Below are positions 1 through 64,000 of a stretch of 64,000 nt of DNA, piece by piece. The notes under the pieces were generated by a model, which saw only the letters and a list, made by a program, of their open reading frames with translations, had not been told where the DNA came from and did no database searches. The stretch comes from Haloterrigena salina JCM 13891. GTDB lineage: Archaea; Halobacteriota; Halobacteria; Halobacteriales; Natrialbaceae. Every line of letters starts with the position of its first letter. Within the stretch, counting starts at the first letter, position 1. The translations under genes were made by a program, and so were the position numbers. The stretch is from positions 22,664 to 86,663 of the forward strand of contig NZ_AOIS01000057.1 in NCBI RefSeq assembly GCF_000337495.1. The letters run 5' to 3'.

Positions 1-117
1 GAGCTCCACGTGCCCTTCGGCGGCTACAAGGATTCCTCGACGAATACCTACCGCGAGCAGGGCGATGCGGGACTTGACTTCTTCACGTCGACGAAGACGG
101 TCTACCTAAACTACTGA
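1..117 (+). CDS. Aldehyde dehydrogenase, C-terminal end (partial)
   Basis: Only the last 38 codons lie in the window, read in frame from base 1 to the TGA at 115-117. The peptide contains PFGGYKDSSTN and ends FFTSTKTVYLNY, the usual C-terminal signature of NAD(P)-dependent aldehyde dehydrogenases. In haloarchaea this tail is typical of 2,5-dioxovalerate (alpha-ketoglutarate semialdehyde) dehydrogenases, which make 2-oxoglutarate in the last step of oxidative pentose and uronate pathways. That substrate fits the neighbours, a uronate dehydrogenase and a KdgD-like enzyme, but it is an inference because the catalytic Cys and Glu lie outside the window. Membership of the family is secure; substrate is moderate. 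Confidence 0.8.
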   Translation, partial: ELHVPFGGYKDSSTNTYREQGDAGLDFFTSTKTVYLNY

Positions 118-453
118 CCCGCCGTCGACCCCTCCCGTGGCGCGCAGTTCGAGTTCGGTTCTTCTCGGCGATCGACTCGTCGTTCGGTTCGACGCCGGCA
201 TCGTTCGGTATCGGTCGATCGGTCGCTCGATTCGGTCGTCTCGGCTCGAGGCGGCGACGTTCTCGATACGACGGCGCCCGTTCACGCGCTGACCGGACCG
301 CTGTCGTGCGATCGGCTCCGCCGGCGATCAGCGGACTGACAGAACGGTACAGAATCACTGACTCTCGTTAGAGAACGAACCGCGTGTTCTAGGGAACGCC
401 CGCGACGAGCGAGACGACCGCGATCCCGCAGTTTCGCGGCTCGAGCCCGATCC
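118..453. other. Convergent intergenic gap, no gene seen
   Basis: This stretch lies between two genes that end towards each other (the aldehyde dehydrogenase on plus and the UlaG-like gene on minus). The open frames across it are rich in Arg, Ser and Pro in the way of random GC-rich DNA. I see no convincing start, RNA gene or repeat. Confidence 0.6.
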
Positions 454-1305
454 TCACTCGTCTTCGAGGTAGGCTGGCGGGACGATCCCGGGCTGGCCGA
501 GTCGGAGCCGGTCGCCGACCTCGATCTCCTCGATGATTCGGGGGTACTCGAAGGTCGTCGCGGCCGCCGAGAGCGCGCCGGTATCGGCCTGGATCGACCG
601 CCAGCGCCGCGAGTGCTCCGGCACCAGCCGATCGATCTCGAGGGCGTTGGCGGCCTCCACGATTTCCTGGGCGTCGTTGTACAGTTTCCGACGCTCGACC
701 TCGCCATCCATCCTGATGCGGCCGCTGGTGCCGTAGGAGAGCATCCCCACGTCGACGTCGAACTCCGCGCCGATCTCGCGGAACGCCTCGCAGGGACGGT
801 TGTCGCCGCCGTGGAAGATCGTCCCCTCCTCGTGTTCGAGCACGTAGGTGACGCTGCCGTCAGCGTCGGGGTCGCGGCCGTCCCGAACGTGAATCGTCAG
901 GTCGCCGACCGCGTAGCTGTCGCCGGGTTCGACGACCGTCTGCTGGTCGTCCACGATCTCGCTCACGTCGTGGTTCTCGTAACACTCGGCCGGCGCGTGG
1001 ACCGAACCGCCGTGGTCCAGCAGCGGCCCGAACGACGGCGGCCAGAAGTGATCGCGGTGGTCGTGCGTACAGAACACGGCGTCGCAGGCGTCGGCCCACT
1101 GCGGCTCCATCGGCACCGGTGGTATCCGGGCGACGTACTCGCGGTCCCGCTCGGTGCTGAAGTAGGGATCGATGTAGACGGCGGTCTCGGGGGTTCTGAT
1201 CGCCCAGCCGGCCACGCCGAGGAACCACAGCGAGACGCCGTCGACGTCGGCGCCGTTGATCTCCTCGCGGATCCACCACTCGCCCCAGTCGCTGTCGATC
1301 GTCAT
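454..1305 (-). CDS. MBL-fold metallohydrolase, UlaG (lactonase)-like
   Basis: A 283-residue protein of the metallo-beta-lactamase fold. The metal motif H81-D-H83-x-D85-H86 (HDHRDH) follows the expected beta strand, and a later GGDNRP segment supplies the second part of the site. Overall layout resembles UlaG, the L-ascorbate-6-phosphate lactonase group, which hydrolyses sugar-acid lactones in the cytoplasm. No signal peptide is seen. It sits about 100 bases downstream of the uronate dehydrogenase on the same strand. Uronate dehydrogenase makes galactaro- or glucarolactone, so lactone hydrolysis is a natural job, but this is context-based inference. Other UlaG-like proteins have unrelated or unknown substrates. 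Fold call is strong; reaction is tentative. Confidence 0.75.
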   Translation of the reverse strand: MTIDSDWGEWWIREEINGADVDGVSLWFLGVAGWAIRTPETAVYIDPYFSTERDREYVARIPPVPMEPQWADACDAVFCTHDHRDHFWPPSFGPLLDHGGSVHAPAECYENHDVSEIVDDQQTVVEPGDSYAVGDLTIHVRDGRDPDADGSVTYVLEHEEGTIFHGGDNRPCEAFREIGAEFDVDVGMLSYGTSGRIRMDGEVERRKLYNDAQEIVEAANALEIDRLVPEHSRRWRSIQADTGALSAAATTFEYPRIIEEIEVGDRLRLGQPGIVPPAYLEDE

Positions 1306-1413
1306 CGAGCCACCCGATACTGCGCGCTGTCGGTTTCGCTCGCACGGTCCATGCGGAACGGATCCCCTCGCGAGAGCCTAAACCTTTCGACGCCGTTCGG
1401 GCCGGCACCGTCG

Positions 1414-2250
1414 CTACTCCGGCGGCGCGTCCCACTCCTCGCCGTCGTCCTGCGGATCGTAGCCGATCCGCGCGCGAGCGTGCTCGAGGTCGTACCAGCG
1501 CCGGCGGTTGTCGCTGACGCCGCTGAAGATGTCGAACTCGACGCTGTCGTCCCGCAGACAGCAGTCGATCTGGTGGGCGAAGTCCCGGCGGGACTGCCAG
1601 GTCGCCTTCATCCGCGCGACCTGCTCCTCGTACTCGTCGCTGCCGCACTCCCAGTCGCCCTCCTCGACGCCGATTTCGGCGTCGCCGTAGGGGTGGTCGT
1701 ACTCCTCGCTGCGGACGCTACAGATCCGGAGCGCGTAGAACTGTTTCGGGTACTCGCAGTCCTCGATGTAGTACCGCCCGAGGTCCTCGCCGAAGCTCTT
1801 GGAGGCGCCGTAGTAGGAGTCGGGGCGAACGGGGTCGGTGTGATCGATGACGAGGTCGTGATCCCGCTCGTAGATCTCGGGGGCGTTCTCGATCTCGTAC
1901 ATCCCCATTACGTGGTTGGTCGAGCCGAAGATCACGGACTCGACCTCGGCCTCACGGGCGGCCTCGAGGACGTTGTACATGCCAACGATGTTGGGCCGGA
2001 AGATGTCGGTCCAGTCGCCGTCGGTGTAGGGGTAGGCCGCAAGGTGGACGACGGCGTCCTGTCCCTCGCAGGCCTCGCGGAGCGTCTCGTAGTCCGCGAC
2101 GTCGCCGACGACCGTCTCGTACTCGGCGTATGGGCCTTCCTCGCGGTCGGAGCGATTGAAGTAGGTGAACTCGTACCGATCGTCGTCGTGCAAGTGATCG
2201 ATGATCGCGGTGCCACACCGGCCGTACGAACCGGTCACTAGTACGTCCAT
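1414..2250 (-). CDS. udh: Uronate dehydrogenase (NAD-dependent, extended SDR)
   Basis: A 278-residue NAD-dependent epimerase/dehydratase-fold protein. The nucleotide loop G7-S-Y-G10-R-C-G13 starts directly at the N terminus and the catalytic pair is Y147-x3-K151 within SYYGASK. The segment GSTNHVMGMYE (about 109-119) matches the SxNHxxGxY element typical of uronate dehydrogenases and not of sugar-nucleotide epimerases. The reaction is oxidation of D-galacturonate or D-glucuronate to the aldaro-lactone with NAD. A possible lactonase lies downstream, and enzymes fitting the remaining steps (galactarolactone cycloisomerase-like, KdgD-like, aldehyde dehydrogenase) lie within 7 kb. This makes it the entry enzyme for galacturonate released from pectin. 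L-arabinose dehydrogenases of haloarchaea are also extended SDRs, so activity should not be taken as proven. Confidence 0.8.
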   Translation of the reverse strand: MDVLVTGSYGRCGTAIIDHLHDDDRYEFTYFNRSDREEGPYAEYETVVGDVADYETLREACEGQDAVVHLAAYPYTDGDWTDIFRPNIVGMYNVLEAAREAEVESVIFGSTNHVMGMYEIENAPEIYERDHDLVIDHTDPVRPDSYYGASKSFGEDLGRYYIEDCEYPKQFYALRICSVRSEEYDHPYGDAEIGVEEGDWECGSDEYEEQVARMKATWQSRRDFAHQIDCCLRDDSVEFDIFSGVSDNRRRWYDLEHARARIGYDPQDDGEEWDAPPE

Positions 2251-2360
2251 ACGTCTACCCCTTCCCCGGAGACCATCAAAATATCGGTCGCATGGCGGGA
2301 TTCACTCGGTGCGAGCGGCCGCCGGTGCGGTTCGCGATCGGCCGTCGGTGCGGGCCGCGC

Positions 2361-2825
2361 TCACTCCATCAGGACGGTCACCGGTCCGTCGAAGTTCAGC
2401 AGAACGCGCTGGGCGAGGTCGCCGAAGATCGCCTTCCCGGTCGGCGAGCGCTTCTGGCCGACGAGGAACGCGTGATCGCAGGCCAGCCGCTCGGCCGCTG
2501 AGAGGATCTCGTCGTCGAGGTCGCCCTCCTCGGTGATGATCGTCTCGATCCGAACGTCGATGTTCGGGTCGACGTCGCTGAGGACGTCCGTGCTGAATTC
2601 CTCGGCGAACTTCCGGGTCATCGCCGTCGCGTCGGTCTCCTCGAATTTGGTCCCCTCCATCCGCTCGACCCACTCGATCGCGTCGTTTCCCTCCTCGGCC
2701 GCTTCGGGCGTCGTCCACGCCAGCACGACCAGTTCCGCGTTCCCGTTCTTGGCGAACTCGCCGGCTTCGGCGAGGAGTCGTCTGTGAGCCTCGGTGTCGT
2801 CGATAACGACGAGCGCACGTTGCAT
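2361..2825 (-). CDS. Universal stress protein A family
   Basis: A 154-residue UspA-fold protein starting MQRALVVIDD. The ATG at 2825 is preferred over an in-frame GTG nine bases upstream because the paralogue at 53841-54305 begins at the equivalent residue (MDHALVVIDD). The C-terminal nucleotide-binding loop, VGQKRSPTGKAIFGD followed by LLNFDGPVTV, is intact and almost identical in the paralogue. Usp proteins are cytoplasmic, dimeric nucleotide-binding proteins whose molecular job is usually unknown. The next gene upstream on the same strand is an ABC exporter, and the second Usp of the window also lies near an ABC exporter of the same type, so the association looks meaningful. Confidence 0.85.
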   Translation of the reverse strand: MQRALVVIDDTEAHRRLLAEAGEFAKNGNAELVVLAWTTPEAAEEGNDAIEWVERMEGTKFEETDATAMTRKFAEEFSTDVLSDVDPNIDVRIETIITEEGDLDDEILSAAERLACDHAFLVGQKRSPTGKAIFGDLAQRVLLNFDGPVTVLME

Positions 2826-2909
2826 ACCACGCACCTCGTCCGGCAGTCTGATAAAGCTACCTCCGATCGGGGCCCACGGAACACTCGCGAAACGGCGTTT
2901 GCTCCGCTC

Positions 2910-4844
<1,935 letters not shown>

Positions 4845-5015
4845 GCGTTGGTGGCCTCACGCTCCAGTTCCCGGTCAAATAAGGGGCCGTGAAACGGAAA
4901 CGTTCGCTCCCTTCACGCATATTGTCGTATCGGCGAGAGTAGAGCTTCGAGAGTCGAGGACGGACGCCGGGTCTGCGGCCTCCGTCAGCGACGATCCGCC
5001 GCTACCGGCTCCGGC

Positions 5016-6149
5016 TCAGTCGGCGCGGTAGCGCTCCAGCGCGTCCCGATCGATCTCGATCCCCAGCCCCGGCTCCTGCGGGACGTCGATCGTGCCGCCG
5101 GCGGGATCGAACGGCGTCTCGAGCAACTCGCTGCGCATCGGGTTTTCGCTGCGGTCGAACTCGATCAGCATCGGTTCGGGGACGTTGCGCGTGTGAGGGT
5201 AGTTCGAGATGCTGGCGGCGAACTGCACCGCGGCGGCCATGCCGACGGCGCTGTTCCAGATGTGGGGTCTGACGGCGACGTTCTCGGTCGAGGCCATGCC
5301 GGCGATCAACCGCGCCTCCGAGAGGCCGCCACAGCGGCCCAGGTTCGGCTGGGCGATGTCGACCGTCCGGTCGTCGATCAGTTCCTTGAACTCGAACCGG
5401 CCGTAGTGGGCCTCGCCGGCGGCGATCGGGATATCGATCTTCCCACGCAGTTCGCGGTAGCCCGACGCGTTTTCCGGCGGGACGGGCTCTTCGATCCAGG
5501 TCACGTCGTACTCCTCGATGGCCCGCGCGGACTTGACGGCCTGGTGGGGCCGGTAGTTGCCGTTCATGTCGACCATCAGGTCGGCGTCGTCGCCCAGGAT
5601 CTCCCGCGCCGTGCGCACGCGCTCGGCGTCGGACTCGGGGTCGGCACCGATCTTGATCTTCGCGGCGGTAAAGCCCTCCTCGACGGCCTCGCGAATCGGC
5701 TCCTCGATCGGCCGGTCGGCCTCGGTGTAGTACATCGTCGAGGCGTAGGGCGTCAGCTCCTCACAGCGCGTGCCGCCGAGCAGCCGGTGGACCGGCCGGC
5801 CGACGCTCTGCCCGATGATGTCCCAGCACGCGACGTCGATCGCGCTGACGGCGCTCTGGACGACGACGTCGCCGCCGAAGTGGTACGGATCGGTGTAGGA
5901 GTTCTCGGCGAGCGATTCGACCTCGAAGGGGTCCATGCCGACGACGTCGTCGGCGAACATCGTCTCGATCGTCGCGGTCGCCATCGGTCCCGGGGCGAAC
6001 GCCTCGCCCCAGCCGACGGTCCCGCCGTCGGTCTCGAGGCGCACCAGCGTCGTCCCGCGGTCGGTTCCGAACCCTCTCGCGTCGCCGAGCCCCGCTCCGT
6101 CGGGCAACGAGTGTGCGAGCGGAATCGCCTGAACGTCCGTGATCTCCAT
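5016..6149 (-). CDS. Enolase-superfamily galactarolactone cycloisomerase-like enzyme
   Basis: A 377-residue mandelate-racemase-type protein. The start is the ATG at 6149 (MEITDV); the longer open frame upstream reads through the divergent promoter and a neighbouring gene. Active-site residues are in the expected order: K164-x-K166 (KIKIG), metal ligands D194, E220 (WIEEP) and E246 (AAGE), and general acid/base H296 (RPHIW). The C-terminal part, EFDRSENPMR then PGLGIEIDRDAL, resembles my recollection of bacterial galactarolactone cycloisomerase (Gci), which opens galactarolactone to 5-keto-4-deoxyglucarate. It is divergent from a KdgD-like gene that would use that product, and a uronate dehydrogenase is nearby. 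An aldonate or aldarate dehydratase is the main alternative. Superfamily call is very firm; the reaction is moderate. Confidence 0.7.
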   Translation of the reverse strand: MEITDVQAIPLAHSLPDGAGLGDARGFGTDRGTTLVRLETDGGTVGWGEAFAPGPMATATIETMFADDVVGMDPFEVESLAENSYTDPYHFGGDVVVQSAVSAIDVACWDIIGQSVGRPVHRLLGGTRCEELTPYASTMYYTEADRPIEEPIREAVEEGFTAAKIKIGADPESDAERVRTAREILGDDADLMVDMNGNYRPHQAVKSARAIEEYDVTWIEEPVPPENASGYRELRGKIDIPIAAGEAHYGRFEFKELIDDRTVDIAQPNLGRCGGLSEARLIAGMASTENVAVRPHIWNSAVGMAAAVQFAASISNYPHTRNVPEPMLIEFDRSENPMRSELLETPFDPAGGTIDVPQEPGLGIEIDRDALERYRAD

Positions 6150-6278
6150 AGCGAATCCGACAGACTCGCGTCCAATATAGCTTGCGCTGCCTCGAGCGTC
6201 CGGCGACGGAGCCGCCGGAGCGACTCGAGGGGCGGGGATACATTTATCACCGCAGTTCGTCGTAGTACCGACCACGAC
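6150..6278. promoter_or_regulatory. Divergent promoter region, cycloisomerase-like / KdgD-like genes
   Basis: For the plus gene a TATA-like CATTTATCAC lies at about 6241-6250, 29 bases before its ATG. For the minus gene AGCTATATTGG reads on the minus strand at about 6172-6182, a similar distance from its ATG at 6149. Both spacings fit leaderless haloarchaeal transcripts. The shared region suggests co-regulation of consecutive pathway steps. Confidence 0.55.
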
Positions 6279-7214
6279 ATGCCCAGAGCTAGCCTTAGCG
6301 AGCGCTTCCAGGACGTCGCCTTCACCACCGCCGTCCCGTTCGGCGACGACGGATCGGACGTGCTGGTCGACGCCCTCGCGGACAACCTCGCGAAACAGTA
6401 CGATGCCGGCGCGCGCCTGTTTATCCCCTGTGGCAACACCGGCGAGTACTACTCGCTGACCGACGAGGAGCGGATCGAGATCGTCGAGACCCACGTCGAG
6501 GCGACCGGCGACGAGGCGACGATCGCCGGCGGCGTCGCCGGAAGTCTCGCGGAGGTGAAACGACTCGCCGACGCCTACGAGGACGCCGGGGCGGACGCGA
6601 TCATGGTGATGCACCCCGACCACACCTACCTGCACCGGCGCGGGCTGGCGAACTACTACCACCGGATCTGCGACGCGACCGACCTCGGCGTCGTCATCTA
6701 CAAGCGCGGCCCGGAGGTCCCCCGCGAGGTCCTCGTCGACCTCTCCGAGCGCGAGAACGTGGTCGCGGTGAAGTTCGCGGTCAACGACATCAAGGAGTTC
6801 TCCCAGACCGTCGCCGACGCTCCGGGTGAGGTCACGTGGGTCAACGGTATCGCCGAGCGATACGCACTTTCCTTCGCCATCGAAGGGGCGGAGGGATACA
6901 CTACCGGTCTCGGTAACTTCGCGCCGGAGGCAACGCTGGCGCTGTTCGACGCCGTCGAGGACGAGAACTGGGAGCGAGCCCGATCGATCCAGCGGCTGCT
7001 CCGTCCGATCGAGGACCTCCGCGAGGAGCCCGGCGAGGGCAACGCGCTCTCCGGCGCGAACAACGTCTCCGTCGTCAAACGCGGGATGGACCTCGCCGGC
7101 TACACGGGCGGTTCCCTTCGCGATCCGCTGGTCGACCTCTCCGCGGACGACGCGTCGCGTCTCGAGGAGCACTACGAAACCCTGCAGTCGGCGCCGCTGC
7201 TGGAAGCGGCCTGA
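6279..7214 (+). CDS. KdgD-like 5-keto-4-deoxyglucarate dehydratase (DapA superfamily)
   Basis: A 311-residue class I aldolase-fold protein. The Schiff-base lysine is K165 (VAVKFAV) and the catalytic tyrosine Y141 lies in VIYKRG. The phosphate-loop equivalent is GNTGEYYSL. The YxRG element after the barrel strand and the VKFAVND context look like 5-keto-4-deoxyglucarate dehydratases (decarboxylating, giving 2-oxoglutarate semialdehyde) more than lysine-pathway DapA. It diverges from the cycloisomerase-like gene and would feed the aldehyde dehydrogenase at the window start. 2-keto-3-deoxygluconate aldolases are close relatives and remain possible. A second member of the same subgroup is at 37984-38922. 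The ATG at 6279 fits the TATA spacing. Confidence 0.75.
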   Translation: MPRASLSERFQDVAFTTAVPFGDDGSDVLVDALADNLAKQYDAGARLFIPCGNTGEYYSLTDEERIEIVETHVEATGDEATIAGGVAGSLAEVKRLADAYEDAGADAIMVMHPDHTYLHRRGLANYYHRICDATDLGVVIYKRGPEVPREVLVDLSERENVVAVKFAVNDIKEFSQTVADAPGEVTWVNGIAERYALSFAIEGAEGYTTGLGNFAPEATLALFDAVEDENWERARSIQRLLRPIEDLREEPGEGNALSGANNVSVVKRGMDLAGYTGGSLRDPLVDLSADDASRLEEHYETLQSAPLLEAA

Positions 7215-7275
7215 GAACGGGGGTGCAGCGATAGCCGACGGCCGGCCCCCTCCGAGAAAAGCGTCATTCCGCGGC

Positions 7276-8520
7276 TTACTCGTCGTCGTAGTGGAACTCC
7301 GTCCACGGCCCGTCGACGAACGGGTACTCCTCGAGGACGTCGAGGTCGACGTCGACGCCGAGTCCGGGGCCGTCGGGGACCGTCAGGTGCCCGTCCTCGA
7401 TGGCCGGCTGGCCCTCGATGATGTCGTAGGCGAGTTCGAACGGGTACATGCCGGGATCGATCTCCGCGTCCGGGAGCGCCGGATCCTCCTCGAAGACGGG
7501 GTACTCGAGCAGTCGCACGTCCGGCGCCGCGGCGACGAGGTGGGCGTTGGCCTGCAGTCCGAGCCAGGTGCCGAAGTTGTGCGGGACGAATTCGACGTCG
7601 CGGCCGTCGCAGTACTCGATGGCGCCCCGGCAGCCGGTAAAGCCCTCGTGGTGGCGCACGTCGCCCTGCAGGAAGTCGACCGCGCCGGTCTCGCCGAGTT
7701 CGACCAGTCCGGCCGGCGACTCCTCGCTCTCCCCGCCGGCCAGCGGCGCGCCGGTTTCGGCGAGTTCGACGTACCCCGCGTGGTCGTCTGGCTCGACCGG
7801 CTCCTCGATCCAGTAGGCGCCCCGCTCGGCGGCGTGTGCGACCAGTTCGCGGACGGTGTCGCGGCCGTAGGCCTCGCCGAGCTTCCACCACGTGTGGACG
7901 TCGAGCATGATCTCGATGTCGTCGACCGCGTCGGCGAGCAGGTCGACCGTCCGCCGGTCACCGTCGGGCCCGATCCCGGGTCGGTACTTGTAGCCGAAGA
8001 AGCCCAGCTCCTCGAGCGCCTCGGCCTGTTCGACGTATCCCTCCGGCTCCATGTACATCCCGGCGCTGGCGTACAGCGGTAGCTCGGTCGTCGGCTCGGT
8101 GCCGTACTCGTCGGCCAGCAGTTCGTAGATCGGCGCGCCGAGTTCCTTTCCGCGGATGTCGTACAGCGCGACGTCGACGGCCGAAATCGCCTCCGTCCGG
8201 AGGTGGGCCGGCAGATTCGTCTCGCCGATCAGCTCGTGAGCGTCGGTGATCTCGTCGATCGACTCGCCCTCGAGCGCGCCGGCGACGGACTCCTCGACGA
8301 CGTCGGCGAACGTCCCCTGCGAGTCGCCCTCGAAGTACTCGCGCATCGCGGAACTGCTCGCGCCCGCCGTCGCGAACCCGTGTTGCCCGTCTCGGGTCTC
8401 CACGACGACGAGGACGACGTCCCGTTTGCGAAGGCGTCGGACGCCGCCGTGAAACGGCCGTTCCTGTACCGGATCGATCGGTGAGGACAGAGCGTACCCG
8501 CTGACGTTAGCGATATCCAT
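7276..8520 (-). CDS. Enolase-superfamily sugar-acid dehydratase/cycloisomerase, substrate unknown
   Basis: A 414-residue mandelate-racemase/muconate-lactonizing-type protein. Candidate active-site residues are K178-x-R180 (YKYRPG), D207-x-H209 (DVHTWW), E239 (WIEEP), E264 (AGGES) and H314 (VPHNFG). The second basic residue is Arg instead of the usual Lys, so it belongs to a different subgroup from the enzyme at 5016-6149. The N terminus is long, with RRLRKRDVV leading into the capping domain. It ends 60 bases from the stop of the KdgD-like gene, tail to tail. A minus-strand TATA-like GATTTATACG at 8543-8552 supports the ATG at 8520. A role on an aldonate or aldarate from pectin or arabinan is likely; I do not assign a reaction. 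Confidence 0.75.
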   Translation of the reverse strand: MDIANVSGYALSSPIDPVQERPFHGGVRRLRKRDVVLVVVETRDGQHGFATAGASSSAMREYFEGDSQGTFADVVEESVAGALEGESIDEITDAHELIGETNLPAHLRTEAISAVDVALYDIRGKELGAPIYELLADEYGTEPTTELPLYASAGMYMEPEGYVEQAEALEELGFFGYKYRPGIGPDGDRRTVDLLADAVDDIEIMLDVHTWWKLGEAYGRDTVRELVAHAAERGAYWIEEPVEPDDHAGYVELAETGAPLAGGESEESPAGLVELGETGAVDFLQGDVRHHEGFTGCRGAIEYCDGRDVEFVPHNFGTWLGLQANAHLVAAAPDVRLLEYPVFEEDPALPDAEIDPGMYPFELAYDIIEGQPAIEDGHLTVPDGPGLGVDVDLDVLEEYPFVDGPWTEFHYDDE

Positions 8521-8730
8521 ATCCGCCCTATTTTCACCCGACCGTATAAATCATCCGAGTGACTGACATGGAGTCTCGGTCGTGGAGACGACGGGAATCG
8601 GTTCCGACGCCTCGGTGCGTGACATCGTCCGAGTACCGACCGCCGCTACTGGGCCATCGTACGGAGGTGATCGGTCGATGGACGCCTCTCCGCGGAACCT
8701 GTTATTGAGATCACGAGAAGAGCGGATTTT

Positions 8731-8747
8731 GTTCCCGCCACGGGAAC
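8731..8747. promoter_or_regulatory. Perfect inverted repeat, candidate operator
   Basis: GTTCCCG-CCA-CGGGAAC has perfect 7-base arms around a 3-base spacer. It lies about 210 bases upstream of the enolase-superfamily gene on minus. A protein-binding site or a small hairpin are both possible; no T-run follows it. Confidence 0.35.
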
Positions 8748-9150
8748 TGGGGAGTCGTTCGGACGGATTCCGTCGAACGAAAGGTACACCGTTCGGATCG
8801 CCGCCAGCGAGGTCAGCCGAACCGCTGAAAGCGGTCGAACCGGCGAATTTCGGGGGATTTGAGCCATTCGCGAACAACGAACGCGCCACTGGAAGTCTCC
8901 CGCAACGGTCGTCAAGTTTCGGATCGGAACGCCGAGTTATCCGCGGTGCAGACCCGTTTTACCCTCGTGAGCGACGCTTCCAAGGGGTCGATGCCGACCT
9001 GCGAGAAATAGCCCTGTTCGAGATTTCCCTGCTGCGAATCGACCGGTCTCGGGCATCGTGAGCCGTTTCGATCCGGTTTTCGTCGATGGAACCGTCCCTC
9101 TGTCGATCGACTGGGCCGCGGTATCGATTCACACACTATATATTTACATC

Positions 9151-9190
9151 CATACTGTTGTAATTCTACCTTACAGCCATACGGCTGTAA
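9151..9190. promoter_or_regulatory. Paired repeats with a 20-base perfect palindrome
   Basis: TTACAGCC-ATAC-GGCTGTAA at 9171-9190 is a perfect palindrome with 8-base arms. Its right half plus flank, CATACGGCTGTAA, is repeated upstream as CATACTGTTGTAA (9151-9163; 11 of 13 bases match). A TATA-like ACTATATATTTAC precedes the block. The arrangement looks like a two-site operator just downstream of a promoter. The gene it would have served may be the decayed DapA-family gene at 9311. Confidence 0.45.
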
Positions 9191-9310
9191 CTTTCCCGAA
9201 TGGGGAACGGATACGCCACGAGCAAACGGTGAAACTGTCCTCGAGGCGCTCCCTCGTCACCGGGACGAGCCGAACGTTTTTACTGGCTAATAGTGTCTTT
9301 CCAACCGAAC

Positions 9311-9604
9311 GTGCTGAAAGACGAATTTCGAGACCTCAAGGAACAGATTTCGGGTGGGATCATCCCCACGACGGCGAACCCGTGGACGCCCGACTACGAA
9401 CTGGCCAAAGACAACCTCCGCTGACACGTCGACGATCTTGTTTCCGTCGACGGCATCGAAGCGGTCATCGCCAACGTCCACACCGGCGAGGCGAAGATGC
9501 AAGGCGTGTTCGAGCACGACACCGTCCTGCCGCCACAGGAGCAGATCGATCACGAGGAACGGGAGGAACTCCGCCAGCTCCTCGAGGACCTCGATCGACT
9601 GTAA
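9311..9604 (+). pseudogene. DapA/KdgA-family gene remnant with internal stop and deletion
   Basis: From a GTG at 9311 the frame reads IIPTTANPWTPDYELAKDNLR, then TGA at 9422-9424, then HVDDLVSVDGIEAVIANVHTGE in the same frame. This is the N-terminal quarter of a dihydrodipicolinate synthase-family protein; the stop most simply replaces an Arg codon (CGA to TGA). After about 25 further residues the text jumps to VLPPQEQIDHEEREELRQLL, which resembles the C-terminal helix of the same family, so roughly 200 residues of barrel, including the Schiff-base lysine, are missing. The frame ends at 9602-9604. It is therefore both stopped and internally deleted. It belongs to a different subgroup from the two KdgD-like genes. 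The assignment rests on short segments and is moderate. Confidence 0.6.
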
Positions 9605-9836
9605 TCGGCCTTGCCGTTTGGTATCGGTCACGTCCGACGGTCTGACGGGAGGAGACGACTCCTCGAGAGACGGTCGGTCGGGTTCCGAGCGGCCACCACC
9701 GACCCGCGATACCCGTCACACTGTGCCCAGCGATGGGACACTTCCGGGTTCCGTTCCGATAGTGGACCACGAAGCCAGAAATGATGTTATTTTAATTATA
9801 ATAAAATTTAACACCAGTAGCGTTGGCGCAAATCTC

Positions 9837-10910
9837 ATGGTTGATACCAATGCTCGAGAGAGCAGACGGCCGGTAGTGCGCAGACGAATGATCGGCCTCG
9901 TCGGCACGGGATTGCTCGGCACAGTAGCGGGCTATAGCGGCGACGGAAAGGCGAGTTCCGGGACGAGTGGAGCGACGGACTGTTCCGCGAGCGACGAGTA
10001 CGATATCGTCGTCGCACAGGACGGCAGCGGCGACTACGAGACGGTCCAAGCCGCCATCGACGCAGTTCCGTCGGACACGTCCGAGGAGACGCGGGTGTAC
10101 ATCAAGGAGGGACGCTACAAAGAGAAGCTAGAGCTCCCCGCCGACCGGACCGACGTGACGTTTATCGGTGAGAGCGTCGAGGAGACGGTGCTGACGTACG
10201 ACGATCACGCCGACAAGATCGGCGACGATGGCGAGGAGATCGGGACGAGCGGGTCGTCGAGCTTCTTCGTCTACGGATCGGACTTCACCGCGAAGAACAT
10301 TACCTTCGAGAACGCCGCTCCCGACGTCGCCCAGGCCGTCGCGATTCGCATCAAGGCCGACCGAGTCGCCTTCGAGAACTGCCGCTTCATCGGCAATCAG
10401 GACACCCTCTATAACTTCGGTCGCAGGACGCGCCAGTACTTCGAGGACTGCTACATCGAAGGCGACGTGGACTTCATCTTCGGTCGCGCGACGGCGTTCT
10501 TCGAGGACTGCGAGATCCGCTGTAAGGACGAGGGATTTATCGCAGCGCCCGCGCAGCCGGAAAACGTAGCGCACGGATTCGTGTTCAGGGACTGCGACGT
10601 GGTCGGCGACGCGCCGAGCGAGACCGTCTACCTCGGCCGACCGTGGGAGCCGTACGGACAGACCGTCTACATCGACTGTGACCTCGGCGACCACATCCGA
10701 CCGCAGGGCTGGGAACCGTGGGACGAACCGGAGCACGGCGACAAGACGAAGACGGCCTTCTTCGCGGAGTACGACAATTCCGGTCCGGGGTACACGCCCG
10801 ATCAGCGCGCGGACTGGAGCCACCAGCTCAGCGAAACGGAGGCCGAGCAGTACACGATCGAGGCCGTCCTCGACGGCTGGGACCCCCAGAGCCGTCTCGA
10901 GAAACGGTAA
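9837..10910 (+). CDS. Pectin methylesterase (CE8), exported
   Basis: A 357-residue pectinesterase. The start is the ATG at 9837; a longer upstream frame overlaps the pseudogene. Family motifs are all present: QDTLYN near residue 187, DFIFG near 212 with the catalytic Asp, and YLGRPW near 264 with the substrate-binding Arg and Trp. The enzyme removes methyl groups from homogalacturonan, producing the pectate cut by the lyases that follow. The N terminus carries RRR at 15-17 and a hydrophobic stretch ending GTVAGYSGD. This looks like a Tat lipoprotein signal whose lipobox Cys has become Tyr (residue 33, codon TAT). Export by Tat is still likely, lipid anchoring is not. An AT-rich promoter region lies at 9781-9812. 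Confidence 0.9.
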   Translation: MVDTNARESRRPVVRRRMIGLVGTGLLGTVAGYSGDGKASSGTSGATDCSASDEYDIVVAQDGSGDYETVQAAIDAVPSDTSEETRVYIKEGRYKEKLELPADRTDVTFIGESVEETVLTYDDHADKIGDDGEEIGTSGSSSFFVYGSDFTAKNITFENAAPDVAQAVAIRIKADRVAFENCRFIGNQDTLYNFGRRTRQYFEDCYIEGDVDFIFGRATAFFEDCEIRCKDEGFIAAPAQPENVAHGFVFRDCDVVGDAPSETVYLGRPWEPYGQTVYIDCDLGDHIRPQGWEPWDEPEHGDKTKTAFFAEYDNSGPGYTPDQRADWSHQLSETEAEQYTIEAVLDGWDPQSRLEKR

Positions 10911-10964
10911 TCGTCACGCTCGAGGACAGAGGACTTATCCCGGATCACCTGAAACGAACCGCAC

Positions 10965-11687
10965 ATGCCACTACAGGTCACGGTCTGGAACGAGAACGTC
11001 CACGAACTTGAGGAGCCCGAGGTCGCCGAGCGGTATCCCGACGGCATTCACGGGGCCATCGCGGACGCGGTGGACGGCGACGACCGCACCGTCCGGACAG
11101 CCACGCTGCAGGAACCGGAACACGGCCTGACCGAAGATGTCCTCGCGAACACCGACGTCCTGCTCTGGTGGTCGCACTGCGCCAACGACGAGGTGGCCGA
11201 CGAGGTCGCCGACCGCGTCGTCGACCGCGTCCACGAGGGGATGGGCTTCGTCCCGGTCCACTCCGGGAAGAACTCCAAGCCGTTCAAACGGCTGATGGGA
11301 ACCACCTGTAACATCAAGTACCGCCACGGCGGCGAGACCGAACGGATCTGGACCGCCGACCCCGGCCACCCGATCGCCGACGGCCTTGAGGAGTCGTTCG
11401 AGGTCCCCTCGACGGAGATGTACGGCGAGCCCTTCGACATCCCGGAACCCGACCGGACCGTCTTCATCTCGTGGTTCGAGGGCGGCGAGGTGTTCCGCTC
11501 GGGCGTCTGTTACCGTCGCGGCCGCGGCCGGATCTTCGCGTTCCGGCCGGGCCACGAGGAGTACCCGATCTTCTTCCAGGACGAGATCCGGACGGTGCTC
11601 GACAACGCCGTCGCTTGGGCGGCGCCGACGGAGGGGGCCGACGCCGTCTGGGGCGAGGTCGAACCGAAGGAATCGCTGGACGACTAG
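10965..11687 (+). CDS. ThuA-like domain protein
   Basis: A 240-residue protein of the ThuA (trehalose utilisation) family, a class I glutamine amidotransferase-like fold. Family features include WNENVHE at the N terminus, [10 protein letters not shown], and [19 protein letters not shown]. No signal peptide is present, so it is cytoplasmic. The biochemical role of ThuA is poorly defined; in bacteria members affect sugar conversion to keto-derivatives and often sit in polysaccharide loci. A TATA-like ACTTATCCC lies about 32 bases before the ATG. Its last 17 codons (11637-11687) are nearly repeated at 13261-13311, evidence of a tandem duplication with the downstream lyase. Confidence 0.85.
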
Positions 11688-11903
11688 CGCCGCTGCTCGA
11701 GCGCAACCGAATATCGACGCGTTCTCAACCCCTCGTTGCTGCGATCGTCCAGCGAGTCGAGGGCCGCATTTTTGCGACGCGCTCGGTAGAGCCACGACCC
11801 TCGATACTGCCGTGAGCGTTTAGCGATGAGCAACCCGGAATCAGTCGCTGAGACGCATGCGTAATCTTTTCTGTAACTCTGTAATCGGTTGTTGTGGTGT
11901 AGC

Positions 11904-13178
11904 ATGAAACAAACGCGAAGAACGTACCTGAAAGAGACGGCAGTATCGACACTGATCGGTGCAGGAGCGCTCGCCGGCCTCTCCGGGTCGGCCACGGCAC
12001 AAGCGGCCGGGTCCCACTTCGGCCCTGAATCCGGCTTTGCGGACACGTCGTGGCTCGAGAGCGAGGACGTACAGGTGTTCGCGATCACGGAACCGACGCG
12101 CGAAGCTGTCGAGGAAGCGTTCCACGCCGACGGACCGCGCTTGGTCGTCTTCGAGACGAGCGGGACCATCGACCTCGGCGGAAACGATCTAGCGATTTCC
12201 GAGGACTACTGCTGGGTGGCCGGACAGACGGCGCCTTCGCCCGGTATCACGTTCGTCAACGGCCAGTTCCAAGTCGACGCCGACAGCTGCGTCGTCCAGC
12301 ACATCCGCTCGCGGATCGGTCCCGGCTCCGACGGCTCGATCCAGAGCAACGACTCGTTCAACACCGCAGACGACACCCAGAACAACGTCGTCGACCACGT
12401 CACCGCCTCGTGGGGTACCGACGAGTGTCTCTCCGTCGGCTACGACACGCAGGATACGACGGTGACGAACTGCCTGGTCTACGAGGGACTGTACGATCCC
12501 TACGGCGACGAGGCCGACCACAACTACGGGAGCCTGATCGGCGACGGCGCCGAGAATGTCACCCTCGCTGGCAACGTCTGGGCGAAGGTCCGCGGCCGCG
12601 TCCCCCGGTTAAAGGGCGGCACCCGCAGCGTCCTCGCGAACAACCTGATGTACTTCTTCAACGAGGCGACCAACATGGACGGGGACTCGGAGGCCTCGAT
12701 CGTCGGCAATCTCTACGTTCCCCAGGACATCGAGGACACGCCCATCGAGGACGGCAACGCCTACCTCGAGGACAACGTCACGGAGCCGAGTTCGACGCCG
12801 CTGACTGGCGGGACCAACGAACTGTCGAGTCCCCCGCTGTGGCCGAGCAGTCTCGACGCGATGCCGTCCTCGCGGGTCGAAGCACACAATTTGGTTCACG
12901 CGGGCGCACGACCCGCCGACCGCACCGCCAACGACGACCGAATCGTTCAGGAGATCCGCGACCGCGCGGGCAACGACCGGCTCGACGATCCCTACGAATA
13001 CTGGCTTGCTCACCCCGACGACGTCGGCGGCTATCCCGAACTTCCCGTGAATACCCACTCGCTTACCGTCCCCGAGTCGGGGCGTCGACAGTGGCTCGCG
13101 GCGAAGGCACGACGTGTCGAGCGGGGTGCGTCGCCGTCCGACACGGGCGGAAGATCCGGTAACGGTTCCGACGTCTAG
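11904..13178 (+). CDS. Pectate lyase, PL1-like, Tat-exported
   Basis: A 424-residue secreted lyase. The ATG at 11904 gives MKQTRRTYLKE, a Tat signal with RR at 5-6 and a cleavage region near SATAQA (about 29-34). The body is a right-handed parallel beta-helix of the PL1 type: CWVAGQTAPSPGITF near 100, NNVVDHVTASWGTDE near 160, and RVPRLK near 233, which can supply the catalytic Arg. It cleaves polygalacturonate by beta-elimination outside the cell. It is the shortest of the three lyases, with no accessory domain; its tail after the helix (KARRVERGASPSDTGG) looks eroded compared with the lyase at 13572, where a lectin domain follows. It lies between ThuA and a ThuA remnant. Confidence 0.9.
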   Translation: MKQTRRTYLKETAVSTLIGAGALAGLSGSATAQAAGSHFGPESGFADTSWLESEDVQVFAITEPTREAVEEAFHADGPRLVVFETSGTIDLGGNDLAISEDYCWVAGQTAPSPGITFVNGQFQVDADSCVVQHIRSRIGPGSDGSIQSNDSFNTADDTQNNVVDHVTASWGTDECLSVGYDTQDTTVTNCLVYEGLYDPYGDEADHNYGSLIGDGAENVTLAGNVWAKVRGRVPRLKGGTRSVLANNLMYFFNEATNMDGDSEASIVGNLYVPQDIEDTPIEDGNAYLEDNVTEPSSTPLTGGTNELSSPPLWPSSLDAMPSSRVEAHNLVHAGARPADRTANDDRIVQEIRDRAGNDRLDDPYEYWLAHPDDVGGYPELPVNTHSLTVPESGRRQWLAAKARRVERGASPSDTGGRSGNGSDV

Positions 13179-13260
13179 CCCGGGAATAACGCCACCGATA
13201 GCATCGCCGAGACACTTCTCCGGGTATCACAGTAACCGTCGTCCATTTGACTCACCGCTC

Positions 13261-13311
13261 GCCGACGCCGTCCGGGGCGAGGTTGAACCGAAGGAACCGC
13301 TGGACGACTAG
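13261..13311 (+). pseudogene. ThuA C-terminal remnant
   Basis: The 51 bases encode ADAVRGEVEPKEPLDD plus TAG and match the last 17 codons of the ThuA gene (11637-11687) at nearly every base; similarity continues a few bases past the stop. Upstream of it no ThuA sequence remains. It lies before the second lyase exactly where the intact ThuA gene lies before the first, so it marks a deleted second copy of ThuA. Confidence 0.75.
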
Positions 13312-13571
13312 CGCCGTCGCTCGTGATCGGCGCCGGCGTCGAGGTGCGGCACTTTTTGTTGTGTTGGCTCACCTTCTGCAGAGACCCCGTCTGGACAGGG
13401 GTATCGCCGCTCCTGTCCGTTCCCAGACGAACCGACCCCTCCCGTTAGCAGTGACACGCCTCGCGTCGCTCTCGCTACTGCAGTTCTATCCCCCGACATT
13501 ATTACTATATTTATATTATTCTAACATGGAAAGTTACTTACGAGTGATTGCACTTGTTGTGTCTGGGTAGC

Positions 13572-15278
13572 ATGAAACAGACACGACGCACCTACCTGAA
13601 AGGAACGGCGGCATCGGCACTGATCGGCATCGGCGCGCTTAGCGGCCTCTCCGGTTCGGCGGCGGCGGAATCGAACTTCGGCCTCGAGACCGGCTTCGCG
13701 GATACGTCGTGGTTCAACGACGACGTCGACGTACACACGGTCACCGAACCGACGCGGAGCGCGGTCGAATCGGCGTTCAGTGCCAGCGGACCGCGCGTGG
13801 TCGTTTTCGAGACGAGCGGGACCATCGACCTCGGCGGGAACGACTTGGCGATCACCGAGGACTACTGCTGGGTGGCCGGTCAGACCGCGCCCTCGCCCGG
13901 GATCACGTTCATCAACGGGCAGGTCCGGATCAACGCGAACAACTGCGTCGTCCAGCACATCCGCTCGCGGATCGGTCCTGGCTCGGGTGGCTCAATTCAG
14001 AGCAACGATGCGTTCAACACCGCCGACGGCACGCAGAACAACGTCGTCGATCACGTCAGCGCCTCGTGGGGGACTGACGAGTGTCTCTCCGTCGGCTACG
14101 ACACGCAGGATACGACGGTGACCAACTGCCTCATCTACGAGGGGCTGTACGACCCCTACGGCGACGAGGCGGACCACAACTACGCCACGCTGATCGGCAA
14201 CGGAGCCTCGAACGTCACGTTCGTGGGCAACGTCTGGGCCAAAACCCGTGCCCGTATTCCGCGACTCAAGAGCGATACCGAGACGGTCATCGTCAACAAC
14301 CTCGCGTACTTCTTCGACGAATCGGCCAACGCCGACAGTTCCGCAGTCACCAGCTTCGTCGGCAACGTCTACACTGGTCTGACCGATACCGGTGACGCCG
14401 TCCTCGAGGGCAGTCCTACGGCCTACCACGCCGACAACGTCACGGCCGATCCGCCCCTCGACGGTCAGTCGTTCGCGGAGGTCGAAAGCGAGAGCTCGCC
14501 GCCGCTGTGGCCCAGCGGTCTCAGCGAGATGCCGTCGGGTGACGTCGAGAGCCACAACCTCGCCAACGCCGGGGCGCGGCCGGCCGACCGAACGGGTAAC
14601 GACGCACGGATCGTCCAGGAAATCGCCGACCGCGCCGGTAACGATCGGCTCGACTCGCCGTACGACTACTGGATCGGCCACCATGACGAGGTGGGCGGCT
14701 ATCCGGAGCTACCGGTGAACACCCACTCGCTCGACGTCCCCGACAGCGGCCTCCGCGACTGGCTCGCCGGCTGGGCCCAAGCCGTCGAGGACGGGAGTTC
14801 GCCGCCCGACGGCGGGAGCGGCGGAGACGACGGGAGCAGCAGCGGTCCGATCTCGACGGGCACCTACGAGATCGCCAACGTCAACAGCGGTCAGTTGCTC
14901 GAGGTCGCCGACGCCTCGACTGCGAACGGCGCGAACGTCCAGCAGTGGTCCGTGACCGGGAGTGCCACGCAGCAGTGGTACGTCGAGGATACCGGGAACG
15001 GCGAGTACATCCTCGAGAACGTCAACAGCGGTCTCCGTCTCGAGGTCGCCGACGCCTCGACCGCGGACGGCGCGAACGTCCAGCAGTACGCCGACTCCGG
15101 CTGTGACTGCCAGCGGTGGCGCATCAACGACGAAGGCAACGGCGAGTACACGCTCGAGGCGGTCCACAGCGGCAAACTCGCCGACGTGGAAGGGGCGTCG
15201 ACCAGCGACGGGGCGAACGTGCTCCAGTGGCCCGACAACGGCAGCGCGAACCAGCGCTGGACGTTCGACTCGGTGTAG
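13572..15278 (+). CDS. Pectate lyase with C-terminal ricin-type lectin domain, Tat-exported
   Basis: A 568-residue secreted enzyme. The ATG at 13572 gives MKQTRRTYLKG with a Tat signal cleaved near SAAAES. The catalytic PL1-type beta-helix spans about 35-410 and is very close to the lyase at 11904, with the same GQTAPSPGITF, NNVVDHVSASWGTDE and RIPRLK segments. A Gly/Ser/Asp linker (about 411-425) leads to a ricin-type beta-trefoil (about 425-568). Six QxW-type positions are visible (QQW, QQW, QQY, QRW, LQW, QRW), that is three repeats with one variant. The lectin domain probably binds arabinan or galactan side chains or cell-wall polymer. An AT-rich promoter (ACTATATTTATATTATT) lies at 13503-13519. 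Confidence 0.9.
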   Translation: MKQTRRTYLKGTAASALIGIGALSGLSGSAAAESNFGLETGFADTSWFNDDVDVHTVTEPTRSAVESAFSASGPRVVVFETSGTIDLGGNDLAITEDYCWVAGQTAPSPGITFINGQVRINANNCVVQHIRSRIGPGSGGSIQSNDAFNTADGTQNNVVDHVSASWGTDECLSVGYDTQDTTVTNCLIYEGLYDPYGDEADHNYATLIGNGASNVTFVGNVWAKTRARIPRLKSDTETVIVNNLAYFFDESANADSSAVTSFVGNVYTGLTDTGDAVLEGSPTAYHADNVTADPPLDGQSFAEVESESSPPLWPSGLSEMPSGDVESHNLANAGARPADRTGNDARIVQEIADRAGNDRLDSPYDYWIGHHDEVGGYPELPVNTHSLDVPDSGLRDWLAGWAQAVEDGSSPPDGGSGGDDGSSSGPISTGTYEIANVNSGQLLEVADASTANGANVQQWSVTGSATQQWYVEDTGNGEYILENVNSGLRLEVADASTADGANVQQYADSGCDCQRWRINDEGNGEYTLEAVHSGKLADVEGASTSDGANVLQWPDNGSANQRWTFDSV

Positions 15279-15446
15279 GGCGACGAGGCGACGGCCTCGG
15301 TACGCGCCGACGAACGGACGCGCTGGCACTGCGACGCCCGTCGAACCGTATCGATATCCGCTCTAACTCTATCTTATTAAATTATAACTAATTTTCCTAG
15401 AAAAATTTTTGTAATATTGCCTGTATTGTGGTGTTGGTGTCAATAG

Positions 15447-17867
15447 ATGACCCAGAACAGACGTACGTTCCTTCGTGCACTCGGAGCAGGTAGCATCGGT
15501 ACCGCCGCCGTGAGCGGCCCCGCCGTCGGCCAATCGAGCGAGATCACGGTCGAGGGCGGCGGCTCGGACATCTGGAACGACGCGGACGAGTTCCACTACT
15601 ACTTCACGGACGTCGGCGCGAACTTCGACGCGGCCGTCAGGGTCGATAGTGTCGAGGACACCGACGAGTACGCTAAAGCAGGACTGATGCTCAGGGAGTC
15701 GCTCGACGCGGACGCGAAGAACGTGATGGCTCGGACGACCCCGGACCACACGACCCTCCAGTGGCGACCGACGGCCGGCGGCGACTCGACGAGTCTCACG
15801 TCCGACGCCGGCGAGGGCGAGAGCGAACTCGACGGCGGGACGATCGACGCCGCCTGGCAGCGACTCGTCCGGAACGGCGACACGATCCGGGCGTACGCCT
15901 CGGAGGACGGGACGAACTGGACGCTCGTGGCGGAGCTCTCGCTGTCGTTCGGCGAGAGCGCCTTCCTCGGGTTAGCGGTTACGAGCCACAACACCGGGAC
16001 GCTCTGCGAGGCGACGTTCTCGAATCTCGCCGGCGTCGCACCCGTAGAGAGCCGGGACGTCGGCGACGTCGACGTCGCCGGGAGCGCGTCCGGACGCAGC
16101 TCCGGAGAGACCGGCCCGCTGATCGTGACGGGTTCGGCGACGGACGTCACCTCGTCGTCTGCGACGGTCTCGAGTACGGTCTCCTCGCTCGGCGGGGCTT
16201 CGTCGGTCACCGTCGCCGTCGAGTACCGCGAGTCCGGCGGATCGTGGACGACGTCCGCGCCGGACACCGTCACCGAACCGGGCGCGGTCGACGTGGCGCT
16301 GACCGGACTCTCGCCCGAGACCGACTACGAGTACCGCGCCGTCGCCGAGGCGAGCGACGGTGGGTCCGACAGCGGAGCGATCGCCTCGTTTACGACCCCC
16401 GAAGTGGATACGAATCCGAGCGTTACCACCGGCGCGGTAGTCGACACCGCCTCGTCGTCGGCGACGCTCTCGGGAACGCTCGAGGCCCTCGGCGGACAGG
16501 CCGCCGAGGCGCTGGTCTCGTTCGAGTACCGCGAGACCGGAGCCGAAGCGTGGAACGCATCGGGGGGCCGGTCGCTCTCCGAACCCGGCGAGTTCGAGAC
16601 CACGATCTACGGCCTCGCATCGGAGACGGAGTACGAGTTCCGCGCGATCGTCGAAGCCGACGACGGCGACACCGACGCGGGGTCAACGGCGACGTTCTCG
16701 ACGACGGCGGCCACCGGAACCGGCGGGGGCTCGCACTTCGATCTCGAGGACGGGTTCGCGGACGCGGACTGGTTCGACGATAGCGTCGAGGTGATCAAGG
16801 TCGGTGCGGACTTCGACGAGATCGAGGCCGCCTTCACGAAAGACAGCAAACGCCTGATCGTCTTCGAGGAGAGCGGCGTGATCGATTTGGCGGGCGCGGA
16901 CCTCTCGATCACCTACGGCGACTGCTGGGTCGCCGGTCAGACCGCGCCCTCGCCTGGCATCACGTTCATCAACGGGATGGTTCAGGTCGAACAGGACAAC
17001 ACCGTCGTCGAACACATCCGCGTCCTCCGCGGCGACAGGTCCGGCGGGGAGGGCACAGACCCGATGAACAGCCGCGACGGGGCCAACAACGTCATCTTCA
17101 ACCACTGTTCGGTGTTCTGGGGCCGCGACGAGAACATGTCGATCGGCTACGACTCGACCGACACGACGATCGCGAACTGCATGATCGCGGAGGGCCTCGA
17201 GGATCCCGAGGAAAACTCCAACGGGACGCTGGTCGGCGACGGCGCCGACAACGTCGCCATTCTGGGAACGATCTACGCCAAGAACAACGACCGCAATCCG
17301 CGATTGAAGTCCGGCACGCGGACCGTCGTCGTCAACGGCCTCAATTTCTATCACGACAAGGCCATCTGGATCGACGACGGCGCCGAGGCGGCGGTCGTCG
17401 GCAACGCTTACATCCACCGGTTTAGCTTCAGAGATCCGCTCGTCTTCGGCGACGGCAGCGTTTACATGGACGACAACTACGTCGCGGATCCGCCCCTCGA
17501 CGGGCGACCGTTCTCGGACGTCGGCACGTCACTCGACTCGCCGCCGCTGTGGCCGAGCGGCCTCGAGGCGTTGCCCGCCGGGGACGTCGAGAGTCACAAC
17601 AAGACGTTCGCCGGCGCGAGACCCGCCGACCGAATCTCTCAGGAGGAGAAGATCGTCCAACAGATCACGGACCGCTGGGGATCGCTGGACGTCGATCCGA
17701 ACGAAGAAAACGCCGGGCTCTCCGACATTCCCGACAGCGTCGCGGAAGCCGGCGGCTACCCCGATCACGGCGGCACCACGCACACGCTCGAGGTTCCCGA
17801 CAGCGGCCTGCGCGAGTGGCTCGAGGGGTGGGCCGTCGCCGTCGAGGAGGGCGGCTCGCCTCCCTGA
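15447..17867 (+). CDS. Multidomain pectate lyase (beta-sandwich, two FN3-like, PL1), Tat-exported
   Basis: An 806-residue secreted protein. The N terminus MTQNRRTFLRALGAG is a Tat signal ending near AVGQSS. Residues about 32-195 form a beta-sandwich resembling the DUF1349/laminin-G-like modules (FTDVGANFDAAVRVD, AGLMLRE). Two fibronectin-III-like repeats follow, about 224-320 and 325-420, each with a SSSAT strand, an EYRE segment and a TxYEYR/TEYEFR strand. The lyase domain runs from about 428 to the end, with CWVAGQTAPSPGITF, NNVIFNHCSVFWGRDE and RNPRLK. It is a more diverged relative of the two upstream lyases. An AT-rich block at 15368-15415 should hold the promoter. FN3 modules likely act as spacers; the sandwich may bind polysaccharide. 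Confidence 0.88.
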   Translation: MTQNRRTFLRALGAGSIGTAAVSGPAVGQSSEITVEGGGSDIWNDADEFHYYFTDVGANFDAAVRVDSVEDTDEYAKAGLMLRESLDADAKNVMARTTPDHTTLQWRPTAGGDSTSLTSDAGEGESELDGGTIDAAWQRLVRNGDTIRAYASEDGTNWTLVAELSLSFGESAFLGLAVTSHNTGTLCEATFSNLAGVAPVESRDVGDVDVAGSASGRSSGETGPLIVTGSATDVTSSSATVSSTVSSLGGASSVTVAVEYRESGGSWTTSAPDTVTEPGAVDVALTGLSPETDYEYRAVAEASDGGSDSGAIASFTTPEVDTNPSVTTGAVVDTASSSATLSGTLEALGGQAAEALVSFEYRETGAEAWNASGGRSLSEPGEFETTIYGLASETEYEFRAIVEADDGDTDAGSTATFSTTAATGTGGGSHFDLEDGFADADWFDDSVEVIKVGADFDEIEAAFTKDSKRLIVFEESGVIDLAGADLSITYGDCWVAGQTAPSPGITFINGMVQVEQDNTVVEHIRVLRGDRSGGEGTDPMNSRDGANNVIFNHCSVFWGRDENMSIGYDSTDTTIANCMIAEGLEDPEENSNGTLVGDGADNVAILGTIYAKNNDRNPRLKSGTRTVVVNGLNFYHDKAIWIDDGAEAAVVGNAYIHRFSFRDPLVFGDGSVYMDDNYVADPPLDGRPFSDVGTSLDSPPLWPSGLEALPAGDVESHNKTFAGARPADRISQEEKIVQQITDRWGSLDVDPNEENAGLSDIPDSVAEAGGYPDHGGTTHTLEVPDSGLREWLEGWAVAVEEGGSPP

Positions 17868-17914
17868 TTCGGGAGTAACTGCGAATCGACCGAAGGCGGC
17901 GATTCTCACTTCAA

Positions 17915-19090
17915 TCACCGCTCGCCGACGCTGCCGTCGGCCCGATGGCCCGGTGAGCGGTCGAAGCCGAGGTCGGTTCCCGCGAGTTCGCGGACGCGAC
18001 CCTCGTCGACGTCGATTCCGAGTCCCGGCTCTGCCGGCAGGTCCAGGTAGCCGTCGGTCGGCTCGAAGAGGTCGTCGTTCTCGACGTAGCGCATCGCGTC
18101 CTCGTCGCCGACGACCACCTGCTCCTGTATCAGCGCGTTCGGCGCGGCCGCGTCGACGTGCAGCGAGGCGACCAGCGCCAGCGGGCCGATGGGGCAGTGG
18201 GGCGCGATCGCGGCGTCGTAGGTCTCGGCCATGTCGGCGATCTTCTTCGTCTCGGTGATCCCACCGGCGCTCGAGACGTCCGGCTGGACGACGTCGACCG
18301 CGTCGGCCTCGAGGAGCGGCCGGAACTCGTCTCGCGCGTAGAGGCGCTCGCCGGTCGCGATCGGTATCGTCGTCCCCTCGGCGATCCGGGGCAGTGCGTG
18401 GTCGTGCTCGGGGGTGATCGGCTCCTCGACGAACATCGGCTGGAACTCCTCGAGGGCCGTCGCCAGTCGGCGGGCCATCGCCTTCGAGGCGCGGCCGTGG
18501 AAGTCCAGCGCGACGTCGATCTCGGGGCCGACGGCGTCGCGGACCGCGCCAACGATTTCGCGCGCTTCGTCGACGGCCGCCGGCGTATCGATGATCTCGA
18601 GACCGCCAGTGGGAACCAGCTTCACGGCGGTGTAGCCCGCTTCGACGTGCTCGCGCGCTTCGTCGGCGGCCGCGGCCGCCGGATCCGCCACGTCGTCGGC
18701 GTCGTGGGCCCTGACGTGCTGGTAGAGCCGAACCCGATCGCGTGCCGGACCGCCGAGCAGTTCGTAGACCGGCATCCCGGCGGCCTTTCCCTTCAGGTCC
18801 CACAGCGCTTCGTCGATGCCGGCGATGGCGCTCATGTGGACCGGTCCGCTGCGGTAGAAGCTGCTTCGGTACATCGCCTGCCAGAGGTACTCGATTCGAC
18901 TCGGGTCCTCGCCGAGGACGTACTGGTGCATCAGCTGATCGACCGCGCTCCGGGTCGCCGGTTCGCTGTCGCCCGCGAAGTGCCACTTGGTGTAGACCTC
19001 GCCCCAGCCGACGCGCCCGTCGTTCGTCTCGAGTTTGAGGAACTGCCATCGCGGCGGCACTGCGTAGAGCTCGTAGTCTGTAACGTGCAT
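17915..19090 (-). CDS. Galactonate dehydratase-like enolase-superfamily enzyme
   Basis: A 391-residue protein with the start at the ATG at 19090 (MHVTDYELYAVPPRW), matching how D-galactonate dehydratases begin; an upstream in-frame Met would add a Ser/Arg-rich stretch of 30 residues with no family match. Residues fitting the DgoD pattern are D196-F-H198 (DFHGR), E222/E223 (VEEP), E248 (ATGERLYAR) and H298 (IAPHCPIGP). The expected reaction is dehydration of D-galactonate or a similar aldonate to the 2-keto-3-deoxy acid. The GERxY element also occurs in other aldonate dehydratases of the same subgroup, so substrate stays open. It is convergent with the multidomain lyase gene, only 47 bases apart. 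Confidence 0.78.
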   Translation of the reverse strand: MHVTDYELYAVPPRWQFLKLETNDGRVGWGEVYTKWHFAGDSEPATRSAVDQLMHQYVLGEDPSRIEYLWQAMYRSSFYRSGPVHMSAIAGIDEALWDLKGKAAGMPVYELLGGPARDRVRLYQHVRAHDADDVADPAAAAADEAREHVEAGYTAVKLVPTGGLEIIDTPAAVDEAREIVGAVRDAVGPEIDVALDFHGRASKAMARRLATALEEFQPMFVEEPITPEHDHALPRIAEGTTIPIATGERLYARDEFRPLLEADAVDVVQPDVSSAGGITETKKIADMAETYDAAIAPHCPIGPLALVASLHVDAAAPNALIQEQVVVGDEDAMRYVENDDLFEPTDGYLDLPAEPGLGIDVDEGRVRELAGTDLGFDRSPGHRADGSVGER

Positions 19091-19200
19091 CCAGTGTGGG
19101 ATGTGACCGGTTCGCTCTTGAACGTTCCGACGATTCGAGGGCCGAGAGCTGCTCCGCTCGGTTTCGACCGTCGCCGACACTCGGCTGCAGGCCGCTACTC

Positions 19201-19349
19201 GCCGGCCGAGCTATCGGCCGCCCAGCGCACGCCGTTTCGCAGGAGCGCCCGCGTCCCGTCGGCGGTGATCGCCGGCCGAGCTATCGGCCGCCCAGCGCAC
19301 GCCGTTTCGCAGGAGCGCCCGCGTCCCGTCGGCGGTGATCGCCGGCCGA
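19201..19349. repeat. Exact 70-base tandem duplication
   Basis: Bases 19201-19270 and 19271-19340 are identical, and the first nine bases of the unit recur at 19341-19349. The unit covers the 3' end of the ThuA-like gene on minus. Seventy is not a multiple of three, so the duplication changes the reading frame of the gene end. Exact identity suggests a recent event, or an assembly artefact. Confidence 0.95.
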
Positions 19350-19924
19350 TCGTGCCCGAGCGAACAGTAGAACACGCGTCCGTCACCGTACTCTTTCACC
19401 CACGAGACCGGCATGTCCTCGATTTCGGGATGGTCCATCCTCGCGAGCACCGTGAGGTCGTCGTCGCACTCGAGGACGTACGGCTCGTCCCAGACGCGGA
19501 AGTCCTCGAGGTCGGCCGAGACGGGGTGGTGGCTGTAGACGACGTTCACGTCGAACGCCCCCTGCGCCGGATGGGTGAGGAAGTGGCCGCCGATCAGCTC
19601 CCGGAGTTCGGGCGCGGGTTCGTCCCGATTCTCCCCGTCGACAGTCGTCAGGTCCGACGCGGAGTGAACGCCCGCGTAACCGTTGCCCGCGTCCACGAAC
19701 GACAGGAGGCCCTCGCGCTGCGCGTCGGTGAGCGTGCTGTCGGTCGTGTAATCGACGAGGACGTCGTAGCCGTCGAGATCGGTCAACGCGTCCCGGTCGG
19801 TCGTCAGCTCGGCCTCGATGCCGGCCGGGGCGAGCGCGTCCTCGAGCAGCGGTCCCATTCGTTCGAATCGGTGAAACGGGAACCGGTTCCCGCCCACGAT
19901 CAGCGCTCGTTTGTCGGTTTGCAT
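19211..19924 (-). CDS. ThuA-like protein with a frameshifted C terminus
   Basis: A 237-residue ThuA-family protein (MQTDKRALIVGGNRFPFHRFE; GYAGVHSASD; GGHFLTHPAQG; VFYCSLGHDRPAI). It is closer to the ThuA group with a VHSASD motif than to the ThuA at 10965. The natural end is ADSSAGE and a stop at 19195-19197. Because of the 70-base tandem duplication, translation through the first copy reaches SSAG and then enters the second copy out of frame, adding about 19 residues (DHRRRDAGAPAKRR and so on) before a stop at 19211. The core fold should be intact, so function may survive. It diverges from the Gfo/Idh gene, suggesting a shared promoter region. Confidence 0.82.
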   Translation of the reverse strand: MQTDKRALIVGGNRFPFHRFERMGPLLEDALAPAGIEAELTTDRDALTDLDGYDVLVDYTTDSTLTDAQREGLLSFVDAGNGYAGVHSASDLTTVDGENRDEPAPELRELIGGHFLTHPAQGAFDVNVVYSHHPVSADLEDFRVWDEPYVLECDDDLTVLARMDHPEIEDMPVSWVKEYGDGRVFYCSLGHDRPAITADGTRALLRNGVRWAADSSAGDHRRRDAGAPAKRRALGGR

Positions 19925-20087
19925 ACCTTCGGAGAACAGTCCAGCGCACTTATTTCTACTTCCTCGAGGGACGATTCAATTCGGATGCGACCGGTCACCC
20001 CGATACCCGAGCGCGCCGTTTTCCGGCCGCCGATGCAGAGCGGTCTCGACCGAATTCTTTTTCCATAACATTACCGAGACGGAACGT

Positions 20088-21188
20088 ATGGATCCAGTTC
20101 GAACGGGCGTTCTCGGTTGCGGCACGATCAGCGACGCATACTTTGAGGCGGACGACCGCTTCGATGGGTTCGACATCGTCGCCTGCGCCGATCTCGACGC
20201 GGAGCGAGCGCGGGAGACGGCCGACGAGTACGGCCTGCGAGCGTCCGATCCCGACGAGCTACTCGCTGCCGACGACGTCGAACTGATCGTCAATCTGACG
20301 CCGCCGTCGGTTCACCGCGAGACGTGTCGCGACGCCTTACGGGCGGGCAAGCACGTCTACGTCGAGAAGCCACTGGCCGCCAGCTTCGGAGACGCCGAAG
20401 CGATTCTCGAGACGGCGGCGGCGGAGGGGGTACTGGTCGGATCGGCTCCGGACACCGTGCTGGGCGCGGGGTTACAGACCGCCCGCTCTGTCATCGACGA
20501 CGGGCGAATCGGCCGACCGGTGGGCGCAACGGCCGTCTGGACGTCGGGCGGACACGAGAGCTGGCATCCGTCGCCCGACCTCTACTACCGGCGCGGCGGC
20601 GGTCCGCTCTTCGACATGGGTCCCTACTACGTGACCGCGCTCGTCTCCCTGCTCGGCCCCGCCAGTCGGGTCACCGGATCGACCGCCCGCACGTTCGAAC
20701 GGCGGACGATTACGAGCGACCCCCGCCACGGAGAGACCATCGACGTCGAGGTCCCGACCCACGAGTCCGGCGTTATCGATTTCGCCGACGGGGCGGTCGC
20801 GAACGTCCTGACGAGCTTCGACGCGCCCGGTCGATCGACCTTCGGCTCCCCCGCGTTCGAAATCTACGGGACCGAGGGGACGCTCCAGCTCCCGGATCCG
20901 AACCGATTCGAGGGACCCGTTCGGATTCGCTCGGCGGACGAGACGACGACGGACATTGAGCCGACCCACGAGTACACCGCCGGCCGGGGGGCCGGCGTCG
21001 CGGATCTCGCGGCCGCCGTCCGGGGCGACTGGTGCCACCGAACGAGCGGCGCCCTCGCCGAGCACGTCCTCGAGATCCTCGACGGGATACGCGCCGCCTC
21101 GGACGACGGCGCCCACGTCTCCCTCGAGACGAGCGTCGAGCGTCCCGACCCGCTGCCGCCGACGTTCCCGGAGTCGATCGGGAACTGA
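20088..21188 (+). CDS. Gfo/Idh/MocA-family oxidoreductase
   Basis: A 366-residue NAD(P)-dependent sugar oxidoreductase. The Rossmann motif GVLGCGTIS is at residues 7-15 and the family lysine is in EKPLA near residue 94 (VYVEKPLA). The C-terminal half forms the usual beta-sheet domain with GGGPLFDMGPYY. The start is the ATG at 20088; a longer frame upstream begins inside the divergent ThuA-like gene. Substrates in this family range over pyranoses, inositols and sugar acids. In haloarchaea a xylose dehydrogenase belongs here, so an aldose dehydrogenase for a pectin side-chain sugar is a fair inference. ThuA and Gfo/Idh genes often travel together in sugar-conversion loci. Confidence 0.85.
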   Translation: MDPVRTGVLGCGTISDAYFEADDRFDGFDIVACADLDAERARETADEYGLRASDPDELLAADDVELIVNLTPPSVHRETCRDALRAGKHVYVEKPLAASFGDAEAILETAAAEGVLVGSAPDTVLGAGLQTARSVIDDGRIGRPVGATAVWTSGGHESWHPSPDLYYRRGGGPLFDMGPYYVTALVSLLGPASRVTGSTARTFERRTITSDPRHGETIDVEVPTHESGVIDFADGAVANVLTSFDAPGRSTFGSPAFEIYGTEGTLQLPDPNRFEGPVRIRSADETTTDIEPTHEYTAGRGAGVADLAAAVRGDWCHRTSGALAEHVLEILDGIRAASDDGAHVSLETSVERPDPLPPTFPESIGN

Positions 21189-21250
21189 CCGATCGCGGCC
21201 ACCGGGTCGGTCAACTCGTGACGGGGCGGAGTTGTCTCGAACCGAACACC

Positions 21251-21306
21251 GTTTTCGAAAACTGGATAGCCGCGCGGAGGGTAAGCAACAGAAAATGTAT
21301 ATAGTA
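21251..21306 (+). promoter_or_regulatory. Palindrome plus TATA-like element before the LLM gene
   Basis: GTTTTCGAAAAC at 21251-21262 is a perfect 12-base palindrome. A TATA-like TGTATATAGT follows at 21297-21306, about 28 bases before the ATG at 21334. The palindrome lies about 35 bases upstream of the TATA element, a plausible activator position. Confidence 0.4.
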
Positions 21307-21333
21307 GCTAACCGCACTGTGTTCTTGTAACGC

Positions 21334-22320
21334 ATGAAATTCGGGATTTTCCCCATCGAAGGCGGAAGTCGATGGACGGGCGTCGTCGAGCAGTGCCAGG
21401 TGGCCGAAGAGGTCGGGTTCGAGACCTGCTGGGTCAACGATCACCAGGCCACGGAGGGCGACAACTACTGGCCCGCGCCGCTGACGCGCCTGACCAGCAT
21501 CGCGGAGGGAACCGAGGACCTCGAGCTCGTGACGAGCGTGCTGATCCTGCCGTTGTACAAGCCGGTCGAGGTCGCCCAGCGCGCGGCGATGCTCGATAAC
21601 ATCTCCGACGGCCGGCTGACCCTGGGCGTCGGGCTCGGTTACGTCGAGGAGGAGTTCGAAGCGTTCGACGTCCCGATGGACGAGCGCGCGGGTCGGATGA
21701 TCGAGGGCGTCCAGTTCATCAAGGAGTTCTTCGAGTCCGACGGCCCCATCTCATACGACTGCCCGTTCTTCTCAGTCGAAGACTGGCAGCCGCTCCCCGA
21801 CACGGTCCAACAGCCCCGACCCGAAGTCTGGATCGGCGGCTGGGGCGACAAGCAGATCGGCCGCTCCGTGAAGTTCTCCGACGCGTGGGTGCCCGGCGTC
21901 GTCGCCGACCTCGCCACCGTCGAGGACCGGAAGGAACTCCAGAAAGAACGCGTCGCGGAGGCCGACCAGGACTGGGAGGGGATGTCCCACCCGCTGATGC
22001 GCGAGGCCGTCATCGCCGAGACCGAAGAGGAGGTCATGGAGCGCAAGGAGTACCTCCACACGACCTACCTCGACGAGTACGGCGGCGAGTTCTCCCACCC
22101 GCTGATGAACGCCGACAGCGTCGAGGACTTCGAGGAACTCGCCGACGACCGCTTCATCTACGGCACGCCCGAGCAGATCGTCGAGCAGATCGAAGCCATT
22201 CAGGAGCGGTTCCCCCTGAACGAACTCACTCTGCGCTTCCACCACTCCGGCATGCCCAAGGACCTCGTCGAGGACCAGATCCGCCTGTTCGGTGAGGAGG
22301 TCATCCCCGAGTTCAATTAG
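21334..22320 (+). CDS. Luciferase-like (LLM class) flavin-dependent oxidoreductase
   Basis: A 328-residue TIM-barrel protein of the bacterial luciferase-like family. Family markers are MKFGIFP at the N terminus, WVNDHQ, LVTSVLILPLYKPVEVAQRAAMLD in overlapping pieces, GRLTLGVGLGY near residue 100, and PEVWIGGWG near 165. These proteins bind FMN or the archaeal cofactor F420 and carry out hydride transfers or monooxygenation. Haloarchaea make F420, so either cofactor is possible. It is downstream of the Gfo/Idh gene on the same strand but 145 bases away with its own TATA-like element. I cannot assign the substrate; a role in sugar-derivative oxidation is suggested only by location. Confidence 0.82.
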   Translation: MKFGIFPIEGGSRWTGVVEQCQVAEEVGFETCWVNDHQATEGDNYWPAPLTRLTSIAEGTEDLELVTSVLILPLYKPVEVAQRAAMLDNISDGRLTLGVGLGYVEEEFEAFDVPMDERAGRMIEGVQFIKEFFESDGPISYDCPFFSVEDWQPLPDTVQQPRPEVWIGGWGDKQIGRSVKFSDAWVPGVVADLATVEDRKELQKERVAEADQDWEGMSHPLMREAVIAETEEEVMERKEYLHTTYLDEYGGEFSHPLMNADSVEDFEELADDRFIYGTPEQIVEQIEAIQERFPLNELTLRFHHSGMPKDLVEDQIRLFGEEVIPEFN

Positions 22321-22494
22321 GCGGCTCCGTCGACCGGCTCCTCCCGAACCGTCCCGTATCGTCGCCGTCCGTCGCGGGCGGCGTCCGCACCGAATCCTTC
22401 GTCCCGCGAGTCCCGCGAACGGCTCTAGCTGCCCCATCAGGGCGTGATTCCCCGCTCGTCGTGGTGCGACGGGACAGGTCAGTCAGTACCAATG

Positions 22495-22505
22495 CTTATA
22501 TATTT
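22495..22505 (+). promoter_or_regulatory. TATA-like element of the acetylesterase gene
   Basis: CTTATATATTT sits 23-33 bases upstream of the ATG at 22528, the spacing expected for a leaderless haloarchaeal transcript. Confidence 0.6.
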
Positions 22506-22527
22506 CAACCCGATTACCACTAGCTGA

Positions 22528-23220
22528 ATGTCGTCCGAGCAGCTCACCGTCCACCTGATCGGGGATTCCACCATAGCCGAGAAAGAGGCCAGCGCTCGCC
22601 CCGAAACGGGCTGGGGAATGCCGTTCGCCGACCGCTTCGATGACTCGGTGACGGTGGAAAACCACGCCCGCAACGGGCGCAGCACCCGTACCTTCCTCGA
22701 GGAGGGCCGTTGGGAGCCGGCCGTTCGCGACCTGACCGAGACCCACTACGTGTTCGTCCAGTTCGGCCACAACGACGAGGTCCCCTCGAAAGAACAGTAC
22801 ACGACCGAAGCGGAGTTCACCGCCAACCTCGAGACGTTCGTCGACGAGACGCGCGAGTGCGGGGCGTCGCCGGTGTTGCTCACGCCCATCGCGCGCCGTC
22901 ACTTCGACGAATCGGGGATCCCGAAAGACACGCATCAGACCTATTCGGAGCTAACCCGGGAGGTCGCTCGCGATCGGGACGTGCCGCTCATCGACGCGGA
23001 CGAACGGAGTCGGTCGCTCCTGCGCGAGCTGGGTCCGGAGGCGTCGAAATCCCTCTACCTTCACCTGTCGCCGGGCGAACACTCCAACTATCCCGACGGC
23101 GCGACCGACGACACGCACTTCAGCGAGTACGGGGCTCGACGGATGGCCGAACTGGTCCTCGACGGGATCGAAGAACTGAACCTCGAGCTGGCGTCCCGCG
23201 TCGTCCCGGCCGATCGGTGA
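22528..23220 (+). CDS. Rhamnogalacturonan acetylesterase-like SGNH hydrolase
   Basis: A 230-residue SGNH esterase. Block I is IGDSTIA near residue 11 with the nucleophilic Ser, block II NHARNGRST near 47, block III FGHNDE near 78, and block V DDTHFSEYGA near 195 with the Asp and His. This combination is typical of CE12 rhamnogalacturonan acetylesterases, which remove acetyl groups from rhamnogalacturonan I or pectin. No signal peptide is seen, so it should act inside the cell on imported oligosaccharides. That is unlike the exported methylesterase and lyases. It is followed tail to tail by an SDR gene. Confidence 0.82.
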   Translation: MSSEQLTVHLIGDSTIAEKEASARPETGWGMPFADRFDDSVTVENHARNGRSTRTFLEEGRWEPAVRDLTETHYVFVQFGHNDEVPSKEQYTTEAEFTANLETFVDETRECGASPVLLTPIARRHFDESGIPKDTHQTYSELTREVARDRDVPLIDADERSRSLLRELGPEASKSLYLHLSPGEHSNYPDGATDDTHFSEYGARRMAELVLDGIEELNLELASRVVPADR

Positions 23221-23296
23221 GCGGTCCGCGCCGAGCGCTCGAGTCGTGCGTTTCTCCGCCGCCTTCCAGCCTCGAGAGCGCAACTCTACGCGAGAG

Positions 23297-24061
23297 CTAC
23301 TCATCGGGACCCCAGGCGTCGGCCATCCAGCCGCCGTCGGCGCGGAGGACCTCCCCGGTGATGTAGTGGTCGCCGCCGGCGAGGAAGCGAACGCAGTTCG
23401 CGACCTCCTCCATCGTTCCGAACCGGCCGAGGGGCGCCCGCCGGTGGACGTCCTCGTCGGTGTAGCCGGCCGCGTCCTGGGTCTGTTCGGTGATGTCCGT
23501 GCGGATGAACCCCGGCGCGAGCGCGTTCACCTGGATGTCGTGGTCCGCCAGCTCGGTCGCGAAGACCCTGGTCAGGTTGTCCACGCCGGCCTTCGAGGCG
23601 CAGTAGGGGGCCCGCTGTGCGAACCCCTGCTGGCCGATCATGCTGCTGATGTTGACGATCTGTCCGCCAGTCTCCTGTTCGACCATCCGCTGGCCCGCGG
23701 CTTGCATTCCGAAGAAGACGCCGGTCAGGTTCACTTCGATCACGTGCCGCCAGTCGTCGGGATTCATCTCGAGGGCGGGAGCGATCACCGTGTTCCCGGC
23801 GTTGTTCACCATGACGTCGAGCGAGCCGAACGCGTCGACGGCGCCGTCGACGAGGGCCTGCACCTCGTCGCGGTCGCTGACGTCCGCTTCGATCCCGACG
23901 GCGGTCCCGCCGTCGGCGACGATCTCCTCGGCGACGGCCTCGGCGCGGGCGCCGTCTCGGGAGTTCACGACGACGTTCGCGCCCTCCGACGCGAAGCGCT
24001 CCGCGAGTGCCTTGCCGATCCCCTTGCTCGAGCCGGTGACGATGACGGTGCTGTCGTCCAT
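23297..24061 (-). CDS. Short-chain dehydrogenase/reductase
   Basis: A 254-residue classical SDR. TGSSKGIGKAL near residue 10 is the cofactor loop, NNAGN near 88 the structural motif, and S-x(n)-YCASK (about 138-157) holds the catalytic Ser, Tyr and Lys. The C-terminal ITGEVLRADGGWM is the usual substrate-loop end. Members act on 3-oxoacyl groups, glucose, or sugar acids such as 2-keto-3-deoxygluconate; the sequence alone does not say which. In this locus a uronate or deoxy-keto-acid reductase or dehydrogenase is plausible. The start is the ATG at 24061. It shares a 204-base divergent upstream region with the first substrate-binding protein gene. Confidence 0.85.
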   Translation of the reverse strand: MDDSTVIVTGSSKGIGKALAERFASEGANVVVNSRDGARAEAVAEEIVADGGTAVGIEADVSDRDEVQALVDGAVDAFGSLDVMVNNAGNTVIAPALEMNPDDWRHVIEVNLTGVFFGMQAAGQRMVEQETGGQIVNISSMIGQQGFAQRAPYCASKAGVDNLTRVFATELADHDIQVNALAPGFIRTDITEQTQDAAGYTDEDVHRRAPLGRFGTMEEVANCVRFLAGGDHYITGEVLRADGGWMADAWGPDE

Positions 24062-24265
24062 ACGATATCGTACTCGTCTCGGAACGTCGGTAAAACGTTT
24101 GTCACACCTTCGCGATCCGACGGGCTCTCGATCGTCGTCCCGGACCGATCCGCTTCGGTAGTGACGCCGCGACAGCGTCCGCGTTGGCGAGTCGCCGCGA
24201 GGCTATTCGCGTCGCGATCGCCTCCGCCACTAAATTATAAATAGAGCTTCGTGTAACTGCTGCTC

Positions 24266-26080
24266 GTGGTGCAAGATAACGATTCACAAGACAGTGGACC
24301 CTGTCGACGAGACGTCCTCAAATACGGCGCCGCGGGCGGCACAGCGCTCGCCGCCGGCTGCCTCGGCGGGAGCAGTAGCACGGATCGGTTCCGCGTCTTC
24401 GACCCGGAGACGAGCGGGACGCTCCCGTCCCAGCGTCACTGCAACCCCTACAACCCGACCCAGCGCGGGACGTGGCATCCGGGGGCGCTCATCCACGACC
24501 GCCCCGTGATATACAGTCCGGCGGAGGACGAGGTCTACCCCCTGATCGCGACCGACTGGGAGATGGCCGACGACACCACGCTGGAGTTCACGTTCAGCGA
24601 CGAGTGGACCTGGCACAACGGCGATCAGCTCGTCGCCGACGACTGGGTCATGCAACTGCAGATGGCGCTTGCAATGCTGGAGTTCCAGGCCGAGGATGGC
24701 GAGCGACCGCACCAGTTCCTCGAGTCCGTCGAGGCGCCCGACGAGTACACAGCGCGGGTTAGCCTCCACGATCCGCTCTCGGAGACGGTCGCGGTCCAGA
24801 ACGCCACCGCCGCCATCTTCGGCGACGAGGCTCGCGGGATCTTCACCAAACACGACGACGACCAGTGGAGCGAGTGGCACAGCCAGCTCATGGAGGCCGA
24901 CGACTCCGAAATGGAGACCCTCGTCGGCGAACTCACGTCGGAGTCGTATCCGATGGTCGAAGACGTAGTGGGGAACGGTCCGTTCCAGGTCGCCGACATC
25001 GGGGACAACGTCATGGTCTTCGAGAAGTACGAGGACCACCCGAACGCCGACAACATCAACTTCAGCGAGTTCTCGATCCACCTCTACGAGAACGACATCC
25101 CCACCCAGCCGTACGTCAACGGCGAGGTCGACGGCGCACACAACGAGTTCCCCGTGAAGGACGACGTCAAGAGCCAACTCCCCGACGGGCACACGCTCGT
25201 CAGGGAAAACCTGTCGACCAACAAGTTGCTTACCTTCAACTGCGGGCACGACGTCTCCTACGACACGCCCTTCTCGAACGCGAACGTGCGCAAGGCGGTC
25301 TGTCACGTCTTCGATCGTCAGCAGGTCGTCTCGGTCCTCGAGGGCGTCAATCAGGTGTTCGACTGGCCGCCGTGTCGCGTCCCGGGAACCACGCTAGAGG
25401 ACGGTTCCCACGACGCCGCGGAGTGGATTCAGGACTTCACCAAGTACGGCCAGAACGACACCGAACGCGCCGCCGAACTCCTCGAGGAGGAGGGCTACAC
25501 GCTCGAGGACGGCGAGTGGTATACGCCCGACGGCGAACGCTTCGAGATCGACATCATGAACGGCTCCAAGCAGAAGCACATCGGCGTTCTCAAGGACAAT
25601 CTGAACGAGTTCGGCATCGCGACGAACCAGGAGCAGGTCGACGACGCGACGTTCGACGAACGTCGCCACGCCGGCGAGTACGACATGATGCCCGATACGT
25701 CGTCCGCCAACGGCGTCCGGGCGATGTGGGCGCTGGATCTGGTGCCAGGCTGGCTCCAGTCGATCACGCACTTCGATCCCGAAGCGGAAATCCCGATGCC
25801 CGTCGGCGACCCCGACGGCTCGGAGGGGACGAAGACGATCAACGTCGAGGAGCACATTCGGGAGTGGCAGATCACCGACGACGACCAGTACCACAGGGAA
25901 CTGCTGTGGTGGTGGAACCAGACGGTTCCGCAGATGGAGGCGATGTTCCAGCCCGATGCCGGCGCCTACAACGGCGACAACTGGACGATCGACGGCCCGG
26001 ACGGCATCGTCCACGGCGTCGACGACGCGCTCTACCTCGTCACCAAGACGGACGAGGCGACGATGGAGTACACGGGCTGA
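24266..26080 (+). CDS. ABC substrate-binding lipoprotein, family 5 (copy 1 of 3)
   Basis: A 604-residue solute-binding protein of the peptide/nickel/oligosaccharide type. The start is GTG at 24266 (or the adjacent GTG at 24269). The N terminus CRRDVLKYGAAGG ends in a lipobox AAGCLGG, so it is a Tat-exported lipoprotein on the outer face of the membrane. The family fold shows WTWHNGDQL (about 110) and ANVRKAVCHVFDRQQV (about 340). It is the first of three tandem copies of identical length, upstream of one permease pair and one ATPase. Related systems import oligopeptides or oligosaccharides; pectin or arabinan oligomers fit the locus. TATA-like AAATTATAAATA lies at 24232-24243. Confidence 0.9.
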   Translation: MVQDNDSQDSGPCRRDVLKYGAAGGTALAAGCLGGSSSTDRFRVFDPETSGTLPSQRHCNPYNPTQRGTWHPGALIHDRPVIYSPAEDEVYPLIATDWEMADDTTLEFTFSDEWTWHNGDQLVADDWVMQLQMALAMLEFQAEDGERPHQFLESVEAPDEYTARVSLHDPLSETVAVQNATAAIFGDEARGIFTKHDDDQWSEWHSQLMEADDSEMETLVGELTSESYPMVEDVVGNGPFQVADIGDNVMVFEKYEDHPNADNINFSEFSIHLYENDIPTQPYVNGEVDGAHNEFPVKDDVKSQLPDGHTLVRENLSTNKLLTFNCGHDVSYDTPFSNANVRKAVCHVFDRQQVVSVLEGVNQVFDWPPCRVPGTTLEDGSHDAAEWIQDFTKYGQNDTERAAELLEEEGYTLEDGEWYTPDGERFEIDIMNGSKQKHIGVLKDNLNEFGIATNQEQVDDATFDERRHAGEYDMMPDTSSANGVRAMWALDLVPGWLQSITHFDPEAEIPMPVGDPDGSEGTKTINVEEHIREWQITDDDQYHRELLWWWNQTVPQMEAMFQPDAGAYNGDNWTIDGPDGIVHGVDDALYLVTKTDEATMEYTG

Positions 26081-26328
26081 CTTCGGCGTTCGCCGACTCG
26101 AGTGACATCCCGCCGGACCGACACAGTCGGTATATCGGTCGCAGTTTCGAGTCGACACACCCCTCCGATTCGAACCCGCTCGACTCCGCGCACGCCAGCA
26201 GTTCGGTCCTCTCTTCGGACGAGTACGGGTACTACCGGATAGTATCGGACGACCGGCTGCTGAACCGGCCATCTATCACTGAAAATAATCATTGAATATA
26301 TGTGTCCTGACTGCTATGGCTATCGAGT

Positions 26329-28143
26329 ATGCTGGAAGGTAACAGCTGGTGGAGTAGCGATCAGAATCGACGAGACGTGCTCAAGTACAGCGCTGCGGGT
26401 GGAACGGCCCTCGTTGCCGGCTGTCTCGGCGGGAGCAGTAGCACGGATCGGTTCCGCGTCTTCGACCCGCAGTCGAGCGGGACGCTGCCGTCGGAGCGTC
26501 ACTGCAACCCCTTCAACCCGTCCCAACGCGGGACGTGGCATCCGGGGGCGCTCATCTTCGACCGCCCCGCTATCCACAGTCCGGCGAAAGACGAGGTCTA
26601 TCCCCTCGTTGCAACCGACTGGGAGATGGCCGACGACACCACGCTGGAGTTCACGTTCAGCGAGGATTGGACTTGGCACAACGGCGATCAACTCATCGCC
26701 GACGACTGGGTCATGCAACTACAGATGGCGCTTGCAATCCTCGAGTACCAGGCCGAGGACGGGGAGCGACCGCACCAGTTCATCGAGTCCGCCGAGGCGC
26801 CCGACGAGCGGACGGCGCGGATCGACCTTCACGACCCGCTCTCGGGGACGGTCGCGGTTCAGAACGCTATCGCCGATTTCGTCGGCGACGAGAGCCGCGG
26901 CATCTTCACCAAACACGACGACGACCAGTGGAGCGAATGGCACCAGCGGCTCCAGGAGGCCGACGACTCCGAGATGGAGACCCTCCTCGAGGAACTCACG
27001 TCGGAGTCGTACCCCCTGCTCGAGGACGCGGTCGGGAACGGCCCGTTCCAGGTCGCCGATATCGGTGACAACGTCATGGTCTTCGAGAAGTACGAGGACC
27101 ATCCGAACGCCGACAACATCAACTTCAGCGAGTACTCGATGCACCTCTACGAGAACAACAACCCGACCCAGCCGTACGCCAACGACGAGGTCGACGCCGC
27201 ACACACGCAGTTCCCCGTCGAGGACGACGTCAAGAGCCAACTCCCCGAGGGACACACGCTCATCAAGGAGAGCTTCTCGACGAACAAGCTGTTCTCGTTC
27301 AACTGCGGTCACGACGTTTCTTACGACACGCCCCTCTCGAGTGCGAACGTACGCAAAGCGGTCTGTCACGTCTTCGATCGCGACCAGGTCAAACAGGTCC
27401 TCGAGGGCGTCAATCGGATGTTCGACTGGCCGTCGTGTCGCGTCCCCGGCAACGTGTTGGACAGCGGTTCTCACGAGGCCGCGGAGTGGATCCAGGACTT
27501 CACCGAGTACGGCCAGAACGACACCGAACGCGCCGCCGAACTCCTCGAACAGGAGGGATTCGAGCGCGACGGCGGCGAGTGGTACACGCCGGACGGTGAC
27601 CGGTTCGAGATCGACGTCCTGGGGGGAACCAAACGGAAGGAGTTCGGCGTTCTCAAGGACAATCTAAACGAGTTCGGCATCGCGACGAACCAGGAGGAGG
27701 TCGACGACGCGACGCTCTCCGAGCGCCGGCAGAACGGCGAGTTCGACATCGTGCCCGACGGCTCCTCGGCCAACGGCGTCCGGGCGATGTGGGCGCTGGA
27801 TCTGGTGCCGGGCTGGCTCCAGCAGATCACGCACTTCGATCCCGAAGCGGAGATTCCGATGCCCGTCGGCGACCCCGAGGGCTCGAGCGGGACGAAGACG
27901 ATCAACGTCGAGGAGCACATCCGGGAGTGGCAGATCACCGACGACGATCAGTACCACAAGGAGCTGATGTGGTGGTGGAACCAGACGGTTCCGCAGATGG
28001 AAACGATGTATCAACCCGACGCCGGCGCCTACAACGCCGACAACTGGGAACTCGACGCGCCCGACGACATCATCGACGGGACCGAGGACGCGCTGTACCT
28101 CATCCCGAAGATGAACGAGGCGACGATGGAGTACACGGGCTGA
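26329..28143 (+). CDS. ABC substrate-binding lipoprotein, family 5 (copy 2 of 3)
   Basis: A 604-residue paralogue of the protein at 24266, alignable without gaps over nearly all its length, starting at ATG 26329 (MLEGNSWWSSDQNRRDVLKY). The twin arginines and lipobox VAGCLGG are intact. Differences are scattered (for example IDFVGDESRGIF against AAIFGDEARGIF, and FDWPSCRVPGN against FDWPPCRVPGT), as expected for paralogues drifting in ligand preference, not recent copies. A TATA-like GAATATATGTG at 26294-26304 gives it its own leaderless promoter, so it may be expressed separately from copy 1. Upstream 26081-26328 holds no other gene. Confidence 0.9.
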   Translation: MLEGNSWWSSDQNRRDVLKYSAAGGTALVAGCLGGSSSTDRFRVFDPQSSGTLPSERHCNPFNPSQRGTWHPGALIFDRPAIHSPAKDEVYPLVATDWEMADDTTLEFTFSEDWTWHNGDQLIADDWVMQLQMALAILEYQAEDGERPHQFIESAEAPDERTARIDLHDPLSGTVAVQNAIADFVGDESRGIFTKHDDDQWSEWHQRLQEADDSEMETLLEELTSESYPLLEDAVGNGPFQVADIGDNVMVFEKYEDHPNADNINFSEYSMHLYENNNPTQPYANDEVDAAHTQFPVEDDVKSQLPEGHTLIKESFSTNKLFSFNCGHDVSYDTPLSSANVRKAVCHVFDRDQVKQVLEGVNRMFDWPSCRVPGNVLDSGSHEAAEWIQDFTEYGQNDTERAAELLEQEGFERDGGEWYTPDGDRFEIDVLGGTKRKEFGVLKDNLNEFGIATNQEEVDDATLSERRQNGEFDIVPDGSSANGVRAMWALDLVPGWLQQITHFDPEAEIPMPVGDPEGSSGTKTINVEEHIREWQITDDDQYHKELMWWWNQTVPQMETMYQPDAGAYNADNWELDAPDDIIDGTEDALYLIPKMNEATMEYTG

Positions 28144-28337
28144 TCGGGGTCCGTCGCCCGAACCTTCGTCGCCCCATCATGATCGACGGCTCGGTTTCAG
28201 GGGTGACTCCGTCCCCGTCGTCGCGAATTCGTTCGAAGGACGCCGGACGGCAGGTCGGCCCCGGTTCCGAACGTGTCCGGATCGCTGACGGACCGCAGCG
28301 ATCGAGCGCGTGATAAACTGGCTCGTCAGCCGCTGGA

Positions 28338-28363
28338 AACCATCTAATGGTTAATTATATATA
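28338..28363 (+). promoter_or_regulatory. Inverted repeat abutting a TATA element
   Basis: AACCAT-CTA-ATGGTT (28338-28352) is a perfect inverted repeat with 6-base arms. It runs directly into TAATTATATATAT at about 28352-28363, 23-34 bases before the ATG at 28386. In archaea this position covers the BRE, where a bound protein could block or recruit the basal factors. Confidence 0.45.
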
Positions 28364-28385
28364 TCGCCTTCTATGACTAGGGAGT

Positions 28386-30200
28386 ATGCCAGAGGGTAAC
28401 AACTGGCGGAACAGCGGTCCTAGCCGACGAGATGTCCTGAAATACAGCGCTGTGGGGGGTACAGCTCTCGTTGCTGGATGTCTGGGTGGGAGCGGTAGCA
28501 CAGATCGATTTCGAGTGTTCGACGCGGAGACGAGCGGGACGCTGCCATCGCAGCGTCACTGCAACCCCTACAAGCCGACCCAGCGCGGGACGTGGCATCC
28601 GGGGGCGCTCATCTTCGATCGGCCCGTGATGTACAGCCCGGCGGAGGACGCAGTCTATCCGCTGATCGCGACCGACTGGGAGATGGCCGACGACACCACG
28701 CTGGAGATGACGTTCAGCGAGGATTGGACCTGGCACAACGGCGACGACCTCACCGCCGAGGACTGGGTCATGCAGCTGCAGATGTCCCTCGCGATTCTCG
28801 AGTACCAGGCCGAGGACGGGGAGCGTCCGCACCAGTTCCTCGAGTCCGTCGAGGCACCCGACGAGTACACAGCGCGGATCAATCTCCACGATCCGCTCTC
28901 GGAGACAGTCGCAGTCCAGAACGCCACCGCAGGCCTCGTCGGCGACGAGGCTCGCGGGATCTTCACCAACTCCTCCGACGACCAGTGGAGCGAGTGGCAC
29001 AGCCAAGTCATGGAGGCCGACGACTCCGAAATGGATTCCATCCTCGAGGAACTCACGACGGAGTCGTACCCGCTGCTCGAGGACGCGAACGGGAACGGTC
29101 CGTTCCAGGTCGCCGATATCGGGGACAACGCCATGGTCTTCGAGAAGTACGAGGACCACCCGAACGCCGACAACATCAACTTCAGCGAGTACTCGTTCCA
29201 CCTCTACGAGAACAACAACCCGACGCAGCCCTACGCCAACGGCGAGGTCGACGCCGCGCACTCCCAGTTCCCCGTCGAGGACGACGTCAAGAGCCAACTT
29301 CCCGAGGGACACACGCTTATCAAGGAGAGCTTCTCGACGAACAAGCTGTTCACGTTCAACTGCGGCTACGACGTCTCCTACGACACGCCGTTCTCGAATG
29401 CGAACGTGCGCAAGGCGGTCTGTCACGTCTTCGACCGACAGCAGGTCACCCAGGTCCTCGAGGGCGTCAACCGAATGTTCGACTGGGCGCCGTGTCGCGT
29501 CCCCGGCAACGTGCTGGACAGCGGTTCCCACGACGCCGCGGACTGGGTCCAGGACTTCACCAAGTACGGCCAGAACGACACCGAACGCGCCGCCGAACTC
29601 CTCGAGGAGGAGGGCTACACGCTCGAGGATGGACAGTGGTACACGCCGGACGGCGAGGAGTTCGAGATCAATATCATGAACGGCTCCGAGCGGAAGGACT
29701 TCGGCGTTCTCAAGGACAATCTGAACGAGTTCGGTATCAAGACGAACCAGGAGCAGGTCGACGACGCGACGTTCGACGAACGCCGACAGAACGGCGAGTA
29801 CGACATGATGCCCGACGGTTCGTCCGCGAACGGGATCCGCGCGCTGTGGGCGCTGGACCTCGTGCCGAACTGGGTCCAGTCGATCTCTCACTTCAACCCC
29901 GAGGCGGAAATCCCGATGCCCGTCGGCGACCCCGACGGCTCCGAGGGGACGAAGACGATCAACGTCGAGGAGCACATCCGGGAGTGGCAGGTCACCGACG
30001 ACGACCAGTACCACAAGGAACTGATGTGGTGGTGGAACCAAACGGTTCCGCAGATGGAAGTGATGTTCCAGCCTGACGCCGGTGCTTACAACGCCGACAA
30101 CTGGGAACTCGACGCGCCCGACGGCATCATCGACGGGACCGAGGACGCGCTGTACCTCATCCCCAAGACGGACGAGGCGAGCATGGAGTACATCGGCTAA
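28386..30200 (+). CDS. ABC substrate-binding lipoprotein, family 5 (copy 3 of 3)
   Basis: The third 604-residue paralogue, start ATG 28386 (MPEGNNWRNSGPSRRDVLKY). Its leader is closest to copy 2 (both begin M-x-EGNxW), whereas much of the mature part, such as YTLEDGQWYTPDGEEF and EQVDDATFDERRQNGEYDMMPD, is closer to copy 1. This mixture suggests stepwise duplication or gene conversion. The Tat motif and lipobox VAGCLGG are intact. Only about 80 bases separate its stop from the small membrane protein gene, and the permease genes follow, so this copy is the one adjacent to the translocation unit. Confidence 0.9.
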   Translation: MPEGNNWRNSGPSRRDVLKYSAVGGTALVAGCLGGSGSTDRFRVFDAETSGTLPSQRHCNPYKPTQRGTWHPGALIFDRPVMYSPAEDAVYPLIATDWEMADDTTLEMTFSEDWTWHNGDDLTAEDWVMQLQMSLAILEYQAEDGERPHQFLESVEAPDEYTARINLHDPLSETVAVQNATAGLVGDEARGIFTNSSDDQWSEWHSQVMEADDSEMDSILEELTTESYPLLEDANGNGPFQVADIGDNAMVFEKYEDHPNADNINFSEYSFHLYENNNPTQPYANGEVDAAHSQFPVEDDVKSQLPEGHTLIKESFSTNKLFTFNCGYDVSYDTPFSNANVRKAVCHVFDRQQVTQVLEGVNRMFDWAPCRVPGNVLDSGSHDAADWVQDFTKYGQNDTERAAELLEEEGYTLEDGQWYTPDGEEFEINIMNGSERKDFGVLKDNLNEFGIKTNQEQVDDATFDERRQNGEYDMMPDGSSANGIRALWALDLVPNWVQSISHFNPEAEIPMPVGDPDGSEGTKTINVEEHIREWQVTDDDQYHKELMWWWNQTVPQMEVMFQPDAGAYNADNWELDAPDGIIDGTEDALYLIPKTDEASMEYIG

Positions 30201-30280
30201 CGCCGTGTCGACGCCGACCGCGACGACGACAATAGTTCCCGCAGACCAAGATTTAAGAGCGTCTCGGCGAACTAGCCCAT

Positions 30281-30475
30281 ATGGGATTCCTTCGGTCCGT
30301 TTCGCAAGTCGTTCTCGGTGTCAATTTCCTGTTCTTGGTACTGCTCGGGTTCTCGTTTCTCTTCCTCGAGCCAGGGACGGGTCCGTACGTCGTCGCAGTA
30401 CTCACGCTCATTCCCGTCGTCCTCTCGCTCGTCGCGAGCGTCGCGGTGATCTATACCGGCTGGGATCCGTTCTAG
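30281..30475 (+). CDS. Small two-helix membrane protein next to importer 1
   Basis: A 64-residue protein with two predicted membrane helices (about 6-29 and 37-59) and a short polar connector LEPGTG; it ends YTGWDPF. A TATA-like AGATTTAAGAG at about 30249-30259, some 22-32 bases before the ATG, supports real expression. It is homologous to the 70-residue protein at 45008-45220: from EPG to GW both have exactly 32 residues with no gap and share the EPG[ST], V, L and YxGWxPF positions. Each lies beside a Dpp/Opp importer. I know of no named family. A small accessory subunit of the transporter is the simplest idea, but this is inference. Confidence 0.8.
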   Translation: MGFLRSVSQVVLGVNFLFLVLLGFSFLFLEPGTGPYVVAVLTLIPVVLSLVASVAVIYTGWDPF

Positions 30476-30661
30476 TCAGCGGTCGTGACCGGCGTTCGAT
30501 CCGGCTGCCACTGGGAGTCCGATAGCTGTCGGGACGGTGGAAAATAGTCCAATCGAACAGACAATCGTTTTTTCGTACTGAGTTCCTGCCGATTCCTATC
30601 AAATTCCGATGACGATGGGAAACCTTGATAATGAATGATTCTGAATAAATACGCGTCCACT

Positions 30662-31654
30662 ATGGTAACGATAGACTGGCGTATCAGGAGGCTCGGGCAA
30701 GCGGTGTTCACGGTGTGGGCCGTGATTACGCTCTCATTCGCATTGGTACGGATGTTGCCCGGGAACATGATGGGTGCAATGATTACCAGACTGGCCCGAC
30801 AGGGTATCAACCCGGCACGGGCCCGTGAACTCGTCGAATACCGGATGACTATCGATCCCGATGCGCCGCTCTTGCCCGCGTACCTTTCCTACGTTTCGGA
30901 AACGCTGCAGGGGAATCTGGGACAGTCCGTCTTCTACAGTCGGCCAGTCGTGGACGTCCTCGCGGAGGCCCTTCCGTGGACGCTGTTCGTCCTGAGCTGG
31001 GCGGTGTTCATCAGCTTCTTTATCGGCATTTCCATCGGTGCGCTGATGGCGTACTGGGAGGGCGGAAAGCTGGACATCGGGCTGACGTCGTACGCCGTCC
31101 TGATGGGGTCGATCCCGTTCTACGTGCTCGCGATCCTCCTGTTGATCTTCCTGTCGTACCGACTGGGCTGGTTCCCCACCGGCGGTCGCCAGCCGATCGC
31201 TACCGATCCGGGATTCAATCTGACGTACATCAGCGGTATCGTCACCCACGCTGCACTACCGGTCCTCTCCATGCTCGTCGCCTCCGGCGTCGCCTCGCTG
31301 GGGATGCGCGGGAACAGTATTCGCGTCCTCGGTGAGGACTACCTCCGCGTCGCCCGTCTCCGCGGTCTCTCGGACATCACGATTTCCACCCAGTACGTCG
31401 CCCGCAACGCCGTCCTGCCGATGTACACGACGCTGCTGATCAGCATCGGCGAGATGTTCGGCGGCTCGATCGTGTTGGAGCAGGTGTTCCAGTACCGCGG
31501 GGTCGGCTGGTACATGCTGTCCGCCACCCACCAGCGCGACTACCCGCTCATGATGGGCGGATTCATGGTCATCACGGTGGCGATGGTTATCGCCCTGCTG
31601 CTGGCCGACCTGACCTACGGATACGTCGACCCGCGAGCACGGAGGTCACAATGA
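30662..31654 (+). CDS. ABC importer permease, DppB/OppB-like (importer 1)
   Basis: A 330-residue inner-membrane permease with about six helices. The N-terminal RRLGQAVFTVWAVITLSF and LVRMLPGN are typical of DppB-type subunits, and the ATPase-contact (EAA) loop reads VARLRGLSDITISTQYVARNAVLP near residue 230 (in two pieces). The start is ATG 30662; an in-frame ATG at 30635 would add nine polar residues. Its stop overlaps the start of the next gene (ATGA at 31651-31654), so the two permeases are translationally coupled. It forms the channel with the DppC-like partner for the ligand delivered by the three substrate-binding proteins. Confidence 0.9.
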   Translation: MVTIDWRIRRLGQAVFTVWAVITLSFALVRMLPGNMMGAMITRLARQGINPARARELVEYRMTIDPDAPLLPAYLSYVSETLQGNLGQSVFYSRPVVDVLAEALPWTLFVLSWAVFISFFIGISIGALMAYWEGGKLDIGLTSYAVLMGSIPFYVLAILLLIFLSYRLGWFPTGGRQPIATDPGFNLTYISGIVTHAALPVLSMLVASGVASLGMRGNSIRVLGEDYLRVARLRGLSDITISTQYVARNAVLPMYTTLLISIGEMFGGSIVLEQVFQYRGVGWYMLSATHQRDYPLMMGGFMVITVAMVIALLLADLTYGYVDPRARRSQ

Positions 31655-32769
31655 CGCGACATTCAGAGACACCAACGGACGACGACGAACGGATGGATTT
31701 CGAGGACGCGATCGTCAGCGACTCCGAGGCGAGCGCCGACGAGCGGATCGAGACCGACGGCGGCGTCGGCACGCCCTTCGAGGTCGTCTCCGAGTACGAG
31801 GAGACGCGCCGCGACCGCTACCGCAAGCTATACGACGCGTACGTCCACGCGCCGATCTCCATCATCTGGCGCGATTGGCGCGCTCGAATCGGCTTCACGA
31901 TCGTCGCGATCTACCTGTTGATGGGGACCGTCGGACCGCTATTCGTCGAGCCGACGAGCGTGACCGAAGGTCCAGCGCTCGCCGCGCCGTTCGAGACCAT
32001 GGAGTACCCCCTCGGGACGGACAACCAGGGACGCGACCTGCTCTCCCAGACGGTCCACTCGACGTCGACGATTCTCAAGATGGTCCTCTCGGGTGCGGTG
32101 TTCACCGTCGGCATCGGGACGATCATCGGATCCATCGCCGGCTACAAGGGCGGCATGACCGACACGGTCCTGAGTTCGATCACCGACGTGTTCATCAACA
32201 TCCCCGGCTTCCCGCTCGTGATGGTGCTGGGACTCATGTTCGACGACCAAATTCTCGGCAACCCGTTCGCGATCGGCGTGTTGCTGAGCATCGCATCGTG
32301 GGGCGGACTCGCCCGGGCGATCAGATCGCAGATGCTCACGCTCCGGGAGGAGTCGTTCGTCGAGGCCTCGCAGGCGATGGGAATCGGGACGTCGACGATC
32401 GTCTTCAAGGAGATCGTTCCGCACCTGATGCCGTTCGTGGTGATCAACCTCACGAACGCCGGTCGGAAGGTCATCTTCGAAGCGGTCGCCCTGTACTACC
32501 TCGGGATCCTCCCCTTCCAGGACCTGAACTGGGGAAGCATCCTGAACCAGGCCTACGGGGCGAACGCGCACGCCCGTCCCGACGCGATCCACTGGTTCCT
32601 GGTCCCCATGTTCGCGATCGTGTTCATCTCTGTGGGACTGACCCTGCTCGGGCAGTCCTTAGACCGTGTGTTCAACCCCCGCGTCCGGGCCCGACACGAG
32701 AAGACGACCGCCGACGTCGAGGGCGACGGCGACGGCGAAACGCAGACGCAAGATGCGATGGGTGTCTAA
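31651..32769 (+). CDS. ABC importer permease, DppC/OppC-like (importer 1)
   Basis: A 372-residue permease. An unusual, highly acidic cytoplasmic N-terminal tail of about 70 residues precedes the first helix (IGFTIVAIYLLMGTVGP). HPLGTDxxGRDLL-type sequence appears as YPLGTDNQGRDLL, a DppC hallmark, and the EAA loop is in SFVEASQAMGIGTSTIVFKEIVPHLMP in pieces near 245-270. It overlaps DppB by four bases upstream, and its stop is followed by a single base before the ATG of the fused ATPase, so the operon is compact. The partner in importer 2 has a shorter tail (330 residues total). Confidence 0.9.
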   Translation: MTRHSETPTDDDERMDFEDAIVSDSEASADERIETDGGVGTPFEVVSEYEETRRDRYRKLYDAYVHAPISIIWRDWRARIGFTIVAIYLLMGTVGPLFVEPTSVTEGPALAAPFETMEYPLGTDNQGRDLLSQTVHSTSTILKMVLSGAVFTVGIGTIIGSIAGYKGGMTDTVLSSITDVFINIPGFPLVMVLGLMFDDQILGNPFAIGVLLSIASWGGLARAIRSQMLTLREESFVEASQAMGIGTSTIVFKEIVPHLMPFVVINLTNAGRKVIFEAVALYYLGILPFQDLNWGSILNQAYGANAHARPDAIHWFLVPMFAIVFISVGLTLLGQSLDRVFNPRVRARHEKTTADVEGDGDGETQTQDAMGV

Positions 32770-32770
32770 C

Positions 32771-34972
32771 ATGACTGTTTCCGAAACCGACTACCAACCC
32801 GAACCGAAACAAGGCGATTCGATCCTCGAGATCCGCAACGCGTCCGTCACGTTCGACATGGACCGCGGCGAATCGCGCGTTCTCGACGACGTCGACCTGG
32901 ATATCGAGCGAAACGAGATCCTCGGCGTCGTCGGCGAGAGCGGCAGCGGCAAATCGATGCTCGCGTCGGCGCTGCTCGACGCGATCGTCGACCCGGGCGT
33001 CCTCTACGGGGACATCACGTACCACCCCCCGGACGGCAGCCCGATCGACATCCTCGATCTCGACAAGCAGGGGCTCAAGGAACTCCGCTGGGAGGAGATT
33101 TCGATGGTGTTCCAGGGGGCGATGAGTTCGTTCAACCCCGTCCGCAAGATCCGAACCCACTTCGTCGAGACGCTCGACGCCCACGACTACGATATCGACG
33201 AGGGGATAGAACGGACGGAGGGCATTCTCGAGGACCTGTATCTGGACCCCGATCGCGTCCTCGATTCCTACCCGCACGAGCTGTCGGGCGGGATGAAACA
33301 GCGTGCGCTCATCGCGCTCTCGCTGGTGCTCGAGCCGGAGGTGCTGGTGATGGACGAGCCGACGGCCGCGCTGGACCTGCTGATGCAGCGGTCGATCATC
33401 TCGCTGATCCAGGAGATCAAGGAGGAGTACGATCTGACGATCGTCTTCATCACCCACGACCTGCCGCTGGTCGCGGACATCGCCGATCGGATCGGCGTCC
33501 TCTACGCCTTCGAGTTCGTCGAACTCGGACCGACCGGCGAGATCCTCGAGAACGCCGCCCATCCCTACACGCGACTCCTGTTGAAATCGACGCCGAACCT
33601 CGAGGCACCGATCGAGACGATGCAGCCGGTCGAGGGGTCGGCACCGGACCCGGTGAACGTTCCGTCGGGCTGTTCGTTCCACAGGCGGTGTCCGCTGGCC
33701 ACCCAGGAGTGTCGGGACGTCGATCCCGGCCCGTACGACGCCGGCGGGAGCCACGTCTCCCACTGTCACCACTGGGAGTCGGCCCGCGAGGAGATCCCGA
33801 TGTCGTACGACCTCAAGGAGATCGACACCGGATCCGAGTCGGCGAAGATCGGCAAGGGAGACACGGCCTCGCGGACCGCGTCGGCCGAGCCGGTCGTCTC
33901 GCTCGACGACGTCGAGGTCCATTTCGAGAAGGAGAAGGGCTTCCTCGACATGTTCGACGAGCCCGACGTCGTCGAGGCCGTCGACGGCGTCTCGATGGAT
34001 ATCTACGAGAGGGACGTGGTCGTCCTCGTCGGCGAGTCCGGCTGCGGCAAGACCACGCTGGGGAAGACGGCGGTCGGGCTCCAGGAGCCGACTGGCGGCA
34101 GCGTCAACTACCGCGGTCACGACATCTGGGACGTCAAGGCGGGCGACGGCGACGGCTCGATCTCGTGGGACGAAATCCGCCGATCGCTCCAGATCGTCCA
34201 CCAGGACCCTGGGAGCGCCCTGAACCCTCACCGCCGCGTCAAGGCGAGCCTCGAGGCCCCGCTCAAGCGCTGGAACGACGACCTCGACGGGAACGACCGC
34301 AAGCAGCGCATCCTGAGCCTGCTCGAGCACGTCGGGATGTCGCCGCCGGAGGACTACATCGATCGCTACCCTCACCAGCTGTCGGGCGGCGAACAACAGC
34401 GCGTCGCGCTGATCCGTGCGATGCTGATGAACCCCGACGTGATCATGGCCGACGAGCCGGTCAGCGCGCTGGACGTCTCCCTGCGCGTCGAGATGATGGA
34501 CCTCATGATCCAGCTTCAGGACACGTTCAACACATCGTACCTGTTCGTCTCCCACGACCTCTCGAACGCGCGGTACATCGCCGAGAAGACCGGCGGTCGG
34601 ATCGGCGTCGTCTACCTCGGCCGGCTGGTCGAGATCGGCCCGCCGGACGAGATCATCCACAACCCCCAGCACCCCTACACGAAGGCGCTGTGCTGGGCGA
34701 CGCCGGAACTCGGCGCCGACAACGACGACGACGAGTCGCCGATCCGCGAGATCGACATTCCCGACCCGACGAACCCGCCGAGCGGCTGTCGCTACCACAC
34801 GCGCTGTGCCAAGGCCCGCGAGGTCTGTCGGCAACAGGACCCGGGGGCGTTCGACATTCCCGACGACGACTTACACGAGGCCGCGTGTTTCCGCGTCCTG
34901 GACGACCACGAGTACTGGGACAGCGAGTCGATCACCGAGGAGGACGAACTGGTCGCACAGGGCGACGACTGA
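32771..34972 (+). CDS. Fused double ATPase, DppD-DppF type (importer 1)
   Basis: A 733-residue protein joining the two ATPases that are normally separate. Domain 1 (about 18-350): Walker A GESGSGKSM near 55, signature HELSGGMKQR near 170, Walker B VLVMDEPTAAL, and C-terminal oligopeptide-transporter motif PSGCSFHRRCPLA. A Gly/Ser/Asp linker region of about 40 residues follows. Domain 2 (about 375-733): Walker A GESGCGKTT near 420, LSGGEQQRVAL, MADEPVSALD, and PSGCRYHTRCAKA near the end. All catalytic elements look intact in both halves. The ATG at 32771 follows the dppC stop directly; longer frames upstream are within dppC. In importer 2 the same two proteins are separate genes. Confidence 0.92.
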   Translation: MTVSETDYQPEPKQGDSILEIRNASVTFDMDRGESRVLDDVDLDIERNEILGVVGESGSGKSMLASALLDAIVDPGVLYGDITYHPPDGSPIDILDLDKQGLKELRWEEISMVFQGAMSSFNPVRKIRTHFVETLDAHDYDIDEGIERTEGILEDLYLDPDRVLDSYPHELSGGMKQRALIALSLVLEPEVLVMDEPTAALDLLMQRSIISLIQEIKEEYDLTIVFITHDLPLVADIADRIGVLYAFEFVELGPTGEILENAAHPYTRLLLKSTPNLEAPIETMQPVEGSAPDPVNVPSGCSFHRRCPLATQECRDVDPGPYDAGGSHVSHCHHWESAREEIPMSYDLKEIDTGSESAKIGKGDTASRTASAEPVVSLDDVEVHFEKEKGFLDMFDEPDVVEAVDGVSMDIYERDVVVLVGESGCGKTTLGKTAVGLQEPTGGSVNYRGHDIWDVKAGDGDGSISWDEIRRSLQIVHQDPGSALNPHRRVKASLEAPLKRWNDDLDGNDRKQRILSLLEHVGMSPPEDYIDRYPHQLSGGEQQRVALIRAMLMNPDVIMADEPVSALDVSLRVEMMDLMIQLQDTFNTSYLFVSHDLSNARYIAEKTGGRIGVVYLGRLVEIGPPDEIIHNPQHPYTKALCWATPELGADNDDDESPIREIDIPDPTNPPSGCRYHTRCAKAREVCRQQDPGAFDIPDDDLHEAACFRVLDDHEYWDSESITEEDELVAQGDD

Positions 34973-35093
34973 CCGCTGTCGGACGGTCTCGGCTCGAGAA
35001 TAGCCGTCCACCGTTCGATCGACCTTTTCGTTCTGCGCCGGTTTTCGCGCCGATTCACTGACCGAGAGGAGCCGCTCCTCGCCTCGTCTCGCC

Positions 35094-36263
35094 TCAGATC
35101 GACGGCCCGACGCGCGTGATCGCAAAGGACGTTACGCCGTGGCGCTCCGAACGCGTCGGCTCGCCGTCGAGGACCCCTCGCAGCGTCGCCAGCAGTTCGC
35201 CGGGCGTCGTTTCGCCGGCGAACGCGTCGAGATCGTCGCGCAGCGCCGCATACGTGTCGCGATCGCCGGTGACCGTGAGCACCGGAACGATCGGGTGGCC
35301 GGTGGGGATCCCGTCGGCGGTGACGTGGATCACGACCTGCGCGCCGGCGGCGGCCAGCGCCGTGGCCGCCTCGTCGAACGCCGACGGCGCGTCGACCAGT
35401 GCGACGCCGGTCTCGTGGGCGGCCCGCTCTCCGTACTCGAGGACGTCCCGAACGGGTCGGTCGCCCCAGAGCCGTCTCACCCGCTCCGGCGTCGCGTCCG
35501 CGGCGCGCTTTCGCGTCGCGGTGACAGCCGCCGGCGAGTCGTACGCGCGGTCGGTTACGCCGTCGAAGCGCTCCCGCGCGTCGGCCGTGGCGACCCGCTC
35601 CCGAACGGCGCCGACATGGGCGTGGATCCGTTCGTTGCCCGCGACCAGGGCGCGGCCCCCGGCGTCGACGATCCGCTCGACGACGCGGCCGACGAGCGGG
35701 TCCGCCGACTCCAGCGACGAGGGCCGACAGTCGCTGCTGACGACGCCGATCGTCGCCGCCTCGAGACCGACCCGCTCGCGCTCCGTCTCGGCCTGCGCCC
35801 TGAGGGCCGTCGCGCGACCGATCCCCGCCTCGCGACACGCGTCGGTACCGCCCTCGCGCTGGATCGCGATCTCCTCGACCGGAACCCCCCGGTCGGCGAT
35901 CGATCCGGCGAGGCGGTCGCTCTGGACCGTCTCGCAGCCGAGTCCGACGGCGAGCGCGCCGGCGACGTTCGGATTCGCCGCCACACCGACCAGCGTCCGC
36001 TCGGTCCGCTCGCTGTCGTCGCCCAGTTGCCCGCAGCCGTGGTCGTGGGGCGCGCTCACGGCGCCGGGAACCGCGTCGGCGATCCGGTCGGCGACCGTGT
36101 GCGAGCAGATGACCGACGGTACCACCAGTACGCGGTTCCGGACGCCGACGCCGTCGCGGTCCCGATCGTAGACCTCGAATCCGGTTCCCGCGCCGGGTTC
36201 GGTCGCCGCGGCGTTCCCGGTCGCCGAGTCCGTCTCCGCGTCGGCGTCGCGCTCTCGAGTCAC
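35094..36263 (-). CDS. UxaA/GarD-type large-subunit paralogue, apparently degenerate
   Basis: A 389-residue protein related to the large-subunit part of altronate/galactarate dehydratases. The GTG at 36263 is chosen because it overlaps the previous gene's TGA as GTGA, matching the coupled layout of the operon. It keeps the first part (GVGVRNRVLVVPSV and HDHGCGQLGDD) and the last part (GHPIVPVLTVTG). Compared with the neighbour at 36577 it has lost the central motifs: CGGSDATSG reads SSDCRPSSL, SETPEFIGAEH reads AGNERIHAHVG, and GNQEGGLTTIEEKSLG is absent. A regulatory or structural partner, or a subunit with altered chemistry, is possible. Enzymatic function on its own is unlikely. Confidence 0.75.
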   Translation of the reverse strand: MTRERDADAETDSATGNAAATEPGAGTGFEVYDRDRDGVGVRNRVLVVPSVICSHTVADRIADAVPGAVSAPHDHGCGQLGDDSERTERTLVGVAANPNVAGALAVGLGCETVQSDRLAGSIADRGVPVEEIAIQREGGTDACREAGIGRATALRAQAETERERVGLEAATIGVVSSDCRPSSLESADPLVGRVVERIVDAGGRALVAGNERIHAHVGAVRERVATADARERFDGVTDRAYDSPAAVTATRKRAADATPERVRRLWGDRPVRDVLEYGERAAHETGVALVDAPSAFDEAATALAAAGAQVVIHVTADGIPTGHPIVPVLTVTGDRDTYAALRDDLDAFAGETTPGELLATLRGVLDGEPTRSERHGVTSFAITRVGPSI

Positions 36264-36580
36264 GCCGATCCCTCCGCCAGATCGCCGCGGCCGCGGTTGC
36301 TCTCGCAGTTGTGGGTGTGCACCCACTCGCCCGGCTCGATCCGCTCGGTGGCGCTACCGATGACCTCTCCGTACTTGGCGATCGGCTCGCCGGCGTCGAT
36401 CGCCGTCACGGCGAGCTTGTGGCCGAACGCGATCGGTTCGGCGACCTCGAGGACCGTTCGATCGTCCGGCAAGTCCTCGGTTTCGATAGTGCGGCCGGCC
36501 TCGAGGTCGGTGATTGCCGTCGCAACGGTGTCGCCGTCGGCCAGCAGCACCGCCGCGTCGTCGAGCACGACGCCCTTCAC
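36260..36580 (-). CDS. UxaA-type small subunit, SAF domain
   Basis: A 106-residue SAF-domain protein equivalent to the N-terminal domain of altronate dehydratase. Motifs are LAEPIxFGHKLA (as VAEPIAFGHKLAV), KYGEVIG and GEWVHTHNCE, the last containing the conserved histidines. Start and stop overlap both neighbours by four bases, so the three genes form one translationally coupled operon: large subunit, small subunit, degenerate paralogue. The separation of SAF and catalytic domains into two genes is common in archaea and some bacteria. It should assemble with the 395-residue protein to form an iron-dependent sugar-acid dehydratase. Confidence 0.88.
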   Translation of the reverse strand: MKGVVLDDAAVLLADGDTVATAITDLEAGRTIETEDLPDDRTVLEVAEPIAFGHKLAVTAIDAGEPIAKYGEVIGSATERIEPGEWVHTHNCESNRGRGDLAEGSA

Positions 36581-37764
36581 GTCGGATCACCCAGCGACGC
36601 CAGCTCCCGCGGCTGGAGTTCGTTGATCGCGAACTCGGCCATCCCGCGACGTTCGGCCTCGGTTCGGGTGCCGTCGGCGACCGACAGCAGCGTCTCGTAG
36701 ACGCGCTCGCCGACGGCCTCGACCGACTCGCCGTCCAGGACCGTGCTGGCGTCGACGTCCATGTTGGTCGCCATTCGATCCGACGTCTGGGGGTTGCCGG
36801 TGACCTTGATCACCGGCGCGATCGGGTTCCCGGTCGTGCTGCCGCGGCCGGTGGTGAAGGCGATCACCTGCGCGCCGCCGGCGACCTTGCCGACGACGCT
36901 CTCGACGTCGTAGCCGGGCGTGTCCATCACGACCAGTCCGCCGCCGACTGGAAGCGGATCGGCGTAGTCGACGACGTCGCGGATCGGCGTCGTGCCGCCC
37001 TTCGCGATTGCGCCCAGGCTCTTCTCCTCGATGGTCGTCAGCCCGCCCTCCTGGTTGCCCGGCGTCGGCTGGGTCCCCCTGAGGTCGACGCCCATCAGGT
37101 CGGCGACGGACTCGCGCCTGTCGACGCACTCCAGGAGTCGCTCGCGGACCGATTCGTCGACGCAGCGCTCCGCGAGGACGTGCTCGGCGCCGATGAACTC
37201 CGGCGTCTCGCTGAAGCAGCTCGTTCCGCCGGCCTCGACGAGCCGGTCGCAGGCGTTTCCCACCGCGGGGTTGGCCGCGATCCCGCTGGTGGCGTCGCTG
37301 CCGCCGCACTCGACGCCGAAGACGAGTTCGCTCGCGTCCGCGCTCTCGAGGCGAGCGCGCGCTGCCTCCTCGAGGAGCGCGTCGACGGCCTCGCGGCCGC
37401 GGTCGATGGCCGCGCGCGTGCCGCCGGCGTCGCGAATCGACAGCGTCTCGACCGGCGTGTCGCCCGCCGCGATTTCGTCGGCGATCGCCGATGCGCCGGC
37501 GGCCTCGGTTCCCAGTTCGACCACGAGCGCGCCGCCGACGTTCGGGTTGCGGCCGATTCCGGCGAGCACTCGTTCGGTGCGTCTGCGAGCCGGCTCCGGC
37601 TGCTCGGTTCCCATCTGGTGGGGCGTCGCCGTCACGCGCGGTCCGCCGTCGGCCGCGATCCGATCGGCGACCGCACTCGCCGCGACCGACGTCGGCAGGA
37701 CGGCGACCCGGTTTCGGACGCCGATCCGTCCGTCGGCACGTCTGTACCCGGAAAACGTTTCCAT
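36577..37764 (-). CDS. UxaA/GarD-type sugar-acid dehydratase, large subunit
   Basis: A 395-residue catalytic subunit of the altronate/galactarate dehydratase family. The family markers are all here: GRIGVRNRVAVLP, GVECGGSDATSG near 170, SETPEFIGAEH near 193, GNQEGGLTTIEEKS near 238, VMDTPG, and FTTGRGSTTGNPIAPVIK in pieces near 305. Substrate could be D-altronate (giving 2-keto-3-deoxygluconate) or galactarate (giving 5-keto-4-deoxyglucarate). Divergent from it is a second KdgD-like gene, which argues for galactarate. An inverted repeat at 37784-37804 covers its promoter. First gene of a three-gene coupled operon. Confidence 0.88.
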   Translation of the reverse strand: METFSGYRRADGRIGVRNRVAVLPTSVAASAVADRIAADGGPRVTATPHQMGTEQPEPARRRTERVLAGIGRNPNVGGALVVELGTEAAGASAIADEIAAGDTPVETLSIRDAGGTRAAIDRGREAVDALLEEAARARLESADASELVFGVECGGSDATSGIAANPAVGNACDRLVEAGGTSCFSETPEFIGAEHVLAERCVDESVRERLLECVDRRESVADLMGVDLRGTQPTPGNQEGGLTTIEEKSLGAIAKGGTTPIRDVVDYADPLPVGGGLVVMDTPGYDVESVVGKVAGGAQVIAFTTGRGSTTGNPIAPVIKVTGNPQTSDRMATNMDVDASTVLDGESVEAVGERVYETLLSVADGTRTEAERRGMAEFAINELQPRELASLGDPT

Positions 37765-37783
37765 ACGCGTTCTTCCAGCGGAA

Positions 37784-37804
37784 TCGGCATTATTCTTCTG
37801 CCGA
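37784..37804 (-). promoter_or_regulatory. Inverted repeat over the UxaA operon promoter
   Basis: TCGGCA-N9-TGCCGA has perfect 6-base arms at 37784-37789 and 37799-37804. The AT-rich spacer reads GAAGAATAA on minus and lies about 26-34 bases before the ATG at 37764, where a TATA element is expected. A repressor bound here would block TBP. Confidence 0.45.
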
Positions 37805-37983
37805 GCGTCCGACGGCCCGTCCCGGCGCTCGCTCCGAGAGGCTGACGGCTATCGTCCGTCGCCGAGCAATTGGCGATTTCGAGGGTGCTGTGAAGGCTCG
37901 TTCCGCCGTCCTCGACCGAAACCAGTCGCGAAAGATCGGCTTTAGGCGATGGATTTATATTATTCGCAATACATCGAAATGCT

Positions 37984-38922
37984 ATGTCATTGCCAGCCGA
38001 GCAGGTACGGAGCCGTCTCCGTGGCGTTGCTGTCGGTCTGTTGACGCCGTTTGACGACGACCTCGAGATCGAACACGAGAAAATCGCGGAAAACGCACAG
38101 GAGCTGTACGACGAGGGGATCCGGACGTTTCTGGCGACCGCGAACATCAGCGAGTACCACTCGCTGTCGGCGAGTGAGCGCGTCGACGTCGCCGAGACAA
38201 GCGTCGAGGCGCTCCCGTCGGACGCCTGCGTCCTCGCAGGCGTCGGCGGCAGCACGCACAACGCCATGGAACTGATTGAGGCGTACGATCGCATCGACGT
38301 CGACGCGATGATGATCATGCCGCCGGACCACACATATCTCCACGAACAGGGGCTGCTGGAGTACTATCGCGACCTTGCGTCCGTGACGGAGTCGCCGCTC
38401 GTCCCCTACGTCCGCGGCTTCGATCCGTCCGTCGACTATCTCACCAGCCTCACCCGCGTCGACGGTGTCGTCGGGATCAAGTACGCGCTGAAGGATCCGG
38501 TCAAGCTCGGCGCAGCCGTCGAGGCCGGCGCCGACGACGTCGTCTGGGTCGACGGTCTCGCGGAACCCTACGCCGTCTCGTACTGGGCGGAGGGCGCCGA
38601 GGGCTTCTCCGCGGGCGTCAGCAACTTCCGCCCAGAGATCGGACTCGAACTGTTCGACGCGCTCTCCGAGGGCGACTGGGAGCGCGCCTGCGAACTCCGG
38701 AACATCTGTCTGCCCTTCCAGAACTTCCGGGACGAAACCGGGCAGGACAACGCGATCGCCGGCGCGATCAGCGTCTCGGCGGTCAAGAAAGGGCTCGAAC
38801 TCGCCGGCCTCCACGGCGGTAACGTCCGCGAACCGATCCGCACGCTCCAGCCTGAAGAGGAGCGGAAGGCCGAACGGCTCTACAACCAACTCGAGGACGA
38901 CATCGAATCCCTCATCAACTAA
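37984..38922 (+). CDS. KdgD-like 5-keto-4-deoxyglucarate dehydratase, second copy
   Basis: A 312-residue DapA-superfamily protein. The Schiff-base lysine is K166 (VGIKYALKD) and the tyrosine is Y142 in VPYVRG. The NISEYHSLS loop replaces the GNTGEYYSL loop of the copy at 6279; otherwise the two align throughout, including VWVDGLAEPYAVS against VWVNGIAERYALS-like sequence and the C-terminal VKKGLELAG. The subgroup is the same, so the reaction is likely decarboxylating dehydration of 5-keto-4-deoxyglucarate, or aldol cleavage of a related keto-acid. The first residues of the loop differ, which may change substrate. A TATA-like ATTTATATTA at 37951-37960 supports the ATG at 37984. It diverges from the UxaA-type operon. 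Confidence 0.75.
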   Translation: MSLPAEQVRSRLRGVAVGLLTPFDDDLEIEHEKIAENAQELYDEGIRTFLATANISEYHSLSASERVDVAETSVEALPSDACVLAGVGGSTHNAMELIEAYDRIDVDAMMIMPPDHTYLHEQGLLEYYRDLASVTESPLVPYVRGFDPSVDYLTSLTRVDGVVGIKYALKDPVKLGAAVEAGADDVVWVDGLAEPYAVSYWAEGAEGFSAGVSNFRPEIGLELFDALSEGDWERACELRNICLPFQNFRDETGQDNAIAGAISVSAVKKGLELAGLHGGNVREPIRTLQPEEERKAERLYNQLEDDIESLIN

Positions 38923-39804
38923 CTCGAGATCCCCGAAGCGAACAGCGGTTGGTAGTACCGCATTTCCAAGCGCCTCCATTTCGCAGCTAACAGAGTCGTT
39001 CACCGGACGAGTATGAGTCGCTCCCACGGCATTCGGGATCGATCATCAGTAGTTAGTTCCGTAGAAGGGAACAAATTCTGTCGCGATTGACACGCCCGGT
39101 TCCATCCGGACTCACACGATGATGGCCGCACGACCCACCGGTCGCCGCCGAAGAGAGCCACTATTCCTCGTCTCCGGCGACGTATCCGCAGAACTGGCCG
39201 GTAGCTGCCGTCTCGAGCCGACGAGTTCGATGCGTCGATGGTCACCACTTCTGATTCGAGACAGCGTCTTCGGCAACTTGAATTCGCGTATCGGGAATCC
39301 GCAGTATTAGGCCCTCTTCGTGCAGTTACCGCGCGTATCGCCGTCGAGAAATTCCACACGAGAGCTCGATTCGACCTCGATTCGGGTCGTTTGCCACCAA
39401 CTCGCATATTCCCACCTCCACTTTTGACAACAGTACGAGTGTAATTGTTCCCGGTGTGAGAACCCATCACGACCCCGGTTCGTAACGACTCTCCCCGGTA
39501 ACTCGTCGAGAACTACCTGACGACGTCGAATCGAGCGAAGAAACCGATGCGAACGGGCCCGGAACGGTCCACTGGGGCTGATGGCGTTTCGACCGACGCG
39601 ATGAACGGTTGGAACTCGCGGAACTCGAACCCGTTATCGCCGACCACCGGTGCGTTGATGCTCATCCGACGGCGGTCTCGAGGCCGCTCCGTACTCGTTT
39701 CGTCTACTTGGCTGGTTCGACGGGCTCTCGGGAGGGGTGTGTCGAGCGCCGTTATGGGGGCGATCGCACGGATTTATCACCGAACCGGTCAACGGTGACC
39801 GTGC
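38923..39804. other. Intergenic region of about 880 bases, no intact gene
   Basis: Open frames on both strands (for example around 39119-39310, 39238-39444 and 39547-39798) show no motif I recognise. A degenerate form of the TTCCGTA/TTCTGT promoter motif is at 39057-39080 with a 19-base period. The last part holds the promoter of the CBM9-like gene: GGATTTATCACC at 39769-39780. Decayed genes may underlie the region, but I cannot name one. Confidence 0.4.
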
Positions 39805-40476
39805 ATGAAGGAGTACACGGTCAATCGAACGACGGTCGACGTTCCCCTTGCTGGAACGGTTTCCGGGACGCCCTGGGCGGACGCGGCTGCGTTCCGCATC
39901 GACAAATTCTCCTGGCACGACGGCGGGCCGAAACCCCTCACGACGGGGCGGGCTCTCTACGACGACCGAGCGATCTATCTGCAGTATCAAGTCGAGGACA
40001 CCGACATCGCCGCCTCGGTGACCGAACTCAACGGCCCGACCTACCGAGACAGTTCGGTCGAGTTCTTCGCCGATCCGACCCCGGACGACGACTCGCGGTA
40101 CTTCAACTTCGAGCCCAACTGCTGTGGTCAGTTCAAACTCGCCTGGCAGGAACGCGACTGGGAAGCGCGCGGAATCGGCCGCAATCTCGTCTCGAGCGAC
40201 GTCGCCGCGACCGTCGACGTGGAGACGTCCGTTCCCGGCCCGACGAAAGATCCCCAGCCGGACGACAAGGAGTGGTGGCTCGCCGCCGCTATCCCTTTCG
40301 ACACGCTCGAGGCGCTCACCGGCGTGACCCTCGCGCCGACTTCGGGGACAGAGTGGCGCGGAAACTTCTACCGGAGTGGCGTCCCGACCGCACAGAAGGC
40401 GACGTGGAACCCGATCGCAAAACCGGAGCCGGACTACCACTCGCCGGAGTACTTCGGTCGGATTCGATTCGAGTAG
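39805..40476 (+). CDS. CBM9-like carbohydrate-binding domain protein, no signal peptide
   Basis: A 223-residue protein that is essentially one CBM9-like (family 9 carbohydrate-binding, DOMON-related) beta-sandwich. Supporting segments are PLAGTVSGTPWADA, ARALYDDRAIYLQYQVEDTDI-like sequence, RDSSVEFFADP, and a late EWWLAAAIPFDTL plus WRGNFYRSG. In exported enzymes this module binds sugars or chain ends. Here there is no signal and no attached catalytic domain, so it seems to act in the cytoplasm. The gene for a thiamine-diphosphate enzyme follows 82 bases downstream. The function of stand-alone cytoplasmic CBM9-like proteins is unknown to me. Confidence 0.75.
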   Translation: MKEYTVNRTTVDVPLAGTVSGTPWADAAAFRIDKFSWHDGGPKPLTTGRALYDDRAIYLQYQVEDTDIAASVTELNGPTYRDSSVEFFADPTPDDDSRYFNFEPNCCGQFKLAWQERDWEARGIGRNLVSSDVAATVDVETSVPGPTKDPQPDDKEWWLAAAIPFDTLEALTGVTLAPTSGTEWRGNFYRSGVPTAQKATWNPIAKPEPDYHSPEYFGRIRFE

Positions 40477-40521
40477 CGGCGTCGATGGCTCGAGCGCACC
40501 GCTGCGGTTGTGAACGACCGA

Positions 40522-40535
40522 CGGCATTTATGCCG
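40522..40535 (+). promoter_or_regulatory. TATA element embedded in an inverted repeat
   Basis: CGGCAT-TT-ATGCCG is perfectly symmetrical with 6-base arms. It contains the TATA-like CATTTATG at 24-37 bases before the ATG at 40559. A dimeric regulator binding here would compete with TBP directly. Confidence 0.4.
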
Positions 40536-40558
40536 CTGCACCGCCGTAGTCGCACGCA

Positions 40559-42259
40559 ATGACGCCGACAGACCCCGAGGGCGGCCCGCCGACCGCGGCC
40601 GGTAGCGAACAGCTCTACGACGCGCTGGTCGACGCCGGGATCGACCTCCTCGTCGGACTCCCCGGAACGCAGACGCTGCCGCTGGATCGAACCGTCGACC
40701 GGCGCGACGACATCCGGTACGTGATGGCCCGCCACGAGACCGCGATCCCCCACGTCGCGTGGGGGCACTACGAGGCCGGCGGCGACGTCGCCGCGACGCT
40801 GACCGTCCCCGGCCCCGGCGATACGAACGCGATGCACGGGCTGAAGAACGCGCTCGACGACCGCGTTCCGCTGATCCACATCGCCGCGGACGCCGATCCC
40901 GCGGACCGCGGGAAGGGACCGATCCACGAGATCGAACCCGACACGTTCGACAACGTCGTCAAGGAGAACTACGCCATCGAGCGTCCGACCGAGTTCCACC
41001 GCGCGGTCCGTTCGGGGATCGAGACCGCGCTGGCGCCGCCGAGCGGTCCGGTCCGACTCGGCGTCCCGAAGCCGCTCCTCGACGCCGAGTTCCGCTCGCC
41101 GCCGGTGACGATCGATCCGCCGACGAGCCGGTTCGACGGCGACGCGGAGTACGAGACCGCGCGGCGACTGCTCGCCGACGCCGAGCGACCGATCGTCTAC
41201 CTCGGCGTCGGCGCTCGCCGAACGGGCGATCCGGAATCGATCCGCACCCTCGTCGAAACGCTCGACGCCGCCGTCGTCGCCTCCTACAAGGGCAAGGGCG
41301 TCTTCCCGGAAGACGATCCGCGCTGGCTCGGCGTGACGAGCAGTCACCTCCCGGCGGGAGCGATACGTGCGCTCGAGGCCGCCGACGTCGTGCTCGCGCT
41401 CGGCGCCCGGTTCGACGGCGTGGTGACCGCCGACTGGTCGCTACCCATGGGCGAGACGCTCGTCCACGTCACCCTCGACTCGAGCCGGATCGACGTCGCC
41501 TACGAATCGGACGTGGCGATCGTCGACGACGTCGGCGGCGCGGTCGATCGGCTTCGAGACGGCTTGGGATCCCGAGAGCGACCCGACGGCGCCTGGGACG
41601 GGGCGGCCGTCGGCCGACGCGTCCGCGCGGAGTACGATGACCGGCTCGAGGACCGCGGCCTGCTCGAGGACGACGCGCCGATCGCGACGGCGGGTGCGCT
41701 TCGGACCCTCCGCGAGGCGTTGCCCCGCGAGACCGTCGTGACGACGGATATCGGCGGCTTCCGGCTCTGGGCCAAGCAGACCTTCGCGACGAACGAGCCG
41801 GAGACCTACGTCACGTCCGGCTCCTGGGCGGGGATGGGCGTCGGGATCCCGGCCGCCATCGGCGCGAAACTCGCCAGACCGGAACGGCCGGTCGTCGCGC
41901 TGACGGGCGACGGCGGGGCCATGATGTGCCTGCAGGAACTGCACACGGCCGCGGCGTACGATCTGGACGTGCTCACGATCCTCTTCAACAACGAGGACTA
42001 CGGGATCATCAGCAAGTCGCCCGCCATCGACCAGTACGCCGAGGGTCACCGATTCGAGTGGTCTTCGCCCGATTTCGCCGCGATCGCCGAGGGATTCGGC
42101 TGTCGGGGCCAGACGGTGCGGACGCTCTCGGGGCTCGAGGACGCCGTCGACGCCGCGCTCGCGCGGGCTGACGGACCGGAACTGATCGACGTGCGCGTCG
42201 ATCCGGACGAGCCGACGGCCGCGGCGTTCGCCGACTACGACTCCGAACTGGAGTTCTGA
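40559..42259 (+). CDS. Thiamine-diphosphate enzyme (acetolactate synthase-like fold)
   Basis: A 566-residue three-domain protein of the acetolactate synthase/benzoylformate decarboxylase/oxalyl-CoA decarboxylase superfamily. The activating Glu is in MARHETAIPH (about 52-61). The cofactor motif GDGGAMMCLQEL with downstream NNEDYG is near residues 450-480. The middle domain has IVYLGVGARRTG. Members decarboxylate or carboligate 2-keto acids; acetolactate, glyoxylate, sulfoacetaldehyde and phenylglyoxylate enzymes are all related. It lacks nearby branched-chain amino acid genes, so housekeeping acetolactate synthesis is unlikely. A keto-acid from sugar-acid degradation is a natural but unproven substrate. 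Promoter: TATA inside an inverted repeat at 40522-40535. Confidence 0.82.
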   Translation: MTPTDPEGGPPTAAGSEQLYDALVDAGIDLLVGLPGTQTLPLDRTVDRRDDIRYVMARHETAIPHVAWGHYEAGGDVAATLTVPGPGDTNAMHGLKNALDDRVPLIHIAADADPADRGKGPIHEIEPDTFDNVVKENYAIERPTEFHRAVRSGIETALAPPSGPVRLGVPKPLLDAEFRSPPVTIDPPTSRFDGDAEYETARRLLADAERPIVYLGVGARRTGDPESIRTLVETLDAAVVASYKGKGVFPEDDPRWLGVTSSHLPAGAIRALEAADVVLALGARFDGVVTADWSLPMGETLVHVTLDSSRIDVAYESDVAIVDDVGGAVDRLRDGLGSRERPDGAWDGAAVGRRVRAEYDDRLEDRGLLEDDAPIATAGALRTLREALPRETVVTTDIGGFRLWAKQTFATNEPETYVTSGSWAGMGVGIPAAIGAKLARPERPVVALTGDGGAMMCLQELHTAAAYDLDVLTILFNNEDYGIISKSPAIDQYAEGHRFEWSSPDFAAIAEGFGCRGQTVRTLSGLEDAVDAALARADGPELIDVRVDPDEPTAAAFADYDSELEF

Positions 42260-42782
42260 ACGACTCGCGCGGAACCCGACCGCGCTCGCGTGGTTCGCCG
42301 TTCCGTTCGATCGAGCGACTCCGCCGTTCTCGACTGACGGTTTCCTCGAGCCGTGCAGCTATATTGTTCCGTACAACTAAACCAAATTCTCTATACGTAG
42401 TTGAATAGTGTATAATGGATCCTCACGATATATGCTACTATAATTGGAACATTCCCGTACTATCTGCCCTAACTAATGTTATGTATATGTACTGTCTGGA
42501 TACAGTTATATATCTCTAACTTCGGTTCCGTAGATTCACTCTCGGAAACAGAATCTAATTTAGTATTACAGAACACTTTCGCGGGACTGGGGGCCATCGC
42601 TGTCGCTCCGTCGCGTACTCGGTCCCGAACGCGGCGCCTACGCGCGGTTGATTGAATCGCGATCACGGGTGGGAGGGCTCGGAACGATGATGCGCCGCGA
42701 AATAGGTCCGTCGATACCGCACGTCCCCCGGCAGCCAACCCCACGTTTATCACACGTACGGTCCGATATCATACCGACGAGC
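42260..42782. other. AT-rich intergenic region without a gene
   Basis: Bases from about 42360 to 42570 are strikingly AT-rich compared with all flanking coding DNA. They contain the spaced motif at 42367-42396, a small inverted repeat ACTGT-N6-ACAGT at about 42491-42506, and several TATA-like strings. The promoter of the GH51 gene itself seems to be ACGTTTATCA at about 42743-42752, 31-40 bases before its ATG, so the AT-rich block is not needed for it. No open frame here looks real. Confidence 0.5.
42367..42396 (+). promoter_or_regulatory. Spaced promoter motif, copy 3
   Basis: TTCCGTACAA, ten bases, then TTCTCTATAC. The two halves begin exactly 20 bases apart, as in the copies at 60315-60344 and 60535-60564 upstream of iclR. 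The same spacing and near-identical halves at unlinked sites argue for one DNA-binding protein. Confidence 0.5.
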
Positions 42783-44984
42783 ATGACGGCTCTCTTTACG
42801 CACACCAGCGACGACTGCGAATCGCGGGCGGCCGTTCGTCTCGACCCCTCGCGGCAGGGGGAGACGGTGAACCCCGAACTCTACTCGAAGTTCGGCGAAC
42901 ACCTCTACACGCCCCGGAACGTGACGAACGTCCTCGAGGCACAGACCCTGTACAATCCCACGTTCGGCTCCTGGAAGTTCGGGAGCCAGCAGTACGGTCC
43001 GGACGGCGGCAACAGCGCCGCCTTCGATCCCGACGAGATCGACGATCGGATCGACACGTACGCCGAGACGCACGGGATTCCGGACGCGGAACGGCTCCGA
43101 ACGGCCTATCGCGACGGGACGGCGCTGTGGTGGTTTCCGTACGGGAATCCGGACGCGGTCCGGACGAGCCCCGACGTCGGAACGGCCGACGACCGCGCAC
43201 AGCGGTTCGAGATCGGATCGACGGACGACTACGCCGGACTCGCCCAGTGGTGTCACCTGCCGATCCACCGCACGAACGCCTTCGAGGGGCAGGTAACGCT
43301 TCGCGCCGCCGCGGAGACGCCGGTCCGGCTCGCGGTCCACGACGTCGATCCCGACGACGGAACGCTCGGGTCTGTCCTCGCGGAAACCAGCGTGCCCACT
43401 CGAACCGACGACCGAACCGTTGACTTCTCGCTGGAGCTGCCGCAGGGCGAGCTCGAGGAGTCGGAGCGACTGTTCGGATTCAGCGTGACAACGCGGACGG
43501 CGGCGAACGTCGTCGTCGACCGGGTCTGCTGTTACCCCGACGATCACGTCGCCACGGCCGACCCCGAAATCGTCGACCTGCTCGCCGACCTGAACCTCTC
43601 CGTGCTCCGGTGGCCCGGCGGCAACTTCGTCTCGGGCTACCACTGGCGGGACGGCGTCGGCCCGATCGAGGAGCGGCCGACCGAGCCGAATCCGGCGTGG
43701 GACGCCCTCGAGACGAACCTCTTCGGCACCGACGAGTTCGTCGCGCTCTGTGCGGCGGTCGGCTGCGAGCCGATGATCTGCGTCAACGCCGGCAGCGGAA
43801 CGCCCGAGGAGGCGGCTCGGTGGGTGGAGTACTGCAACGGTTCGACCGACACCGAGATGGGCGCGCTGCGGGCCGAACACGGCCATCCCGAACCGTACGA
43901 CGTGACCTACTGGGAGATCGGCAACGAACTCTACGGCTCGTGGCAGATCGGCTGGACGACGCCGACGGGCAACGCCGATCGCTTTCGCCGATTCAAGGCG
44001 GCGATGGAGGCCGTCGACGACTCGATCGAGGTGATGGCCTGTGGGAACCGCCACACCGACTGGAACGAGCCGCTCTACGAGGAACTCGAGCCGACCGACT
44101 GGCTCACCGACCACGTCCTCCTCGAGTGCCACGCCGATCCGGAGACCGACCCGGTCGAACTGTTCAACGCGCACTCGGGCTTCGCGAGCCAACTCCGCGA
44201 GGAGTACGAGGCGGTCGCCGCCGCCTGCCGGGACGCCGGACTCGAGGACGTCCGACAGGCGATCACGGAACTGCAGCTGTTCACCCGCTTCGACGAGCGC
44301 GAGGACGACGAGGCGGACGAAGGTGCGACGGCGAGCGGGGAGAGCGCGGACCAGCGGTTGAGTCGAGAGACGCTCCCGACGAACAAGAGCGTCACCGAGG
44401 CCGTCTTCGACGCCACGATCATCCACGAGTGCATCCGGAGCGGAACCGTCGACATGGTGACTCACTCCGGCGTCGGGAACCACGGCGGCGGCCTCCGGAA
44501 GTCCCAGGGGCGAGTGTGGGCCGATCCCTGCTACTACGGCCAGCAACTCGAGTCCGGACTCGTCGGCGGCACTCCGATCGGCGTCGACGTCACGTCTCAC
44601 ACCTTCTTGACCGAAACCGCGTGGGGGACGGAGACGAGCCGGTGGTTCGGCGAACTCGAGCCCGTGACCGACGAACCCGCGATCGACGCGATGGCGGTGA
44701 CCGACGCCGACGAGCACGATCTCGCGGTCGTGCTCGTCCACTGTGATGCGGGGGCAGACGCCATCGAGGTTACCGTCTCGGGCGGCCCGCTGGAATCGCT
44801 CGACGAGGTGACGGTCGATCGACTCTCGGCGGAGACGATGTACGACACGAACACGCTCGAGGAGCCCGAGAAAATCGCGCCGACCACCGACAGAGCGGCG
44901 GTCGAGGACGGGACCGTCACGGTATCGCTCCCGGCGTACTCGGTGGTTCGGCTGACCGGAGACCGCGACCGCGATCAGGACTGA
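42783..44984 (+). CDS. GH51-type alpha-L-arabinofuranosidase, 733 residues
   Basis: An intracellular glycoside hydrolase of clan GH-A, GH51 type. The start is ATG 42783. The acid/base Glu is in WEIGNELYG near 381 and the nucleophile Glu in ITELQLF near 496; RWPGGNF near 278 is the conserved substrate-loop Arg. A jelly-roll-like insertion or N-terminal extension (about 130-260, with HLPIHRTNAFEGQVTLRA in part) precedes the barrel. An acidic insertion (about 500-530, FDEREDDEADEGATASG) directly follows the nucleophile strand. It removes arabinose from arabinan or arabinogalactan oligomers. It differs clearly from the 502-residue GH51 at 54416, so the two probably have different linkage or size preference. 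Confidence 0.85.
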   Translation: MTALFTHTSDDCESRAAVRLDPSRQGETVNPELYSKFGEHLYTPRNVTNVLEAQTLYNPTFGSWKFGSQQYGPDGGNSAAFDPDEIDDRIDTYAETHGIPDAERLRTAYRDGTALWWFPYGNPDAVRTSPDVGTADDRAQRFEIGSTDDYAGLAQWCHLPIHRTNAFEGQVTLRAAAETPVRLAVHDVDPDDGTLGSVLAETSVPTRTDDRTVDFSLELPQGELEESERLFGFSVTTRTAANVVVDRVCCYPDDHVATADPEIVDLLADLNLSVLRWPGGNFVSGYHWRDGVGPIEERPTEPNPAWDALETNLFGTDEFVALCAAVGCEPMICVNAGSGTPEEAARWVEYCNGSTDTEMGALRAEHGHPEPYDVTYWEIGNELYGSWQIGWTTPTGNADRFRRFKAAMEAVDDSIEVMACGNRHTDWNEPLYEELEPTDWLTDHVLLECHADPETDPVELFNAHSGFASQLREEYEAVAAACRDAGLEDVRQAITELQLFTRFDEREDDEADEGATASGESADQRLSRETLPTNKSVTEAVFDATIIHECIRSGTVDMVTHSGVGNHGGGLRKSQGRVWADPCYYGQQLESGLVGGTPIGVDVTSHTFLTETAWGTETSRWFGELEPVTDEPAIDAMAVTDADEHDLAVVLVHCDAGADAIEVTVSGGPLESLDEVTVDRLSAETMYDTNTLEEPEKIAPTTDRAAVEDGTVTVSLPAYSVVRLTGDRDRDQD

Positions 44985-45007
44985 CGGCACGTCGGCGTCG
45001 CCACGAA

Positions 45008-45220
45008 CTAGGTTTCGTCGAGAAACCCGAACGGCTTCCAGCCGAAGTAGAGCCCTGCCCCGGCGATGAGGATCATGACTCCCTGTACGCTCAGCGCCAT
45101 GATCGATATCACGCGACCCTCCGATCCGGGCTCCTGAAACGGGAACAACGCGAGCAGAATGACCGCAAGCGTCAGGGTGATCGAGAGGAGCGCCCGGAAG
45201 ACGGCTTCGCTCGTATCCAT
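45008..45220 (-). CDS. Small two-helix membrane protein next to importer 2
   Basis: A 70-residue protein with two hydrophobic segments (about 7-28 and 38-60) joined by FQEPGSEGR and ending YFGWKPFGFLDET. It is homologous to the 64-residue protein at 30281-30475, with an identical 32-residue EPG-to-GW spacing and the shared YxGWxPF end. It lies 62 bases after the last ATPase gene of importer 2 on the same strand, so at the tail of that operon; in importer 1 the gene precedes the permeases. It has a candidate CTTCTATTACGG element about 25 bases upstream of its ATG. No known family is recognised. Confidence 0.8.
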   Translation of the reverse strand: MDTSEAVFRALLSITLTLAVILLALFPFQEPGSEGRVISIMALSVQGVMILIAGAGLYFGWKPFGFLDET

Positions 45221-45282
45221 TGGCTCCCTATTTCGGCGACGCCGTAATAGAAGTACTGGAACGGGGGAGAATGAGCGGCCCG

Positions 45283-46407
45283 CTACTGAACCGGCTCGTC
45301 CTCGAGTGCGGTCGGTTCGGACTCAGTTCCGGACGGCTCGTCCTCGAGTTTCGGGCTGTCCCAGTACTCGTGGTCGTCGATCTCACGGAAGCAGGTTACC
45401 GTGTGGTCCTCGTCGCCGTCGACCGCCACCGCTTCGGGTGTGTTCCCTTTGCAGGCCTCACGCGCCTTGGGACACCGCGTGTGGAACCGACAGCCCGACG
45501 GCGGGTTTCGGGGGTCCGGAACGTCGATCTTCCGGAGGGGCGATTCGGTCTCGTCGTCGATGTCCGGGTCGAGGTTCGGCGTCGCCCACACCAGCGCCTT
45601 GGTGTAGGGGTGTTTCGGGTTCTCCAGCACCTCGTCGATGGGGCCGAGTTCGACGAGTTCGCCGAGGTACATGATACCGATACGGCCGTCGGATTTCCCG
45701 GCGACGTAGCTGGCGTTCGAGAGGTTGTGGCTGATGAACAGGAAGGACGTGTTGAACTCCTCCTGTAACTCGAGCATGAGGTCCATCATGTCGATCCGGA
45801 GGGAGACGTCCAGCGCGCTCACCGCCTCGTCGGCGAGGATGAGGTCGGGGTTCATCAACAGCGCGCGGATCAGCGCGACGCGTTGCTTCTCGCCGCCCGA
45901 AAGCTGGTGTGGGAACCGCTTGGCGTAGTCTTCCGGCGGGGACATGCCGACCCGCGAGATCATTTCGTTGATTCGCTCCCGCCGTTCGAACGAGTCCATC
46001 TCCGGATGCCGAAGTTTGAGCGGGGCCGCGAGGGAGTGTTGCACCGTCTTGTTCGGATTGAGGGACGCGCCTGGATCCTGCGGGATGATCTGGAGGGACT
46101 GACGGATCTCGTCGTGCGGAATCTCGACGTTTCCGTCCTTGTCCTTGGCCTTCCAGATATCCTGCCCTCTGTAGGTCACCGAGCCGCTGGTCGGCCGCTG
46201 GACGCCGATGGCGGTCTTTCCGAGGGTCGACTTCCCGCAACCGCTTTCGCCGACCAGCGCGACGACGTCGTTCTCGGGAATGTCCAGCGAGATGCCGTCG
46301 ACGGCTTTGACGATCTCGGTCTCGCCCCTGAGCTGGGAGAGGAGCGATTGCTCGGATTCGAAGTGTACTTCCACGTCCTGTAGCGAGACGACGTGATCCT
46401 CACTCAT
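45283..46407 (-). CDS. ABC importer ATPase, DppF/OppF-like (importer 2)
   Basis: A 374-residue ATPase. Walker A GESGCGKST near 54, signature LSGGEKQRVAL near 190, Walker B ILADEAVSALD and the switch His in FISHNLSNA are all present. Note DEAV in place of the usual DEPV. The C-terminal oligopeptide-type motif PSGCRFHTRCPKA is present near 320. Its start overlaps the stop of the DppD-like gene by eight bases. It corresponds to domain 2 of the fused ATPase of importer 1 (both share VHFExExxLxx and SLxIVQDPGxSLNP-like sequence), supporting a common origin of the two importers. Confidence 0.9.
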   Translation of the reverse strand: MSEDHVVSLQDVEVHFESEQSLLSQLRGETEIVKAVDGISLDIPENDVVALVGESGCGKSTLGKTAIGVQRPTSGSVTYRGQDIWKAKDKDGNVEIPHDEIRQSLQIIPQDPGASLNPNKTVQHSLAAPLKLRHPEMDSFERRERINEMISRVGMSPPEDYAKRFPHQLSGGEKQRVALIRALLMNPDLILADEAVSALDVSLRIDMMDLMLELQEEFNTSFLFISHNLSNASYVAGKSDGRIGIMYLGELVELGPIDEVLENPKHPYTKALVWATPNLDPDIDDETESPLRKIDVPDPRNPPSGCRFHTRCPKAREACKGNTPEAVAVDGDEDHTVTCFREIDDHEYWDSPKLEDEPSGTESEPTALEDEPVQ

Positions 46408-47452
46408 TGACCTTCACCTCCTGAAGGGTCAGCGGAACCGTCTCGGGGACCTTCTCGACGTAATGACACGCCGCGACGTGCCCGTCCTCCGGAGTGTCCG
46501 ACTCGAGGGGCGGATCGTCGCGCTCGCAAGTCGCGTCGGCCAGCGGACAGCGCGGATGGTACGAACACCCGTTCGGTACCGACACCGGATCCGGCGCCGC
46601 GCCCTCGATCGGTCGCATCTGCTCGCGGGGCGTCTCCAGGTTCGGCGTCGAGTTGAGCAACGCTCGCGTGTAGGGGTGTTTCGCTTCCGTTAGCACCTCG
46701 TATGCGGGGCCGACTTCGACGAATTCGAAGGCATAGAGGACTGCGATCCGGTCGGCGAGGTTCGCGACCAGCGGCAGGTCGTGGGTGATGAAGACGATCG
46801 TCAGGTCGCGCTCGTCTGCGATCTGTCTGATCAGCCGGATGATGCTGCGCTGCATCAGCAGGTCCAGCGCGGCCGTCGGCTCGTCCATCACCAGCACCTC
46901 CGGCTCGAGCACCAGTGAGAGCGCGATGAGCGCGCGCTGGCTCATTCCGCCCGACAGTTCGTGCGGGTAGGAGTCTAACACCTGTTCGGACTCGAGGTAG
47001 AGATCCGCGAGGAGTTCTTCGGCGCGTTCCATCCCCTCTTCGACGTCGTAGTCGTGGACGGCCAGGGTTTCCCGGAAGTGGTCTCCGATCGACATCGTCG
47101 GGTTGAACGAACTCATCGCGCCCTGGAATACCATCGAGATCTCCTCCCACCGAACCTGCTTGACCTGCTCCTGAGAGAGGTTGAGGAGATCGATGGCCTC
47201 CCCCGATTCGGGGTGGAAGGTGATGTCGCCGGTGAGGACACCGGGATCGACGACGGCGTCGAGCAGCGCGGAGGCGAACATCGATTTCCCGCTCCCGCTT
47301 TCCCCGACGACGCCGAGGACTTCACCCCGGTCGACGTCGATATTCACTTCGTTCAGTACTTTCGATTCCCCCCGTTCCATGTCGAACGAGACAGTTGTGT
47401 CTCGCACCTCGAAGATCGGATCGTCGACGGTTTTCGTGCGTTTTCGCTGCAT
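46400..47452 (-). CDS. ABC importer ATPase, DppD/OppD-like (importer 2)
   Basis: A 350-residue ATPase. Walker A GESGSGKSMF near 55, signature HELSGGMSQRAL near 167, Walker B VLVMDEPTAALD, and the Cys motif PNGCSYHPRCPLA near 300. It matches domain 1 of the fused protein of importer 1 almost segment for segment (ISMVFQGAMSSFNP occurs in both). It sits two bases downstream of the DppC-like gene and overlaps the DppF-like gene, so all are in one operon. The N-terminal MQRKRTKTVDDP is a little longer than in the fused protein. Confidence 0.9.
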   Translation of the reverse strand: MQRKRTKTVDDPIFEVRDTTVSFDMERGESKVLNEVNIDVDRGEVLGVVGESGSGKSMFASALLDAVVDPGVLTGDITFHPESGEAIDLLNLSQEQVKQVRWEEISMVFQGAMSSFNPTMSIGDHFRETLAVHDYDVEEGMERAEELLADLYLESEQVLDSYPHELSGGMSQRALIALSLVLEPEVLVMDEPTAALDLLMQRSIIRLIRQIADERDLTIVFITHDLPLVANLADRIAVLYAFEFVEVGPAYEVLTEAKHPYTRALLNSTPNLETPREQMRPIEGAAPDPVSVPNGCSYHPRCPLADATCERDDPPLESDTPEDGHVAACHYVEKVPETVPLTLQEVKVNE

Positions 47453-47454
47453 TG

Positions 47455-48447
47455 TTATTCCTCGTAGGGCGCAGTGTCATCGACCGCCTCCGCGTGGCGC
47501 GCCCGGATACGCGGATTGAACAGTTTCTCGGTTCCCTGTGCGAACAGCACCAACCCGAACGAGAGGCCGACGATCGCTATCATCGGGAAGACTAGCCAGT
47601 AAATGCCATCTAGCGAGTAGATCGCCGCGTTGGTAAAGGCCTCGTTGAGCGTGATCCCCCAGTTATTCGAGAAGCCGCTGAGGAACCCGAGGTAGAACAG
47701 CGCGACTGAACCGAAGATGACCCCGCGCGCGGAGTTGACGAAGTTGATCAGCACGTAGGGCATGATGTTCGGCAGGACGTCGTCCACGATGATTTTCGGC
47801 GTGGACGCACCCATGATTCGGGAGACCTCGACGTAGGAGTGGTCCCTGATCGAGAGCACCTGCGACCGGATCGACCGCGCGAGTCCGGCCCACGAGTTGA
47901 TCACGAGGAAGATGCCGATCAGATACGGACTCTCCGGTTCGAAGACGGCGATCAGGAGGATGATCAGGGGCAAGCCGGGAATGGTCATGGCGATGTCCGA
48001 GAGGGTGGTGAGCACGCTATCGATGATCCCTCCTTTGTAGCCCGAGACGGTTCCGACGATCGTCGCCACGACCGTCGAGAACACCGCGCCGGCCAGAATC
48101 ATCTTCAGCACCGGCGGTGTCGAGTAGACGATCTCCGAGAGGAGACTCGCACCAATTTTGTTCGTTCCGAGCGGATACGACATGCTCTGGAAGGGACCCG
48201 CCAGTTGCGGTCCCTGTCCCTGCGTCGGTGCGGGAACGAGGTAGGGACCGACCGTCCCCATCAGCACGTAAAACAGGATGATGAGCGAGCCGGTCTTCGT
48301 TCGCCAGTCGTTCCAGGCGATCCGTAGCGGGGCGAGGACGGCTACGTCGAGCCATTCCTTGTATAGTTCCGAACGGGTCGCCGCTGATCCGTCACTCGTG
48401 CTGTCGCGGTCGTCGGTCGCGTCGAACGTTGAATTGGTTTCAGCCAT
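47455..48447 (-). CDS. ABC importer permease, DppC/OppC-like (importer 2)
   Basis: A 330-residue permease with a moderately acidic tail of about 30 residues (NSTFDATDDRDSTSDG) before the membrane helices. YPLGTNKIGASLL near 92 corresponds to the DppC element YPLGTDxxGRDLL but has lost the Asp and Arg. The EAA loop region reads YVEVSRIMGASTPKI near 205. It follows DppB by 13 bases and is followed by DppD after two bases. Function: channel half of importer 2. Confidence 0.88.
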   Translation of the reverse strand: MAETNSTFDATDDRDSTSDGSAATRSELYKEWLDVAVLAPLRIAWNDWRTKTGSLIILFYVLMGTVGPYLVPAPTQGQGPQLAGPFQSMSYPLGTNKIGASLLSEIVYSTPPVLKMILAGAVFSTVVATIVGTVSGYKGGIIDSVLTTLSDIAMTIPGLPLIILLIAVFEPESPYLIGIFLVINSWAGLARSIRSQVLSIRDHSYVEVSRIMGASTPKIIVDDVLPNIMPYVLINFVNSARGVIFGSVALFYLGFLSGFSNNWGITLNEAFTNAAIYSLDGIYWLVFPMIAIVGLSFGLVLFAQGTEKLFNPRIRARHAEAVDDTAPYEE

Positions 48448-48460
48448 CGAATGTCACCTC

Positions 48461-49474
48461 TCAGTAGGCCTCCTTGCCTTCTCCCGCGCTGACTCGCGGA
48501 TCGATCAGCCCGTAGGTGAGATCCGCGATCAGGATACAGATCAGAACGGCGGCGGTGATGACGATGAAGATCCCCATCATGAGCGGGTAATCGCGGGCGT
48601 GGATCCCCTGCAGGAGGTAGTTTCCGAGACCGGGGTAGGCGAAGATCTGTTCCAGGATGACCGATCCACCGAACATGAATCCGACGGAGATCATCAGGTT
48701 GGTGTACATCGGTAGCAGCGCGTTCCGACCGACGTACCGGACCGCGATTCGGCGTCCGGGGACGCCACGGAGGTGTGCCACCCGGATGTAGTCCTCCCCG
48801 ATCTCTTGGATCGAGTTTCCTCGCATCGTGATCGCGACCCCGCCGAATCCAGTGAGGACGAGGGACGCGACCGGAAGCGCCGCGTGGTAGAATACGTCGG
48901 CGATAAAGATGGGTGTCAGCCCCGGCTCTAACCCGACGGCGTAGTTCCCCGACTGCGGGAAGATACTCAGCTGGATGGAGAAGACGTACACCAGAAGCAG
49001 CGCCGCGACGTAGTAGGGGACAGAGTTGACGAACATCGAGAGGACCGTCGACCCGGTATCGAACCGACTGCCCTCTCGGTACGCCATGACCGCGCCGAGC
49101 ACGATACCGACCGCGAACGTGAGCAGGATCGCTATCGTGAGCAGGAAGATCGTCCACGGGGCGGCCTTGATGATGAGCGAGTTGACGCTCTGGCCGGCGA
49201 ACGACACTGATTGCCCCAGATTCCCCTGGAGGATGTTCGTAACGTAATCGAAGTACTGAACGTACACCGGAGTCGAGGGATCGAAGTTCGTGTACGCCTC
49301 GGTCAGCGAGTTGATTTCGGACATACTCACGCCCTCCGAGCCTCGATTCCGCATGACGCGTGCTCTGATGTAGTCCGCCGGTCCGCCCGGCATTGCCCGT
49401 ATTAGTCCAAACGTCACCGTGATTACCGCGACGAACGTAACGAATGCTTGTCCAAGCCGCTTGAGTATGTACAT
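48461..49474 (-). CDS. ABC importer permease, DppB/OppB-like (importer 2)
   Basis: A 337-residue permease starting MYILKRLGQAFVTFVAVITVTFG, a classic DppB N terminus, with LIRAMPGG following. The EAA loop is RVAHLRGVPGRRIAVRYVGRNALLP in pieces near 230. About six helices are visible. The upstream 82 bases separate it from the substrate-binding protein gene and are AT-rich (TTATAAT at about 49503-49509), so it may have a promoter of its own in addition to read-through. Confidence 0.88.
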   Translation of the reverse strand: MYILKRLGQAFVTFVAVITVTFGLIRAMPGGPADYIRARVMRNRGSEGVSMSEINSLTEAYTNFDPSTPVYVQYFDYVTNILQGNLGQSVSFAGQSVNSLIIKAAPWTIFLLTIAILLTFAVGIVLGAVMAYREGSRFDTGSTVLSMFVNSVPYYVAALLLVYVFSIQLSIFPQSGNYAVGLEPGLTPIFIADVFYHAALPVASLVLTGFGGVAITMRGNSIQEIGEDYIRVAHLRGVPGRRIAVRYVGRNALLPMYTNLMISVGFMFGGSVILEQIFAYPGLGNYLLQGIHARDYPLMMGIFIVITAAVLICILIADLTYGLIDPRVSAGEGKEAY

Positions 49475-49556
49475 TAATTTACGTATATGTGGCGAGTGTT
49501 ACCTTATAATAATTCCGTTTTAGCTGACCAACTGGTTAAAACCGGTGACTGATCAG

Positions 49557-51329
49557 TTACTTGGCCTGCATATCACCGTTCCGCGGGAACCACCAGAGAG
49601 GCCACTTCGACTGGTACTTCTCAGAGTCCGGGTCCGGAACCTCCCAGTCGTCCGTGTAGAACCAGACCGGGTCATTGATCTCGTTGAGCTGGAGCATGGG
49701 AACCGTCTGGTTCGTGATCCACGCGAGTTCGTCGGTGATTGCGGTCGCTTCCTCCTCGTCTTGTGCGACAAGTAACTCCTCCATCAGTCCGCGCGGGTCG
49801 ACCGACTGGAGTTCGCCGTCGGGTTCGCCCATCGGTGGGGCCTCGAGGTTCTCGGGATCGAGGTTCATGAACTCCGTGTCGATGTTGTAGTACATGTCGA
49901 AGACGTAGTACGGACTGGATCGCTGGAGCGTCCACCCCGTCGACGCCACCTTGTAGTTGCCTGCTGTGTAGTGGTCGGCCCAGTACGTCGATTCCTCGAT
50001 CCGCTGCAGTTCGGCGCCGATACCCTCGTTCTCGAGGTTATCGACGATCGTCTGGTAGACCGGATGCCAGTCGGTGAGTCCCGCGGGGACCTTGATCGTC
50101 ATCTCGAACGGATCGCCGTTGGGACGGTACCAAGTGTCGTCGTCCTTCTGGTACCCTTCCCCGCGGAGCAGTTCCCGACCGCGCTCCGGATCGTCGTACC
50201 GGTAGAGCTGTTCGGCCATCTCATCGGAAACTTTGTTCTCCCACCGGTTGCTCGGTTCGTTCTGGCCGTCGATGTTCCCGACGAGGCCGCTCGGCGCCTC
50301 GACCGGCTGTCCGAGCCGACCGTAGTTGTCCGCACAGGCCTGCCTGTCGATGAACTCGCTGACGGCCTGTCGAACCCGGATGTTACTGAAGTCGTCGTCC
50401 TCGTGGTTGAAGGGCAGCGAGTGTCCCCACAGCGCGGGCAACTGCGCGTTCAGGAGGTCGTCGGGCGCCTGTTCGAAGACCGTTTCCGGTGCGGAGTAGT
50501 TCCGAATCCCGTCGACCTCGCCGCCGAGAAGCACGCTCGCGGTGTCGGTCGAAACCTTGCGGAGCTCCCAGTTCTTCCAATTGATGTTGTCCGCGTCGGG
50601 GTGGTGTTCGTACAGGCTCATCTTGAGGTGACGGTTGTCCCGTTCCTCGAACTGGAAGGGACCGTTCCCCTTCACCTTCTCCTCGTCGAACGAGTCGTTA
50701 CGGAGATCGTTCCGAATGTCGGCGATCTCGTCGTCGGTCGTCGCGTCCTCCCACCGCTCGACGTAGTCCTTGTACAGTCGGAACGGCGTCTCGAGCCAGT
50801 AGTAGTTCAGGCCGTCTCGGAACAGGTTCTTGTTGATCGTTCCGTCGAGGGTGAGTTCGACGGACTTGTCGCCGTCCCGCTGGATGTCCGTCCAGAGCGT
50901 CGACATCGTGTCCCCGATGATCGCGTCGGTGACGAGTTTCGTGTAGAGGTCGTCGGCGTTGACCGGGTCGCCTGGATCGCCGTTGTGCCACGTGAGATCG
51001 TCTCGAACCTTCAGAACTGCGGTATCACCCTCGAACTCCTCGATGTTCACTGCGTACGACTCGAACGTTCCGTCGTTGATGAAGTACCGTTGCAGCTGGT
51101 CGCTCTGCATCGCATGCGAGAACGGATGCTGCAGATTGAGATGGTTGAACTGATAGTTCGTCGGATCCACCGTTATCGGTTCGACGAACGTTTCACCATC
51201 TCCTTCGACACCCCCGAGACAACCGGCCATCGCCATCGCGCCTCCCATTGCTGCGCCGCGAAGGAGATGTCTGCGCGAGATCGATTGCCGGTTCGACTTA
51301 CCCAATTTTCCCTTGCCATGTGATGGCAT
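49557..51329 (-). CDS. ABC substrate-binding lipoprotein, family 5 (importer 2)
   Basis: A 590-residue solute-binding protein. The N terminus ISRRHLLRGAAMGGAMAMAGCLGG (in pieces) is a Tat signal with lipobox MAGCLGG, preceded by a basic KGKLGKSNRQ extension. Family-5 features include LTWHNGDPG near 110 and IRVRQAVSEFIDRQA near 325. It is only distantly similar to the three 604-residue proteins of importer 1, so the ligand probably differs. It is the first gene of the operon SBP-permease-permease-ATPase-ATPase-small membrane protein. A minus-strand TTTTTTATCC at about 51349-51358 is the likely TATA element. Confidence 0.9.
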   Translation of the reverse strand: MPSHGKGKLGKSNRQSISRRHLLRGAAMGGAMAMAGCLGGVEGDGETFVEPITVDPTNYQFNHLNLQHPFSHAMQSDQLQRYFINDGTFESYAVNIEEFEGDTAVLKVRDDLTWHNGDPGDPVNADDLYTKLVTDAIIGDTMSTLWTDIQRDGDKSVELTLDGTINKNLFRDGLNYYWLETPFRLYKDYVERWEDATTDDEIADIRNDLRNDSFDEEKVKGNGPFQFEERDNRHLKMSLYEHHPDADNINWKNWELRKVSTDTASVLLGGEVDGIRNYSAPETVFEQAPDDLLNAQLPALWGHSLPFNHEDDDFSNIRVRQAVSEFIDRQACADNYGRLGQPVEAPSGLVGNIDGQNEPSNRWENKVSDEMAEQLYRYDDPERGRELLRGEGYQKDDDTWYRPNGDPFEMTIKVPAGLTDWHPVYQTIVDNLENEGIGAELQRIEESTYWADHYTAGNYKVASTGWTLQRSSPYYVFDMYYNIDTEFMNLDPENLEAPPMGEPDGELQSVDPRGLMEELLVAQDEEEATAITDELAWITNQTVPMLQLNEINDPVWFYTDDWEVPDPDSEKYQSKWPLWWFPRNGDMQAK

Positions 51330-52150
51330 AGGAACTCATTCATATTACGGGATAAAAAACATTATGGAGACGTTGTACCATTGACGAATTGGTATTTCAA
51401 CCGCCGTTGGAAATCGATCGTTTCCTATTGTGTGATAAAACACGAAAAACTAATTTTCCGCGTGTTGCGGACGGATAGCAAAACGACGCAGTCCCGCTGC
51501 CGGTTTTAGCCCCTACACCGAATCCCTACCGCTTCTACGCGCTAATTAGGGGTCTCGAACAGATGGCACTAATAGAAATCCCCTCTCACTCTATCTGTTT
51601 ATTGTTCTGTATATCTACATAGAAGTAGTATAGAACCAGAGTGGAATTCACCGTATCGCTAGTCCGGCCGATCCCTCGTCCTGACGGGACCGACGTGGTA
51701 TCGGTGTAGCCGTCTCGAGCGGCAACGTCCGCTTCGTCCCGTCGCCTTCGACAACTCTCTCAAGAGACGTTGTGACAAACGATACCGCCCGGCCTCACTC
51801 GACGGTCCCCGTCGAGAACAGGAGACTCGTTCTGTGTACGAACACTCGCATTCTCTTCTCAGCTAGAACGGCGATCAATCGAGAGCGACCGACGATCACC
51901 CGCGTCAGTTTCGGGTTCGAACGACTCCCCGGCGAAGTCTATCTAACGGAAGTCTCATCCGGGGACCGCTCGAGGCGCAGGCGTGTTCCGGGACCACCGA
52001 CCGCTAGTTCGCTACTGTCGAGTATGCCGATCCGCCGCGGCGATGAGCAAACCGGCTAGATCGGGCGATCGTATCGATCGCTTCTCCGTCTCCGGTACAT
52101 CGCAGAACAAAACACCTTTGACCGCATTCGCTTATAGGTCGATAACGCCC
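51330..52150. other. Divergent intergenic region with promoter-like structure
   Basis: About 820 bases between the importer 2 operon and the MATE gene. No open frame looks coding. The first third is AT-rich and contains TACCA-N9-TGGTA (51377-51395) and a gapped inverted repeat at 51604-51636. The segment just before 52151 has a weak ACACCTTTGACC-type AT element only. Confidence 0.5.
51604..51636. promoter_or_regulatory. Gapped inverted repeat containing a TTCTGTATAT half-site
   Basis: GTTCTGTAT at 51604-51612 and GTATAGAAC at 51628-51636 are opposed with 7 of 9 complementary bases. The left arm contains TTCTGTATAT, identical to the right half of the spaced motif at 60335-60344. No TTCCGTA half is present 20 bases upstream, so this is a half-site or an alternative inverted form. 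Confidence 0.35.
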
Positions 52151-53596
52151 GTGACTCGGTTTCCGAATCCGCTCCGTCTGGTGATCCTCTACATCGGTCT
52201 CGCGCTCGCGCGGGCCGGTCTCATCGACCGCGACCGCGCCGTCCAGACGACCATCCTCGCGTGGCCGCGGATCGTTACCGGGATCGCTCGGATGTCGAAA
52301 AACGCCGTCGACGTGGCGATGGTCGGCGTGGCGGTCGGCACCGCCGCCGTCGCCGGCGTCGGCTTCGCCGGACCGTTCTGGGGACTCGCCTTCGCGATCG
52401 GGGGCGGCGTCGCCGGCGGCGCTATCGCGCTCGTCTCCCAGCGGTACGGGGCGGACGCCACCGAGGAACTGGGACTCGCCGTCCGCTCGAGCACGCTGCT
52501 CATCGTCGTGTTGAGCGTCCCGGTCACGGTCGCGTTCTGGTTCGTTCCGCACGAACTCATCTCGGTGCTGAGCAGCAACGAGCGGGCGATCGAGTACGGA
52601 GCGACGTACCTGCAAGTCGTCGGGTTCGGCATCCCCTTCGCGGGACTAAACCTCGTCGGAAGCCGGACGCTCGTCGGCGCCGACAACTCCTACATCGCGA
52701 TGCAGGTTCGGGCCGGCGGGGCCCTCGCCAACATCGGCCTGAACGCCGTGTTCATCTTCGGATTCGGCTGGGGCGTCGCTGGCGCGGCGCTCGGGACGGT
52801 CCTCTCGAACGTCGTCGTGACGGCGACGTTCGCGATCGGGATCAGCCGCGGTCGCTTCCCCGGGATCGGCGAGTTTCCCGTCCAGGTGGATCCGCTGGGA
52901 ACGTATCTCGACCCCGGGACGATCCGCGATCTGATCCGGATCGGACTCCCGATCGGCGCCCGGAACCTCGTCTGGACCGTCGCCGAGTTCCCGATGCTCT
53001 CCATCCTCGATATCTTCGGGGAGAACACCGTCGCCGCGTTCGTCATCGCTCGCCGCATCTGGGGCATCATGAACGCGCCCGGCTGGGGGTTCGGACTCGC
53101 GTCCTCCAGCTTGGTAGGGCAGGCCCTCGGACGCAACGACGAGGCGACTGCCGAAGCGTACGGACGCGACATCATCCGCTTCGCGGTGGCGACGTACGCC
53201 CTCTCCGCGATCCTCATCGCGCTGTTCGCCGAGCAGATCGTCGTGCTGTTCGCAAGCGACTCGACGAGTCCGGAGATACCGATCGCAGTCGACCTCATCT
53301 ACGCCGCCTGTGCCGCGGTCGTCTTCCAGGGCGTCTCCGGCGCCGCTGCCGGGCCCCTCGATGCGAGCGGCGACACGCGGATCCCGTTTGCCAGCCAATT
53401 CCTGGGGATGTTCCTCGGTTCGATTCCGCTCGCGTACCTCGGCGCGACGACCGCGCTCGGATACTGGGGACTGTACCTCGCGTTCACCGCGGAGACGACG
53501 ATTCCCGCCGCGATCAACTACTGGCGGTTCCGGACCGATAAGTGGAAATCCATCAGCGAAGCGTATCGGCCCGATGTCGCGGCCGGCGACGACTGA
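52151..53596 (+). CDS. MATE-family efflux protein
   Basis: A 481-residue protein with about twelve membrane helices in two halves, of the multidrug and toxic compound extrusion (MatE) fold. Start: GTG at 52151 (VTRFPNPLRL); upstream codons in the same frame are Ser/Arg-rich and unlike a membrane protein. Typical segments are DVAMVGVAVGTAAVAGVGFAG in pieces near 52-75, GADNSYIAMQVRAGG near 180, and PIGARNLVWTVAEFP near 270. These antiporters use Na+ or H+ to expel organic cations, dyes or metabolites. It is followed on the same strand by the second UspA gene. The link to pectin use is unclear; export of toxic sugar derivatives is a speculation. Confidence 0.88.
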   Translation: MTRFPNPLRLVILYIGLALARAGLIDRDRAVQTTILAWPRIVTGIARMSKNAVDVAMVGVAVGTAAVAGVGFAGPFWGLAFAIGGGVAGGAIALVSQRYGADATEELGLAVRSSTLLIVVLSVPVTVAFWFVPHELISVLSSNERAIEYGATYLQVVGFGIPFAGLNLVGSRTLVGADNSYIAMQVRAGGALANIGLNAVFIFGFGWGVAGAALGTVLSNVVVTATFAIGISRGRFPGIGEFPVQVDPLGTYLDPGTIRDLIRIGLPIGARNLVWTVAEFPMLSILDIFGENTVAAFVIARRIWGIMNAPGWGFGLASSSLVGQALGRNDEATAEAYGRDIIRFAVATYALSAILIALFAEQIVVLFASDSTSPEIPIAVDLIYAACAAVVFQGVSGAAAGPLDASGDTRIPFASQFLGMFLGSIPLAYLGATTALGYWGLYLAFTAETTIPAAINYWRFRTDKWKSISEAYRPDVAAGDD

Positions 53597-53840
53597 GACG
53601 CGACGGCGGTCGTTCGTTTCGCGCCATCGCAATCGAGAGTCACCCGTTCTCTTCGAGGAGCGTACGGGTGTCGATAGCGGGACCGAACGGGTCTACACGC
53701 CGGCGGGGATTCGAAATAGGTTCTCGATCGCTCCCGACTGCGGTTTTGAGCCGGATAGACAGCACGGTCGGACACACTGTCAACAGATAACGAAAGACAC
53801 GGGCAGTACACTTATTTTGATGACTACTCAAGACGGGGGC

Positions 53841-54305
53841 ATGGATCACGCACTCGTCGTCATCGACGATACGGACGCCCACCGAGAACTGCTCGCGGAA
53901 GCCGGCCAGCTCGCTCACGACACGGGCGCGAAGTTGACCGTGCTCGCGTGGATCACGCCGGATCAGGTCAACGAGACGGCGGACAACCTGGAAGTGATCG
54001 AGCAGATGGAGGGGACGTCGTACAGCGAGCCGGACTCGAGTTCCACTGCGGAGCAGTTCGCCCAACAGATCGCCGAGGAGGTGTTCGACTCGTTCGACGA
54101 GTCGCTCGAGTACGCCACCGACGGCATCGTCGTCGAGGAGAGCGAGCGCGCCGACGAAGTCATCGCCACCGCGGAGGACCTCGGCAGCGACCACCTCTTC
54201 GTCGTCGGCCGGCGCCGGTCGCCGACCGGGAAAGCGCTGTTCGGCGACTTCGCCCAGCGCATCCTGCTCAACTTCGACGGCACCGTGACGATCAAGATGA
54301 ACTGA
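53841..54305 (+). CDS. Universal stress protein A family, second copy
   Basis: A 154-residue UspA-fold protein, the same length as the copy at 2361. The ATG at 53841 (MDHALVVIDD) is favoured over the in-frame ATG at 53820: the TATA-like CACTTATTTTG at 53809-53819 is then about 22-32 bases away, right for a leaderless start, and the copy at 2361 starts at the same residue. The nucleotide loop VGRRRSPTGKALFGDF and LLNFDGTVTI are intact. The middle is shorter on charge and diverged. It stands between a MATE gene and a GH51 gene, with an ABC exporter 1.9 kb downstream, echoing the UspA plus ABC exporter pair at 2.4-4.8 kb. Confidence 0.85.
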   Translation: MDHALVVIDDTDAHRELLAEAGQLAHDTGAKLTVLAWITPDQVNETADNLEVIEQMEGTSYSEPDSSSTAEQFAQQIAEEVFDSFDESLEYATDGIVVEESERADEVIATAEDLGSDHLFVVGRRRSPTGKALFGDFAQRILLNFDGTVTIKMN

Positions 54306-54415
54306 TCTCCTGCAGATTCCGCTTTTTCGTCGAAAAGAGATACTACCGTTCAGAACTCCTCGAGTCCCTTCGAAATCGTTCGAATCGTTCGAAACCTCGA
54401 GCGCGGAGCGTCGGG

Positions 54416-55924
54416 TTACTGGATCGAGATTCCAGCGACCGTCGACGCCGGCAGCTCGGCGATCAGCGCGCCGCTGTCGACCGACACGTCGAGTTCCTCG
54501 GCGGTGAACTCCTCGGCGTTGTCGGCGTCGACCTCGGCGTCGGCGTCGTGGTCCGCGAACAGCAACTCGGCCTCGACGGTCGCCGAGTCGAGGTCCACGC
54601 CCTCGAGGGTGACCTCGATCGTCTTCTCCTCGCGGCAGTCGAGGTTCGTGACGGTCACGTAGGTTTCGTCGTCGTCGACCGACGCGGACGCGCCGACGAG
54701 CGGCAGTTCGCGCTCCTCGTCGTCGTCGGCGAGTTCGCGCGCCGGCGTGTCGACCGACGTCTGCACGGCCTCGCTCCCCTTGTGCGGCGCGTACAGGTCG
54801 AAGACGCGGTAGGTGGGACGCGCCCAGGCCTCGTCCTCGTCGGTCTCGATGAGACACTGCAGGACGTTGACCGTCTGTGCGATGTTCGTCATCGTCAGGA
54901 CGTCGCTGTGGTGGTTGAAGACGTCCAGAACGGCCGCTGCGGAGAGCGCGTCGAGGACGGTCCCCGGCTGCTCGAGCCCGTTGTCGGCCGTCGCCTCGGG
55001 ATGCCAGGTCCCCCACTCGTCGATGATGACGCCGATGTCGCGGGTCGTCGCGACGGCGTTGATCGCGCCGGCCATCCGCTCGATGTGCCGTTCCATCTCG
55101 AGGGCCTCGACGAGCATGCGGTCGTACTGGTCCTCGTCGGCCTCGTCGACGTTCATCCCGCGGCCGTAGTAGTGGTGCAGCGTGATGTGGTCGAGCGGGA
55201 ACTCCACGCCCCATCGGGACTGGTTGATCTCCTCGAGGAAGCGTCGGTTCCACTCGTGGCCCTCGTAGCCACAAGCGATGAGTTCGATGTCGTGGTCGAA
55301 CATCAGGTTCGACTGGGTACCGACGTAGGTGGCGTACCGGCGGTACTCGCGGGCGTACTGCTCGGGCGACATCTGGCCGCCACAGCCCCAGTTCTCGTTG
55401 CCGAGACCCCAGTACTTGACGCCGTAGGGCTCCTCGTGACCGTTCTCGCGTCGCCGGTCGGCGAGTTCGGTGTCGCCGTCGTAGTTGCAGTACTCGACCC
55501 AGTTGGCGGCCTCCTGCGGGGTTCCCGAACCGACGTTGGCCGCGAGGTACGGCTCCGTGTCGATTCGCTCGCAGAGTTCCAGGAACTCGTCGGTTCCGAA
55601 GGCGTTTGACTCCTCGGGGAGGTCCTCGGGGCCCTGCGCCCAGAAGAGGTTCCGGCGACGCGGTCGCTCCTCCTGGGGACCGACGCCGTCTTCCCAGTGG
55701 TAGTCGTCGGCGAAACAGCCGCCGGGCCAGCGAAGAACTGGAATCTCGAGGTCGGCGAGGAGTTCGACGACGTCCTCCCGGTACCCGTCCTCGTCGGCGC
55801 TGTCGCTGGTCCAGAGACCCTCGTAAACACATCGTCCGAGGTGTTCGGAGAAGTGACCGTGGACCTCGGGTTCGATGCGGTCGATATCCGCTGCAGTATG
55901 AACTGTGATCCGTGCGTTAGCCAT
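54416..55924 (-). CDS. GH51-type alpha-L-arabinofuranosidase, 502 residues
   Basis: A standard-length intracellular GH51. The start is ATG 55924 (MANARITVHTAADI); the in-frame GTG two codons earlier is less likely. RWPGGCFADDYHWEDGVGP in pieces near 68, acid/base Glu in YWGLGNENWG near 177, and nucleophile Glu in VIIDEWGTW near 300 are all present, as is HHYYG near 240. The C-terminal jelly-roll domain ends with SVDSGALIAELPASTVAGISIQ in part. It hydrolyses terminal alpha-L-arabinofuranosyl groups from arabinan and arabinoxylan oligomers. It is close in type to bacterial enzymes such as AbfA, unlike the 733-residue member at 42783. Confidence 0.92.
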   Translation of the reverse strand: MANARITVHTAADIDRIEPEVHGHFSEHLGRCVYEGLWTSDSADEDGYREDVVELLADLEIPVLRWPGGCFADDYHWEDGVGPQEERPRRRNLFWAQGPEDLPEESNAFGTDEFLELCERIDTEPYLAANVGSGTPQEAANWVEYCNYDGDTELADRRRENGHEEPYGVKYWGLGNENWGCGGQMSPEQYAREYRRYATYVGTQSNLMFDHDIELIACGYEGHEWNRRFLEEINQSRWGVEFPLDHITLHHYYGRGMNVDEADEDQYDRMLVEALEMERHIERMAGAINAVATTRDIGVIIDEWGTWHPEATADNGLEQPGTVLDALSAAAVLDVFNHHSDVLTMTNIAQTVNVLQCLIETDEDEAWARPTYRVFDLYAPHKGSEAVQTSVDTPARELADDDEERELPLVGASASVDDDETYVTVTNLDCREEKTIEVTLEGVDLDSATVEAELLFADHDADAEVDADNAEEFTAEELDVSVDSGALIAELPASTVAGISIQ

Positions 55925-56196
55925 CCACACTTCCCTTTCCGTTAAAGTGTTATAAGTTCCCCGGTTTATGTCACGCTAAACCCGGCAAAACCCGCAGTGC
56001 GGGGATACCGACCGGCGGTTGAAGACTGCAATTGCGGTATTCGGCGGCCGGTCGCGACCGCGTTATCGCCCGGTACGCCGAGGGACGAACGAGAGTCGCT
56101 GCGACGAAGCGCCAAACGATCCGCTCTTTCGGCCGATTGAACTCGTCACGGAGTACCAAACTATTTGACGGATCGGGTTCGAGAATCACCGAGACA

Positions 56197-58086
<1,890 letters not shown>

Positions 58087-58113
58087 GGCGAGCCGAGGCC
58101 GGGTCGACGGCCG

Positions 58114-60019
58114 CTACGACCGGAGCCAGACTCGCATCGCTCCCGGGTCGCGGTTGTCCCACGCGTAGTAGGGGACCGCCGTGAACTCGGTCCGTTCTCG
58201 AGCCGTCTCGTCGGCCGGCCGGTACAGTTCGCCGTCCCAGCCCTGCCGGTCCGGCACGCTCGCCTCGCCCTCGATGACCGTGACGCCCTCGAGCAGATCC
58301 GGTCGATGCGCCGTCGAGGTCGGCTCCGGGTCCTCGTACTGGTGGAGCGGCCGGTCGTTGTCGACCGCCTCGAGGCAGTAGACGAGCGGCCCGCGTTTGA
58401 GGGCGACGCGACCGGCGTCGTCAGCCACCTCGGGATGGACTTCCAGCCGCGTGACCGTCTGCTCGAAGGTCAGCTCGATCCGGTCGTCGTCCCACTCCCG
58501 TTCGATCTCGAGGTAGCCCTCGGACGGCGTCTCGACAGACTCGCCGTTTACCGTCACCGTCGACGACTCGGCCCAATCCGGGATGCGGAGGCGGAGCGGC
58601 ACCGACGCTCCGTCGGCGTCGATGTCGACGGTGACCTCGTCCGATCACGGGAGGGCGCTGTCCTGCGATAGTTCGACGCTCGCGCTGTCGACCGTCGTTT
58701 CGACGCTACTGCCGAGGTACTGATTGACGTAGATCGCCGAGTCCCGCTGGCTGTAGACGTATTCGCCCAGCGACGCGAGCAGCCGGGCCGCGTTCGGCGG
58801 ACAGCACGCGCAGGTGAACCAACCCTTGCGGTGGTGGTCCCCGTCGCTCTCCAAGGGGTTCTCGTAGAAAAACTCGGTCCCGTCGAGCGAGACGCCGGCG
58901 AGGAATCCGTTGTACAGCGTCCGCTCGATGAGGTCCGCGTACTTCGCCTCGCCGGAGAGTTCGAACAGCCGCTGGTTCCAGTAGACGCTCCCGATCGCGG
59001 CGCAGGTCTCGGCGTAGGCGTCGTTTCTGAGGTCGTAGTCAGTCGTGAACCCCTCGTGGGCCTCCTCGGGACCGAGCCTGCCGGGACGTACATCCGCTTC
59101 GTCGTCATGTTCGTCCAGAGGCGCTCGAGGGACTCGATCAACTCGTCTTCGCCCGTCTCGATGGCGAGGTCCGTCGCGGCCGCGAACAGGTACATCGCCC
59201 TGACGGAGTGGCCTTCGACGGTCTCCTGTTCTCGGAGCGGCTCGTGGGCCTGAGCGTAGCGCCCGTCGTACGAGCCGTCTTCGTGGGTGAAGACGTCCCG
59301 TGCGGCGGAAATGACCTCGCCGTCGTCGTACTCGGCGCCGCCGAGCGTCTCCGGGTTGTCGATCTCCCAGGCCAGGCGGTCTTCCTTCCCGCGCAGGTCG
59401 ATGAAGTACTTCGCGAGGTCGAGATACCGCGTCTCGTCGGTGACCCGGTAGAGCTTCAGGAGCGCCAGTTCGATCTCCTCGTGGCCGGGAACGCCCTCGA
59501 CCTCGTCGCCGAAAACGTCGTCGACGAGGTCTGCGACGTCGATCGCTACCTCGAGTAGCGTTTCCTTTTCCGTCGCCCTGTAGTGGGCGACCGCGGCCTC
59601 GATGAGATGCCCGGCGCAGTAGAGTTCGTGCATCATGTGAAGGTTCGTCCACCGGTTCTCGGGCTCGACGAGGGAGAAGTACGTGTTCAGGTAGCCGTCC
59701 GGCTGCTGTGCGTCGGCGATCAGCGAGATCACCTCGTCGACCTTCGCCTCCAGTTCGGGATCCTCGCGCTGAGAGAGCACGTACGAGGCGGCCTCGATCC
59801 ACTTGTACGCGTCCGTATCCTGAAACCACATCCCCTGAAACCCGCCGGACTCCCCGGCGGCGACGCGCCGGAAGTTCTCGAGCGTTCCGGACTCCTCGAG
59901 CTGGTCGTACTGATGGCTGATCGTTACGTCCCTGTCTCCCGTCGCGGCGACCAAAAGTCGTCGTCGATCGCGACCTCGGAGAGCGAAATTCCGTCGCTAA
60001 CTGTATCTCGTGGACCCAT
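58114..60019 (-). pseudogene. GH127 (DUF1680) beta-L-arabinofuranosidase gene, broken three times
   Basis: The full-length family sequence can be followed along minus but in three pieces. From ATG 60019 the N terminus reads ISLSEVAIDDDFWSPRRE, then the frame breaks near 59934 and continues as DVTISHQYDQLEESGTLENFRR. It breaks again near 59076, where KRMYV should be followed by a GGLGPEEAHEG-type segment; a single missing base explains this. In the third piece (FTTDYDLRNDAYAETCAAIGS, CACCPPNAARLL) a TGA at 58645-58647 replaces what is probably a Trp codon in ALPWSDEV, and the same frame goes on to PLRLRIPDWAESS and ends at 58114. The product would be a cytoplasmic arabinofuranosidase acting on beta-linked arabinose. 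With two frameshifts and a nonsense codon it should be inactive, unless these are sequencing errors. Confidence 0.85.
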
Positions 60020-60314
60020 GCGTGTAGTTCCCACCCGTTCGTGTCGGCCAGTTGGTGATAAAGGTTGTCGAAACAACAGGGCGGCTCCGGAGAGCGAAAC
60101 GCTGTGCGTGAGAGTCTGAACTCGAGCGCTTGAGGGAGTCGCGGACACGTACACGAGCGCCGATCGGCGACGAGACGTGGATCGCGGTATTCGCCGTCGA
60201 GCCCGTCCGTTCGCTCACGCTGGGCCCGCACGGCGCAGCGAACCAGTGGGTGTGGTGCTGTGGGCACGCTCGTTCTGCCGTCGGGCCGAAACTACCGGTC
60301 ATGCGACTGTAACG

Positions 60315-60344
60315 TTCCGTATAGCCCAATGCCATTCTGTATAT
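60315..60344 (+). promoter_or_regulatory. Spaced promoter motif, copy 1
   Basis: TTCCGTATAG, ten bases, then TTCTGTATAT, starting 20 bases apart. A weaker third element, ATCTCTAAAA, begins another 20 bases on at 60355. It lies about 300 bases upstream of the GH127 start on minus and about 380 upstream of iclR on plus. Confidence 0.55.
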
Positions 60345-60534
60345 TCGAACGACCATCTCTAAAACTGGATACGTCGTAGTAACAGTTACCAAGGCCCAGT
60401 TCGAACCGGTGGGCCGCTACAGCGGCGAATAACGCAGTGTCTCTTTGTCACACAGCGGTTCGAATACCGGAATAGCGGGGCTATTTACAATAGTACTACT
60501 GTAATACAACGCTATTTGCCTCGGCGATACGACG

Positions 60535-60564
60535 TTCCGTATAGTTGAAAACTGTTCTCTATAT
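60535..60564 (+). promoter_or_regulatory. Spaced promoter motif, copy 2
   Basis: TTCCGTATAG, ten bases, then TTCTCTATAT, again 20 bases apart, 130 bases upstream of the iclR TATA element. Both copies upstream of iclR are preceded by ACG. TATAG and CTATA within it can also be read as opposed arms. Confidence 0.55.
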
Positions 60565-60725
60565 CCAGCAAACTGGGCACTTCTGGAGAACGGTGTACTG
60601 TCTGTCCCTACGGCAGCGATACCGACCACTGCCGTTCACTGATAGAGAAGCTTCGGCGAACCCTTGAGAAAGCGGCGCGTCTCAACCAGAACAAAAATTA
60701 TATTGGTTCGGTGCATAGGGAAACC

Positions 60726-61487
60726 ATGGCAGAACCGAAACACCCGGTCCGAACGGTCGACAGGGCGATGGAGATCGTGGAGATCATCCAGGAACTCGAC
60801 GGCGCGGGCGTCTCCGAGATCGCCGAGCAGGTCGATATCGGCAAAAGCGCGGTTCACAACCACCTGAACACGCTCGTGAACAGGGAGTACCTCGTCAAGG
60901 AGGGCGACGAGTACCAGATCGGCCTCTCGTTTCTCGGCCTCGGCGCGTACGCTCGAGACCGGACCCAGATCTACGAGACCGCCCGGTCCGAGATCGACAA
61001 ACTCGCCAACGAAACCGGCGAGTTGGCGAACCTCCTCGTCGAGAAAAACGGGATGGGAATCTACCTCTACCAGGCGCAGGGCCAAAACGCTGTGGAGCTC
61101 GATACGCACGAGGGCAAGCAGGTCAGGCTGCACTGCACCGGACTGGGCAAGTCGATCCTCGCCTTCCGACCCCGCGACGAAGTCACCGAGATCCTCGACA
61201 AGCACGGGATGCCCAAGATGACCGAGCAGACGATCACGGACCGCGACCAGCTGTTCAACGAACTCGACCAGATCCGAGAGCAGAAGTATGCGGTCGACAA
61301 CGAGGAGCGCCTCGCCGGCCTCTGCTGTGTCTCCGCGCCCATTACGAACGGGGAAGAACGGAGCATCGGCGCCATCAGCGTCGCCTGTCCGGTCCACCGG
61401 ATCAGCGAGGAGCGGTTCTACGAGGAGCTTCCGGACGCCGTCCTCGGCACCGCGAACGTCATCGAACTCGAGCACAACTACTCGTAA
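60726..61487 (+). CDS. IclR-family transcription regulator
   Basis: A 253-residue regulator. The start is ATG 60726; an in-frame GTG at 60711 overlaps the expected transcript start. The N-terminal winged helix-turn-helix is at about 10-70 (VSEIAEQVDIGKSAVHNHLNTL in pieces), and the IclR effector domain follows, with LHCTGLGKSILAF near 140 and LAGLCCVSAPI near 200. Family members bind sugar acids or aromatic acids and act as repressors or activators; in haloarchaea an IclR protein controls pentose catabolism. It is the only transcription factor recognised in the window, so it is the prime candidate for the pectin/arabinan regulon. Two spaced motifs upstream suggest autoregulation. Confidence 0.92.
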   Translation: MAEPKHPVRTVDRAMEIVEIIQELDGAGVSEIAEQVDIGKSAVHNHLNTLVNREYLVKEGDEYQIGLSFLGLGAYARDRTQIYETARSEIDKLANETGELANLLVEKNGMGIYLYQAQGQNAVELDTHEGKQVRLHCTGLGKSILAFRPRDEVTEILDKHGMPKMTEQTITDRDQLFNELDQIREQKYAVDNEERLAGLCCVSAPITNGEERSIGAISVACPVHRISEERFYEELPDAVLGTANVIELEHNYS

Positions 61488-61584
61488 CCCTCTGTCTCCG
61501 GACCGTTTCTCGCCGGCCGTTTCCGCGTTCGATACCGCTTCGCGCGGAGATATCTTGAAGTGATCGCGGCGACACGAACGGAGT

Positions 61585-62457
61585 ATGACCCGACTCGAAC
61601 GCGTCGCGGACACGCAAAACGACACGGGCGAAGGACCGCTGTGGCACCCCGACGAAGGCTGTTTGTTCTGGGTCGATATCCCCGCGGGCGAACTGTATCG
61701 GTTCGATCCGGACGCCGAAACGCACACGCTCGCGTACGAAACCGACGGCGACCAGCCGATCGGCGGCTTCACGATCCAGACCGACGGCTCGCTGCTGCTC
61801 TTCGGAAACGGTCGAGTCAGTCGCTGGCAGCCGGGTTCGGAATCGGCGACGCTCGTCACCGACGTCGACGCCGACACGCGCTTCAACGACGTCATCGCGG
61901 ATCCCGAGGGGCGGGTGTTCTGCGGGACGATGCCCGGCGAGGACTCGCTGGGCGATCTCTACCGGCTCGACGTCGACGCGACCGTCACGACCGTCGTCGA
62001 AGACGTCGACATCGCGAACGGCATGGGCTTTACCGCCGATCTCGAGACGTTCTACTTCACCGAGTCGGAGGCTCGTCGGATCTACGCGTTCGACTACGAC
62101 CGGGAGACCGGCGGGCTCTCGAACCGACGGACGTTCGTCGAGACGCCCGCTGCCGACGGGATTCCGGACGGGCTGACCGTCGACGGGGACGACTACGTCT
62201 GGTCGGCGCGGTGGAACGGCGGTCGCGCGGTTCGGTACGATCCGACCGGCGACCCGGTCGACCGGCTCACCGTTCCCGCACGCAAAGTCTCCTCGGTCAC
62301 CTTCGCCGGCCCCGAATACGACGACCTGTACCTGACGACGGCGCTCGAGGGCGGCGACCGGGAGGCAGAAGGCGACGGCGCCGGCGCGCTCTTCCGAGCG
62401 ACGGGGCTCGAGACCGGCGGCAGCGAGGCGTTCCGGTCGCGAATCAAAACGGAGTAA
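61585..62457 (+). CDS. SMP-30/gluconolactonase-family sugar lactonase
   Basis: A 290-residue six-bladed beta-propeller lactonase. The metal Glu is E16 in TGEGPLWH, the metal Asn is in RFNDVIADPEGR near 98, another in DIANGMGFT near 145, and the Asp in PDGLTVDGDD near 195. These enzymes open aldono- or aldaro-lactones in the cytoplasm with a divalent ion. In this locus the product of an aldose or uronate dehydrogenase is the likely substrate (arabino-, rhamno- or galactarolactone). It follows iclR on the same strand and faces an SDR gene 20 bases from its stop. Confidence 0.9.
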   Translation: MTRLERVADTQNDTGEGPLWHPDEGCLFWVDIPAGELYRFDPDAETHTLAYETDGDQPIGGFTIQTDGSLLLFGNGRVSRWQPGSESATLVTDVDADTRFNDVIADPEGRVFCGTMPGEDSLGDLYRLDVDATVTTVVEDVDIANGMGFTADLETFYFTESEARRIYAFDYDRETGGLSNRRTFVETPAADGIPDGLTVDGDDYVWSARWNGGRAVRYDPTGDPVDRLTVPARKVSSVTFAGPEYDDLYLTTALEGGDREAEGDGAGALFRATGLETGGSEAFRSRIKTE

Positions 62458-62476
62458 ATCGAAGGGCCGGACGCGG

Positions 62477-63250
62477 TCAGAACGCGCTGTCGGCGAAGCC
62501 GCCGTCGATCGTGACGATCTCGCCGGTCACGAACGAACTGGCGTCGCTGCCGAGGTAGATCGCCGCGCCGACGATCTCCTCGCGCTCGGCGACCCGACCG
62601 AGCGGGGTTCGCTCGTCGATGCGCTCGCGCTTCTCGGTTCCTTCGGCGTACGTTTCCGCGTTCTGTGGCGTGATGACGAAGCCCGGCGCGATCGCGTTGA
62701 CTCTGATGTCGGGCGACAGTTCCTTCGCGGACGCGCGGGTGAAGGCCTCGACGCCGCCCTTAGCGGCGGTGTACGCCGGCAGGTTCGCCATCGAGAGCCG
62801 AGCCGTCAGCGAGGAGATATTGATGATCGACCCGCCCTCGTCCATCGCCGGCGCGAAGGCCTGGGTCACCCGGCGGACGCCGTCGAGCGCGACGTCGGTG
62901 ACGAAATCCCAGTCCTCGTCGGAGATATCCTGGACCGACTCCCGGGAAATTGCTCCCTGCGAGGCGACGACGACGTCGACGCCGCCGAGTTCGTCGACGG
63001 CCGTCTCGCGGACGGCCTCGAGCGAGCCGGCGTCGGTGACGTCGCAGGTGACCCGCGCCGTCTCGACGCCGCGGTCTTCGATCTCCGCCGCGGTTTCGTT
63101 GACTTTCTCCTCGCTGCGACTCGTCGCGATGACGTCGGCGCCCTCCTCGGCGAAGCCGAGGGCGATCGCCTGTCCGATCCCGCTCGTCCCGCCGATGACG
63201 ACGGCTCGTTTGCCACTGACGGTCACCGGGCTGTGTTGGTAATCGACCAT
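62477..63250 (-). CDS. Short-chain dehydrogenase/reductase
   Basis: A 257-residue classical SDR. Start ATG 63250 (MVDYQHSPVTVSGKRAVVIGG); the longer open frame upstream is Arg/Ser-rich. TSGIGQAI near 22 is the cofactor loop, ASQGA near 98 replaces the common NNAG, and S-x(n)-YTAAK near 160 holds the catalytic residues. The end ITxGGFADSAF is typical. Sugar dehydrogenases such as L-rhamnose, L-fucose or L-arabinose 1-dehydrogenases belong to this group, and the neighbouring lactonase would complete the aldose-to-aldonate step. Convergent with that lactonase. Confidence 0.85.
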   Translation of the reverse strand: MVDYQHSPVTVSGKRAVVIGGTSGIGQAIALGFAEEGADVIATSRSEEKVNETAAEIEDRGVETARVTCDVTDAGSLEAVRETAVDELGGVDVVVASQGAISRESVQDISDEDWDFVTDVALDGVRRVTQAFAPAMDEGGSIINISSLTARLSMANLPAYTAAKGGVEAFTRASAKELSPDIRVNAIAPGFVITPQNAETYAEGTEKRERIDERTPLGRVAEREEIVGAAIYLGSDASSFVTGEIVTIDGGFADSAF

Positions 63251-63495
63251 ACGGCAAGCGAGACCGTGCGCCCTCATTACGTTTACCCTCTCGAGCGAGC
63301 CCGGCGGTGAGCGCGGAGAGCGGACGGCCGATAGCGATCGACGGGAGCCGCCGATCGCATCCGTCGGCGATTCGTCGCCGAGGGATCGGGAACGGCGTCG
63401 TTCAGATAAGCGGGCTAAGACCGGAATAGAACGGACCCTTCCCCCTTTTCGCAAAAACACTTTTACGTCTCCTTAGCCTCAGGCCTGAGCAACAC

Positions 63496-63747
63496 ATGAG
63501 CAATGCATCCCGATCGATAGAGACTGCCGTGTCGACGAAAGTCATCCAGCGTGTTGCGGCAGTCACGGACCGAACGGTGACCGAGTTACCGCCCTTATAC
63601 GAGACGATCGATCCGGAGGCACTCGACGCCGTTATCGATTCGGCCGCGACGGACGAGTCAGCGCTGGAGTGCCAATTCACGTACTCGGGGTGTCAGGTTA
63701 GTATCACTGGATCCGGGGCCGTTCTCGTCGAAAGAGAGGGCTGTTAG
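63496..63747 (+). CDS. HalOD1 output-domain protein
   Basis: An 83-residue protein that is a single HalOD1-type domain: VIQRVAAVTDRTVTELPPLYETIDPEALDAVID in pieces, then a short beta strand FTYSGCQVSITG. The domain is specific to haloarchaea, often fused to response regulators or as stand-alone proteins, with unknown biochemistry. Its promoter has CACTTTTACG at 63459-63468, and the palindrome CTCAGGCCTGAG at 63478-63489 lies just before the ATG at 63496. Confidence 0.8.
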   Translation: MSNASRSIETAVSTKVIQRVAAVTDRTVTELPPLYETIDPEALDAVIDSAATDESALECQFTYSGCQVSITGSGAVLVEREGC

Positions 63748-63881
63748 CACGAGCCGAGGTCGTCGTGACTGCTAGTCATCGGGAGCGCAGATCTCGATTT
63801 CAGCCGAACTCGTCACGTTCTCTGCGCAGGGTTGTCGGCAAACCCCACAGAATTATAACTGCGGGCGAACGATGCGGTACC

Positions 63882-64000
63882 ATGCGTGGATTAGCCAAGA
63901 CTAGTCGCAGCCAGGGAGGCATGGAACTTATCGAGCGTGACCGTCCGGAACCGGAACCGGATGAGGCGCTGATCGAAGTCGATTACGCGGGTCTCTGTGG
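63882..64000 (+). CDS. Zinc-type alcohol/polyol dehydrogenase, N-terminal end (partial)
   Basis: The first 39 codons are in the window, starting ATG 63882 (MRGLAKTSRSQGG). The segment ALIEVDYAGLCG is the start of the catalytic zinc-binding site of medium-chain dehydrogenases (the Cys follows V-x-x-A/S-G-L/I-C-G). Sorbitol, threonine, xylitol and galactitol dehydrogenases share it, so substrate cannot be given. A TATA-like GAATTATAAC at 63850-63859 is 23-32 bases before the ATG. The gene continues past the end of the window. Confidence 0.8.
   Translation, partial: MRGLAKTSRSQGGMELIERDRPEPEPDEALIEVDYAGLC

Follow-up and report, generated by a model that had tools for sequence, protein, structure and literature searches.

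The window, a stretch of 64,000 nucleotides from Haloterrigena salina JCM 13891, holds two ATP-binding cassette importers about 15 kb apart inside a pectin/arabinan cluster, each with a gene for a very small membrane protein beside it (Table 1). An earlier note on this DNA had proposed that the two small proteins (microproteins 1 and 2) are homologues and that they represent a conserved accessory part of archaeal Dpp/Opp transporters. Pfam assigns the neighbours of both to SBP_bac_5, BPD_transp_1 and ABC_tran with oligo_HPY, confirming that they are Dpp/Opp importers, and the two systems are clearly diverged, with permeases that are only 45–47% identical between them. The small genes also occupy different positions, microprotein 1 lying between the binding proteins and the permeases and microprotein 2 behind the ATPases; the same gene layout of importers and microproteins is found in H. 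turkmenica.

Table 1. Features of the two importer loci and their surroundings, in window coordinates.
Feature	Position	Strand	Remarks
Plant-polysaccharide island	22528..44984		Around and between both importers; syntenic with H. turkmenica pHTUR02
Importer 1, family-5 substrate-binding protein a	24266..26080	+	Lipobox AAGC
Importer 1, family-5 substrate-binding protein b	26329..28143	+	Lipobox VAGC
Importer 1, family-5 substrate-binding protein c	28386..30200	+	Lipobox VAGC; 80 bp separate its end from microprotein 1
Microprotein 1, 64 aa	30281..30475	+	Two-TM hairpin; EPGTGPY loop, tail YTGWDPF
Importer 1, DppB-like permease	30635..31654	+	
Importer 1, DppC-like permease	31651..32769	+	
Importer 1, fused double ATPase (DppD-DppF)	32666..34972	+	Two oligo_HPY domains
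Open frame, 746 codons	42750..44990	−	Antisense to arabinofuranosidase gene; no Pfam match
Microprotein 2, 70 aa	45008..45220	−	Two-TM hairpin; EPGSEGR loop, tail YFGWKPFGFLDET
Importer 2, DppF-like ATPase	45283..46407	−	Directly upstream of microprotein 2
Importer 2, DppD-like ATPase	46400..47452	−	
Importer 2, DppC-like permease	47455..48447	−	
Importer 2, DppB-like permease	48461..49474	−	47% identity to PermB1; synteny with H. turkmenica
Importer 2, family-5 substrate-binding protein	49557..51329	−	Lipobox MAGC; synteny with H. turkmenica

Several details of the locus are recorded here for completeness. The three tandem binding proteins of importer 1 (24266–30200, + strand) are 80–83% identical, and relatives carry one to three copies, indicating continuing duplication and loss of this gene. 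Judging by H. turkmenica HTUR_RS21785, the true start of the fused ATPase is probably at about 32771. The surrounding island encodes a rhamnogalacturonan acetylesterase, UxaA genes, a DHDPS-family protein and an arabinofuranosidase; the long frame antisense to the arabinofuranosidase gene is most likely an artefact of high-GC composition.

Homology and selection of the two microproteins

Microproteins 1 and 2 share the ungapped 32-residue block running from EPG to GW, together with the ends YTGWDPF and YFGWKPF, as originally described. Their local alignment score of 78 exceeds every one of 2000 shuffles that preserved composition and segments (mean 33, maximum 72), and in searches of the whole 4.84-Mb genome the sole significant non-self match of each was the other (E = 0.0016 and 0.0023). 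These two results rule out a chance likeness between hydrophobic peptides. The same genome encodes a third member of the family (G000:C3:144244-144408, locus L003), which is cut off by the end of its contig and stands some 120 bp ahead of a further family-5 binding protein with a lipobox.

Between orthologues of microproteins 1 and 2, dN/dS is approximately 0.07–0.30 (two misaligned pairs with differing start choice were left out), so that both genes are under purifying selection at the protein level; the earlier note had named a lack of such conservation as grounds for abandoning its proposal. Both counterparts in H. turkmenica (HTUR_RS21770 and HTUR_RS21835) are labelled "hypothetical protein", the label that annotators give to family members.

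Extent of the family

Searches with the two microproteins found 69 places in 125 genomes of the same taxonomic family, and a further 80 were taken from profile searches, 73 of them outside that seed family. The resulting set of 147 homologues was picked on sequence alone, after removal of one frame artefact (L124) and one unrelated 151-aa membrane protein (L131). With profile A1, members were detected in 132 of 391 Halobacteria genomes, about a third. The broader profile A2 gave one weak match among the remaining genomes of the phylum sample, and matches among 72,556 plasmids were confined to those of haloarchaea. The family is thus all but missing from those remaining genomes and from plasmids of non-haloarchaeal origin, and the description "archaeal" narrows to haloarchaeal within the phylum sample.

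The suggestion that no described family covers these proteins is borne out by comparison of 57 diverse members with Pfam-A and NCBIfam, in which weak matches were scattered over one or two members only. Profiles for CbiN/NikN, KdpF, CydX, AcrZ, CcmD and DUF2160 gave no match among the 57, and DUF6113, a weak match of microprotein 2, was rejected at 16.5 bits against a cut-off of 27 (one of the 57 members matched). Nor are the proteins permease subunits of the BPD_transp_1 type: they lack a match to that domain and have two helices, compared with about six transmembrane helices and an EAA loop. A search of the open-access literature, with subscription papers outside its scope, found no description of a haloarchaeal importer microprotein.

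Predicted fold and conserved residues

Two membrane helices had been proposed for each microprotein, in agreement with two hydrophobic segments and with AlphaFold2 models, built with family alignments, that give the same hairpin for both proteins at a pLDDT of 93 (predicted helices 3–26/34–59 in microprotein 1 and 3–28/34–59 in microprotein 2). Lysine or arginine is present in 87% of N-tails, 24% of loops and 67% of C-tails across the family, a positive-inside bias that places both termini inside and the short E-P-G-[S/T] turn outside. A Foldseek search of the PDB with the hairpin returned no match under E = 0.001, as is expected of a bare hairpin.

Members are 55–90 residues long. Conservation in the family alignment is highest in the turn (G32 86%, P31 75%, E30 67%), which is followed by an aromatic residue; the conserved core further comprises R/K at the inner end of helix 1, one polar residue within each helix and a W-[D/E]-P-F tail. 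In a second flavour of the family the tail is basic, Y-W-Y-C-T-K-R-A. Adjoining one basic-tail microprotein, in Natronorubrum aibiense (L249, 8369–8827), is a divergent gene for a universal stress protein; UspA domains have been associated with haloarchaeal transporters (PMC3102087).

Linkage to Dpp/Opp-class importers

The earlier note had asked how often homologues lie near family-5 importers, and held that homologues scattered away from importers would contradict it. With neighbourhoods scored solely by similarity to the importer proteins of the window, an importer gene lies within 8 kb of 144 of the 147 homologues, compared with at most about 10% expected for a random position (16 genomes, among the matches listed). 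The median distance is 102 bp, 117 of the 147 are within 500 bp, and importer genes are present at 79 of the 80 profile-found places. Among the 57 members under 62% identity, only L128 and L208 are without an importer gene within 8 kb, and in both an oligo_HPY ATPase is present in the same cluster, at 12 and 19 kb, respectively; the third exception, L129, is the syntenic sister of L128. One further locus (L182), scored on a binding protein alone, has an importer ATPase at 11–12 kb. In an independent marker search in 16 genomes, an oligo_HPY domain among those listed (150 of 272) lay no more than 10 kb from at least 51 of the 60 microproteins. All open reading frames of the loci were searched for one in which the microprotein is fused with an importer subunit, and none was found.

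Relative to the importer, the microprotein gene is found in about ten different arrangements of position and orientation. It may be internal to the operon or follow the ATPases, precede the binding protein or diverge from it, or converge with the ATPases. By parsimony, at least 21 layout changes are required on the permease tree, and 22 when the microprotein's own tree is used (both from FastTree, hence approximate). Linkage that persists through so many changes, divergent and convergent arrangements included, is not explained by passive operon drag.

Microprotein distances also correlate with those of PermB, PermC and the binding protein (r = 0.51–0.55 in 39 non-redundant loci, reached in 0 of 2000 permutations). 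For pairs of paralogues from the same genome, r is 0.64 against PermB and 0.55 against PermC; as this co-divergence is seen among paralogues of one genome, species history is not its cause. Since the binding protein co-diverges too, co-divergence does not single out the permease as the partner.

Importers that carry the microprotein

Linkage to importers therefore stands, but the wording "Dpp/Opp transporters" in general was too broad, since the microprotein accompanies a subset, mainly of sugar and oligosaccharide importers. Among the importers listed in 16 genomes, about 45% carry it and about 55% are without it, and some genomes, G029 among them, combine many importers with a complete lack of microproteins. 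With so many importers of the same class doing without it, the basic transport cycle does not depend on the microprotein.

Microprotein-bearing importers are found preferentially in plant-polysaccharide or sugar clusters. Their neighbours include GH115, GH88 and altronate dehydratase genes, and arabinofuranosidases, GH67/GH127, GFO/IDH/MocA oxidoreductases and TrmB sugar regulators are abundant among the flanking genes; in Halopiger the neighbours include GH115, GH88, mannonate dehydratase, rhamnogalacturonan lyase and arabinofuranosidases. In a contrast based on whole-genome search positions, GFO/IDH/MocA genes are near 11 of 51 importers with the microprotein and 3 of 63 without it (p = 0.009, among the matches listed). 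Yip1-domain membrane proteins and HEAT-repeat proteins also recur in the surroundings, each making up 5–6 of the 118 flanking genes at the 57 diverse loci. Importers of the Dpp/Opp class are often annotated as peptide importers. A paper cited in PMC10267330 describes Sulfolobus sugar uptake through two ABC families, and PMC10267330 itself states that, for one step in the import of polysaccharide breakdown products, nothing is known about haloarchaea.

Discussion

Taken together, the tight linkage, the many rearrangements that it has outlasted and the co-divergence with importer subunits suggest, with a probability that we put at roughly 0.6, that this haloarchaeal hairpin family serves as an accessory membrane subunit in some Dpp/Opp-class importers, chiefly those for plant-polysaccharide oligosaccharides, and that it touches the importer physically. 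In this picture both termini face the cytoplasm, the short E-P-G-[S/T] turn is exposed outside, and the hairpin could pack against the DppB/DppC-like permease pair, which would be stabilized by it or tuned in assembly, activity or gating. The outer turn would then sit near the docking place of the lipid-anchored binding protein; the tail, W-[D/E/K]-P-F or basic, would be found towards the cytoplasmic side.

A bolder version, which we put forward only tentatively, makes the hairpin a sixth, obligatory subunit, one for nearly every haloarchaeal Dpp/Opp-class sugar importer, that coevolves with each permease pair and lets a peptide-importer design cope with bulky sugars or with a membrane at high salt. 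If true, a widespread sixth component without protein-family coverage would redraw the haloarchaeal Dpp/Opp systems, and the family would serve as a sequence marker separating sugar from peptide importers, which annotation pipelines confuse. It is well suited to testing, with short genes, many paralogues per genome and culturable hosts (Haloterrigena turkmenica and Halopiger xanaduensis).

The hairpin might instead belong to the sugar-use regulon in its own right, acting on the sugar, on binding-protein biogenesis or on the membrane with no contact to the permease. Its clusters often contain glycosidases and TrmB/IclR regulators, and some copies, divergent or convergent, are transcribed separately from the importer. 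At four places, moreover, its neighbours are arabinofuranosidase or GH78-like genes and the nearest importer ATPase is more than 8 kb away (at 11–20 kb in the three checked). However, the typical distance to an importer gene of about 100 bp, the tracking of permease distances by microprotein distances, and the absence of a tie to any single enzyme family make this explanation unlikely.

Less probable again is a regulatory or quality-control peptide, comparable to SgrT, MgrB or AcrZ, that modulates the activity or turnover of the importer according to sugar state and is not a standing subunit. The tiny two-helix form would suit such a role, as would the presence with only about 45% of importers (among the matches listed, 16 genomes) and the divergent and convergent layouts, which require promoters of their own; the commonest layouts, however, are on the same strand beside importer genes, suggesting co-production with the importer. 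That the hairpin anchors substrate-binding proteins to the membrane is very improbable: the microprotein 1 gene does directly follow the binding-protein genes of importer 1, and co-divergence extends to the binding protein, but all four binding proteins of the window already have a lipobox cysteine, and the family is equally common behind ATPases. Finally, although the genes are short, hydrophobic and annotated only as hypothetical, the dN/dS values, the one loop motif conserved through 147 homologues and the fixed importer neighbourhood leave a negligible chance that they are spurious hydrophobic frames or a hitch-hiking toxin or mobile element.

An accessory importer subunit of this kind would have parallels in other systems. 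CbiN and NikN are two-TM accessory subunits of ECF-type cobalt and nickel ABC importers; like them, the haloarchaeal protein is small, has two membrane helices and a loop on the outside, and is encoded together with an ABC importer, although it has no sequence match to them in the Pfam scan and the importer class differs. GlpU (DUF2160), whose gene stands beside the rhizobial glycerol ABC importer GlpSTPQV, is likewise an uncharacterized membrane protein of small size whose gene accompanies an ABC importer of the sugar type; it differs in that the family has no DUF2160 match and that GlpSTPQV is CUT1-like and bacterial. No relevant paper on GlpU was found in the open-access literature.

The Dpp/Opp type ranks with the most thoroughly studied ABC importers, and published descriptions give it five subunits. 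The haloarchaeal systems share the gene complement of E. coli-type Dpp/Opp importers (family 5, type I), with SBP_bac_5, two BPD_transp_1 permeases and two oligo_HPY ATPases as neighbours of the microprotein. According to the excerpted text of PMC12136057, the solved E. coli DppABCDF works with its five subunits and no small hairpin subunit is reported; a subset of the haloarchaeal importers, in contrast, is adjoined by a small hairpin gene. Among small membrane proteins more generally, a survey (PMC10903887) names the accessory subunits KdpF, CydX, AcrZ and CcmD and notes that most of the conserved archaeal ones are still hypothetical. KdpF, CydX, AcrZ and CcmD are mostly single-helix and bacterial and have no Pfam or NCBIfam sequence match to the haloarchaeal family, yet each, like the hairpin, is a tiny membrane protein associated, by gene position or by binding, with a larger complex in the membrane; for CcmD this is an ABC complex.
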